This document shows, piece after piece, positions 1-64,000 of a stretch of 64,000 nucleotides of DNA. The stretch covers positions 15,118,482 to 15,182,481 of the forward strand of contig CM055897.1 in assembly GCA_029582155.1 (NCBI GenBank), read 5' to 3'. Made by a program: the position numbers and the translations under genes. Below the pieces are notes generated by a model. That model saw nothing but the letters and a program-made list of their open reading frames with translations, had not been told where the DNA came from and made no database searches. Positions within the stretch are counted from its first letter, which is position 1. Each line of letters starts with the position of its first letter. The DNA is from Panopea generosa. Taxonomy: Eukaryota > Mollusca > Bivalvia > Adapedonta > Hiatellidae.

Positions 1-43
1 CTTGTGATGTAGTTCTGTAAGTTTTTTTGTTATGTTCTATTTT

Positions 44-342
44 GCCAGGCCTGATTAGCTCAGTTGGTAACACGTCTGACCATCAATCCAGGGGTCATGA
101 GTTTAATCCCCGCCTGGCAACAGTCTCCGTGATGATTGATATACAACATTTGTCTCATCATCATTCATCTCTCACTGCTGATTCAAGTGGGAAAATCATC
201 AGTTACTTGTGGAAATAGGGTGTGCTAGAGTATTGGTTAATCACTTCGGATCCCAGGAAACAGTGGTTAGGTTAACTGATCATTTGTTAGCCCTCAATGG
301 TATAAAAATGACTCTAAATATTCAATCAATCAATCAATCAAT
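44..342 (+). mobile_element. tRNA-derived SINE with (AATC)n tail
   Basis: The first 75 nt (44-118) fold like a tRNA. A perfect 7-bp acceptor-like stem pairs GCCAGGC (44-50) with GCCTGGC (112-118). A good A box, TAGCTCAGTTGG, lies at 56-67 and a degenerate B box, GAGTTTAATCC, at 99-109. About 200 nt of non-tRNA body follows, ending in an (AATC)n tail near 320-342. A tRNA-like head, unrelated body and short-period tail are the standard layout of a SINE. I found no clear target-site duplication. A second, truncated head of the same family lies at 3301-3400. The subfamily cannot be named from sequence reading alone. An open frame at 27-218 lies across the head and is not a gene. Confidence 0.75.
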
Positions 343-610
343 TTCATTTTTAAGGAAGTTAATATCTACACCATTCCAAATGTAAATAATCTCTGTATAT
401 ATTTCAGAAAGTTAGTGTCATGCATCACAGATTTCTATTTTATAAATTTGTAAATCAATATCAATTTACTGGCAGGCATCGCAAAGTTCAAACCAATTTT
501 AATTATAATCTTTTTACGGATTGACATTTACATTAAAATACAAATATAATTTTTGTTCCTTACTAACGAATATATACAAATTGAATACTTATGTAAGATT
601 CTGTTAATGT

Positions 611-793
611 ATACAGCTAAACCTGTCTTAAGCAGCCAGTTAAGGGAATTAGCAAAAGGGGTCTTTTAAGACAGGTGGTTGCTAAATACAGGTTAATTTG
701 TTCTGAAAACATAGAAATGGGAAAAGCAAATTTGGCTGCTTAAGATAAGTAGCTGCTTAATAAAGATGGCCACTTACACAGGTTTGATTGTAT
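611..793. mobile_element. Short terminal-inverted-repeat element beside exon A
   Basis: The ends are inverted copies of each other. ATACAGCTAAACCTGT (611-626) matches the reverse complement of ACAGGTTTGATTGTAT (778-793) at 13 of 16 positions. Inside, ACCTGTCTTAA (621-631) and TTAAGACAGGT (666-676) form a perfect 11-bp inverted repeat, and 'GCTGCTTAA'-type motifs recur near 629-636 and 737-760. This is the architecture of a small foldback or MITE-like element. The right end stops 7 nt before the AG that begins the exon at 801, so the T-rich tract of that splice acceptor is largely element sequence. No target-site duplication is certain; a TA duplication is possible. Confidence 0.6.
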
Positions 794-800
794 TTGTTAG

Positions 801-1000
801 GCAGATTATGAAGTAGAGGATTTGGCCAAGTTGGCAGGAAAAGCCATGTACACAGGTGTTCTCAAGCTCTTGGCGAATGGTACATGTACAGACAATAGGA
901 ATCAGAAGCAACAGGTTTTTCAGAAGTCACTCAATCTCATGTTGTCAAAAACTGTGGCAGAGATTTACAGTCTCAATGATTCTGGCACTGAGGCTATCAG
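801..1000 (+). CDS. Exon A of NKRF-like gene (internal exon, partial gene)
   Basis: This is an internal coding exon of a plus-strand gene, flanked by TTGTTAG at 794-800 and GTAAAT at 1001. The frame starting at 801 reads ADYEVEDLAKLAGKAM and continues open for 66 codons, ending in phase 2 (AG, completed to Arg by the next exon). A second AG at 803-804 could serve as an alternative acceptor 4 nt downstream. The peptide is mostly helical in character, with YTGVLKLLANGT, a polar stretch rich in N, Q and K, then SLNLMLSKTVAEIY. That could correspond to the region before the dsRNA-binding repeats in NKRF-type proteins, but this similarity is weak. The start codon lies upstream of the window. Identification as an exon rests on codon-like composition, the splice borders and the phase-consistent join to the exon at 9631. 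Confidence 0.65.
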
Positions 1001-1354
1001 GTAAATCACAATGATTATCTTTTTCTGAATGGTTAAATGTGGCTGACATTTACCGGTACACATGTACTTATGAATCTTAAACTTTACTGTTGTATAAGGG
1101 ACCAGGTTTACAAAGTCCCAATATAGGCCCTGTAAAAAACATTTCTTTTAAATACTTATTTTTCAGCAAAGCTACTTGTATTTTTTTATTAAATGTACTT
1201 TATTCTTTTGAGATACATGTATTTATATTTATTTTTTTATTTTATGTTTTTCTATTCATAGATGGTTAAAACATAAGAGGATTAAAATTTGGAAAAATGC
1301 TAATTTCCCCCAATGTTGTCCTTTACATGTATGTGGCATTTTAATAGTTGTTTT
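1001..1354 (+). other. Intron A, 5' part without recognised feature
   Basis: AT-rich intron sequence with T-runs. The donor is GTAAAT at 1001. I see no exon, RNA gene or named repeat in this stretch. Confidence 0.6.
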
Positions 1355-2044
1355 AGCTCTATTGGCCAAAGGCCAGCAAGGCTAATATGTCATGGTAAAT
1401 TATCTGTTGTCTTCCGTCCGTCTGTTAACCTTTTTCTTGTAGATGCGATAGCACCTTGAAGTTCATTTTTTATTGAATCTTAACCAAACTTGCACAGTAG
1501 TTATATAACCATAAGATCTCAGACGAGTTCTTGAACCAACATCATTTGACCACAAATGCCCCCACCACAGGGCTTATAAGCACATTTTAAGCAAAATTTT
1601 AAAAAACATTTTCTCTAAAAGTTCAAGGCCTAGACCTTAGATATTTTACATGTAGCATTGCATGTGGATCCCCTAAAACACTTGTTGAAGTTGGGTCCCT
1701 GTGGTGAAATTTGGGGCTGCCACAGGGGGTTACCGTTTTAGATAGAGTTTTTTAGGGAAAATATTGTAGATGTGATAGCACCTTCATTTTTCATTGAATC
1801 TTAACCAAACTTGCACAGTACTTATAATACCGCAGGATCTCGGATGAGTTCTTGAACCAGTGTCATTCAACCACCAATGCCACTGCCACAGGGCTTATAA
1901 GCACATTTTAAGCGAAATTTAAAAAAACATTTTCTCTGAAAGTTTAAGGCCTTGACCTTAGATATTTTACATGTAGCATTGCATGGAGGTCCTGTAAAGT
2001 ATCTGTTGCCAGTAGAGCATTAAGGTCCTCTTGGGCCTCTTGTT
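1355..2044 (+). mobile_element. Non-autonomous element, family B, with duplicated core
   Basis: The left end reads TTTTAGCTC (1351-1359) followed by a GGCC-AAA-GGCC hairpin. The right end has a hairpin of AGGTCC and GGGCCT around a TCTT loop, followed by CTTGTTTT near 2025-2045. The core is a direct duplication: 1439-1671 and 1767-1992 are clearly homologous, about 328 bp apart, and share motifs such as CTTAACCAAACTTGCACAG and ACATGTAGCATTGCATG. The 3' end recurs at about 44430-44450. No coding capacity is seen. Terminal hairpins and a repeated core suggest a Helitron- or Helentron-like non-autonomous element, but this is an inference. Confidence 0.55.
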
Positions 2045-2212
2045 TTAATTATGAAGGCATTCTTGCCACACAAAAATATTTATTCTGCAACAACAACATA
2101 CACTCAAAGTAATATGTGTAACTATTGCCTTCTGGCAAGTGTCTTCACTATGAAAACCATGACATATTTACTGAAAAAGCTTAAAATATAGGAAAATTTC
2201 ATATTTTTGCAT

Positions 2213-3095
2213 TTTAGCTTGACTATTCGAAGAGCTATTCTACTCGCCAAGGTGTAAGCATCACGCCTTGGTTAAATTTTTTGCCTGTAAGTCACTATCT
2301 CAGTAACCATTGCATGTATTGACTTGAAACTTACACAAGACTTCCCAGTCATCAAACGTAGTATAGTTACTAACTTAAAGTTAGATAACTCTTGCATGAA
2401 TATAATGTAAATTAGTGCCCTTTTTTGACTTAGAAATTTAGGCTAAAGTTTTGCATCAAGTCCATATCTTGCCAACCACATAATGTATTTGATAGAAACT
2501 TCACACAGTCATCAAACTTACTTTAATATCGAGGTTAGATAACTTTTAGGTGACTATAATGCATAGTTATTGCCATTGTTTGACCTAGAAATTCTGGTTT
2601 AAGTTTTGCATGCAAACACCATCAAGTCCTTATCGCACCAGCCACTTACTGTATTTGAATGAAACTTCACACAAGACTTTTCAGTCATCAAACATACTAA
2701 AGTAACTAAGTTAGATAACTCTGGCTTTAATATAATGACAATTATGGCCCTTCTTTGACTTAGAAATATTGAATAAAAATTTTTGTGCAAGTACAATCAA
2801 CAACACAATGTATTTAATAAAATTTTATGCAAGACTTCCTAGTCATCAAACCTACTAAAATAACTAAGTGAGATAACTCTTGCCAGATTATTTTTGCAAA
2901 ATATGGCCTTTGTTTGACATAGTAATTCTGTAACCCAGCAGCCACTGCATGTATTGGATTAAATCTTCATACAAGGTATCGACCTGCTCAATTTAGTAAG
3001 TTTGATAACTCTTGTTTGCTTGGATTTGTCATCAGTCTCAATCAAATTTGTACTTTTATGACAAATATTTGAATAATCTTATCAACAGCATTTGT
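2213..3095 (+). mobile_element. Family A element, copy 1 (degenerate 3' end)
   Basis: It begins TTTTAGCTTGACTATTCGAA at 2213 and contains four diverged core repeats of about 160-175 bp. Each core repeat carries a phrase like CTTCCCAGTCATCAAAC followed by TTAGATAACTCTTG and a TGACTTAGAAATTCTG motif. The right end (ACAAATATTTGAATAATC near 3061) is a decayed version of the one seen intact at 60470-60518. The 5' GCTTGACTATTC is an inverted match to the GAATAGTCGAGC of that intact 3' end, so the family has subterminal inverted repeats. No open frame of note. Copies at 11238-12179 and 59567-60518 define the family. Confidence 0.65.
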
Positions 3096-3300
3096 TTTAT
3101 GTACACTTAAAAGATGTTTTATTAAGCAAAACAATGTAAAATTGAAAAACAAAATATACATTTTGTAAAAGATTAAAGTATAATTGTAATATAAAAATCT
3201 TCAAATTTTGCCAAAATATAATGTTTCATTTTATTACTTTATACAGACCCATTTTTGGCGTTCGTGAACCTTATCCTTTGAAGTCAAATATTGCCCATTC

Positions 3301-3400
3301 ATATATTAGCTCATTTGGTAACATGTCTGACTTTCAATCCAATGGTCATGAGTTTGAATCCCAGCAATGCAGCCTCTGTGATGATTGATATACCACATTG
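3301..3400 (+). mobile_element. Truncated SINE head at the border of the 59-bp array
   Basis: The sequence TTAGCTCATTTGGTAACATG is followed by GTCATGAGTTTGAATCCC and GTGATGATTGATATACCACA. This follows the SINE at 44-342 through its tRNA head and the first bases of its body, then stops where the 59-bp repeat begins. The A box is one change from consensus and the B-box-like GAGTTTGAATCC is better kept than in the first copy. The rest of the SINE body and its tail are missing. Confidence 0.65.
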
Positions 3401-3401
3401 T

Positions 3402-6400
3402 GATTGGATATGGGATTCAAATGAATGATTGGTAGTTTACATCAAGACAAAGGTTGGGATCAGATATGGGGTTCAAATGAATGAAACTTGGTAGCTTACA
3501 TCAAGACAAAGATTGGGATTGGATATGGGGTTCAAATGAATGATTGGTAGTTTACATCAAGACAAAGGTTGGGATCAGATATGGGGTTCAAATGAATGAA
3601 ACTTGGTAGTTTACATCAAGACAAAGATTGGGATTGGATATGGGGTTCAAATGAATGAGACTTGGTAGTTTACATCAAAACAAAGGTTGGGATTGGATAT
3701 GGGTACAAATGAATGAAAAATGGTAATATACATCAAGACAAAGTTTGGGATTTGATATGGGTTCAAATGAGTGAAACTTGGTAGTTTAAATGAAGACAAA
3801 TGTTGGGATTAGTTATGGGGTTCAAATGAATGAAACTTGGTAGTTTACATCAAGAAAAAGATTGGGATTGGATATGGGGTTCAAATGAATGAAACTTGGT
3901 AGTTTACATCAATACAAAGGTTGGGATTGGATACAGGGTTCAAATGAAAGAAACTTGGTAGTTTACATCAAGACAAAGGTAGAATTTGGATATAGCGTTC
4001 AAATGAATGAAACTTGGTAGTTTACATCAAAACAAAGATTGGGAATGGATATGGGGTTCAAATGAATAAAACTTGGTAGTCTACATCAAGACAAAGGTTG
4101 GGATTGGATATGGGGTACAAATGAATGAAACTTGGTAGTTTACATCAAAACAAAGGTTGGGATTGGATATGGGTTCAAATGAATGAAACTTGGTAGTTTA
4201 CATCAATACAAAGGTTGGGATTGGATACAGGGTTCAAATGAAAGAAACTTGGTAGTTTACATCAAGACAAAGGTAGAATTTGGATATAGCGTTCAAATGA
4301 ATGAAACTTGGTAGTTTACATCAAAACAAAGATTGGGAATGGATATGGGGTTCAAATGAATAAAACTTGGTAGTCTACATCAAGACAAAGGTTGGGATTG
4401 GATATGGGGTACAAATGAATGAAACTTGGTAGTTTACATCAAAACAAAGGTTGGGATTGGATATGGGGTTCAGATAAATGAAACTTGATAAGTTACATCA
4501 GAACAAAGGTTAGGACTGGATATGAGGTTCAAATGAATGAAACTTGATAGTTTATATCGAGACAAATGTTGGGATTGGATATGGGGTTCAAATGAATGAG
4601 ACTTTGTAGTTTATATCGAGACAAATGTTGGGATTGGATATAAGGTTCAAATGAATGAATCTTGGTAATTGACATCAAGACAAATGTTGGGATTGGTTAT
4701 GAGGTTCAAACAAATGAAACATGGTAGTTTACATCAAGGCAAAGGTTGGGATTGGATATGAGGTTCAGATGAATGAAATTAGTAGCTTAATTTTTGAGAC
4801 AAAGGTTGGAATTGGATATGAAGTTCAAATGAATGAAACTTGGTAGTTAACATCAAAACAAAGGTTGTGATTGAATATTGGGTTCAAATGAATAAAACTT
4901 GGAAGTTTACATCAAGACAAAGGTTGTGATTGGATATGGGGTTTAAATGAATGAAACTTAGTAGTTTACATCAAGACAAAGGTTGGGATTGGATATGGGG
5001 TTCAAATGAATGAAACTTGGTAGTTTACATCAAGACAAAGATTGGGATTGGATATGGGGTTCAAATGAATGAAACTTGGTAGTTTACATCAAGACAAAGG
5101 TTGGGATTGGATACAGGGTTCAAATGAAAGAAACTTGGTAGTTTACATCAAGACAAAGGTAGAATTTGGATATTGCGTTCAAATGAATGAAACTTGGTAG
5201 TTTACATCAAAACAAAGATTAGGAATGGATATGGGGTTCAAATGAATAAAACTTGGTAGTCTACATCAAGACAAAGGTTGGGATTGGATATGGGGTACAA
5301 ATGAATGAAACTTGGTAGTTTACATCAAAACAAAGGTTGTGATTGAATATTGGGTTCAAATGAATAAAACTTGGAAGTCTACATCAAGACAAAGGTTGTG
5401 ATTGGATAGGGGGTTTAAATGAATGAAACTTAGTAGTTTACATCAAGACAAAGGTTGGGATTGGATATGGGGTTCAAATGAATGAAACTTGGTAGTTTAC
5501 ATCAAGACAAAGATTGGGATTAGATATGGGGTTCAAATGAATGAAACTTGGTAGTTTACATCCAGTCAAAGGTTGAGATTGGATATGGGGTTCAAATGAA
5601 TGAAATTGGTAGTTTACATCAAGACAAAGGTTGAGATTGGATATGAAGTTCAATTGAATGAGACTTGGTAGTTTACATCAAAACAAAGATTGGGATTGGA
5701 TATGGGGTTCAAATGAAAGAAACTTGATAGTTTACATCAAGACAAAGAATGGGATTGGATATGGGGTTCAAATGAATGAAACTTGGTAGTTTACATCAAG
5801 ACAAATGTTGGGATTGGATATAGCGTTCAAATGAATGAAACTTGGTAGTTTACATCAAGACAAAGGTAGGGGATGGATATAGCGTTCAAATGAATAAAAC
5901 TTGGTAGTTTACATCAAGACAAAGGTTGCGATTGGATATGGGGTTCAAATAAATGAAACTTGATAGGTTACATCAGGACAAAGGTAAGGATAGGATATGA
6001 GGTTCATATGAATGAAACTTGGCAGTTTACATCAAGACAAAGGTTAGGATTGGATATGAGGTTCAAATGAATGAAACTTGGTAGTTTACATCAAGACAAA
6101 TGTTGGAATTGGATATGAGGTTCAAATGAATGAAACTTGGTAGTTTACATCAAAACAAAGATTGGGAATGGATATGGGGTTCAAATGAATAAAACTTGGT
6201 AGTCTACATCAAGACAAAGGTTGGGATTGGATATGGGGTACAAATGAATGAAACTTGGTAGTTTACATCAAAACAAAGGTTGGGATTGGATATGGGGTTC
6301 AGATAAATGAAACTTGATAAGTTACATCAGAACAAAGGTTAGGACTGGATATGAGGTTCAAATGAATGAAACTTGATAGTTTATATCGAGACAAATGTTG

Positions 6401-9186
6401 GGATTGGATATGGGGTTCAAATGAATGAGACTTTGTAGTTTATATCGAGACAAATGTTGGGATTGGATATAAGGTTCAAATGAATGAATCTTGGTAATTG
6501 ACATCAAGACAAATGTTGGGATTGGTTATGAGGTTCAAACAAATGAAACATGGTAGTTTACATCAAGGCAAAGGTTGGGATTGGATATGAGGTTCAGATG
6601 AATGAAATTAGTAGCTTAATTTTTGAGACAAAGGTTGGAATTGGATATGAAGTTCAAATGAATGAAACTTGGTAGTTAACATCAAAACAAAGGTTGTGAT
6701 TGAATATTGGGTTCAAATGAATAAAACTTGGAAGTTTACATCAAGACAAAGGTTGTGATTGGATATGGGGTTTAAATGAATGAAACTTAGTAGTTTACAT
6801 CAAGACAAAGGTTGGGATTGGATATGGGGTTCAAATGAATGAAACTTGGTAGTTTACATCAAGACAAAGATTGGGATTGGATATGGGGTTCAAATGAATG
6901 AAACTTGGTAGTTTACATCAAGACAAAGGTTGGGATTGGATACAGGGTTCAAATGAAAGAAACTTGGTAGTTTACATCAAGACAAAGGTAGAATTTGGAT
7001 ATTGCGTTCAAATGAATGAAACTTGGTAGTTTACATCAAAACAAAGATTAGGAATGGATATGGGGTTCAAATGAATAAAACTTGGTAGTCTACATCAAGA
7101 CAAAGGTTGGGATTGGATATGGGGTACAAATGAATGAAACTTGGTAGTTTACATCAAAACAAAGGTTGTGATTGAATATAAGGTTCAAATGAATAAAACT
7201 TGGAAGTCTACATCAAGACAAAGGTTGTGATTGGATAGGGGGTTTAAATGAATGAAACTTAGTAGTTTACATCAAGACAAAGGTTGGGATTGGATATGGG
7301 GTTCAAATGAATGAAACTTGGTAGTTTACATCAAGACAAAGATTGGGATTAGATATGGGGTTCAAATGAATGAAACTTGGTAGTTTACATCCAGTCAAAG
7401 GTTGAGATTGGATATGGGGTTCAAATGAATGAAATTGGTAGTTTACATCAAGACAAAGGTTGAGATTGGATATGAAGTTCAATTGAATGAGACTTGGTAG
7501 TTTACATCAAAACAAAGATTGGGATTGGATATGGGGTTCAAATGAAAGAAACTTGATAGTTTACATCAAGACAAAGAATGGGATTGGATATGGGGTTCAA
7601 ATGAATGAAACTTGGTAGTTTACATCAAGACAAATGTTGGGATTGGATATAGCGTTCAGATGAATGAAACTTGGTAGTTTACATCAAGACAAAGGTAGGG
7701 GTTGGATATAGCGTTCAAATGAATAAAACTTGGTAGTTTACATCAAGACAAAGGTTGCGATTGGATATGGGGTTCAAATAAATGAAACTTGATAGGTTAC
7801 ATCAGGACAAAGGTAAGGATAGGATATGAGGTTCATATGAATGAAACTTGGCAGTTTACATCAAGACAAAGGTTAGGATTGGATATGAGGTTCAAATGAA
7901 TGAAACTTGGTAGTTTACATCAAGACAAATGTTGGAATTGGATATGAGGTTCAAATGAATGAAACTTGGTAGTTTACATCAAGGCAAAGGTTGGGATTGG
8001 ATATGAGGTTCAAATGAATGAAATTGGTAGCTTAGTTTTTGAGACAAAGGTTGGGATTGGATATGAGGTTCAAATAAATGAAACTTGGTAGTTTACATTT
8101 AAACAAAGGTTGTGATTGGATATTGGGTTCAAATGAATAAAACTTGGAAGTTTACATCAAGACAAAGGTTGTGATTGGATATGGGGTTTAAATGAATGAA
8201 ACTTGGTAGTTTACATCAAGACCAAGGTTGGGATTATATATGGGGTTCAAATGAATGAAACTTGGTAGTTTACATCAAGACAAAGATTGGGATTGTATAT
8301 TGGGTTCAAATGAAAGAAACTTGATAGATTACATCAAGACAAAGGTTGGGATTGGATATAGGGTTCAAATGAAAGAAACTTGGTAGTTTACATCAAGACA
8401 AAGGTAGGGATTGGATATAGCGTTCAATTGAATGAAACTTGGTAATTTACATCAAAACAAAGATTGGGATTGGATATGGGGTTCAAATGAATGAGACTTG
8501 GTAGTTTACATCAAGACAAAGGTTGCGTTTGGATATGGGGTTCAAATGAATAAAACTTGGTAGTTTACATCAAAACAAAGGTTGGGATTAGATATGGGGT
8601 TCAAATAAATGAAACTTGGTGGTTTACATCAAAACAAAGGTAGGGATTGGATATAGCGTATAATTGAATGAAACTTGGTAATTTACATCAAAACAAAGAT
8701 TGGGATAGGATATGAGGTTCAAATGAATTAAACTTGGTAGTTTACATCAAGACAAATGTTGGGATTGGATATGGGGTTCAAATGAATGAAACTTGGTAGT
8801 TTACATCAAGACAAAGGTTGGGATTGGATATGAGGTTCAAATGAATTAAACTTGGTAGTTGACATTAAGACAAATGTTGGGATTGGATATGAGGTTCAAA
8901 TGAATGAAACTGGGTAGTTTACATCAAAACAAAGATTGGGATTGGATATGAGGTTCAAATGAATGAAACTTTGTAGCTTAATTTTCGAGACAAAGGCCGG
9001 GATTGGATATGAGGTTCAAATGAATGAAACTTGGTAGTTTACATCAAGGCAAAGGTTGGGATTGGATATGAGGTTCAGATGAATGAAACTTGGTACCTTA
9101 TTTTTCGAGACAAAGGCTGTGATTGGATATGAGGTTCAAATGAATGAAACTTGGTAGTTTATATATTGAGACAAAGGTTGGGACTG
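3402..9186 (+). repeat. 59-bp tandem array, about 98 copies
   Basis: The unit can be read as GATTGGATATGGGGTTCAAA, then TGAATGAAACTTGGTAGT, then TTACATCAAGACAAAGGTTGG, with a period of 59 bp measured between successive copies (for example 5041 to 5100). Most units differ by a few substitutions and a few are 58 bp long. The array fills two thirds of the intron between exons A and B. It starts directly next to a truncated SINE head and ends at an abrupt border near 9186. The period is not a multiple of 3, so it cannot be a repeated coding domain. The left part (3402-4500) contains a smaller duplication of about 294 bp (3911 versus 4205). Confidence 0.9.
4290..7975 (+). repeat. 1829-bp higher-order duplication in the 59-bp array
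   Basis: Distinctive variant units recur in the same order exactly 1829 bp apart, which is 31 units of 59. For example, CAGATAAATG occurs at 4471 and 6300, and the variant with GATTGGGAATGGATATGGGG at about 4330 and 6159. The match covers roughly 4290-6146 and 6119-7975, with only scattered differences seen. This is a recent block duplication by unequal exchange or slippage, or an assembly duplication. Confidence 0.75.
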
Positions 9187-9284
9187 GTGTCAAGGGTGGT
9201 GTGTAGGGAGCTGATATTAGTTAAATATAGATAATTATACTATTTAGAATTATTCTTATTTAGAACCAACCAGCTGATTGGTTT

Positions 9285-9490
9285 ATATTTGGTATAAATG
9301 ATCCCTATGAGTAGTAATTTCAAGTTTGTTCAAATAAATGAGTTAGTATCTATTGGGGTCCAGTAAGGGGACTTCATCTCTACTTAAGGAATCTGTTGGG
9401 AAAACAGATTTTTTTCTTTTTCTCATCTATTTTAAGAATGATTTTAATCATCCTCAGATCTAGAGCATTGCTTAGTCATCACAGCTGAAG
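9285..9490 (+). mobile_element. Family B fragment
   Basis: The run from GATCCCTATGAGTAGTAATTT through CAGTAAGGGGACTT, GGGAAAACAG and TTCTCATCTATT to TTTTAATCATCC aligns with the 310-bp units at 43096-44455, especially the unit around 43680-43860. It is an isolated, diverged copy between the 59-bp array and the next exon. The rest of 9187-9630 shows nothing else recognised except the T-rich acceptor tract before 9631. Confidence 0.55.
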
Positions 9491-9630
9491 ATGGGTCCTT
9501 TAAAGGAGACCCTGACCTTGTTTAAGTAACTGACAAACTATTTCTTTGACTTGCGGAAGAATGGTTTCTAATTCTTATCAGGTTCACTCTGAGGCTTTCT
9601 TCCACCTATAATTGTACCCATGTATTTTAG

Positions 9631-9688
9631 AGTCAAGTCAGGGGTAGATGTGCAAGCATCACTGGCACAGCTAGTGAATGAGCTGAAT
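9631..9688 (+). CDS. Exon B of NKRF-like gene
   Basis: This is a 58-nt internal exon between TGTATTTTAG (ending 9630) and GTAAGT at 9689. Read with the two bases left from exon A it gives R-VKSGVDVQASLAQLVNELN and ends in phase 0. The peptide is amphipathic and helical, as expected for a linker or the helix leading into the dsRNA-binding-like domain encoded by the next exon. It is too short to stand alone. The call rests on the splice borders and on phase agreement with both neighbours. Confidence 0.65.
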
Positions 9689-10226
9689 GTAAGTCTGCTT
9701 TATAACTTTATTTGTGATTGAGCTAATTCTGTATGGTTATTGTTACCAGGGTCCTCCATGGACCAGTCTCTTTGATGATTTCCTGGTCTCCTCAGTAGTA
9801 AATTTAATCATCCACTCAACTATAATTGACTGTTATTTCTTGCTAAGACAAGTTCATATAGTCAGATCTCATTTTTCTTTGGCCAATATAGTGGTCACCT
9901 GTGTATATTACCAGTAGCTGTTATAATCAACTACATTTAGTATAATTAGGAACAGAAATGTATTTATTAATCTTTGTTTAATGTTATGACATGTTCAAAC
10001 AATTAAAATTCTGTAAACTTTACCCTATATAATTGGCTAATGAATAACATGATATGCGAGCCGACACATTTCTTGCTTTAATTCCCCGCTAAAATAGAAA
10101 AAGCACATATATTCAAACAGAGATCAGAGACTGTTACATGGTAATTTATCACTTATGCAAAGGAGAGTAAAGGTAATATTTAACACATAATTTGACTAGT
10201 TTGTTGTTTGTCAAATCTCCCTGCAG
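9689..10226 (+). other. Intron B, no recognised feature
   Basis: A 538-nt intron with donor GTAAGT and acceptor TCCCTGCAG (ending 10226). AT-rich. The open frame at 9714-9917 has no recognisable content and I treat it as chance. Confidence 0.6.
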
Positions 10227-10517
10227 AACATGCAGACAGAACCAGAGAATGCCATATCAGTGATGCATCAGGCCATGAAAAAAGCAAAGTGTACCCTCGG
10301 GCACAATTACAGGGTCAGGACCGTCACCCTGTCTGGTAATCGATACTACTACATGGGGGAGGTGACAGCATTTGGAAATGTGGTGATTGGACGTGGTAAT
10401 GGCATGTGCAAGAAAATGTGTAGGCACAGCACATACATTGCCACACTTCAACATCTGAAAACAAAATCATTTAAAGAATTGATGGTATCCCTACCAGAAG
10501 AACCTATTCCAATTATG
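10227..10517 (+). CDS. Exon C of NKRF-like gene: first dsRNA-binding-like domain
   Basis: This 291-nt, 97-codon exon is flanked by CTCCCTGCAG and GTAAGA. It encodes N-MQTEPENAISVMHQAMKKAK, then a beta-rich segment (NYRVRTVTLSGNRYYYMGEV, FGNVVIGRG), then GNGMCKKMCRHSTYIATLQHL. Helix, three strands, a G-x-G turn with a KK/RH basic patch and a final helix is the order of a double-stranded-RNA-binding domain. The opening ENAISVMHQAMKKA resembles the start of the repeated domains in NKRF, where an asparagine-containing helix leads into the strands. The usual AA of the last helix is replaced (STYIATL), so RNA binding may be weak. The exon is in phase 0 on both sides. NKRF likeness is recognition from memory of the family and is not proven. 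Confidence 0.7.
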
Positions 10518-11237
10518 GTAAGAGACAGCTATTGGGGCTTTAAAGACTTTTTCAAAATGTGAGGACTAGCATATTTTGCATCTGGTTGTATTGACAAAAA
10601 ATACCCCTAAATGTCAGCCTGAGTAGACCCACCATGTTTTCGCAAATAGTCATTGAATATTCTCACATTTTGACATAATAAATAATAGTTTGGCATTTAA
10701 TGAAATAAATCTTCATCCAGATTACATGCATTTTTATTTGCCAAAAATATACAATTAAAAATTTCTATTAGTGTTAGAAATGTACTACACAATTAATGGA
10801 CAAATAGAATACTTGTGCAGGGTCGTCTTTCCGTGAAAGGTGATTAGATGTTTGGCCTTGTTGGATTTTCTGAAATTTTTTAAAGGCACTTACCTAGATA
10901 ACTCACTTTTGTAATTGCAAGAATATATGCAGTAAAACTGATTTTGGCATTCATAGGACTGGTAGTGAACATATAAAAAATTGCCTCTTGTAAAGGCAAG
11001 TGAATAAAACTATTCAATACTGTGTATTTTTTTGTGTGTTTTGTGGGGGAGGGTTCTTTTTGTAGTGAGGGAGGGCCTCACAAAAACATGTTTTTCCCCC
11101 ATTGTATGAAAAAAATCAAAATTCCCTCATTTTTAAGAGGGTTTAAAGATAAAAAAAATTACAAACAATGATGTTGACCTGTAAACTGTTTTAAACATAC
11201 ACACTTGCGATTTGCATTGTTTTGAATTTACCCCCAA
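10518..11237 (+). other. Intron C, 5' part without recognised feature
   Basis: AT-rich intron sequence with a T/G-rich low-complexity patch around 11022-11100. No exon or known repeat recognised. Confidence 0.55.
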
Positions 11238-12179
11238 TTTTAATTTGACTGTTTGAAGAATAAGAAGAATTCTCCCCCAGGGCCAAGTTTCAGTGTCACG
11301 CCTTGGTTAATGTATTGTGTGAAAGGCTACTGGAAAGCCAACAGAGTTAAATTTATTCTTGTTAAATGCTTAATGTTAAATGACAAATGCTTTATCATTT
11401 TATACAACTTGTATAGAGCTTTATTCTTAAATTCTATTTCTTAGTTCTAAATGATAAATTCTAAGCAATATAATGTGTTGAAAGTTTTGCATGCAAGTAC
11501 CATCAAGTCCATATCCCACCAACCGCTCAATGTACTTTATTGAAACTTTACACAAGTCTTCCCAGTCATCAGCCCTACTACAATAACTAAGTGACACAAC
11601 TCTTGCCTGAATATAATGCACATTATTGCCCTTGTTTGACTTAGAAATTCTGGTTAAAGTTTTGTATTCAAGTACTATCAATTCCATATCTCACCAACCA
11701 CTCAATGTATTTGATTGAAACTTTACACATGCTTTCCCAGTCATCAACTCTACTATAATGACTAAGTTAGTTAACTTTTGCATGAAAATAATGCAAATTA
11801 TTGCCCTTCTTTGACATAGAATTTTGGTTAAAATTCTACATGCAAGTACTGTCAAGTCCTTATTACACTTGCTCAGTGTATTTGATTGAAACTTTAGATA
11901 CGGCTTTGTAGTCATGAAATTAACTAAATTAATCAAGTCAGATAGCTCTTGCCAGATTTTATGGCAAATTAAGGCCTTTGTTTCACTTAAAAATATTATA
12001 ACTCACTGCATGTATTTGATTGAAACTTCATACAAGATATTGCAGTTATAAGACCTATTCAATTTTGTCAATTAGATAACTCTTATTTGCTTAGATTTGT
12101 CATCAGTCACAATCAAATTTGTACTTCTGTGACAAATATTCAAATAGTTGAGCGCACTGTCCCTCCATCAGCTCTTGTT
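11238..12179 (+). mobile_element. Family A element, copy 2
   Basis: The left end, TTTTAATTTGACTGTTTGAA, is a diverged form of the family start. It is followed by CACGCCTTGGTTAA and by core repeats of about 177 bp carrying CTTCCCAGTCATCA (near 11557 and 11734) and TAACTCTTGC motifs. The right end reads GACAAATATTCAAATAGTTG, then a decayed hairpin (CACTGTCCCTCCATCAG) and CTCTTGTT, ending at 12179. Several short open frames inside on either strand are not conserved between copies and are not genes. Confidence 0.65.
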
Positions 12180-12370
12180 GGTTACTGTTTTGACAAGTTG
12201 AGATTTTGTAAGTCATGTTTTGGTTGGCTAATCAATAATAAGGTGTATGATCTAAGGAGAATAGTTAAGGTTTTATTCATCATGTACATTGTGTATTATA
12301 AATTATTAAGTAAAATATTTATTACCGTTTAAAATAACAAACGAAAGGTTGACAAATTTATGTTATTCAG

Positions 12371-12581
12371 GATCATTTACCCATGGAGGAACGTTTGGCA
12401 TATTTTTTCCATTCTCTTCCCAACTTATCATCCAAAACAAGTAACATCATAGGTAAAATAAACACGTTAGCCACGCAGAACGACCTCTCCATAATGTTGG
12501 TGTATAGGACTCCGGCAAAAAACAACCAGGAAAATGCTCTGCAGTGCGACTTATACTTGGAAAAAGTTTTCATAGCTTCAG
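12371..12581 (+). CDS. Exon D of NKRF-like gene: start of second dsRNA-binding-like domain
   Basis: A 211-nt exon between TGTTATTCAG and GTGAGT (12582). It reads DHLPMEERLAYFFHSLPNLS, then NIIGKINTLATQNDLSIMLV, then YRTPAKNNQEN, then LQCDLYLEKVFIASG, ending in phase 1. The pattern N-x-x-x-x-INxxAxxN-x-L-x-I-x-x-x-Y, followed by a strand with alternating hydrophobics, resembles the first helix and strands of the second repeated domain in NKRF-type proteins. The third strand ends at the glycine that is split across the next intron. That intron is 34 kb long and interrupts the domain just before its final helix. Confidence 0.7.
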
Positions 12582-13302
12582 GTGAGTAATGTACACATAG
12601 CTAGTAGACTTCTCAGTGAATAACTTGTGATAAATTCTACTGAAAGTAATGAAATTATAAATGATAATTCCACCGTTTTCAGTAATAATAAAAATAACAA
12701 AAATTGTTGATTTGAGTGAAGTGTTATTTAAACGATGTGAATACTTGAACATCTCACACAACAAATAATTTTGTACTGTTCTACATATAGAGACAGGCAC
12801 TTCTGGAACATTGGATACATTACCAATGGTTCTAAAAGTGCCTTGTTCCCATAGATAGTCCTCTGTTGGTCCAATTAAGCTGTAAAAAACATAGGATTGA
12901 CCAGGTTGCTTTTTCACAATTTCGATGGTTTGATGGCACCCTTCATTTTAGACAATTCTGCCCATTTGTTACAGTGTATCACTACACATTTTTAAACTGT
13001 TATAGCTTCATCATACAGTTCCAAATGCCATTCAAACTTGGCAGAAATCATGAAAATGTTCCAATGTTTCCATATGCACAAAGAAATATGACATTTTATG
13101 CATTTTTAACATAAAAAATAGCCCAAACTCTTTACACAGCTCTAATTTCTTGGGCGTAAGAATCTTGCTATCGTCATGTAAGGGAAGTAATTCTTTAGTG
13201 AGACCTAGTTGGCATGCCCATTAGTAGCTTCATTCATCAATATAGGACTTATCACTTCAATACTCACTCCGTGAAATAACAGTTATATCTCATTGAAACC
13301 AG
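12582..13302 (+). other. Intron D, 5' part without recognised feature
   Basis: AT-rich sequence between the donor at 12582 and the start of the 74-bp array. The open frames here (12570-12917 on the minus strand, 12866-13114 on the plus strand) show no domain or codon pattern that I can recognise. Confidence 0.55.
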
Positions 13303-16300
13303 AACTACTTTCCACAAACCGCAGTGGTGGTCTAGTTGTAGAGTGTCGGCCTCACATGCAGAATGTCTTGGGTTTGTACTAATCTCCACAAACTGCAGTG
13401 GTGGTCTAGTGGTAATGTGTCTGCCTCATATTCAGAAAGTCTTGGGTTTGTACTACTCTCCACAAACTGCAGTGGTGGTCTAGTGGTAGTGTGTCTCCCT
13501 CACATGCAGAATGTCTTGGGTTTGTACTATTCTCCACAAACGGCAGTGGTGGTCTAGTGGTAGAGTGTCTGCCTCACATGCAGAATGTCTTGGGTTTGTA
13601 CTATTCTCCACAAACCACAGTGGTGGTCTAGTGGTAGAGTGTCTGCCTCACATGCAGAATGTCTTCGGTTTGTACTACTCTCCTAAAACAACAGTGGTGG
13701 TCTAGTGGTAGTGTGTCTGCCTCACATGCAGAATGTCTTGAGTTTGTACTATTCTCCACAAACTGCAGTGGTGGTCTAGTGGTAGAGTGTCTGCCTCACA
13801 TGCAGAATGTCTTGGGTTTGTACTATTCTCCACAAACCACAGTGGTGGTCTACTGGTAGTGTGTCTGCCTCACATGCAGAATGTCTTGGGGTTTTATAAC
13901 TCTCCACAAATGGGAGTGGTGATATAGTGGTAGAGTGTCTGCCTCACATGCAGAATGTTTTGGGTTTGTACTACTCTCAACAAACAACAGTGGTGGTCTA
14001 ATGGTAGAGTGTCTGCCTCACATGCAGAATGTCTTGAGTTTGTACTATTCTCCACAAACCACAGTGATGGTCTAGTGGTAAAGTGTCTCCCTCACATGCA
14101 GAATGTCTTGGGTTTGTACTACTCTCCACAAACCACATTGATGGTCTAGTGGTAGAGTGTCTGCCTCACATGCAGAATGTCTTGGGTTTGTACTATTCTC
14201 CACAAACCACAGTGATGGTCTAGTGGTAAAGTGTCTCTCTCACATGCAGAATGTCTTGGGTTTGTACTACTCTCCAAAACCACATTGGTGGTCTAGTGGT
14301 AAAGTGTCTGCCTCACATGCAAAAGGTCTTGGGTTTGTACTATTCTCTACAAACTGCACTGGTGGTCTAGTGGTAGTGTGTCTGCCTCACATGGAGAATG
14401 TCTTGGGTTTGTACTACTCTACACAAACCACAGTGGTGGTCTAGTGGTAGAGTGTCTGCCTCACATGCAGAATTTCTTGGGTTTGTACTACTTTCCACAA
14501 GCCACAGTGGTGGTCTAGTGGTAGAGTGTCTGCCTCACATGCAGAATGTATTGGGTTTGTACTACTCTCCACAAACCACATTGGTGGTCTAGTGGTAGAG
14601 TGTCCGCCTCACATGCAGAATTTCTTGGATTTGTACTACTCTCCACAAACGGCAGTGGTGGTCTAGTGGTAGAGTGTATGCCTCACATGCAGAATGTCTT
14701 GGGTTTGTACTACTCTCCACAAACCACAGTGGTGGTCTAGTATTAGTGTGTCTTCCTCACATGAAGAATTTCTTGGATTTGTACTACTCTCCACAAACTG
14801 CAGTGGTGGTCTAGTGGTAAAGTGTCTGCCTCACATGCAGAATGTCTTGGGTTTGTACAACTCTCCACAAACTGCAGTGATGGTCTAGTGGTAGTGTGTC
14901 TGCCTAACATACAGAAGGTCTTGGGTTTGTACTACTCTCCACAAACAACAGTGGTGGTCTAGTGGTAGTGTGTCTGCCTCACTTACAAAAGGTCTTGGGA
15001 TTGTACTACTCTCCTAAAACGACAGTGGTGGTCTAGTGGTAGTGTGTCTCCCTCACATGCAGAATGTCTTGAGTTTGTACTACTCTCCACAAATGGGAGT
15101 GGTGATATAGTGGTAGAGTGTGTGCCTCACATGCAGAATGTCTTGAGTTTGTACTACTCTCCACAAATGGCAGTGGTGATATAGTGGTAGAGTGTGTGCC
15201 TCGCATGCAGAATGTCTTGGGTTTGTACAACTTTTCACAACCACAGTGGTGGTCTAGTGGTAGAGTGTCTGCCTCACATACAGAATGTCTTGGGTTTGTA
15301 CTACTCACCACAAACTACAGTGGTGGTCTAGTGGTAGAGTGTCTGCCTCACATGCAGAATGTCTTGGGTTTGTACTACTTTCCACAAGCCACAGTGGTGG
15401 TCTAGTGGTAGAGTGTCTGCCTCACGTGCAGAATGTCTTGGGTTTGTACTACTCTCCACAAACCACAGTGGTGGTCTAGTGGTAGAGTGTCTGCTTCACA
15501 TGCAGAATGTCTTGGGTTTGTACTTCTCTCCACAAACCACAGTGGTGATCTAGTGATAGTGTGTCTTCCTCACATGCAGAATTTCTTGGATTTGTACTAC
15601 TCTCCACAAACAGCAGTGGTGGTCTAGTGGTCAAGTGTCTCCCTCACATGCAGAATGTCTTGGGTTTGTACTACTCTCCACAAACAGCAGTGATGGTCTA
15701 GTGGTAGTGTGTCTGCCTAACATACAGAAGGTCTTGGGTTTGTACTACTCTCCACAAACAACAGTGGTGGTCTAGAGGTAGTGTGTCTGCCTCACATGCA
15801 GAATGCCTTGAGTTTGTACTACTCTCCACAAATGGCAGTGGTGATATAGTGGTAGTGTGTCTGCCTCACATGCAGAATGTCTTGAGTTTGTACTACTCTC
15901 CACAAATGGCAGTGGTGATATAGTGGTAGAGTGTCTGCCTCGCATGCAGAATGTCTTGGGTTTGTACTACTCTCCACAAACAACAGTGGTGGTCTACAGG
16001 TAGTGTGTCTGCCTCACATGCAGAATGTCTTGCGTTTCAACTACTCTCCACAAACAACAGTGGTGGTCTAGTGGTAGAGTGTCTGCATCACATGCAGAAT
16101 GTCTTTGGTTTGTACTACTCTCCACAAACTGCAGTGGTGGTCTAGTGGTAGAGTATCGGCCTCACATGCAAAAGGGCTTGGGTTTGTACTACTCTCCACA
16201 AACCACAGTGGTAGTCTAGTGGTAGTGTGTATGCCTCACATGCAGAATGTCTTGGGTTTGTACTACTCTCCACAAACTGCAGTGGTGGTCTAATGGTAGT

Positions 16301-17348
16301 GTGTCGACCTCACATGCAGAATGTCTTCTGTTTGTACTACTATCTACAAACAACAGTGGTGGTCTAGTGGTAATGTGTCTGCCTCACATGCAGAATGTCT
16401 TGGGTTTGTACTACTCTCCACAAATAACAGTGGTGGTCTAGTGGTAGTGTGTCTGCCTCACATGCAGATTGTCTTGGGTTTGTACTACTCTCCACAAACC
16501 ACAGTTGTGGTCTAGTGGTAGTGTGTCTGCCTCACATGCAGAATGTCTTGGGTTTGTACTACTCTACACAAACAACAGTGGTGGTCTAGTGGTAGTGTGT
16601 CTGCGTCACATGCAGAAGGTCTTGGCTTTGTACTACTCTCCACAAACTGCAATTGTGGTCTAGTGGTAGTGTGGCTGCCTCACATGCAGAATGTCTTGGG
16701 TTTGTACTACTCTCCACAAACCACATTGGTGGTCTAGTGGTAGTGTGTCTGCCTCACATGGAGAATGTCTTGGATTTGTACTACTCTCCACAAATAACAG
16801 TGGTGATCTAGTGGTAATGTGTCTGCCTCACATGCAGACTGTCTTGGGTTTGTAATACTGTACACAAACAACAGTGATGCTGTAGTGGTAGTGTGTCTGC
16901 CTCACATGCAGAATGTCTTGGGTTTGTACTACTCTCCACAAACTGCCGTAGTGGTCTAGTGGAAGTGTGTCTGCCTCACATGCAGAATGTCTTGGGTTTG
17001 TACTACTCTCCACAAACAACAGTGGTGGTCTAGTGGTAGTGTGTCTGCCTCACATGCAGAATGTCTTGGATTTGTACTACTCTCCACAAACCACAATGAT
17101 GGTCTAGGGGTAAAATATCTGCCTCACATGCAGAATGTCTTGGGTTTGTACTACTCTCCACAAACTGCAGTGGTGGTCTAGTGGTAGTGTGTCTGCCTCA
17201 CATGCAGAATGTCTTTGTTTTGTACTACTGTCCAGAAACTGCAGTGGTGGTCTAGTGGTAATGTGTCTACATCACATGCAGAATGTCTGGGGTTTGTACT
17301 ACTCTCCACAAACCACAGTGGTGGTCTAGTGATAGTGTGTCTGCCTCA

Positions 17349-20300
17349 CATGCAGAATGTCTTGGGTTTGTACTACTCTCCACAAACCACAGTGGTGGTC
17401 TAGTTGTAGTGTGTCTGCCTCGCATGCAGAATGTCTTGGATTTGTACTACTCTCCACAAACGACAGTGGTGATCTAGTGTTAGAGTGTCTGCCTCAGATA
17501 CAGAATGTCTAGGGTTTTTACTACTCTCCACAAACCGCAGTGGTGGTCTAGTGGTAGAGTGACTGACTCGCATGCAGAATGTCTTGGGTTTGTACTACTC
17601 TCCTCAAACAACAGTGATGGTCTAGTGGAAGAGTGTATGCCTCACATACAGAAGGTACTGGGTTTGTACTACTCTCCACAAACCACAGTGGTGGTCTAGT
17701 GTTAGAGTGTCTGCCTCGGATATAGAATTTCTAGGGTTTGTATTACTCTCCACAAACCGCAGTGTTGGTATATTGGTAGAGTGTCTGCCTCACATGCAGA
17801 ATGTCTTCGGTTTGTACTACTCTCCACCAACCACAGTGGTGGTCTAGTTGTAGTGTGTCTGCCTCGCATGCAGAATGTGTTAGGTTTGTATTACTCTCCA
17901 CAAACCACACTGGTGGTCTAGTGGTAGAGTGTCTGCCTCACATGCAGAATGTCTTGGGTTTGTACTACTCTCCACAAACCACTGTTGTGATGTATTGGTA
18001 GAGTGTCTGCCTCGTTTGCAGAATGTCTTGGGTTTGTACTACTCTCCACAAACCGCAGTGGTGGTCTAGTGGTAGTCTGTCTGCCTCACATGCAGAATGT
18101 CTTGGGTTTGTACTTCTATCCACAAACCGCAGTTGTGGTCTAGTGGTAGAGTGTCTGCCTCACATGCAGAATGTCTTGAGTTTGTACTACTCTCCACTAA
18201 CCACAGTGATGGTCTAGTGGTAGTGTGTCTGCCTCGCATGCAGAATGTCTTGGGTTTGTACTACTCTCCAAAAACTGCAGTGGTGGTCTAGTGGTAGTGT
18301 CTCTGCCTCGCATACTGAATGTCTTGGATTTGTACTAATCTCCACAAACTGCAGTGGTGGTCTAGTGGTAGTGTGTCTGCCTCACATGCAAAATTTGTTA
18401 GGTTTGTACTACTCTCCACAAACCACAGTGGTGGTCTAGTGGTAAAGTGTCTGCCTTGCATGCAGAATGTCTTGGATTTGTTCTACTCTCCACAAACCAC
18501 AGTGGTGGTCTAGTGGTAGTGTGTCTGCCTCACATGCAGAATGTCTTGGGTTTGTACTACTCTCCACAAACAACAGTGATGGTCTAGTGGTAGAGTGTCT
18601 GCCTCACATACAGAAGTTCTTGGATTTTACTACTCTCCACAAACCACAGTGGTGGTCTAGTGGTAGAGTGTCAGCCTCACATACAGAAGTTCTTGGATTT
18701 TACTACTCTCCACAAACCACAGTGGTGGTCTAGTGGTAGAGTGTCAGCCTGGCATGCAGAATGTCTTGGGTTTGTATTACTCTTCACAAACCACAGTGGT
18801 GGTCTAGTGGTAGAGTGTCTGCCTCACATGCAGAATGTCTTGGGTTTGTACTACTCTCCACAAACCACAGTGGTGGTCTAGTGGTAGAGTGTCTGCCTCA
18901 CATGGAGAATGTCTTGGGTTTGTACTACTCTCCACACACCACAGTGGTGGTCTAGTGGTAGTGTTTCTGCCTCACATGGAAAATGTCTTGGGTTTGTACT
19001 TCTTTCCACAAACTGCAGTGGTGGTCTAATGGTAGTGTGCCTGCCTCACATGCAGAATGTCTTGGATTTGTACTATTCTCCACAAACTGCAGTGGTGGTC
19101 TAGTGGTAGAGTGTCTGCCTCACATGCAGAATGTCTTGGATTTGTACTACTCTCCACAAACCACAGTGGTGGTCTAGTGGTAGTGTGTCTGCCTCACATG
19201 GAGAATGTCTTGGGTTTGTACTACTCTCCACAAACCACATTGGTGGTCTAGTGGTAGTGTGTCTGCCTCACATGCAGAATGTCTTGGGTTTGTACTACTC
19301 TCCACAAACCACAGTGGTGGTCTAGTGGTAGAGTGTCTGCCTCACATGCAGAATGTCTTGGGTTTGTACTACTCTCCACAAACCACAGTGGTGGTCTAGT
19401 GGTAGAGTGTCTGCCTCACATGGAGAATGTCTTGGGTTTGTACTACTCTCCACACACCACAGTGGTGGTCTAGTGGTAGTGTTTCTGCCTCACATGGAAA
19501 ATGTCTTGGGTTTGTACTACTTTCCACAAACTGCAGTGGTGGTCTAATGGTAGTGTGCCTGCCTCACATGCAGAATGTCTTGGATTTGTACTATTCTCCA
19601 CAAACTGCAGTGGTGGTCTAGTGGTAGAGTGTCTGCCTCACATGCAGAATGTCTTGGATTTGTACTACTCTTCACAAACCACAGTGGTGGTTTAGCGGTA
19701 GTGTGTCTGCCTCACATGGAGATTGTCTTGGGTTTGTACTACTCTCCACAAACCACATTGGTGGTCTAGTGGTAGTGTGTCTGCCTCACATGCAGAATGT
19801 CTTGGGTTTGTACTACTCTCCACAAACCACAGTGGTGGTCTAGTGGTAGTGTCTCTGCCTCGCATACAGAATGTCTTGGATTTGCACTAATCTCCACAAA
19901 CTGCAGTGGTGGTCTAGTGATAGTGTGTCTGCCTCACATGCAGAATGTGTTAGGTTTGTATTACTCTCCACAAACCACAGTGGTGGTCTAGTGGTAGAGT
20001 GTCTGCCTCACATGCAGAATGTCTTGGGTTTGTACTACTCTCCACAAACCACTGTGGTGGTGTAGTGGTAGAGTGTCTGCCTCGCATGCAGAATGTCTTA
20101 GATTTGTATTACTTTCCACAAACAACAGTGGTGGTATAGTGGTAGTGTACCTGCCTCACATGCAGAATGTCTTGGGTTTGTACTACTCTCCACAAACCGC
20201 AGTGGTGGTCTAGTGGTAGTCTGTCTGCCTCATATGGAGAATGTCTTGGGTTTGTACTACTCTCCACAAACCACAGTGGTGGTCTAGTTGTAGTGTGTCT

Positions 20301-23300
20301 GCCTCGCATGCAGAATGTCTTGGGTTAGTACTACTCTCCACAAACCACAGTGATGGTCTAGTTGTAGTGTGTCTGCCTCGCATGCAGAATGTCTTGGGTT
20401 AGTACTACTCTCCACAAACTGCAGTGGTGGTCTAGTGGTAGTGTGTCTGCCTCACATGCAAAATGTGTTAGGTTTGTACTACTTTCCACAAACCACAGTG
20501 GTGGTCTAGTGGTAAAGTGTCTGCCTTGCATGCAGAATGTCTTGGATTTGTACTACTCTCCACTAACCACAGTGGTGGTCTAGTGGTAGTGTATCTGCCT
20601 CGCATGCAGAATGTCTTGGGTTTGTACTACTCTCCACAAACCACAGTGGTGGTCTAGTTGTAGTGTGTCTGCCTCGCATGCAGAATGTCTTGGATTTGTA
20701 CTACTCTCCACAAACGACAGTGGTGATCTAGTGTTAGAGTGTCTGCCTCAGATACAGAATGTCTAGGGTTTTTACTACTCTCCACAAACCGCAGTGGTGG
20801 TCTAGTGGTAGAGTGACTGACTCGCATGCAGAATGTCTTGGGTTTGTACTACTCTCCTCAAACAACAGTGATGGTCTAGTGGAAGAGTGTATGCCTCACA
20901 TACAGAAGGTACTGGGTTTGTACTACTCTCCACAAACCACAGTGGTGGTCTAGTGTTAGAGTGTCTGCCTCGGATATAGAATTTCTAGGGTTTGTATTAC
21001 TCTCCACAAACCGCAGTGTTGGTATATTGGTAGAGTGTCTGCCTCACATGCAGAATGTCTTCGGTTTGTACTACTCTCCACCAACCACAGTGGTGGTCTA
21101 GTTGTAGTGTGTCTGCCTCGCATGCAGAATGTGTTAGGTTTGTATTACTCTCCACAAACCACACTGGTGGTCTAGTGGTAGAGTGTCTGCCTCACATGCA
21201 GAATGTCTTGGGTTTGTACTACTCTCCACAAACCACTGTTGTGATGTATTGGTAGAGTGTCTGCCTCGTTTGCAGAATGTCTTGGGTTTGTACTACTCTC
21301 CACAAACCGCAGTGGTGGTCTAGTGGTAGTCTGTCTGCCTCACATGCAGAATGTCTTGGGTTTGTACTTCTATCCACAAACCGCAGTTGTGGTCTAGTGG
21401 TAGAGTGTCTGCCTCACATGCAGAATGTCTTGAGTTTGTACTACTCTCCACTAACCACAGTGATGGTCTAGTGGTAGTGTGTCTGCCTCGCATGCAGAAT
21501 GTCTTGGGTTTGTACTACTCTCCAAAAACTGCAGTGGTGGTCTAGTGGTAGTGTCTCTGCCTCGCATACTGAATGTCTTGGATTTGTACTAATCTCCACA
21601 AACTGCAGTGGTGGTCTAGTGGTAGTGTGTCTGCCTCACATGCAAAATTTGTTAGGTTTGTACTACTCTCCACAAACCACAGTGGTGGTCTAGTGGTAAA
21701 GTGTCTGCCTTGCATGCAGAATGTCTTGGATTTGTTCTACTCTCCACAAACCACAGTGGTGGTCTAGTGGTAGTGTGTCTGCCTCACATGCAGAATGTCT
21801 TGGGTTTGTACTACTCTCCACAAACAACAGTGATGGTCTAGTGGTAGAGTGTCTGCCTCACATACAGAAGTTCTTGGATTTTACTACTCTCCACAAACCA
21901 CAGTGGTGGTCTAGTGGTAGAGTGTCAGCCTCACATACAGAAGTTCTTGGATTTTACTACTCTCCACAAACCACAGTGGTGGTCTAGTGGTAGAGTGTCA
22001 GCCTGGCATGCAGAATGTCTTGGGTTTGTATTACTCTTCACAAACCACAGTGGTGGTCTAGTGGTAGAGTGTCTGCCTCACATGCAGAATGTCTTGGGTT
22101 TGTACTACTCTCCACAAACCACAGTGGTGGTCTAGTGGTAGAGTGTCTGCCTCACATGGAGAATGTCTTGGGTTTGTACTACTCTCCACACACCACAGTG
22201 GTGGTCTAGTGGTAGTGTTTCTGCCTCACATGGAAAATGTCTTGGGTTTGTACTTCTTTCCACAAACTGCAGTGGTGGTCTAATGGTAGTGTGCCTGCCT
22301 CACATGCAGAATGTCTTGGATTTGTACTATTCTCCACAAACTGCAGTGGTGGTCTAGTGGTAGAGTGTCTGCCTCACATGCAGAATGTCTTGGATTTGTA
22401 CTACTCTCCACAAACCACAGTGGTGGTCTAGTGGTAGTGTGTCTGCCTCACATGGAGAATGTCTTGGGTTTGTACTACTCTCCACAAACCACATTGGTGG
22501 TCTAGTGGTAGTGTGTCTGCCTCACATGCAGAATGTCTTGGGTTTGTACTACTCTCCACAAACCACAGTGGTGGTCTAGTGGTAGAGTGTCTGCCTCACA
22601 TGCAGAATGTCTTGGGTTTGTACTACTCTCCACAAACCACAGTGGTGGTCTAGTGGTAGAGTGTCTGCCTCACATGGAGAATGTCTTGGGTTTGTACTAC
22701 TCTCCACACACCACAGTGGTGGTCTAGTGGTAGTGTTTCTGCCTCACATGGAAAATGTCTTGGGTTTGTACTACTTTCCACAAACTGCAGTGGTGGTCTA
22801 ATGGTAGTGTGCCTGCCTCACATGCAGAATGTCTTGGATTTGTACTATTCTCCACAAACTGCAGTGGTGGTCTAGTGGTAGAGTGTCTGCCTCACATGCA
22901 GAATGTCTTGGATTTGTACTACTCTTCACAAACCACAGTGGTGGTTTAGCGGTAGTGTGTCTGCCTCACATGGAGATTGTCTTGGGTTTGTACTACTCTC
23001 CACAAACCACATTGGTGGTCTAGTGGTAGTGTGTCTGCCTCACATGCAGAATGTCTTGGGTTTGTACTACTCTCCACAAACCACAGTGGTGGTCTAGTGG
23101 TAGTGTCTCTGCCTCGCATACAGAATGTCTTGGATTTGCACTAATCTCCACAAACTGCAGTGGTGGTCTAGTGATAGTGTGTCTGCCTCACATGCAGAAT
23201 GTGTTAGGTTTGTATTACTCTCCACAAACCACAGTGGTGGTCTAGTGGTAGAGTGTCTGCCTCACATGCAGAATGTCTTGGGTTTGTACTACTCTCCACA

Positions 23301-23890
23301 AACCACTGTGGTGGTGTAGTGGTAGAGTGTCTGCCTCGCATGCAGAATGTCTTAGATTTGTATTACTTTCCACAAACAACAGTGGTGGTATAGTGGTAGT
23401 GTACCTGCCTCACATGCAGAATGTCTTGGGTTTGTACTACTCTCCACAAACCGCAGTGGTGGTCTAGTGGTAGTCTGTCTGCCTCATATGGAGAATGTCT
23501 TGGGTTTGTACTACTCTCCACAAACCACAGTGGTGGTCTAGTTGTAGTGTGTCTGCCTCGCATGCAGAATGTCTTGGGTTAGTACTACTCTCCACAAACC
23601 ACAGTGATGGTCTAGTTGTAGTGTGTCTGCCTCGCATGCAGAATGTCTTGGGTTAGTACTACTCTCCACAAACTGCAGTGGTGGTCTAGTGGTAGTGTGT
23701 CTGCCTCACATGCAAAATGTGTTAGGTTTGTACTACTTTCCACAAACCACAGTGGTGGTCTAGTGGTAAAGTGTCTGCCTTGCATGCAGAATGTCTTGGA
23801 TTTGTACTACTCTCCACTAACCACAGTGGTGGTCTAGTGGTAGTGTATCTGCCTCGCATGCAGAATGTCTTGGGTTTGTACTACTCTCCA
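17349..23890 (+). repeat. 3254-bp higher-order tandem duplication in the 74-bp array
   Basis: Blocks 17349-20602 and 20603-23856 match in order with a constant shift of 3254 bp (44 units, two of them 73 nt). Matched landmarks include CTAGGGTTTTTACTACTC (near 17511 and 20765), a pair of shortened units reading TTCTTGGATTTTACTACTC (near 18618 and 21872), and TGGAGATTGTC (near 19719 and 22973). I saw no differences in the segments compared. Identity begins after the C/A-to-C/G change at 17348 and is lost at 20637 against 23891, where GTCTCCACAAA-type sequence meets CTCCAAAAACT. Confidence 0.85.
18735..19795 (+). repeat. 518-bp (7-unit) duplication nested in the 3254-bp block
   Basis: Seven consecutive variant units starting near 18761 recur 518 bp later. 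They include the CACACACCACAG variant (near 18931 and 19449), TTTCTGCCTCACATGGAAAATG (within 18964-18985 and 19482-19503) and GTGTGCCTGCC. A few substitutions separate the copies (for example CTTCTTTCC versus CTACTTTCC). Since both copies appear again in the second 3254-bp block, the 518-bp duplication is older than the 3254-bp one. Confidence 0.75.
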
Positions 23891-25316
23891 AAAACTGCAG
23901 TGGTGGTCTAGTGGTAGTGTCTCTGCCTCGCATACTGAATGTCTTGGATTTGTACTAATCTCCACAAACTGCAGTGGTGGTCTAGTGGTAGTGTGTCTGC
24001 CTCACATGGAGAATGTCTTGGGTTTGTACTACTCTCCACAAACCACATTGGTGGTCTAGTGGTAGTGTGTCTGCCTCACATGCAGAATGTCTTGGGTTTG
24101 TACTACTCTCCACAAACCACAGTGGTGGTATAGTGGTAGAGTGTCTGCCTCACATGCAGAATGTCTTGGGTTTGTACTACTCTCCACAAACCACAGTGGT
24201 GGTCTAGTGGTAGAGTGTCTGCCTCACATGGAGAATGTCTTGGGTTTGTACTACTCTCCACACACCACAGTGGTGGTCTAGTGGTAGTGTTTCTGCCTCA
24301 CATGGAAAATGTCTTGGGTTTGTACTACTTTCCACAAACTGCAGTGGTGGTCTAATGGTAGTGTGCCTGCCTCACATGCAGAATGTCTTGGATTTGTACT
24401 ATTCTCCACAAACTGCAGTGGTGGTCTAGTGGTAGAGTGTCTGCCTCACATGCAGAATGTCTTGGATTCGTACTACTCTCCACAAACCACAGTGGTGGTC
24501 TAGCGGTAGTGTGTCTGCCTCACATGGAGAATGTCTTGGGTTTGTACTACTCTCCACAAACCACATTGGTGGTCTAGTGGTAGTGTGTCTGCCTCACATG
24601 CAGAACGTCTTGGGTTTGTACTACTCTCCACAAACCACAGTGGTGGTCTAGTGGTAGTGTCTCTGCCTCGCATACAGAATGTCTTGGATTTGTACTAATC
24701 TCCACAAACTGCAGTGGTGGTCTAGTGGTAGTGTGTCTGCCTCACATGCAGAATGTGTTAGGTTTGTATTACTTTCCACAAACCACACTGGTGGTCTAGT
24801 GGTAGAGTGCCTGCCTCACATGCAGAATATCTTGGGTTTGTACTACTCTCCACAAACCACTGTGGTGGTGTAGTGGTAGAGTGTCTGCCTCGCATGCAGA
24901 ATGTCTTAGATTTGTATTACTTTCCACAAACAACAGTGGTGGTATAGTGGTAGTGTACCTGCCTCACATGCAGAATGTCTTGGGTTTGTACTACTCTCCA
25001 CAAACCGCAGTGGTGGTCTAGTGGTAGTCTGTCTGCCTCACATGGAGAATGTCTTGGGTTTGTACTACTCTCCACAAACCACAGTGGTGGTCTAGTTGTA
25101 GTGTGTCTGCCTCGCATGCAGAATGTCTTGGGTTAGTACTACTCTCCACAAACCACAGTGATGGTCTAGTTGTAGTGTGTCTGCCTCACATGCAGAATGT
25201 CTTGGGTTAGTACTACTCTCCACAAACCACAGTGATGGTCTAGTTGTAGTCTGTCTGCCTCACATGGAGAATGTCTTGGGTTTGTACTACTCTCCACAAA
25301 CCACAGTGGTGGTCTA

Positions 25317-27700
25317 GTTGTAGTGTGTCTGCCTCGCATGCAGAATGTCTTGGGTTAGTACTACTCTCCACAAACCACAGTGGTGGTCTAGTTGTAGTGT
25401 GTCTGCCTCGCATGCAGAATGTCTTGGGTTAGTACTACTCTCCACAAACCACAGTGGTGGTCTAGTTGTAGTGTGTCTGCCTCGCATGCAGAATGTCTTG
25501 GGTTAGTACTACTCTCCACAAACCACAGTGGTGGTCTAGTTGTAGTGTGTCTGCCTCGCATGCAGAATGTCTTGGGTTAGTACTACTCTCCACAAACCAC
25601 AGTGGTGGTCTAGTGGTAGAGTGTCTGCATCACATGCAGAATGTCTTGGGTTAGTACTACTCTCCACAAACTGCAGTGGTGGTCTAGTGGTAGTGTGTCT
25701 GCCTCACATGCAAAATGTGTTAGGTTTGTACTACTTTCCACAAACCACAGTGGTGGTCTAGTGGTAAAGTGTCTGCCTTGCATGCAGAATGTCTTGGATT
25801 TGTACTACTCTCCACTAACCACAGTGGTGGTCTAGTGGTAGTGTATCTGCCTCGCATGCAGAATGTATTGGGTTTGTACTACTCTCCAAAAACTGCAGTG
25901 GTGGTCTAGTGGTAGTGTCTCTGCCTCGCATACTGAATGTCTTGGATTTGTACTAATATCCACAAACTGCAGTGGTGGTCTAGTGGTAGTGTGTCTGCCT
26001 CACATGCAAAATGTGTTAAGTTTGTACTACTCTCCACAAACCACAGTGGTGGTCTAGTGGTAAAGTGTCTGCCTTGCATGCAGAATGTCTTGGATTTGTA
26101 CTACTCTCCACAAACCACAGTGGTGGTCTAGTGGTAGTGTGTCTGCCTCACATGCAGAATGTCTTAGGTTTGTACTACTCTCCACAAACAACAGTGATGG
26201 TCTAGTGGTAGAGTGTCTGCCTCACATACAGAAGTTCTTGGATTTTACTACTCTCCACAAACCAGAGTGGTGGTCTAGTGGTAGAGTGTCAGCCTGGCAT
26301 GCAGAATGTCTTGGGTTTGTATTACTCTTCACAAACCACAGTGGTGGTCTAGTGGTAGAGTGTCTGCCTCACATGCAGAATGTCTTGGGTTTGTACTACT
26401 CTCCACAAACCACTGTGGTGGTGTAGTGGTAGAGTGTCTGCCTCGCATGCAGAATGTCTTAGATTTGTATTACTTTCCACAAACAACAGTGGTGGTATAG
26501 TGGTAGTGTACCTGCCTCACATGCAGAATGTCTTGGGTTTGTACTACTCTCCACAAACCGCAGTGGTGGTCTAGTGGTAGTCTGTCTGCCTCACATGGAG
26601 AATGTCTTGGGTTTGTACTACTCTCCACAAACCACAGTGGTGGTCTAGTTGTAGTGTGTCTGCCTCGCATGCAGAATGTCTTGGGTTAGTACTACTCTCC
26701 ACAAACCACAGTGGTGGTCTAGTTGTAGTGTGTCTGCCTCGCATGCAGAATGTCTTGGGTTAGTACTACTCTCCACAAACTGCAGTGGTGGTCTAGTGGT
26801 AGTGTGTCTGCCTCACATGCAAAATGTGTTAGGTTTGTACTACTTTCCACAAACCACAGTGGTGGTCTAGTGGTAAAGTGTCTGCCTTGCATGCAGAATA
26901 TCTTGGATTTGTACTACTCTCCACTAACCACAGTGGTGGTCTAGTGGTAGTGTATCTGCCTCGCATGCAGAATGTCTTGGGTTTGTACTACTCTCCAAAA
27001 ACTGCAGTGGTGGTCTAGTGGTAGTGTCTCTGCCTCGCATACTGAATGTCTTGGATTTGTACTAATCTCCACAAACTGCAGTGGTGGTCTAGTGGTAGTG
27101 TGTCTGCCTCACATGCAAAATGTGTTAAGTTTGTACTACTCTCCACAAACCACAGTGGTGGTCTAGTGGTAAAGTGTTTGCCTTGCATGCAGAATGTCTT
27201 GGATTTGTACTACTCTCCACAAACCACAGTGGTGGTCTAGTGGTAGTGTGTCTGCCTCACATGCAGAATGTCTTGGGTTTGTACTACTCTCCACAAACAA
27301 CAGTGATGGTCTAGTGGTAGAGTGTCTGCCTCACATACAGAAGTTCTTGGATTTTACTACTCTCCACAAACCACAGTGGTGGTCTAGTGGTAGAGTGTCA
27401 GCCTGGCATGCAGAATGTCTTGGGTTTGTATTACTCTTCACAAACCACAGTGGTGGTCTAGTGGTAGAGTGTCTGCCTCACATGCAGAATGTCTTGGGTT
27501 TGTACTACTCTCCACAAACCACAGTGGTGGTATAGTGGTAGTGTGTCTGCCTCACATGGAGAATGTCTTGGGTTTGTTTTACTCTTCACAAACCACAGTG
27601 GTGGTCTAGTGGTAGAGTGTTTGCCTCACATGCAGAATGTCTTGGGTTTGTACTACTCTCCACAAACCACAGTGGTGGTCTAGTGGTAGAATGTCTGCCT
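25317..27700 (+). repeat. Run of identical 74-bp units and a 1109-bp duplication
   Basis: Four neighbouring units starting at 25317, 25391, 25465 and 25539 (GTTGTAGTGTGTCTGCCTCG type, with GGGTTAGTACTAC) appear identical to each other. Just after them, a block near 25567-26675 recurs 1109 bp later (25641 to 26750, 25863 to 26972, 26085 to 27194), which is 15 units less one base, with few changes. Confidence 0.7.
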
Positions 27701-30700
27701 CACATGGAGAATGTCTTGGGTTTGTACTACTCTCCACACACCACAGTGGTGGTCTAGTGGTAGTGTTTCTGCCTCACATGGAGAATGTTTTGGGTTTGTA
27801 CTACTCTCCACAAACTGCAGTGGTGGTCTAATGGTAGTGTGCCTGCCTCACATGCAGAATGTCTTGGCTTTGTAATACTCTCCACAAACCACAGTGGTGG
27901 TCTAGTGGTAGTGTGTCTGCCTCACATGGAGAATGTCTTGGGTTTGTACTACTCTCCACAAACCACAGTGGTGGTCTAGTGGTAGTGTCTCTGCCTCGCA
28001 TACAGAATGTCTTGGATTTGTACTAATCTCCACAAACTGCAGTGGTGGTCTAGTGGTAGTGTGTCTGCCTCGCATACAGAATGTCTTGGATTTGTACTAA
28101 TCTCCACAAACTGCAGTGGTGGTCTAGTGGTAGTGTATCTGCCTCACATGCAGAATGTGTTATGTTTGTATTACTCTCCACAAACCACACTGGTGGTCTA
28201 GTGGTAGAGTGTCTGCCTCGCTTGCAGAATGTCTTAGATTTGTATTACTTTCCACAAACTGCAATGGTGGTCTAGTGGTAGTCTGTCTGCCTCACATGCA
28301 GAATGTCTTGACTTTGTACTACTATCTACAAACCACAGTGGTGGTCTAGTGGTAGAGTGTCTGCCTCACATGCAGAATGTCTTGGGTTTGTACTACTCTC
28401 CACCAACCACAGTGGTGGTCTAGTTGTAGTGTGTCTGCCTCGCATGCAGAATCTCTTGGGTTAGTACTAATTTCCACAAACTGCAGTGGTGGTCTAATGG
28501 TAGTGTGTCTGCCTCACATGGAGAATGTCTTGGATTTGAACTATTCTCCACAAACCACAGTGGTGGTCTAGTGGTAGAGTGTCTTCCTTACATGCAGAAT
28601 GTCTTTGATTTGTACTACTCTCCATAAACCACAGTGGTGGTCTAGTGGTAGTGTGTCTGCCTCACATGGAGAATGTCTATGGTTTGTACTACTCTCCACA
28701 AACTGCAGTGGTGGTCTAGTGGTAGTGTCTCTGCCTCGCATACAGAATGTCTTGGATTTGTAATAATCTCCACAAACTGCAGTGGTGGTCTAGTGGTAGT
28801 GTGTCTGCCTCACATGCAGAATGTGTTAGGTTTGTACTCCTATCCACAACCCACAATGGTGGTCTAGTGGTAGAGTGTCTGCCTCGCATGCAGAATGTCT
28901 TGGATTTGTACTACTCTTCACAAACAACAGTGATGGTCTAATGGTAGAGTGTCTGCCTCACATACAGAAGATCTTGGGTTTGCACTACTCTCCACAAACC
29001 ACAGTGGTGGTCTAGTGTTAGAGTGTCATCCTCGCATGCAGAATGTCTTGGGTTTGTACTACTCTCCACAAACTGCAGTGGTGGTCTAGTGGTAGAGTGT
29101 CTGCCTCACATGCAGAATGTCTTTGATTTGTACTACTCTCCATAAACCACAGTGGTGGTCTAGTGGTAGTGTGTCTGCCTCACATGGAGAATGTCTTGGG
29201 TTTGTACTACTCTCTACAAACTGCAGTGGTGGTCTAGTGGTAGTGTCTCTGCCTCGCATACTGAATGTCTTGGATTTGTACTAATCTCCACAAACTGCAG
29301 TGGTGGTCTAGTGGTAATGCGTCTGCCTCACATGCAAAATGTGTTAGGTTTGTACTGCTCTCCACAAACCACAGTGGTGCTCTAGTGGTAAAGTGTCTAC
29401 CTTGCATTCTGAATGTCTTGGGTTTGTACTACTGTACACAAACAACAGTGGTGGTCTAGTGGTAGAGTGTCTGCTTCACATGCAGAATGTCTTGGGTTTG
29501 TACTACTCTCCACAAACAACAGTGATGGTCTAGTGGTAGAGTGTCTGCCTCACATAGAGAAGTTCTTGGGTTTGTACTACTCTCCACAAACCACAGTGGT
29601 GGTCTAGTGGTAGAGTGTCTGCCTCACATGGAAAACGTCTTGGGTTTGTACTACTCTCCACACACCACAGTGGTGGTCTAGTGGTAGTGTTTCTGCCTCA
29701 CATGGAGAATGTCTTGGGTTTGTACTACTCTCCACAAACTGCAGTGGTGGTCTAATGGTAGTGTACCTGCCTCACATGCAGAATGTCTTGGATTTGTACT
29801 ATTCTCCACAAACCACAGTGGTGGTCTAGTGGTAGTGTGTCTGCCTCACATGGAGAATGTCTTGGGTTTGTACTACTCTCCACAAACCACAGTGGTGGTC
29901 TAGTGGTAGTGCGTCTGCCTCACATGGAGAATGTCTTGGGTTTGTACTACTCTCCACAAACCACAGTGGTGGTCTAGTGGTAGTGTCTCTGCCTCACATA
30001 CAGAATGTCTTGGATTTGTACTAATCTCCACAAACTGCAGTGGTGGTCTAGTGGTAGTGTGTCTGCCTCACATGCTGAATGTGTTTGGTTTGTATTACTC
30101 TCCACAAACCACACTGGTGGTCTAGTGGTAGAGTGTCTGCCTCACATGCAGAATGTCTTGGGTTTGTACTACTCTCCACAAACCACTGTGGTGGTCTAGT
30201 GGTAGAGTGTCTGCCTCCCTTGCAGAATGTCTTAGATTTGTATTACTTTCCACAAACAACAGTGGTGGTATAGTGGTATTGTACCTGCCTCACTTGCAGA
30301 ATGTCTTGGGTTTGTACTACTCTCCACAAACGACAGTGGTGGTCTAATGGTAGAGTGTCAGCCTCACATGCAGAATGTCTTTGGTTTGTACTATTCTCCA
30401 CAAACCACAGTGGTGGTCTAATGGTAGAGTGTCTGCCTCACATGCAGAATGTCTTGGATTTGTACTACTCTCCACAAACTGCAGTGTTGGTCTAGTGGTA
30501 GAGTGTCTGCCTCACATGCAGAATGTCTTGGATTTGTACTACTCTCCACAAACCACAGTGGTGGTCTAGTGGTAGTGTGTCTGCCTCACATGGAGAATGT
30601 CTTGGGTTTGTACTACTCTCCACAAACCACAGTGGTGGTCTAGTGGTAGTGTGTCTGCCTCACATGGAGAATGTGTTGGGTTTGTACTACTCTCCACAAA

Positions 30701-32604
30701 CCACAGTGGTGGTCTAGTGGTAGTGTCTCTGCCTCGCCTACAGAATGTCTTGAATTTGTACTAATCTCCACAAACTGCAGTGGTGGTCTAGTGGTAGAGT
30801 GTCTGCCTCACATGCAGAATGTGTTAGGTTTGTACTACTCTCCACAAACAACACTGGTGGTCTAGTGGTAGAGTGTCTGCCTCACATGCAGAATGTCTTG
30901 GATTTGTACTATTCTCCACAAACCACACTGGTGGTCTAGTGGTAGTGTGTCTGCCTCACATGCAGAAGGTCTTGGGTTTGTACTACTCTCCACAAACTGC
31001 AGTGGTGGTCTAGTGTTTGTGTGTCTGCCTCACATGCAGAATGTCTTGGGTTTGTACTACTCTCCACAAACAACAGTGGTGGTCTAGTGGTAGAGTGTCT
31101 GCCTCACATGCAGAATGTCTTTGGTTTGAACTACTCTCCACAAACCACAGAGGTGATCTAGTGGTAGTGGTTCTGCCTCACATGCAGAATGCCTTTGGTT
31201 TGTACTACTCTCCACAAATCACAGTGGTGGTCTAGTGGTAGTGGTTCTGCCTCACATGCAGAATGTCTTGGGTTTTTACTACTCTCCACAAATCACAGTG
31301 GTGGTCTAGTGGTTGAGTGTCTGCCTCACATGCAGAATGTCTTGGATTTGTACTATTCTCCACAATCAACAGTGGTTGTCTAGTGGTAGAGTGTCTGCCT
31401 CACATGCAGAATGTCTTTGGTTTGAACTACTCTCCACAAACCACAGTGGTGATCTAGTGGTAGTGTTTCTGCCTCACATGGAGAATGTCTTGGGTTTGTA
31501 CTACTCACCACAAACTGCAGTGGTGGTCTAATGGTAGTGTGCCTGCCTCACATGCAGAATGTCTTGGATTTGTACTATTCTCCACAAACCACAGTGGTGG
31601 TCTAGTGGTAGTGTGTCTGCCTCACATGGAGAATGTCTTGGGTTTGTACTACTCTCCACAAACAACAGTGGTGGTCTAGTGGTAGTGTGTCTGCCTCACA
31701 TGGAGAATGTCTTGGGTTTGTACTACTCTCCACAAACCACAGTGGTGGTCTAGTGGTAGTGTTTCTGCCTCACATACAGAATGTCTTGGATTTGTACTAA
31801 TCTCCACAAACTGCAGTGGTGGTCTAGTGGTAGTGTGTCTGCCTCACATGCAGAATGTGTTAGGTTTGTATTACTCTCCACAAACCACAGTGGTGGTCTA
31901 GTGGTAGAGTGTCTGCCTCACATGCAGAACGTCTTGGGTTTGTACTACTCTCCACAAACCACTGTGGTGGTCTAGTGGTAGAGTGTCTGCCTCCCTTGCA
32001 GAATGTCTTAGATTTGTATTACTTTCCACAAACAACAGTGATGGTATAGTGATATTGTACCTGCCTCACTTGCAGAATATCTTGGGTTTGTACTACTCTC
32101 CACAAACAACAGTGGTGGTCTAGTGGTAGTTTGTCTGCCTCACATGGAAAATGTCTTTGGTTTGTACTATTCTCCACAAACCACAGTGGTTGTCTAGTGG
32201 AAGAGTGTCTGCCTCACATGCAGAATGTCTTGGATTTGTACTATTCTCCACAATCAACAGTGGTTGTCTAGTGGTAGAGTGTCTGCCTCACATGCAGAAT
32301 GTCTTTGGTTTGAACTACTCTCCACAAACCACAGTGGTGATCTAGTGGTAGTGTTTCTGCCTCACATGGAGAATGTCTTGGGTTTGTACTACTCACCACA
32401 AACTGCAGTGGTGGTCTAATGGTAGTGTGCCTGCCTCACATGCAGAATGTCTTGGATTTGTACTATTCTCCACAAACCACAGTGATGGTCTAGTGGTAGA
32501 GTGTCTGCCTCACATGCAGAATATCTTGGATTTGTACTACTCTCTACAAACTGCAGTGTTGGTCTAGTGGTAGAGTGTCTGCCTCACATGCAGAATGTCT
32601 TGGA

Positions 32605-35600
32605 TTTGTACTACTCTCCACAAACCACAGTGGTGGTCTAGTGGTAGTGTGTCTGCCTCACATGCAGAATGTCTTGGATTTGTACTACTCTCCACAAACC
32701 ACAGTGGTGGTCTAGTGGTAGTGTGTCTGCCTCACATGGAGAATGTCTTGGTTTGTACTACTCTCCACAAACCACAGTGGTGGTCTAGTGGTAGTGTTTC
32801 TGCCTCACATACAGAATGTCTTGGATTTGTACTAATCTCCACAAACTGCAGTGGTGGTCTAGTGGTAGTGTGTCTGCCTCACATGCAGAATGTGTTAGGT
32901 TTGTATTACTCTCCACAAACCACAGTGGTGGTCTAGTGGTAGTGTGTTTGCCTCACATGCAGAATGTCTTGGGTTTGTACTATTCTCCACAAACCACAGT
33001 GATGGTCTAGTGGTAGAGTGTCTGCCTCACATGCAGAATGTCTTGGGTTTGTACTATTCTCCACAAACCACAGTGATGGTCTAGTGGTAGAGTGTCTGCC
33101 TCACATGCAGAATATCTTGGATTTGTACTACTCTCTACAAACTGCAGTGTTGGTCTAGTGGTAGAGTGTCTGCCTCACATTCAGAATGTCTTGGATTTGT
33201 ACTACTCTCCACAAACCACAGTGGTGGTCTAGTGGTAGTGTGTCTGCCTCACATGGAGAATGTCTTGGTTTGTACTACTCTCCACAAACCACAGTGGTGG
33301 TCTAGTGGTAGTGTGTCTGCCTCACATGGAGAATGTCTTGGGTTTGTACTACTCTCCACAAACCACAGTGGTGGTCTAGTGGTAGTGTCTCTGCCTCGCA
33401 TACCGAATGTCTTGGATTTGTACTAATCTCCACAAACTGCAGTGGTGGTCTAGTGGTAATGTGTCTGCCTCACATGCAGAATGTGTTAGGTTTGTACTAC
33501 TCTCCACAAATAACACTGGTGGTCTAGTGGTAGAGTGTCTGCCTCACATGCAGAATGTCTTGGGTTTGTACTATTCTCCACAAACCACAGTGGTGGTCTA
33601 GTGGTAGTGTGTCTGCCTCACATGCAGAAGGTCTTGGATTTGTACTACTCTCCACAAACTGCTGTGGTGGTCTAGTGTTTGTGTGTCTGCCTCACATGCA
33701 GAATGTCTTGGGTTTGTACTACTCTCCACAAACAACAGTGGTGGTCTAGTGGTAGTGGTTCTGCCTCACATGCAGAATGTCTTTGGTTTGTACTACTCTC
33801 CACAAACCACAGTGGTGGTCTAGTGGTAGTGTGTCTGCCTCACATGCAGAATGTCTTGGGTTTGTACTACTCTCAACAAACTGCAGCGGTGGTCTAGTGG
33901 TAGTGTGTCTGCCTCACTTGCAGAATGTCTTGGGTTTGTACTACTCTCCACAAACAGCAGTGGTGGTCTAGTGGTAGTGGTTCTGCCTCACATGTAGAAT
34001 GTCTTTGGTTTGTACTACTATCCACAAACCACAGTGGTGGTCTAGTGGTAGTGTGTCTGCCTCACATGCAGAATGTCTTGGGTTTTTACTACTCTCCACA
34101 AATCACAGTGGTGGTCTAGTGGTAGAGTGTCTGCCTCACATGCAGAATGTCTTGGATTTGTACTATTCTCCACAAACAACAGTGGTGGTCTAGTGGTAGA
34201 GTGTCTGCCTCACATGCAGAATGTCTTTGGTTTGAACTACTCTCCACAAACCACAGTCGTGGTCTAGTGGTAGAGTGTCTGCCTCACATGCAGAATGTCT
34301 TGGGTTTTTACTACTTTCCACAAATCACAGTGGTGGTCTAGTGGTAGTGTGATTGCCTCACATGCAGAATGTCTTGGATTTGTACTATTCTCCACAAACA
34401 ACAGTGGTGGTCTAGTGGTAGTGGTTCTGCCTCACATGCAGAATGTCTTTGGTTTGTACTACTCTCCACAAATCACAGTGGTGGTCTAGTGGTAGAGTGT
34501 CTGCCTCACATGCAGAATGTCTTGGGTTTTTACTACTCTCCACAAATCACAGTGGTGGTCTAGTGGAAGTGTGTCTGCCTCACATGCAGAATGTTTTGGG
34601 TTTGTACTACTGTACACAAACCACAGTGGTGGTCTAGTGGTAGTGTGTCTGCCTCACATGCAGAATGTCTTGGGTTTGTACTACTCTCCACAAACTGCAG
34701 CGGTGGTCTAGTGGTAGTGTGTCTGCCTCACTTGCAGAATGTCTTGGCTTTGTACTACTCTCCACAAACAACAGTGGTGGTCTAGTCGTAGTGTGTCTGC
34801 CTCACATGCAGAATGTCTTGGGTTTGTACTACTCTCCACAAACCACAGTGATGGTCTAGTGGTAGAATGTCTGCCTCACATACAGAATGTCTTTGGTTTG
34901 TACTACTCTCCACAAACCACAGTGGTGGTCTAGTGGTAGTGTGTCTGCCTCACATGCAGAATGTCTTGGATTTGTACTACTCTCCACAAACCACAGTGGT
35001 GGTCTAGTGGTAGTGTGTCTGCCTCACATGGAGAATGTCTTGGTTTGTACTACTCTCCACAAACCACAGTGGTGGTCTAGTGGTAGTGTTTCTGCCTCAC
35101 ATACAGAATGTCTTGGATTTGTACTAATCTCCACAAACTGCAGTGGTGGTCTAGTGGTAGTGTGTCTGCCTCACATGCAGAATGTGTTAGGTTTGTATTA
35201 CTCTCCACAAACCACAGTGGTGGTCTAGTGGTAGTGTGTTTGCCTCACATGCAGAATGTCTTGGGTTTGTACTATTCTCCACAAACCACAGTGATGGTCT
35301 AGTGGTAGAGTGTCTGCCTCACATGCAGAATGTCTTGGGTTTGTACTATTCTCCACAAACCACAGTGATGGTCTAGTGGTAGAGTGTCTGCCTCACATGC
35401 AGAATATCTTGGATTTGTACTACTCTCTACAAACTGCAGTGTTGGTCTAGTGGTAGAGTGTCTGCCTCACATTCAGAATGTCTTGGATTTGTACTACTCT
35501 CCACAAACCACAGTGGTGGTCTAGTGGTAGTGTGTCTGCCTCACATGGAGAATGTCTTGGTTTGTACTACTCTCCACAAACCACAGTGGTGGTCTAGTGG

Positions 35601-37204
35601 TAGTGTGTCTGCCTCACATGGAGAATGTCTTGGGTTTGTACTACTCTCCGCAAACCACAGTGGTTGTCTAGTGGTAGTGTCTCTGCCTCGCATACAGAAT
35701 GTCTTGGATTTGTACTAATCTCCACAAACTGCAGTGGTGGTCTAGTGGTAATGTGTCTGCCTCACATGCAGAATGTGTTAGGTTTGTACTACTCTCCACA
35801 AATAACACTGGTGGTCTAGTGGTAGAGTGTCTGCCTCACATGCAGAATGTCTTGGGTTTGTACTATTCTCCACAAACCACAGTGGTGGTCTAGTGGTAGT
35901 GTGTCTGCCTCACATGCAGAAGGTCTTGGATTTGTACTACTCTCCACAAACTGCTGTGGTGGTCTAGTGTTTGTGTGTCTGCCTCACATGCAGAATGTCT
36001 TGGGTTTGTACTACTCTCCACAAACAACAGTGGTGGTCTAGTGGTAGTGGTTCTGCCTCACATGCAGAATGTCTTTGGTTTGTACTACTCTCCACAAACC
36101 ACAGTGGTGGTCTAGTGGTAGTGTGTCTGCCTCACATGCAGAATGTCTTGGGTTTGTACTACTCTCAACAAACTGCAGCGGTGGTCTAGTGGTAGTGTGT
36201 CTGCCTCACTTGCAGAATGTCTTGGGTTTGTACTACTCTCCACAAACAGCAGTGGTGGTCTAGTGGTAGTGGTTCTGCCTCACATGTAGAATGTCTTTGG
36301 TTTGTACTACTATCCACAAACCACAGTGGTGGTCTAGTGGTAGTGTGTCTGCCTCACATGCAGAATGTCTTGGGTTTTTACTACTCTCCACAAATCACAG
36401 TGGTGGTCTAGTGGTAGAGTGTCTGCCTCACATGCAGAATGTCTTGGATTTGTACTATTCTCCACAAACAACAGTGGTGGTCTAGTGGTAGAGTGTCTGC
36501 CTCACATGCAGAATGTCTTTGGTTTGAACTACTCTCCACAAACCACAGTGGTGGTCTAGTGGTAGAGTGTCTGCCTCACATGCAGAATGTCTTGGGTTTT
36601 TACTACTTTCCACAAATCACAGTGGTGGTCTAGTGGTAGTGTGATTGCCTCACATGCAGAATGTCTTGGATTTGTACTATTCTCCACAAACAACAGTGGT
36701 GGTCTAGTGGTAGTGGTTCTGCCTCACATGCAGAATGTCTTTGGTTTGTACTACTCTCCACAAATCACAGTGGTGGTCTAGTGGTAGAGTGTCTGCCTCA
36801 CATGCAGAATGTCTTGGGTTTTTACTACTCTCCACAAATCACAGTGGTGGTCTAGTGGAAGTGTGTCTGCCTCACATGCAGAATGTTTTGGGTTTGTACT
36901 ACTGTACACAAACCACAGTGGTGGTCTAGTGGTAGTGTGTCTGCCTCACATGCAGAATGTCTTGGGTTTGTACTACTCTCCACAAACTGCAGCGGTGGTC
37001 TAGTGGTAGTGTGTCTGCCTCACTTGCAGAATGTCTTGGCTTTGTACTACTCTCCACAAACAACAGTGGTGGTCTAGTCGTAGTGTGTCTGCCTCACATG
37101 CAGAATGTCTTGGGTTTGTACTACTCTCCACAAACCACAGTGATGGTCTAGTGGTAGAATGTCTGCCTCACATACAGAATGTCTTTGGTTTGTACTACTC
37201 TCCA
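32605..37204 (+). repeat. 2292-bp higher-order tandem duplication in the 74-bp array
   Basis: Ordered variant units in about 32605-34896 recur 2292 bp later, up to about 37204 (31 units, two of them one base short). Shared landmarks include a unit missing one G (CTTGGTTTGTACTACTC near 32748 and 35040), TAGTGTTTGTGTGTCTGCC (near 33673 and 35965), TCAACAAACTGCAGCGG (near 33873 and 36165) and CTACTGTACACAAACC (near 34607 and 36899). A handful of substitutions distinguish the copies, for example TACCGAATG at 33403 versus TACAGAATG at 35695. Confidence 0.8.
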
Positions 37205-40200
37205 CAAACTGCATTGATGGTCTAGTGGTAGTGTGTCTGCCTCACTTGCAGAATGTCTTGGGTTTGTACTACTGTCCACAAACTGCAGTGGTGGTCTAGT
37301 GGTAGTGTGCCTACTTCACATGCAGAATGTCTTGGGTTTGTACTACTGTCCACAAACTGCAGTGGTGGTCTAGTGGTAGTGTGCCTACTTCACATGCAGA
37401 ATGTCTGGGGTTTGTTCTACTCTCCACAAACCACAGTGCTGGTCTAGTGGTAGAGTGTCTGCCTCGCATGCAGAATGTCTTAGATTTGTATTACTCTCCA
37501 CTAACAACAGTAGTGGTCTAGTGGTAGTGTGTCTGCATCACATGCAGAATGTCTTGGGTTTGTACTACTCTCCACAAACAGCAGTGGTGGTCTAGTGGTA
37601 GTGTGTCTTCATCACATGCAGAATGTCTTGGGTTTGTTCTACTCTCCACAAACAACAGTGGTGGTCTAATGGTAGAGTGTCTGCCTCACATGCAGAATGT
37701 CTTGAGTTTGTACTTTTCTCCACAAACCACATTGATGGTCTAGTGGTAGAGTGTCTGCCTCACATGCAGAATGTCTTTGGTTTGTACTACTCTCCACAAA
37801 CTGCAATGGTGGTCTAGTGGTAGTGTGTCTGCCTCACATGCAGAAGGTCTTGTGTTTGTTCTACTGTCCACAAACCAAAGTGGTGGTCTAGTTGTAAAGT
37901 GTCTGCCTCACATGCAGAATGTCTATGGTTTGTACTACTCTCCACAAACCGCAGTTGTGGTCTAGTGGTAGTGTGTCTGCCTCACATGCAGAATGTCTTG
38001 GGTTTGTACTATTCTCCACAAACAACAGTGGTGGTCTAGTGGTAGTGTGTCTGCGTCACATGCAGAAGGTCTTGGGTTTGCACTACTCTCCACAAACTGC
38101 AGTGGTGGTCTAGTGGTAGTGTGTCTGCCTCACATGCAGAATGTCTATGGTTTGTACTACGCTCCACAAACCACAGTGGTGAACTAGTGGTAGTGTGTCT
38201 GCCTCACATGCAGAATGTCTTGGATTTTTACTACTCTCCACAAAAAAAAGTTGTGGTCTAGTGGTAGTGTGTCTGCCTCACATGCAGAATGTCTTGGATT
38301 TGTACTACTCTCCGCAAACAACAGTGGTGAACTAGTGGTAGTGTGTCTGCCTCACATGCAGAATGTCTTGGATTTTTACTACTCTCCACAAAAAAAAGTT
38401 GTGGTCTAGTGGTAGTGTGTCTGCCTCACATGCAGAATGTCTTGGATTTGTACTACTCTCCGCAAACAACAGTGGTGGTCTAGTGGTAGAGTGTCTGCCT
38501 CACATGCAGAATGTCTCTGGTTTGTACTACTCTCAACAAACCGCAGTGGTGGTCTAATGGTAGTGTGTCTGCCTCGCATGCAGAAGTTCTTGGGTTTGTA
38601 TTACTCTCCACAAAATGCTGTGGTGGTCTAGTGGTATTGCATCTACCTCACATGCAGAAGGTCTTACGTTTGTACTACTCTCCACAAACCACAATGGTGG
38701 TCTAGTGGTAAAGTGTCTGCCTCACACACAAAAAGTCTTGGGTTTGTAGTACTCTCCACAAACCACAGTGGTGGTCTAGTGGTAGAGTGTCTGCCTCACA
38801 TGCAGAATTTCTTGGATTTGTACTACTCTCCACAAACCACAGTGGTGGTCTAGTGGTAGAGTGTCTGCCTCACATGCAGAATGTCTTGGGTTTGTACTAT
38901 TCTCCACAAACCACAGTGTTGGTCTAGTGGTAGAGTGTCTGTCTCACATGCAAAATGCTATGGGTTTGTACTACTCTCCACAAACAACAGTGGTGGTCTA
39001 GTGGTAGTGGTTCTGCCTCACATGTAGAATGTCTTTGGTTTGTACAACTCTCCACAAACCACAGTGGTGGTCTAGTGGTAGTGTGTCTGCCTCACATGCA
39101 GAATGTCTTGGGTTTTTACTACTCTCCACAAATCACAGTGGTGGTCTAGTGGTAGAGTGTCTGCCTCACATGCAGAATGTCTTGGATTTGTACTATTCTC
39201 CACAAACAACAGTGGTGGTCTAGTGGTAGAGTGTCTGCCTCACATGCAGAATGTCTTTGGTTTGAACTACTCTCCACAAACCACAGTGGTGGTCTAATGG
39301 TAGAGTGTCTGCCTCACATGCAGAATGTCTTGGGTTTTTACTACTCTCCACAAATCACAGTGGTGGTCTAGTGGTAGTGTGTCTGCCTCACATGCAGAAT
39401 GTCTTGTATTTGTACTATTCTCCACAAACAACAGTGGTGGTCTAGTGGTAGTGATTCTGCCTCACATGCAGAATGTCTTTGGTTTGTACTACTCTCCACA
39501 AACCACAGTGGTGGTCTAGTGGTAGAGTGTCTGCCTCACATGCAGAATGTCTTGGGTTTTTACTACTCTCCACAAATCACAGTGGTGGTATAGTGGAAGA
39601 GTGTCTGCCTCACATGCAGAATGTCTTGGGTTTTTACTACTCTCCACAAATCACAGTGGTGGTTTAGTGGAAGTGTGTCTGCCTCACATGCAGAATGTTT
39701 TGGGTTTGTACTACTGTACACAAACAACAGTGGTGGTCTAGTGGTAGTGTGTCTGCCTCACATGCAGAATGTCTTGGGTTTGTACTACTCTCCACAAACT
39801 GCAGCGGTGGTCTAGTGGTAGTGTGTCTGCCTCACTTGCAGAATGTCTTGGCTTTGTACTACTCTCCACAAACAACAGTGGTGGTCTAGTCGTAGTGTGT
39901 CTGCCTCACATGCAGAATGTCTTGGGTTTGTACTACTCTCCACAAACCACAGTGATGGTCTAGTGGTAGAATGTCTGCCTCACATACAGAATGTCTTTGG
40001 TTTGTACTACTCTCCACAAACTGCAGTGATGGTCTAGTGGTAGTGTGTCTGCCTCACTTGCAGAATGTCTTGGGTTTGTACTACTGTCCACAAACTGCAG
40101 TGGTGGTCTAGTGGTAGTGTGCCTACTTCACATGCAGAATGTCTGGGGTTTGTTCTACTCTCCACAAACCACAGTGGTGGTCTAGTGGTAGAGTGTCTGC

Positions 40201-41600
40201 CTTGCATACAGAATGTCTTAGATTTGTATTACTCTCCACTAACAACAGTAGTGGTCTAGTGGTAGTGTTTGCATCACATGCAGAATGTCTTGGGTTTGTA
40301 CTACTCTCCACAAACTGCAGTGGTGGTCTAGTGGTAGTGTGTCTGCATCACATGCAGAATGTCTTGGATTTGTTCTACTCTCCACAAACAATAGTGGTGG
40401 TCTAATGGTAGAGTGTCTGCCTCACATGCAGAATGTCTTGAGTTTGTACTTTTCTCCACAAACCACATTGATGGTCTAGTGGTAGAGTGTCTGCCTCACA
40501 TGCAGAATGTCTTTGGTTTGTACTACTCTCCACAAACTGCAATGGTGGTCTAGTGGTAGTGTGTCTGCCTCACATGCAGAAGGTCTTGAGTTTGTTCTAC
40601 TGTCCACAAACCACAGTGGTGGTCTAGTTGTAGAGTGTCTGCCTCACATGCAGAATGTCTATGGTTTGTACTACTCTCCACAAACCGCAGTTGTGGTCTA
40701 GTGGTAGTGTGTCTGCCTCACATGCAGAATGTCTTGGGTTTGTACTATTCTCCACAAACAACAGTGGTGGTCTAGTGGTAGTGTGTCTGCGTCACATGCA
40801 GAAGGTCTGGGGTTTGCACTACTCTCCACAAACTGCAGTGGTGGTCTAGTGGTAGTGTGTCTGCCTCACATGCAGAATGTCTATGGTTTGAACTACGCTC
40901 CACAAACCACAGTGGTGGTCTAGTGGTAGTGTGTCTGTCTCACATGCAGAATGTCTTGGATTTTTACTACTCTCCACAAAAAAAAGTTGTGGTCTAGTGG
41001 TAGTGTGTCTGCCTCACATGCATAATGTATTGGGTTTGTACTACTCTCCACAAACAACAGTGGTGGTCTAGTGGTAGTGTATCTGCCTCACATGCAGAAT
41101 GTCTTGGATTTGTACTACTCTCCGCAAACAACAGTGGTGGTCTAGTGGTAGAGTGTCTGCCTCACATGCAGAATGTCTTTGGTTTGTACTACTCTCAACA
41201 AACCGCAGTGGTGGTCTAATGGTAGTGTGTCTGCCTCGCATGCAGAAGTTCTTGGGTTTGTATTACTCTTCACAAAATGCTGTGGTGGTCTAGTGGTATT
41301 GCATCTACCTCACATGCAGAAGGTCTTACGTTTGTACTACTCTCCACAAACCACAATGGTGGTCTAGTGGTAAAGTGTCTGCCTCACACGCAAAAAGTCT
41401 TAGCTTTGTAGTACTCTCCACAAACCACAGTGGTGGTCTAGTGGTAGAGTGTCTGCTTCACATGCAGAATTTCTTGGATTTGTACTACTCTCCACAAACC
41501 GCAGTGGTGGTCTAGTGGTAGAGTGTCTGCCTCACATGCAGAATGTCTTGGGTTTGTACTATTCTCCACAAACCACAGTGTTGATTTAGTGGTAGAGTGT
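36220..41600 (+). repeat. About 2.7-kb diverged duplication in the 74-bp array
   Basis: Units around 36217-36735 recur at 38955-39473 (shift 2738, 37 units). After one extra unit the shift becomes 2812 (36809 to 39621, 37031 to 39843), and further on it falls back to 2736 and 2662 (37771 to 40507, 38437 to 41099). Landmarks include GTCCACAAACTGCAGTGG with TGCCTACTTCACATG (near 37309 and 40120) and the A-run variant CACAAAAAAAAGTTGTGG (38238 and 40974). The changing shift shows loss and gain of single units after the duplication. Confidence 0.7.
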
Positions 41601-41616
41601 CTGTCTCACATGTAGA

Positions 41617-42930
41617 ATGCTATGGGTTTGTACTACTCTCCACAAACCACAGTGGTGGTCTAGTGGTAGTGTGTCTGCCTCGCCTGCAGAATGTCTTGGG
41701 TTTGTACTACTCTCCACAAACCACAGTGGTGGTCTAGTGGTAGTGTGTCTGCCTCACATGCAGAATGTCTTGGGTCTGTACTATTCTCCACAAACAACAG
41801 TGATGGTCTAGTTGTAGAGTGTCTACCTCACATACAGAATTTCTTGGATTTGTACTACTCTCCACAAACAACAGTGATGGTCTAGTGGTAGTGTGTCTGC
41901 CTCACATACAGAATGTCTTGGATTTGTACTACTCTCCACAAACCACAGTGGTGGTCTAGTGGTAGAGTGTCTGCCTCACATGCAGAATGTCTTGGGTTTT
42001 TACTACTCTCCACAAACCACAGTGGTGGTCTAGTGGTAGTGTGTCTGCCTCACATACAGAATGTCTTGGATTTGTACTACTCTCCAGAAACCACAGTGGT
42101 GGTCTAGTGGTAGAGTGTCTGCCTCACATACAGAAGGTCTTGGATTTGTACTACTCTCCACAAACAACAGTAGTGGTCTAGTGGTAGAGTGTCTGCCTCA
42201 CATACAGAATGTCTTGGGTTTGTACTATTCTCCACAAACCACAGTGTTGGTTTAGTGGTAGAGTGTCTGTCTCACATTCAGAATGCTATGGGTTTGTACT
42301 ACTCTCCACAAACCACAGTGGTGGTCTAGTGGTAGTGTGTCTGCCTCGCCTGCAGAATGTCTTGGGTTTGTACTACTCTCCACAAACCACAGTGGTGGTC
42401 TAGTGGTAGTGTGTCTGCCTCACATGCAGAATGTCTTGGGTCTGTACTATTCTCCACAAACAACAGTGATGGTCTAGTGGTAGAGTGTCTACTTCACATA
42501 CAGAATTTCTTGGATTTGTACTACTCTCCACAAACAACAGTGATGGTCTAGTGGTAGTGTGTCTGCCTCACATTCAGAATGTCTTGGATTTGTACTACTC
42601 TCCACAAACCACAGTGGTGGTCTAGTGGTAGAGTGTCTGCCTCACATGCAGATATTCTTGTGTTTGTACTACTCTCCACAAACCACAGTGGTGGTCTAGT
42701 GGTAGTGTGTCTGCCTCACATACAGAATATCTTGGATTTGTACTACTCTCCACAAACCACAGTGGTGGTCTAGAGGTAGAGTGTCTGCCTCACATACAGA
42801 ATGTCTTGGGTTTGTACTACTCACCACAAACCACAGTGATGGTCTAGTGGTAGAGTGTCTGCCTCACATACAGAATGTCTTGGGTTTGTACTACTCACCA
42901 CAAACCACAGTGATGGTCTAGTGGTTGAGT
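41617..42930 (+). repeat. 666-bp (9-unit) duplication near the array end
   Basis: Units beginning at 41617 and 41691 recur at 42283 and 42357, a shift of exactly 666 bp. They share the unusual CTCGCCTGCAGAATG and GGGTCTGTACTATTCTCC variants and the CACATTCAGAATG/ATGCTATGGG neighbour. Confidence 0.7.
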
Positions 42931-43095
42931 GTCTGCCTCACATACAGAATGTCTTGGGTTTGTACTACTCTCCACAAGCTGCAGTGGTTGTCTAGTGGTA
43001 AAGTGTCTGCCTCGCATGCAGAATGTTTTGTGTTTGTACTACTCTCCACAAACTGCAGTGGTGGTCTAGTGGTAAAGTGACCCCCTCACTTGCAG

Positions 43096-44455
43096 GGGCC
43101 CTGTAAGGGGTACTTAGAATTTTACGTAGAGATACTATGGGAAAACAGAAAATTCTCATTTTTTTCATCCATTTAGGCAAAATTATTATTCAATTTGAGT
43201 TATGAAGCATCATCTTGTCATAGGAAATAAGATGAGGTTCAAAAAGGAGAATTTACTTTCCATAAGGGGCCAAAGTGGGTTAAAAAAAGGTTGAATTAGA
43301 AAATTTTCAAAAATCTTCTCAACAACCGTTCATTCAAATTTGTTCATAATTGATATAGATTATCCCAATGAGTAAGGGTTTGTACAAATCAAGGCCTTGT
43401 ATTTATAGGGGCCCTATAAGGGGACTTTGAGTTCTATATAGAAATACTGTGTGAAAACTGAAAATTCTCATTTTTTCATCCATTTATGTTTTTTTTTATT
43501 CAGTTTTGAGTTTTGAAACATCTTCTAGTTACATTAAATAAGATTTTTTTCAATATGAAGGATTGACTTTCTAAAAATGGTCAGGTTGGGTCACAAAATG
43601 GTTAAAATTTTGAATTAGTCATAATCTTATTCTCAACAACCGTTCAGTCAAATTTGTTCTTATATTTTATAAATTATCCCTATGATTGATAATTTTAAAT
43701 TTGTACAAATCAAGGGATGCTGGGAGGCTCTGAAAGGCTGCTTTAGGTTTTACATAGGAATACTATGGGAAAATGGAAAATTCTCATTTTTTCATCTAAT
43801 TCTTTAACTATGTTGTTCAATTTGAGATCTTAAGCATTGTTTAGTAACATTAAATTTGATTTTGTATAATAAAAGGATTGGATTTCCATAACAGGCCGAG
43901 GGGTGGAGAGCAATATGGTTAAAATTGGGAATTGTCATAAATCTTTCTCTTAATAACCTTCCAGTCAAACAAGTTCATATTTGATATAAATTATCATAAC
44001 ATCAGCAATGGATTGAAGATTCTGCATATCAAGTGACTGCGATACATATTGGGGCCCTGCAAGGTTACTTTTCTTTTACATATGAATATTATAGGCAAAA
44101 CTGATTTTTTTCATTTTCACATCCATGTGTACAAAACAACTTCTATTTAAATTCTAAAGCATTTCTGCTCATAACAAATCACTAAGAGTGGGTGGTTGAA
44201 GTTCTGACAAATCAAGGGGCTGGGTTGTGTAAGGGTTCTGTATGGGGACTGTATATTTATTTTTTACAGATGAATAGTATTTCCTTTTCATAGCAATTAA
44301 CTTTTTGTTCAGTATGGGTGTGGTGGGGGTATCTATCCATAAGTTGTTCAGAAGACCCCCCAAAGAGGGTAAATACTGTGAAATTTCAAAAAGTGCTATG
44401 GCCACTATGAGCCAGTAGAGCGTCCTCAGACCCTCTTGGGCCTCTTGCTGTTTTT
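43096..44455 (+). mobile_element. Family B element with about four 310-bp core units
   Basis: The motif GGGGCCCTGTAAGGGGTACTT and its relatives appear at about 43096, 43408, 43716 (changed) and 44052. Each is followed by ATACTATGGGAAAA, AATTCTCATTTTTTCATC and a TTCAACTGTTCAGTCAAA-like stretch. The right end near 44425-44452 (CAGACCCTCTTGGGCCTCTT) is the same hairpin end as the element at 1355-2044. The left end is missing, because the 74-bp array stops directly at the first GGGGCCC. The minus-strand open frame 44169-44492 lies across this 3' end and is not a gene. Confidence 0.6.
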
Positions 44456-45120
44456 TTTTATTGTTTGTTAAGGGACTTATTACAGTGATCAAATGAGCAG
44501 CTGTAGGACCTGAAGGAAATAAGAAATATCAGAGTGTCATTTAGTAAAGAGAGCAATGGGGAGGCAGACATAGAGGTGGGGGTGGGGGAAGTGAACGCGA
44601 CGATGCAAGGCAAGAGAAGGTGATCTAAAAAAACACAAAAAATAAAACTATTTCAGAATATAGCTGGGCTGCTTTTATGAAATTAACAAACACTTTCAAA
44701 TTTCACTTACTCCTAATAATATGAACATATTTTAAACAAGCTTGACATTATTTTTCTCGCCATCATTTCATAAACATGAAAGATTTTTGGGTTGTGGTAT
44801 TTGCTATAGTGTTCCTTTACATGGGAGAGGTGATTGTTTACTCTTGACACATTCATAATACCTGTGAATAGTTGTGATAAATAACTGTGTTAGACCAGAC
44901 ATGCTTATTATATACATTGACGACAAACTCTGGGATATTTTCAATGTGTTGATGGTGATACTTCTCCGATACACAACGGATTTTAGAAAAAGTAGATATT
45001 GTTGAATAGATAAATATTCCAGGGAGTGTATCGTAATGGGAATCTGTTTGGTGTATATTCATCAGTACAACCTTGTCTAGGCTGTACCTTTTTCATACAT
45101 AGTGAGATATTAAAATAACA
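44456..45120 (+). other. Intron D, no recognised feature
   Basis: AT-rich sequence with a G-rich patch (GGTGGGGGTGGGGGAAG near 44574-44591). No exon, RNA gene or repeat family recognised. Confidence 0.5.
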
Positions 45121-46505
45121 TAGCACAAATGTTCACTATAATGAGGCAAAGTGTCACTTGTAATACCCATGTCTGTAACTAATGGTCAAGGTCACACATT
45201 GAGGTTCAAGGTCAGAAATACTTACAAATTTTGTGTCTGCTCCTTATGTAAACCTTTAGACAGATTTTGAAATTACATGGCGCATAATTATACCATAATC
45301 ATATGATGTGTTGCGCACAAGACCCTTAGAAGTTCAAGGTCAGATATAGGTACAAAATTTTGTTCCACTTCGTACCTTTTTATAGATTTTGAAATAACAT
45401 GGCACAAATGTTCACCAAAATAAGACGATATGTAGTGGGTTATACAGAGGTTAGTAACTCAATAGTCTAATACAAATGATTAACCTGCCAGGGCCAAGCT
45501 GTTCAAAGCTTGGTTAGCTTAACTCGGAGTTAAGTGAAATTTTCAAACCACAATAATTTTAGATTTACAACTTTTTAGATTATTGTTTTATTGAACATTA
45601 TGAAAATATGCCATTTTGTTTCTAAAAATGCATTTTAATTGCTATAAAATCATTGAGTATAAAAAAATATTAAAGTTACAAAATTTCATATAACCCAGGG
45701 TTTATGATGAATGATATGCCACTATAATTATAACCAACTTGTGAAAATTAATTTAAATTATATTGTTTTGCAAGTCTATTAATGCATATATGTAGAAGTT
45801 ACCTTAATGTTTGGTAGCCATTGAGTTGTTGACCCCGGTTTCACTAAACATATTTTGATATTTTCCTCAATGTCATTTTTAAATACTGAAACTTCACACT
45901 GACTGATTATGTTGCATGTTTTACTTAACCATTAGAGGTTTAATGACCGACTGTGCTGATTTACATGTGAAGTATTTCAAATAATAATTAAAAGAGAAAC
46001 TGAATAAAAAATGGTTGAGGAAGTTTCTTGCTTGATCATTTTTATTAATTACATTAAACCAGCCCTTGAACTTTGAACCACACAAGTAAAATATCTGGAT
46101 TTAGTGAGCACTATTCATTACTCATTCAATTCTCAGTCAGTGAGACACTTAATGGCTATTAAATATTTCTAAATGCAAATATAATTGTCATGAGCTATTT
46201 ATTTATCAACATGTCTGATTATGTAAAACTAAATTGAAAGTTACAAAAAAAATACCCTCAAAGGTCAAGATCGCACTTTCAACAAAATTTTGTGTTCTCT
46301 CCATAACTTGTGAACCATTTGACAGATTTTGAAAGACATGACACACATGTTCATCATAATTACAAAGTGTCACGTGCACTCAGGTCTCACATTTAGAGGT
46401 TTAAGATGAGAAATAGGTACAAACTTTCATGCCTACTCCATATCTTGTAAATCACTCAACAGATTTTGAAATAACATTGCACAAAAGTTCAACATAATAA
46501 GAGAA
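45121..46505 (+). mobile_element. Old repeat with about 130-bp core units, split by a later segment
   Basis: Motifs such as GTCAAGGTCACACATTGAGG, CAGATTTTGAAATTACATGG and TTCACCAAAATAAGACG recur with a spacing of about 130 bp at 45186-45440, and again at 46255-46505. The intervening 45441-46254 lacks them. That middle part contains GGGCCAAGCTGTTCAAAGCTTGG (within 45491-45513) and CTTAACTCGGAGTTAAGTG (45519-45537, with a short inverted repeat), which suggests a separate element inserted into the older one. Both are strongly decayed and no ends are certain. Confidence 0.45.
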
Positions 46506-46615
46506 CGATCATTCTGAGGTCAGTACTGGCAAGCTTAACGTTGTAGCCCTTTCGAATCTAGTTTTCAGAAAGTGAAAATTACAATTCAATAAATTTTATT
46601 TTTTCCCTCCTTCAG

Positions 46616-46780
46616 GTAAAAGTTTGTCAAGCCGGAGGAAGTGCAGGTTAAATGTGTATAACGAAGCATGGGAGGTTCTCAAGTCAACTACTGCGGATGC
46701 ACTGCTGAGTGAGCACATAAGAATCACAGATGAAGAACTTGAGGGGCCACATGTGATAGATGTGGTTATAATTGGACCTG
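46616..46780 (+). CDS. Exon E of NKRF-like gene: end of second dsRNA-binding-like domain
   Basis: A 165-nt exon between TCCCTCCTTCAG and GTAAGT (46781). Joined in phase 1 to exon D it continues SG-KSLSRRKCRLNVYNEAW, then EVLKSTTADALLSEHIRITD, then EELEGPHVIDVVIIGPG, ending in phase 1. The SRRK basic patch followed by a helix (RLNVYNEAWEVLK) is the expected end of a dsRNA-binding fold. The acidic tail and the IDVVIIGPG strand lead into unseen downstream sequence. The last 26 exon bases plus the donor (46755-46788) resemble the unit of the tandem array that fills the next intron. Downstream exons are not in the window. Confidence 0.75.
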
Positions 46781-49700
46781 GTAAGTTAAATGATGAAATA
46801 GTTATGTTCGTTAAAGAAACTGATGAAGAAATGTGATGTGGTTGTAAAAGGAAATGATAGGTTAATATGATGTTGCTGTTAAAGGAACTAATAGGTTTGC
46901 ATAATGATGGGTTTGTAGGATGTGGTTATTTAAGGAGCTTACATGTTTGTAGGATGTGGTTATTCAAGGAGCTTACATGTTTGTAGAATGTGGTTATTTA
47001 AGGAGCTTACATGTTTGTAGGATGTGGTTATTTAAGGAGCTTATGTGTTTGAAGAAAGTGGTTATTTAAGAAGCTTACTTGCTTGTAGGATGTGGTTATT
47101 TAAGGAGATTACATGTTTGTAGGATGTGGTTATTTAAGGAACTTACATGTTTGTAGAATGTGGTTATTTAAGGACCTGGTAAATTTGTAGAATGCAGTTA
47201 TTTAAGGAGCTTACATGTTTGTAGAATGTGGTTATTCAAGGAGCTTACATGTTTGTAGAATGTGGTTATTTAAGGAGCTTACATGTTTGTAGAATGTGGT
47301 TATTGAAGGAGCTTACATGTTTGTAGAATGTGGTTATTTAAGGAGCTTATATGTTTGTAGAATGTGGTTATTTAAGGAGCTTACATGTTTGTAGAATGTG
47401 GTTATTTAAGGAGCTGGTAAGTTTGTAGAATGCAGTTATTTAAGGAGCTTACATGTTTGTAGAATGTGGTTATTCAAGGAGCTTACATGTTTGTAGAATG
47501 TGGTTATTTAAGGAGCTTACATGTTTGTAGAATGTGGTTATTGAAGGAGCTTACATGTTTGTAGAATGTGGTTATTTAAGGAGCTGGTAATTTGTAAAAT
47601 GCGGTTATTTAAGGAGCTTACATGTTTGTAGAATGTGGTTATTTAAGGAGCTTACATGTTTGTAGAATGTGGTTATTTAAGGAGCCTACATGTTTGTAGA
47701 ATGTGGTTATTTAAGGATCTTACATGTTTGTAGAATGTGGTTATTTAAGGAGCTGGTAAGTTTGTAGAATGCAGTTATTTAAAGAGCTTACATGTTTGTA
47801 GAATGTGGTTATTTAAGGATCTTACATGTTTGTAGAATGTGGTTATTTAAGGAGCTGGTAAGTTTGTAGAATGCAGTTATTTAAAGAGCTTACATGTTTG
47901 TAGAATGTGGTTATTTAAGGAGCTGGTAAGTTTGTAGAATGCAGTTATTTAAGGAGCCTACATGTTTGTAGAATGTGGTTATTTAAGGAGCTTACATGTT
48001 TGTAGAATGTGGTTATTTAAGGAGCTGGTAAGTTTGTAGAATGCAGTTATTTAAAGAGCTTACATGTTTGTAGAATGTGGTTATTCAAGGAGCTTACATG
48101 TTTGTAGAATGTGGTTATTTAAGGAGCTTACATGTTTGTAGAATGTGGTTATTGAAGGAGCTTACATGTTTGTAGAATGTGGTTATTTAAGGAGCTGGTA
48201 AGTTTGTAAAATGCGGTTATTTAAGGAGCTTACATGTTTGTAGAATGTGGTTATTTAAGGAGCTGGTGGGTTTGTAGAATGTGGTTATTCAAAGAGCTTA
48301 CGCATTTGTAGAAAGTGGTTATTTAAGGAGCTGGTAAGTTTGTAGAATTTGGTTATTCAAGGAGCTTACATGTTTGTAGAATGTGGTTATTTAAGGAGCT
48401 TACATGTTTGTAGAATGTGATTATTTAAGGAGCTTACATGTTTGTAGAATGTGGTTAGCTAAGGAGCTGCTTGGTTTGTAAGATGTGGTTATTAAAGGAG
48501 CTTACGTGTTTGTAGAATGTGATTATTTAAAGAGCTTATGTGTTTGTAGAATGTAGTTATTTAAGGAGCTTATATGTTTGTAGAATGTGGTTATTTAAGG
48601 AGCTTACATGTTTGTAGAATGTGGTTATTTAAGGAGCTGGTAAGTTTGTAGAATGCAGTTATTTAAGGAGCTTACATGTTTGTAGAATGTGGTTATTCAA
48701 GGAGCTTACATGTTTGTAGAATGTGGTTATTTAAGGAGCTTACATGTTTGTAGAATGTGGTTATTGAAGGAGCTTACATGTTTGTAGAATGTGGTTATTT
48801 AAGGAGCTGGTAAGTTTGTAAAATGCGGTTATTTAAGGAGCTTACATGTTTGTAGAATGTGGTTATTCAAGGAGCTTACGCATTTGTAGAAAGTGGTTAT
48901 TTAAGGAGCTGGTAAGTTTGTAGAATTTGGTTATTCAAGGAGCTTACATGTTTGTAGAATGTGGTTATTTAAGGAGCTTACATGTTTGTAGAATGTGGTT
49001 ATTTAAGGAGCTTACATGTTTGTAGAATGTGGTTAGCTAAGGAGCTGTTATGTTTGTAAGATGTGGTTATTAAAGGAGCTTACGTGTTTGTAGAATGTGA
49101 TTATTTAAAGAGCTTATGTGTTTGTAGAATGTGGTTATTTAAGGAGCTGACCTGTTTGTAGAATGTGGTTATTTAAGGAGCTTACATGTTTATAGAATGT
49201 GGTTATTCAAGGAGCTAACATGTTCGTAGAATGTGGTTATTTAAGGAGCTTACATGTTTGTAGAATGTGGTTATTTAAGGAGCTTACATGTTTGTAGAAT
49301 GTGGTTATTTAAGAAGCTTACATGTTTGTAGAATGTGGTTATTTAAAGATCTTACATGTTTTTAGAATGTGGTTATTTAAGGATCTTACATGTTTGTAGA
49401 ATGTGGTTATTTAAGGAGCTTACATGTTTGTAGAATGTGGTTATTTAAGGAGCTTACATGTTTGTAGAATGTGGTTATTTAAGAAGCTTACATGTTTGTA
49501 GAATGTGGTTATTTAAGGATCTTACATGTTTGTAGAATGTGGTTATTTAAGGATCTTACATGTTTGTAGAATGTGGTTATTTAAGGAGCTTACATGTTTG
49601 TAGAATGTGGTTATTTAAGGAGCTTACATGTTTGTAGAATGTGGTTATTTAAGGATCTTACATGTTTGTAGAATGTGGTTATTTAAGGAGCTTACATGTT

Positions 49701-52700
49701 TGTAGAATGTGGTTATTTAAGAAGCTTACCTGTTTGTAGAATGTGGTTATTTAAGAAGCTTACCTGTTTGTAGAATGTGGTTATTTAAGGAGCTCACCTC
49801 TTTGTAGAATGTGGTTATTTAAGGAGCTTACATGTTTGTAGAATGTGGTTATTTAAGGAGCTTACATGTTTGTAGAATGTGGTTATTTAAGAAGCTTATC
49901 TGTTTGTAGAATGTGGTTATTCAAGGAGCTTACATGTTTGTAGAATGTGGTTATTTAAGGAGCTTACATGTTTGTAGAATGTGGTTATTTAAGGAGCTGA
50001 CATGTTTGTAGGATGTGGTTATTTAAGGAGCTTACATGTTTGTAGAATGTGGTTATTTAAGGAGCTCACATGTTTGTAGAATGTGGTTATTTAAGGAGCT
50101 TACATGTTTGTAGAATGTGGTTATTTAAGAAGCTTACCTGTTAGTAGAATGTGGTTATTCAAGGAGCTAACATGTTTGTAGAATGTGGTTATTTAAGGAG
50201 CTTACCTGTTTGTAGAATGTGGTTATTTTTAGGAACTGGTAAGTTTGTAGGATGACATTATTTAAGGAACTGGTATGTATTGTATGATTTGGATATTTAA
50301 GGAGCTTACGTGTTTGTAGAATGCGGTTATTTAAGGAGCTTACATGTTTGTAGAATGTGGTTATTTAAGAAGCTTACCTGTTTGTAGAATGTGGTTATTT
50401 AAGAAGCTTACCTGTTTGTAGAATGTGGTTATTTAAGGAGCTCACCTCTTTGTAGTATGTGGTTATTTAAGGAGCTTACCTGTTTGTAGAATGTGGTTAT
50501 TCAAGGAGTTTACATGTTTGTAAAATGTGGTTATTTAAGGAGCTTACATATTTGTAGAATGTGGTTATTTAAGGAGCTTACATGTTTGTAGAATCTGGTT
50601 ATTTAAGGAGCTTACATGTTCGTAGAATGTGGTTATTTAAGGAGCTTACATGTTTGTAGAATCTGGTTATTCAAGGAGCTTACATGTTCGTAGAATGTGG
50701 TTATTTAAGGAGCTTACATGTTCGTAGAATTTGGTTATTTAAGGAGCTTACATATTTGAAGAATTTGGTTATTTAAGGAGCTTACATGTTTGTAGAATGT
50801 GGTTATTTAAGGAGCTTACCTGTTTGTAGAATGTGGTTATTTAAGAAGCTTACCTGTTTGTAGAATGTGGTTATTTAAGGAACTTACATGTTTGTAGAAT
50901 GTGGTTATTTAAGGAGCTTACATGTTTGTAGAATGTGGTTATTTAAGGAACTTACATGTTTGTAGAATGTGGTTATTTAAGGAGCTTACATGTGTGAGAA
51001 TGAGGTTATTTAAGGAGCTTACCTGTTAGTAGAATGTGGTTATTCAAGGATCTAACATGTTTGTAGAATGTGGTTATTTAAGGAGCTTACCTGTTTGTAG
51101 AATGTGGTTATTTTTAGGAACTGTCAAGTTTGTAGGATGTGGTTATTTAAGGAACTGGTAAGTATTGTATGATTTGGATATTTAAGGAGCTTACGTGTTT
51201 GTAGAATGTGGTTATTTAAGGAGCTTACATGTTTGTAGAATGTGGTTATTTAAGAAGCTTACCTGTTTATAGAATGTGGTTATTTAAGAAGCTTACCTGT
51301 TTGTAGAATGTGGTTATTTAAGGAGCTCACCTCTTTGTAGAATGTGGTTATTTAAGGAGCTTACCTGTTTGTAGAATGTGGTTATTCAAGGAGCTTACAT
51401 GTTTGTAGAATGTGGTTATTTAGGGAGCTGGTGGGTTTGTAAAATGTGGTTATTTATGGAGCTGGTGGGTTTGTAGAATGTGGTTATTTAAGGAGCTTAC
51501 ATGTTTGTAGAATGTGGTTATTAAGCAGCTTACGTGTTTGTAGAATGTGGTTATTCAAAGAGCTTAGATGTTTGTTGAATGTGGTTATTCAAGGAGCTTA
51601 CATGTTTGTAGAATGTGGTTATCAAGCAGCTTACGTGTTTGTAGAATGTGGTTATTCAAAGAGCTTATGTGTTTGTAGAATGTGGTTAGTTAATGAGCTG
51701 GTTGGTTTGTACGATGTGGTTATTTAAGGAGCTTATGTGTTTGTAGAATGTGGTTATTTAAGGAGCTTACATGTTTTTAGAATGTGGTTATTCAAGGAGC
51801 TTACGTTTTTGTAGAATGTGATTAGTTAATGAGCTGTGTGGTTTGTAGGATGTGGTTATTTAAGGAGCTTACCTGTTTGTAGAATGTGGTTATTTAAGGA
51901 GCTGTTGGTTTGTAGAATGTGGTTATTCAAGGAGTTGATATGTTTGTAGAATGTGATTATTTAAGCAGCTGATGGGTTTGTAGAATGTGGTTATTCAAGG
52001 AGATTACATGTTTGTAGAATGTGGTTATTTAAAAAGCTTACATGTTTGTAGAATGTGGTTATTCGAGGAGATTACATGTTTGTAGAATGTGGTTATTTAA
52101 AAAGCTTACATGTTTGTAGAATGTGGTTATTCAAGGAACTGGTGGGTTTGTAGAATGTAGGATGTTGTTATTTAAGGAGCTTATGTGTTTGTAGGATGTG
52201 GTTATTTAAGGAGCTTATGTTTTTGTAGAATGTTGTTATTTAAGGAGCTTATGTGTTTGTAGAATGTGGTTATTTAAGGAACTTGTGTGTTTGTAGAATG
52301 TGGTTATTTAAGGATCTTACCTGTTTGTAGAATGTGGTTATTCAAGGAGCTTATGTGTTTGTAGAATGTGGCTATTAAAGGAGCTTATGTGTTTGTAGAA
52401 TGTGGCTATTTAAGAAGCTTACCTGTTTGTAGAATGTGGTTATTTAAGAAGCTGTGGGTTTGTAGAATGTGGTTATTTAAGGAGCTTATGTGTTTGTAGG
52501 ATGTGGTTATTGAAGGAGCTTACCTGTTTGTAGAATGTGGTTATTGAAGGAGCTGATGGGTTTGTAGAATGTGGTTATTTAAGGAGCTTATGTGTTTGTA
52601 GAATGTGGTTATTCAAGGAGCTTACCTGTTTGTAGAATGTGGTTATTTAAGGAGCTTATGTGTTTGTAGGATGTGGTTATTCAAGGAGTTTACGTGTTTG

Positions 52701-55700
52701 TAGAACGTGGCTATTCAAGGAGCTTATGTGTTTGTAGAATGTGGCTATTTAAGGAGCTTACCTGTTTGTAGAATGTGGTTATTTAAGAAGCTGTGGGTTT
52801 GTAGAATGTGGCTATTTAAGGAGCTTACCTGTTTGTAGAATGTGGTTATTTAAGAAGCCGTGGGTTTGTAGAATGTGGCTATTTAAGGAGCTTACCTGTT
52901 TGTATAATGTGGTTATTGAAGGAGCTTATGTGTTTGTAGAATGTGGCTATTTAAGGAGCTTACCTGTTTGTAGAATTTGGTTATTTAAGAAGCTGTGGGT
53001 TTGTAGAATGTGGCTATTGAAGGAGCTTACCTGTTTGTAGAATGTGGTTATTGAAGGAGCTTATGTGTTTGTAGAATGTGGCTATTTAAGGAGCTTACCT
53101 GTTTGTAGAATGTGGTTATTCAAAGAGCTTATGTGTTTGTAGAATGTGGCTATTTAAGGAGCTTACCTGTTTGTAGAATGTGGATATTTAAGAAACTGTG
53201 GGTTTGTAGAATGTGGTTATTTAAGGAGCTTACCTGTTTGTAGAATGTGGTTATTTAAGAAGCTGTGGGTTTGTAGAATGTGGTTATTTAAGCAGCTTAT
53301 GTGTTTGTAGGATGTGGTTATTGAAGGAGCTAACCTGTTTGTAGAATGTGGTTATTGAAGGAGCTGATGGGTTTGTAGAATGTGGTTATTTAAGGATCTT
53401 ATGTGTTTGTAGGATGTGGTTATTCAAGGAGATTACCTGTTTGTAGAATGTGGTTATTGAAGGAGCTGGTAAGTTTGTAGAATTGGTTATTTAAGAAGCT
53501 GTGGGTTTGTAGAATGTGGTTATTTAAGGAGCTTATGTGTCTGTAGGATGTGGTTATTGAATGAGCTTATGTGTTTGTAGAATGTGGTTATTTAAGGGAC
53601 TTGTGTGTTTGTAGAATGTGGTTATTTAAGGAACTTGTGTGTTTGTAGAATGTGGTTATTTAAGGAGCTTATGTGTTTGTAGGATGTGGTTATTGAAGGA
53701 GCTAATGTGTTTGTAGGATGTTGTTATTGAAGGAGCTTATGTGTTTGTAGGATGTGGTTATTGAATGAGCTTATGTGTTTGTAGAATGTGGTTATTGAAG
53801 GAGCTTATGTGTTTGTAGAATGTGGTTATTTAAGGAACTTGTGTGTTTGTAGAATGTGGTTATTTAAGGAGCTTATGTGTTTGTAGGATGTGGTTATTGA
53901 AGGAACTTGTGTGTTTGTAGAATGTGGTTATTTAAGGAGCTTACCTGTTTGTAGAATGTGGTTATTTAAGAAGCTGTGGGTTTGTAGAATGTGGTTATTT
54001 AAGGAGCTTATGTGTTTGTAGGTTGTGGTTATTGAAGGAGCTTATGTGTTTGTAGAATATGGTTATTGAAGGAGCTGGTAAGTTTGTAGAATGTGGTTAT
54101 TTAAGAAGCTGTGGGTTTGTAGAATGTGGTTATTTAAGGAGCTTATGTGTTTGTAGGATGTGGTTATTGAAGGAGCTTATGTGTTTGTAGAATGTGGTTA
54201 TTTAAGGTACTTGTGTGTTTGTAGAATGTTGTTATTTAAGAAGCTGTGGGTTTGTAGAATGTGGTTATTTAAGGAGCTTATGTGTTTGTAGGATGTGGTT
54301 ATTGAAGGAGCTTATGTGTTTGTAGAATGTTGTTATTTAATGAGCTTATGTGTTTGTAGAATGTGGTTATTTAAGGAACTTGTTTGTTTGAAGAATGTGG
54401 TTATTAAAGGAGCTTATGTGTTTGTAGAATGTTGTTATTTAATGAGCTTATGTGTTTGTAGAATGTGGTTATTTAAGGAACTTGTGTGTTTGAAGAATGT
54501 GGTTATTTAAGGAGCTTATGTGTTTGTAGAATGTGGTTATTGAAGGAGCTGATGGGTTTGTAGAATATGGTTATTTAAAGAGCTTATGTGTTTGTAGGAT
54601 GTGGCTTTTTAAGGAGCTTATGTGTTTGTAGGATGTGGTTATTGAAGGAACTTGTGTGTTTGTAGAATGTGGTTATTTAAGGAGCTTACCTGTTTGTAGA
54701 ATGTGGTTATTTAAGAAGCTGTGGGTTTGTAGAATGTGGTTATTTAAGGAGCTTATGTGTTTGTAGGATGTGGTTATTGAAGGAGCTTACCTGTTTGTAG
54801 AAAGTGGTTATTTAAAAAGTTGTGGGTTTGTAGAATGTGGTTATTTAAGGAGCTGATGTGTTTGTAGGATGTGAATATTTAAGGATCTGGTTGGTTTTTA
54901 GAATGTGGTTATTTAAGGAGCAGGTGGGATTGTAAGATGTGAATATTTAAGGAGCTGGTAAGTTTGTAGAATGTCATTATTTAAAGAGCAGGTGGGATTG
55001 TAAGATGTGAATATTTAAGGAGCTGGTAAGTTTGTAGAATGTCGTTATTTAAGGAGCTGGTGGGATTGTAGGATGTGAATATTTAAGGAGCTGGTGGGAT
55101 AGTAGGATGTGAATATTTAATGAGCTGGTCAGTTTGTAGAATGTGGTTATTTAAAGAGCTGGTGGGGATAGTAGGATGTGAATATTTAAGGAGCTGGTAA
55201 GTTTGTAGAATGTGGTTATTTAAGGAATTGATATGTTTGTAGAATGTTGTTATTTAAGGAGCTGATGGCTTTGTAGAATGTGGTTATTTTAGGAGCTTGT
55301 AAGTTTGTAGAATGTGGTTATTAAGGAGTTGATATGTTTGTAGAATGTGAATATTTAAGCAGCTGGTGGGATTGTAGGATGTGGTTATTTAAGGAGCTGG
55401 TGGGGTTTTAGGATGTTAATATTTAAGGAGCTGGTGGGTTTTAAGATGTGAATATTTAAGGAGCTGGTAAGTTTGTAGAATGTGGTTATTTAAGGAGCTG
55501 TTGGGATTGTAGGATGTGAATATTTAAAGAGCTGGTAAGTTTGTAGAATGTGGTTATTCAAGGAGCTGGTAGGATTATAGGATGTGAATATTTAAGGAGC
55601 TGGTAAGTTTGTAGAATGTGGTTATTTAAAGAGCTGGTGGGATTGTAGGATGTCAATATTTGAGGAGCTGGTAAGTTTGTAGAATGTGGTTATTTAAGGA

Positions 55701-57558
55701 GCTGGTGGGATTGTAGGATGTGAATATTTAAAAAACTGGTAAGTTTGTAGAATGTGGTTATTTAAGAAGCTGGTGGGATTGTAGGATGTAAATATTTAAG
55801 GAGCTGGTAAGTTTGTAGAATGTGGTTATTTAAGGAGCTGGTGGGATTGTAGGATGTGAATATTTAAAAAACTGGTAAGTTTGTAGAATGTGGTTATTTA
55901 AGAAGCTGGTGGGATTGTAGGATGTGAATATTTAAGAAGCTATTGGGATTGTAGAATGTCATTATTTAAAGAGCAGGTGGGATTGTAAGATGTGAATATT
56001 TAAGGAGCTGGTAAGTTTGAAAATGTTGTTATTCAAGGAGCTGGTGGGTTTGTAAGATGTGAATATTTAAGGAGCTGGTAAGTTTGTAGAATGTGGTTAT
56101 TTAAGGAGCTTTTGGGATTGTAGGATGTGAATATTTAAGGAGCTGGTGGGATTGTAGGATGAAAATATTTAAGGAGCTGGTTAGTTTGTAGAATGTGGTT
56201 ATTTTAGGAGTGGTAAGTTTGTAGAATGTGGCTATTAAGGAGTTGATATGTTTGTAGAATGTGATTATTTAAGCAGCTGATGGGATTGTAGGATGTGGTT
56301 ATTTAAGGAGCTGGTTGGATTTTAGGATGTGAATATTTAAGGAGCTGGTGGATTCGTAAGATGTGAATATTTAAGGAGCTGGTAAGTTTGTAGAATGTGG
56401 TTATTTAAGGAGCTGTTGGGATTGTAGGATGTGAATATTTAAGGAGCTGATGGGTTTGTAGAATGTGGTTATTTAAGGAGCTGGTAGGATTGTAGGATGT
56501 GAATATTAAAGGAGCTGGTAAGTTTGCAGAATGTGGTTATTTAAGGAGCTGGTGGGATTGTAGGATGTAAATATTTAAGGAGCTGGTAAGTTTGTAGAAT
56601 GTGGTTATTTAAAGAGCTGGTAGGATTGTAGGATGTGAATATTTAAAGAGCTGGTAGGTTTGTAGAATGTGGTTATTTAAGGAGCTGGTGGGTTTGTAGG
56701 ATGTAAATATTTAAGGAGCTGGTAAGTTTGTAGGATGTGATTATTTAAGGAGCTATTGGGATTGTAGGATGTGAATATTTAAGGAGCTGGTTAGTTTGTA
56801 TAATGTGGTTATTTAAGGAGCTGGTGGGATTATAGGGTGTCAATATTTAAGGAGCTGGTTAGTTTTTATACTGTAGTTATTTAAGGAGCTGGTGGGATTG
56901 TCGGATGTAAATATTTAAGGAGCTGGTAAGTTTATAAAATGTGGTTATTGAAGGAGCTTGTGGGTTTGTAAGATGTGAATATTTAAGGAGCTAGTAAGTT
57001 TGTAGAATGTGGTTATTTAAGGAGCTGGTGGGATTGTAGGATGTGAATATTGTAGGAGCTGGTTGGATTGTAGGATGAAAATATTTAAGGAGCTGGTTAG
57101 TTTTAGAATGTGGTTATTTAAGGAGGTGGTGGGATTGTTGGATGTGAATATTTAAGCAGCTGATGGGTTTTTAGAATGTGGTTATTTAAGGAACTTACAT
57201 GTCTGTAGAATGTGGTTATTTAAGGAGCTTGTGGGTTTGTAGGATGTAGTTGTTTGAGGAAATGGTAAGTTTATAGAATGTGGTTATTTAAGGAGCTTGT
57301 GGGTTTGAAGGATGTAGTTGTTTGAGGAACTGGTAAGTTTGTAGAATGTGGTTATTTAAGGAGCTGGTGGGATTGTAAGATGTGAATATTTAAGGAGCTG
57401 GTAAGTTTGTAGAATGTGAATATTTAAGGAGCTGGTGGGTTCGTAAGATGTGAATATTTAAGGAGCTGGTAAGTTTGTAGAATGTGGTTATTTAAGGAGC
57501 TGTTGGCAATGTAGGATGTGAATATTTAAGGAGCTGATGGGTTTGTAGAATGTGGTTA
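46781..57558 (+). repeat. 34-bp tandem array, left part, seeded at the exon E splice donor
   Basis: The common unit is ATGTGGTTATTTAAGGAGCT followed by TACATGTTTGTAGA, 34 nt. The first few units after the exon are strongly diverged (46791-46918) and then become regular. Variants are zoned. TTACATG forms dominate to about 51.4 kb. TTATGTG, TTACCTG and GCTGTGGG forms dominate at 51.4-54.85 kb. From 54.85 kb, alternating GATGTGAATATTTAAGGAGC and GAATGTGGTTATTTAAGGAG units with TGGTAAGTTTGTAG or TGGTGGGATTGTAG endings make a dimer of about 68 bp. Many units keep CTG-GTAAGTTTG, a good 5' splice-site match. Open frames in it (51446-51727, 52840-53040, 54295-54510) are period artefacts. Confidence 0.9.
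48294..49100 (+). repeat. 578-bp (17-unit) duplication in the 34-bp array
   Basis: The rare variants CGCATTTGTAGAAAGTGG (48301 and 48879) and TTTGTAAGATGTGGTTATTA (near 48473 and 49051) recur exactly 578 bp apart in the same order, together with GAATTTGGTTATTCAAGG and GTTAGCTAAGGAGCTG between them. A second pair of landmarks, TGTATGATTTGGATATTT at 50281 and 51166, marks another block shift of about 885 bp. Confidence 0.7.
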
Positions 57559-58390
57559 TTATACCCCCAACAAACGAAGTTTGAGAGGGTATATTGGAGT
57601 CACCCTGTGGTTGGTCTGTCGGTCTGTTGGTCTGTCGGTCTGTCAGTCTGTCGGTCGGTCTGTCTGTCCGTTGCAATTTTCCTTGTCCGGAGCATCACTT
57701 GAAAAGTACTGGATGGAATTTCATCAAACGTCATACAATGGTAGAATATAATGAGAGGAAGTGCAGTGTACAAGAAACATAACCCTATTCTTGCTAATTA
57801 CAGAGTTATTGCCCTTTGATATATTTCCCTTGTCCAGAGCATTACTTTTAAAGTACTGGATGAAATTTCATCAAACTTCATACAATGGTAGAATATAATG
57901 ACAGGAAGTGCAGTGTACAGGAAACATAACTCTATTCTTGCTAATTACAGAGTTATTGCCCTTTGATATATTTCCCTTGTCCGGAGCATTACTTTTAAAG
58001 TACTGGATGGAATTTCATCAAACTTCATACAATGGTAGAATATAATGAGAGGAAGTGCAGTGTACAGGAAACATAACTCTATTCTTGCTAATTACAGAGT
58101 TATTGCCCTTTGATATATTTCCCTTGTCCGGAGCATAACTTTTAAAGTACTGGATGGAATTTCATCAAACTTCATACAATGGTAGAATATAATGACAGGA
58201 AGTGCAGTGTACAGGAAACATAACTCTATTCTTGCTAATTACAGAGTTATTGCCCTTTGATATATTTCCCTTGTCTGGAGCATAACTTTAAAACTATTGG
58301 ATATAATTTAATAAAACTTCATACAATGGTAAGCCATTTTCTGTCATGGCAGCATTCGGGGGTATTCATCACCTGCAGTGATAGCTCTAG
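57559..58390 (+). mobile_element. Helitron-like (pearl-type) non-autonomous element inserted in the 34-bp array
   Basis: The 5' end has an 8-bp hairpin (ATACCCCC with GAGGGTAT) containing an inner CAAAC-GAA-GTTTG stem. Next is a GGTCTGTC microsatellite (57612-57668), then four complete 147-bp core repeats plus part of a fifth (GAGC landmarks at 57690, 57837, 57984, 58131, 58278). The 3' end has a hairpin ATCAC-CTGCA-GTGAT (58368-58382) followed by AGCTCTAG. Removing 57559-58390 restores the array unit GTGGTTA|TTTAATGAGC without duplication, an insertion between A and T. Terminal hairpin, CTRR end and A/T target without duplication are Helitron traits. The start is TT, not the canonical TC, and a T|T placement two bases to the right fits as well. 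There is no coding capacity. Confidence 0.75.
57612..57668 (+). repeat. GGTCTGTC-type microsatellite
   Basis: Repeats of GGTCTGTC and GGTCTGTTG form the microsatellite part of the Helitron-like element, between its 5' hairpin and its 147-bp core repeats. Small open frames on both strands here (57488-57676 and 57594-57782) are not genes. Confidence 0.85.
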
Positions 58391-59566
58391 TTTAATGAGC
58401 TGGTGGGATTGTAGGATGTGAATATTTAAAGAGCTGGTAAGTTTGTAGAATGTGGTTATTCAAGGAGCTGGTAAGTTTGTAAAATGTGGTTATTCAAGGA
58501 GCTGGTAGGATTGGAGGATGTGAATATTTAAGGAGCTGGTAAGTTTGTAGAATGTTGTTGTTTAAGGAGCTGGTGGGATTGTAAGATGTGAATATTTAAG
58601 GAGCTGGTAAGTTTGTAGAATGTGGTTGTTTAAGGAGCTGGTGGGATTGTAGGATGTGAATATTTAAGGAGCTGGTAAGTTTGCAGAATGTTGTTATTTA
58701 AGGAGCTGGTGGGTTTGTAAGATGTGAATATTTAAGGAGCTGGTAAGTTTGTAGAATGTTGTTATTTAAGGAGCTGGTGGGATTGTAGGATGTGAATATT
58801 TAAGGAGCTGGTGGGATTGTAGGATGTGAATATTTAAAAAGCTGGTAAGTTTGTAGAATGTGGTTATTTAAGAAGCTGGTGGGATTGTAGGATGTGAATA
58901 TTTAAGGAGCTATTGGGATTGTAGGATGTGAATATTTAAGGAGCTTGTTAGTTTGTAGAATGTGGTTTTTTAAGGAGCTGGTGGGATTGTAGGATGTGAA
59001 TATTTAAGGAGCTGGTAAGTTTGTAAAATGTGGTTATTTAAGGAGCTGGTGGGTTTGTAAGATGTGAATATTTAAGGAGCTGGTAAGTTTGTAGAATGTG
59101 ATTATTTAAGGAGCTGGTGGGATTATAGGATGTGAATATTTAAGGAGCTGGTAAGTTTGTAGAATGTGGTTATTTAAGGAGTTGGTGGGATGATAGGATG
59201 TAAATAGTTATTGTTGGTAGAATGTGAATATTTAAGCAGCTGATGGGTTTTTAGAATGTGGTTATTTAAGAAACTTACATGTCTGTAGGATGTGGTTATT
59301 TAAGGAACTGGTAAGTTTGTAGGATGTGATTGTTTGAGGAACTGGTAAGTTTGTAGAATGTGGTTATTTAAGGAGCTGGTAAGTTTGTAAGATGTGGTTG
59401 TTTAAGGAACCAGTCAATTTGTAAGATGTGGTTATTTGAGGAACTGATAAGTTTGTAGGATGAGGTTATTTAAGGAGCTTGTATGTTTGTAGAATGAGGT
59501 TATTTAAGGAACTGTTAAGTTTGTAGGATGTGGTTATTTAAGGAACTGGTAAGTTTGTAGGATAGG
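58391..59566 (+). repeat. 34-bp tandem array, right part
   Basis: This continues the array after the inserted element in the same phase and subfamily: GATGTGAATATTTAAGGAGC / TGGTAAGTTTGTAGAATG dimers of about 68 bp. After about 59.2 kb the units become less regular. Most units carry CTG-GTAAGTTTG. Confidence 0.9.
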
Positions 59567-60518
59567 TTTTAGCTTGACAATTCAGGAAATAAAGAGAGCT
59601 ATTCTACTTATCCAAGCCTCAGTATCACACCTTGGTAAAAGTTTTGCATGCAAGTCTTTATCTCAATAACCTTTGTATGTATTGACTTGAAACTTTACAC
59701 AAGCCTTCCCAGTCATCAACCCTACTACAATAACTTAGTAAGATTACTCTTAAATGAATATAATGCAAATTATTGCCATTGTTTGACTTAAAAATTCTGT
59801 TTAAAGTTTTGCATGCAAGTACCATCATGTCCATATCTCACCAACCATTCAATATATAAATTTTGATTGAAACTTTACATAAGCCTTCCCAGTCATCAAC
59901 CCTACTACACTAACTAAGTTAGATAACTCTTGCTTGAATATGATTAAAAATTTTGCCGTTGTTTGACTTAGAAATTCTGTTTAAAGTTTTGCTAGCAAGT
60001 GCCATCATGTCCATATCTTACCAACCATTCAATATATTTGTTTGAAACTTTACACAAGCACCTAGTCATCAACCCTACTACACTTACTAAGTTAGATAAC
60101 TCTTGCTTGAATATAATACAAATTATTGCCCTTGTTTAACTTAGAAATTCTTGATAATTTTTTGCGTGCAAGTACCATCAAGTCCATATCACACCAACCA
60201 CTCAATATATTTGATTGAAACTTTACATATGGCTTTGTAGTCATGAAACCAAATAAATTAATTAAGTGGGATAACTCTTACCAGATTTTTTTTAATATTA
60301 AGGCCTTTGTTTGACTAATTTTATAACTCAGCAGTCACTGCATGTATTGGATTGAATCTTCATACAAGTTATTGCAGTTATAAGACCTACTCAATTGTTG
60401 ATTTTATGATTTAGATAACTCTTATTTGCTTGGATTTGTCATCAGTTTTAATCAAATTTGTACTTTTGTGACAAATATTTGAATAGTCGAGCACGCTGTC
60501 CCTCCGACAGCTCTTGTT
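59567..60518 (+). mobile_element. Family A element, copy 3 (best-preserved 3' end), inserted in the array
   Basis: The left end, TTTTAGCTTGACAATTCAGG, is followed by core repeats of about 175-180 bp with AAGCCTTCCCAGTCATCAAC at 59701 and 59881 and a changed version near 60055. The right end has GAATAGTCGAGC, then a perfect hairpin GCTGTC-CCTCC-GACAGC and TCTTGTT. The flanks are tandem-repeat sequence (GTAGGATAGG on the left, AATTAAAGGAAC on the right), so it entered an existing array. The border fits insertion between two T residues without duplication, as reported for Helentron-type elements; the class is inferred. Confidence 0.7.
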
Positions 60519-60897
60519 AATTAAAGGAACTAATAAGTTTGCACGATATGGTTGTTAAAGGAACTGACAGGTTTTTCCAGGATGTGGTTCTTGAAGAACT
60601 GATAGATATAATTATATGATCTGGTTGTTAAAGAAGTGTCCAGAATATGGTTGTTATAGAAAGTGATAAATTTCAAATGAACTCGTTAGTTTCCAGGATG
60701 ACGTTGTAAACAGAACCGGTAAGTAGCAGGGTTTATGAAGACTAGTAAATAACCATACAGAGGTTAATAAAGATAACTGGCAAAGTGGTTGTATGGCAAC
60801 TTGTTAGTAGCAGGACGTGGTTGTTATGAAAACATGGAAGTAGCAGGATGAAATTGCTAAAGCAACCAATAAAGCAAGAAGTGGTTGAAAATAGCAT
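60519..60897 (+). repeat. Diverged monomers linking the 34-bp and 109-bp arrays
   Basis: Irregular units of about 30-40 bp, such as GATATGGTTGTTAAAGGAAC, GATGTGGTTCTTGAAGAACT and CGTGGTTGTTATGAAAAC with AGTAGCAG endings, link the 34-bp family to the 109-bp family. No open frame or other feature is seen. Confidence 0.7.
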
Positions 60898-63800
60898 AAT
60901 GTGATTGCCATGGAAACTGGTAAGTACCAGGTCTTTTGTTAGGACACTTGGTAAGTAGCAGTTGTTTAATGGGATGTGAATGTTTAAGAACTGGTAAATA
61001 CCAGGATATGGTTGTTAAGGCAACTGTTAAGTAGCAGGATGTCTTTGTTAGGACAACTGGTAAGTAACAGTTGTTTAGTAGGATATGAATGTTTAAGAAC
61101 TGGTAAGTACCAGCATATGGTTGTTAAGGCAACTGTTAAGTAGCAGGATGTCTTTGTTAGGACAACTGGTAAGTAACAGTTGTTAAGTAGGATATGAATG
61201 TTTAATTACTGGTTAGTACCAGGATATGGTTATTAGGCAACTGTTAAGTAGCAGGATGTCTTTGTTAGGACAACAGGTAAGTAACAGTTGTTTAGTAAGA
61301 TATGAATGTTTAAGAACTGGTAAGTACCAGGATATTGTTGTTAAGGCAACTGTTAAGTAGCAGGATGTCTTTTGTGAGGACAGCTGATAAGTAACAGTTG
61401 TTTAGTAGGATATGAATGTTAAGGAACTGGTAAGTACCAGGATATGGTTGTTAAGGCAACTGTTAAGTAGCAGGATGTCTTTGTTAGGACAACAGGTGAG
61501 AAGCAGTTTTTTAGTGGGATGTGAATGCTAAAGAACTGGTAAGTACCAGGATATGGTTGGTAAGGAAACTGTTAAGTAGCAGAATGTCTTTGTCAGGACA
61601 ACTGGTAAGTAACAGTTGTTAAGTAGGATATGAATGTTTAGGAACTGGTAAGTACCAGGATATTGTTGTTAAGGCAACTGTTAAGTAGCAGGATGTCTTT
61701 TGTTAGGACAACTGATAAGTAACAGTTGTTTAGTAAGATATGAATGTTAAGGAACTGGTAAGTACCAGGATATGGTTGTTAAGGCAACTGTTAAGTAGCA
61801 GGATGTCTTTGTTAGGACAACAGGTGAGAAGCAGTTTTTTAGTTGGATGTGAATGCTAAAGAACTGGTAAGTACCAGGATATGGTTGATAAGGCAACTGT
61901 TAAGTAACAGGATGTCTTTGTTAGGACAACAGGTGAGAAGCAGTTTTTTAGTGGGATGTGAATGCTAAAGAACTGGTAAGTACCAGGATATGGTTGTTAA
62001 GGCAACTGTTAAGTAGCAGGATGTCTTTGTTAGGACAACAGGTGAGAAGCAGTTCTTTAGTGGGATGTGAATGTTAAAGAACTGGTAAGTACCAGGATAT
62101 GGTTGTTAAGACAACTGTTAAGTAGCAGGATGTCTTTGTTAGGACAACAGGTGAGAAGAAGTTTTTTAGTTGGATGTGAATGCTAAAGAACTGGTAAGTA
62201 CCAGGATATGGTTGTTAAGGCAACTGTTAAGTAGCAGGATGTCTTTGTTAGGACAACAGGTGAGAAGCATTATTTTAGTGGGATGTGAATGCTAAATAAC
62301 TGGTAAGTACCAGGATATGGTTGTTAAGGAAACTGTTAAGTAGCAGGATGTCTTTGTTAGGACAACAGGTGAGAAGTAGTTTTTTAGTGGGATGTGAATG
62401 CTAAAGAACTGGTAAGTACCAGGATATGGTTGTTAGGGCAATTGTTAAGTAGCAGGATGTCTTTGTTAGGACAACAGGTGAGAAGCATTTTTTTAGTGGG
62501 ATGTGAATGCTAAAGAACTGGTAAGTACCAGGATATGGTTGATAAGGAAACTGTTAAGTAGCAGAATGTCTTTGTTAGGACAACAGGTGAGAAGCAGTTT
62601 TTTAGTGGGATATGAATGCTAAAGAACTGGTAAGTACCAGGATATGGTTGTTAAGGCAACTGTTAAGTAGCAGGATGTCTTAATTAGGACAACAGGTGAG
62701 AAGCAGTTTTATGTGGGATGTGAATGCTAAAGAACTGGTAAGTACCAGGATATGGTTGTTAAGGCAACTGTTTAGTAGCAGGATGTCTTTGTTAGGACAA
62801 CTGGTAAGTAGCAGTTGTTTAGTGGGATGTGAATGTTAAAGAACTGGTAAGTACCAGGATATGGTTAGTATGGCAACTGTTAAGTAGCAGGATGTCTTTG
62901 TTAGGACAACTGGTAAGTAACAGTTGTTTAGTAGGATATGAATGTTTAAGAACTGGTAAGTACCAGGATATGGTTGTTAAGGCAAATGTTAAGTAGCAGG
63001 ATGTCTTTGTTAGGACAACTGGTAAGTAACAGTTGTTAAGTAGGATATGAATGTTTAATTACTGGTTAGTACCAGGATATGGTTATTAGGCAACTGTTAA
63101 GTAGCAGGATGTCTTTGTTAGGACAACAGGTAAGTAACAGTTGTTTAGTAAGATATGAATGTTTAAGAACTGGTAAGTACCAGGATATGGTTGATAAGGC
63201 AACTGTTAAGTAGCAGGATGTCTTTGTCAGGACAACTGGTAAGTAACAGTTGTTAAGTAGGATATGAATGTTAAAGAACTGGTAAGTACCAGGATATTGT
63301 TGTTAAGGCAACTGTTAAGTAGCAGGATGTCTTTTGTGAGGACAACTGATAAGTAACAGTTGTTTAGTAGGATATGAATGTTAAGGAACTGGTAAGTACC
63401 AGGATATGGTTGTTAAGGCAACTGTTAAGTAGCAGGATGTCTTTGTTAGGACAACAGGCGAGAAGCAGTTTTTTAGTGGGATGTGAATGCTAAAGAACTG
63501 GTAAGTACCAGGATATGGTTGATAAGGAAACTGTTAAGTAGCAGGATGTCTTTGTCAGGACAACTGGTAAGTAACAGTTGTTAAGTAGGATATGAATGTT
63601 TAGGAACTGGTAAGTACCAGGATATTGTTTTTAAGGCAACTGTTAAGTAGCAGGATGTCTTTTGTGAGGACAACTGATAAGTAACAGTTGTTTAGTAGGA
63701 TATTAATGTTAAGGAACTGGTAAGTACCAGGATATGGTTGTTAAGGCAACTGTTAAGTAGCAGGATGTCTTTGTTAGGACAACAGGTGAGAAGCAGTTTT

Positions 63801-64000
63801 TTAGTGGGATGTGAATGCTAAAGAACTGGTAAGTACCAGGATATGGTTGATAAGGCAACTGTTAAGTAGCAGGATGTCTTTGTTAGGTCAACAGGTGAGA
63901 AGCAGTTTTTTAGTGGGATGTGAATGCTAAAGAACTGGTAAGTACCAGCATATGGTTGTTAAGGCAACTGTTAAGTAGCAGGATGTCTTTGTTAGGACAA
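60898..64000 (+). repeat. 109-bp trimeric tandem array, about 28 copies, runs off the window
   Basis: The period is 109 bp (GGATATGG at 62095, 62204 and 62313). Each unit is three relatives of one monomer: GATATGGTTGTTAAGGCAAC with TGTTAAGTAGCAG (33 nt); GATGTCTTTGTTAGGACAAC with TGGTAAGTAACAG or AGGTGAGAAGCAG plus an extra T-rich piece (44 nt); and GATATGAATGTTTAAGAACT with GGTAAGTACCAG (32 nt). The CTG-GTAAGTACC in the third monomer is kept in almost every unit and fits a 5' splice site closely. Units differ mainly in the second monomer, which has TGGTAAGTAACAGTTGTT and AGGTGAGAAGCAGTTTTT versions in alternating blocks. Confidence 0.9.

Follow-up and report, generated by a model that had tools for sequence, protein, structure and literature searches.

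How does an intron come to be built almost wholly from degenerate copies, in their hundreds, of the exon end and donor that precede it, leaving the cell to pick out a single real splice site from many near-identical decoys, and which came first, the exon end or the array? The question is raised by a gene, C4, in a stretch of 64,000 nt (the window, in its entirety), where the last 22 nt of exon E (46759-46780) and the donor, GTAAGT at 46781, match a 34-bp array at 23 of 28 positions, in register with the GT. This is exactly the agreement that a first-pass annotation of the locus had counted between the exon border and its array consensus. We propose that the array is very probably an exon-seeded minisatellite, the exon end having come first and the array second.

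The Gene and Its Paralogues

Exon E is present in three copies in the genome, in C4 and in its two paralogues, C12 and P3, and in each it joins both neighbours in frame. C4 and C12 are separated by a dS of 0.42, with a dN/dS of about 0.5 indicating only moderate coding constraint; between P3 and either of them, synonymous sites are near or beyond saturation. The Pfam dsrm family is recognised above cutoff in the P3 protein (E = 4.6e-8) and below cutoff in C12 (E = 0.066), and it gave no match in C4, whose single match, also sub-cutoff, is to a different family. Gene identity searches gave no match in the protein collection and none, or weak ones only, in the PDB; an NKRF or CDKN2AIP-type identity, considered as a candidate, was supported by none of the searches. 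Rfam gave no match in the window.

Structure of the C4 Intron

The intron that follows exon E is 24,970 nt long and 95% tandem repeats, with about 600 recognisable units of the exon-like family lying in three blocks (Table 1). The first-pass annotation had placed the end of the array at 59566. A related array of 33/109-bp units continues from about 60545 to about 71294 on the scale of the window, past the window's own end; between 60545 and 71750 it holds 252 cores at 14/22 or better in sense and none in antisense. Its consensus core, GATATGGTTGTTAAGGCAACTG, matches the exon ends of C12, P3, and C4 at 18, 17, and 15 of 22 positions, respectively. A relative of the interrupting 147-bp repeat (90-96% alike) occurs at the C12 locus, in a different place.

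Table 1. Features of the C4 locus, in window coordinates.
Feature	Position	Strand	Basis and remarks
Upstream coding exon of C4 (dsRBD-like)	10227..10517	+	In-frame splicing, no stops
Second C4 coding exon (LPMEERL...)	12371..12581	+	Order, phase, and splice sites same in C12 and P3
Exon E of C4	46616..46780	+	165 nt, phase 1/1; last 22 nt, GATGTGGTTATAATTGGACCTG, the surviving real seed copy
Authentic 5' splice site and first intron bases, GTAAGTTAA	46781..46789	+	Common to C12; array unit version GTAAGTTTG
Degenerate edge units, mostly of the C12-like (older) type	46790..46910	+	Alignment against shuffles, diagnostic positions
34-bp array A1, derived type	46911..57560	+	TRF; 316 rows parsed (at most 2 gaps), one being the exon's own end
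147-bp tandem repeat interrupting the array, not exon-derived	57676..58331	+	TRF
34-bp array A2	58391..59563	+	32 full units; consensus keeps the donor, GATGTGGTTATTTAAGGAGCTG followed by GTAAGTTTG
173-bp tandem repeat interrupting the array, different unit	59682..60227	+	TRF
Array B, same family	60545..64000	+	TRF; 33-bp units within a 109-bp higher-order unit; GTAAGT-like donors frequent

The interior of the array is homogenised and its edges are diverged. The segment 46790-46829 aligns to a C12-type unit with a score of 28 (shuffles, 14.3, sd 3.0; none of 300 reached 28), and its alignment to a C4-type unit is not above chance (138 of 300 shuffles). With single units compared through mismatch distances, those starting at 46794, 46834, and 46866 carry the C12-type state at all three diagnostic positions, and the partial unit at 46892 already has two derived states; from 46916 on, 237 of 350 units are fully derived and none is C12-type at all three. 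The units next to the exon had been described as increasingly array-like, a view that we revise, since they do not grow steadily more like the local array, the first three being of the C12 type.

Decoy Donors

How many of these units could be mistaken for the real donor? Among 347 intronic 34-bp units, 136 keep GT at the donor position and 50 read GGTAAGT there, the commonest 7-mer being TACATGT (84 of 347); the consensus from which the earlier comparison started thus represents a real subtype of the array, but a donor-bearing minority. Exact copies of CTG- or CAG-GTAAGT number 48 in 46755..59566, 84 in the window, and 174 in the whole intron, so that the "hundreds" of donor-like sequences announced for the first of these intervals nearly hold for strong sites across the whole intron, and not for the interval itself. 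The intron contains 192 sense sites whose scores equal or exceed that of the real donor, of which 172 are the identical CTG followed by GTAAGT, and 30 such antisense sites. The neighbouring 34-kb intron, made up largely of a 74-bp array, has no site scoring that high; ARAGORN, run on 13000-20000 with a tRNA-like origin of the 74-bp array in mind, found no match there.

The decoys show no gradient away from exon E, their counts per 20 units being irregular and not monotonic. A weaker donor copy (CTGGTAAAT) is first met starting at 47176, and an exact one not before 47414, at a distance of 636 nt from the real donor. The usual exon-definition range is shorter than this distance. A reading frame extended from exon E into the intron is closed by a stop at 46834. 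Splicing probably uses only the first donor, and the decoys may be tolerated because the copies adjoining the exon lack the GT and the intact ones lie past the exon-definition range.

Is the array kept for a function? One may consider U1-binding decoys that guard against premature polyadenylation in a telescripting-like manner, regulation of the exon E donor, or recursive splice sites, any of which would be in keeping with the predominance of sense over antisense sites and their absence from the neighbouring intron. Such a role appears improbable to us, though it fares best among the alternatives to our model, since the donor part has decayed both in C12 and in most C4 A units, and the exon-derived part is better kept than the donor part, which is not what selection for donors would produce; in array B the site counts stem from a 109-bp subtype that has been homogenised. 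Most likely the array has no function and is a by-product of minisatellite turnover.

Exon First or Array First

The repeat unit holds both the exonic and the intronic side of a real boundary, with 17-19 of 22 positions shared on the exon side and the donor in register, and in C4 and C12 the array adjoins the very boundary that its units copy. The match to an array-unit profile begins inside exon E in both genes (46759 in C4, string position 55130 in C12). C12 carries its donor-anchored array at the same place as C4, and the proximal introns of the two genes can be aligned; the stretch from +10 to +36 past the C12 donor shows no convincing likeness to the array, its score being equalled or exceeded by 142 and by 27 of 300 shuffles. 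The 44 intronic units parsed in C12 include three with GT at the donor position, and its array offers one strong donor-like site.

P3, the sole outgroup in our polarity argument, has the same exon and the same intron position and phase, with the end motif VVEVVVKGNG. Its 4,265-nt intron holds no related array: TRF reports four small tandem repeats of unrelated units, of which none lies closer than 1.26 kb to the donor and none was matched by the array profile. Across 10 kb of P3, on both strands, the best match to the core is the gene's own exon end; the best elsewhere reaches 15/22, within the null for GT sites. The exon end is also the only profile match in P3 below E = 0.1, with an E-value (0.021, or 0.039 when the C12 row bridging the exon is omitted) that is weak taken alone. 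Loss of an older array from P3 is formally possible, no remnant having been found in this intron.

A search of the whole 1.47-Gb genome with the core pattern at up to one mismatch, beyond which more diverged relatives fall outside its reach, placed all 79 matches in the C4 and C12 introns, 79 in sense and none in antisense; the reversed pattern gave no matches genome-wide. No dispersed or introner-like copies of the core therefore exist elsewhere at this threshold, and for this reason we know of no outside repeat that could have supplied the exon end. Since the exon end is found in the array-free P3 and the core is limited to two introns, the exon end is most likely older than the array, as far as sequence comparison can tell, and the array was probably seeded from the ancestral junction before C4 and C12 separated. 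The same two observations support the reading favoured in the first-pass annotation, that the exon end and donor were copied and the array then grew.

Homology alone is symmetrical, and the C4 exon does carry one base of the C4-array type, an A at core position 10 of 22, so that a pre-existing repeat might instead have supplied the exon end by exonisation. We regard this as very unlikely, given the array-free P3 and the absence of the core pattern from the rest of the genome. The exon end is, moreover, coding and conserved in the C12 and P3 proteins as VI/VV-D/E-VVVKG-G, whereas the C4 array type carries a TAA stop in the exon frame. The C12-array core reads DVVVKGT in that frame, and exon E ends in DVVVKGS in C12, EVVVKGN in P3, and DVVIIGP in C4. 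We accordingly refine the exon-first model: the seed was the ancestral exon end and not the present C4 exon, whose last codons have changed since.

The resemblance also stands apart from its background. On the 28-nt score, the exon E donors of C4 (23), C12 (22), and P3 (19) are the top three of 18,466 GT sites from both strands of the tandem-masked sequence analysed, exon E donors included, and the next-best site scores 18. On the exon side alone, the last 22 nt match the C12-array core at 17 (C4), 19 (C12), and 18 (P3) positions, compared with 3-11 of 22 for the remaining eight donors of the same genes and a mean of 5.85 (sd 2.08, maximum 16) for 18,454 GT sites without the three exon E donors. 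Another null set, in which the exon E donors were kept, has two sites at 17 or more, agreeing with the C12 and P3 exon-end scores. Unrelated borders matching equally well, named beforehand as evidence against the relationship, are thus found neither among the eight donors nor among the 18,454 sites. In a BLAST comparison of 23 exon boundaries with 117 tandem-array rows, many of them overlapping, 52 rows reached E <= 1, 45 of them exon E donors (E from 1.9e-5) and seven other boundaries (best E, 0.28). Chance resemblance, picked out by scanning many features and helped by the initial choice of a donor-like consensus subtype, is a negligible prospect when the C4 border ranks first, the same border in its paralogues ranks second and third, and the other donors of these genes score so low.

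A Model for the Growth of the Intron

We propose the following sequence of events. In the ancestor of C4 and C12, after its split from P3, some 34 nt spanning the exon E 5' junction, comprising roughly 22-25 exonic and 9-12 intronic nucleotides including GTAAGT, would have been duplicated in tandem, presumably by slippage or unequal exchange. As the upstream junction stayed in use, the extra copies would have been intronic and free of coding constraint, and could then have multiplied and homogenised. The array probably predates the split of C4 and C12, rather than having originated twice. C12 would have kept a short array, nearly all of whose units lost the GT, and C4 would have expanded its own into the three blocks of a 25-kb intron, with the units adjoining the exon escaping homogenisation and so retaining the older type.

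What is the relevance of such an array? An array-free paralogue gives a direction, exon first and array second, to a very large boundary minisatellite, and the exon end recorded in the C4 array is of an earlier form than the one now in C4's own exon. The intron is also a natural experiment on how a donor is singled out by the splicing machinery when many copies downstream share its sequence from -3 to +6. We can offer only as a tentative speculation that arrays seeded by exons are a general means by which introns of this genome lengthen, and that the approximately 190 equal-or-better downstream donors are tolerated because donor choice follows exon definition, with the nearest donor winning and close decoys neutralised, and not donor strength. 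If this were true, exon-seeded arrays would also be fossil records of earlier exon sequences.

Relation to Known Systems

Related structures have been described at several levels. Intron minisatellites as such are on record, with no exon origin described in the available parts of two reports (PMC3045353, PMC6905558). In human segmental duplications, internal tandem repeats at exon-intron boundaries (PMC2812944) resemble the C4 array in having minisatellite units of about 30 bp that change exon or intron length in recent paralogues, and differ from it in being short, with a mean of 4 units and 160 bp, and in lying within coding sequence in half of the cases. Intron gain in a potato RdRp gene (PMC4974935) is likewise reported to involve tandem duplication across an exon/intron boundary. 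Intron gain implies a new intron absent from the outgroup; in C4 none was created, since the array-free P3 shares it, and an existing intron grew.

The closest parallel is found in the amphioxus "mirages", tandemly duplicated exon/intron boundaries (PMC3087553, PMC3902484); apart from the short human boundary repeats, we recognised no such arrays outside lancelets in the open-licence literature. As those reports present them in the parts available, mirage units, like those of C4, span an exon/intron boundary and carry copies of its splice signals, and a homogenised interior is flanked by edge units left out of homogenisation; the Adh3 units cited there, of 10-72 bp, bracket the 34 bp of C4. 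For mirages, undisturbed splicing and length instability are reported, whereas C4 is known from the sequence of a single assembly. The scale is different, with BflGb6 having 6 and 3 units in two haplotypes and PGBD5 a tandem triplication, as against about 600 units in a 25-kb intron, and the C4 array, unlike the mirages in these accounts, was inherited by two paralogues and is polarised by an array-free third. The C4 array is a very large mirage whose origin has been polarised.

Results

In the 1.47-Gb assembly of 39 contigs, where the window lies at C4:15118482-15182481, the four exons of the window gene (C4) join into one open reading frame, their splice sites agreeing in phase, in an order common to its paralogues C12 and P3. 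A protein search with P3 exon E returned three matches among four candidates, these three copies and no others in the genome. At the protein level C4 is 66% and P3 54% identical to C12. C4 and C12 differ by dS 0.42 and dN 0.21, whereas comparisons with P3 approach or exceed saturation at synonymous sites; P3 is therefore the outgroup of the C4-C12 pair.

Exons and neighboring repeats of the three genes (window positions unless a contig is named)
Feature	Position	Remark
Window gene, exon	10227-10517	
Window gene, exon	12371-12581	
Window gene, exon E	46616-46780	
Window gene, exon	71751-71967	beyond the window, on the window scale
C12 exon E	C12:15193188-15193352	by coordinate conversion
P3 exon E	C12:15004408-15004572	minus strand
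59-bp array	3398-9187	~98 copies, upstream of dsRBD-like exon
74-bp array	13304-43095	~403 copies, intron before exon E
147-bp tandem repeat	57676-58331	interrupts window array
Relative of 147-bp repeat	C12:15187586-15188617	90-96% alike, different place in locus

The 24,970-nt window intron after exon E is 95% tandem repeat, including two interruptions made of other units; it holds 347 parsed 34-bp units in array blocks A1 and A2, plus 252 cores of the type of B, the related 33/109-bp array. The C12 array has 44 parsed intronic units and includes 23-bp units without the intron-derived part. The 147-bp tandem unit is perhaps mobile or recurrently inserted. At 46001-60000 the sense strand carries a very strong G-over-C skew (0.38-0.80 per 2-kb window), which could favor R-loops in a transcribed intron. 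By eye, the 74-bp unit resembles a tRNA in its box motifs, though ARAGORN found no tRNA in 13000-20000.

The first-pass annotation had matched 23 of 28 positions across the exon E border to the array consensus, a count that we reproduced. Among 18,466 GT sites on both strands of the tandem-masked fetched sequence, exon-E donors included, those donors take the top three scores (C4 23, C12 22, P3 19), the fourth best being 18. On the exon side alone, against the C12 array-core consensus, C4 scores 17/22, C12 19/22 and P3 18/22. Unrelated borders matching equally well were sought and none was found, neither among the eight other donors of the three genes (3-11 of 22) nor among 18,454 GT sites with the three exon-E donors left out (highest score 16). 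Comparison of 23 exon boundaries with 117 array rows gave 52 matches at E<=1, 45 at exon-E donors and seven at other boundaries, at E 0.28 or worse.

Did the exon end seed the array, as the earlier annotation preferred, or did a repeat supply the exon end, as it also considered possible? The P3 intron after exon E holds no related array, TRF reporting four small repeats of other units, the nearest 1.26 kb away. Yet the array-free P3 exon end (GAGGTCGTTGTTAAGGGAAATG, followed by GTAAAA) agrees with the array core at 18/22 positions, and is the sole match below E 0.1 to the array-unit profile in P3's 10 kb (E 0.021, or 0.039 when the training set was made stricter). Translated in the exon frame, the core of the C12 array reads DVVVKGT, against DVVVKGS, EVVVKGN and DVVIIGP in the C12, P3 and window exons; the repeat therefore holds a former exon end, since altered in the window exon. 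A whole-genome pattern search for the core, allowing up to one mismatch, gave 79 matches, all sense and all inside the C4 and C12 introns after exon E (reversed control, 0), and no dispersed source of the repeat is known from it. The array-free P3 end and this confinement favor copying of the exon end into the array, and on sequence grounds the exon end appears to be the older.

The array was very likely in place before C4 and C12 separated, judging by the array adjoining the donor in both, their alignable intron start (first bases GTAAGTTAA in common) and the C12-type, or older, states of proximal window units. Units 46794, 46834 and 46866 are C12-type at 3/3 diagnostic positions, unlike the partial unit 46892. 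The 350 units further on include 237 with the derived (window-array) state at all three positions and 58 that combine two derived positions with a third base at the remaining one; not one of the 350 is C12-type throughout. Against a C12-type unit, 46790-46829 scores 28 (shuffles 14.3, sd 3.0; reached by 0/300); against a local-type unit there is no match (138/300). A weak point for this dating is that the equivalent stretch of C12 does not clearly resemble the array (142/300 and 27/300). The P3 control stretch does not resemble it either (87/300 and 294/300).

Donors were scored with a position-weight table for human donors. The real exon-E donor (CTG/GTAAGT) scores 6.6, a value reached or exceeded in the window intron by 192 sense sites, of which 172 match it at every position from -3 to +6, and by 30 antisense sites; elsewhere there is one such site in the C12 intron and none in the P3 or the upstream 34-kb intron. 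The nearest weaker copy, CTGGTAAAT, starts at 47176 and the first exact copy at 47414, 636 nt downstream of the real donor; read-through translation stops at 46834. For exon E we infer that exon definition, an established principle, lets the nearest donor win, with long extensions unused or degraded. Conservation across units is poorer in the donor half than in the exon half (GGTAAGT retained in 50/347 A units; GT at the donor position in 136/347 A and 3/44 C12 units), and we therefore read the decoy donors as a by-product.

Directly after the C12 exon-E donor (stretch L003, ~5151-5172), GTAAGTTAACTGGCAAGTTA can be read as a short donor repeat, its second copy having GC instead of GT. The intron start at 46781 (GTAAGTTA) and the next exon start (GCAAATTG; L010, ~7751) both read Gly-Lys-Leu after a phase-1 G, probably by chance.

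Discussion

How does this array compare with known systems? Intron gain is ruled out because P3 shares this intron. In human, short boundary repeats have been reported (PMC2812944), and the process as such is thus not restricted to lancelets; we recognized no report, in the open-licence literature, of a boundary array this large outside them. In amphioxus, tandemly duplicated exon/intron boundaries are described as "mirages" (PMC3087553, PMC3902484). The window array shares the mirages' anatomical features, and differs in its scale, its inheritance by two paralogues and its polarizing outgroup.
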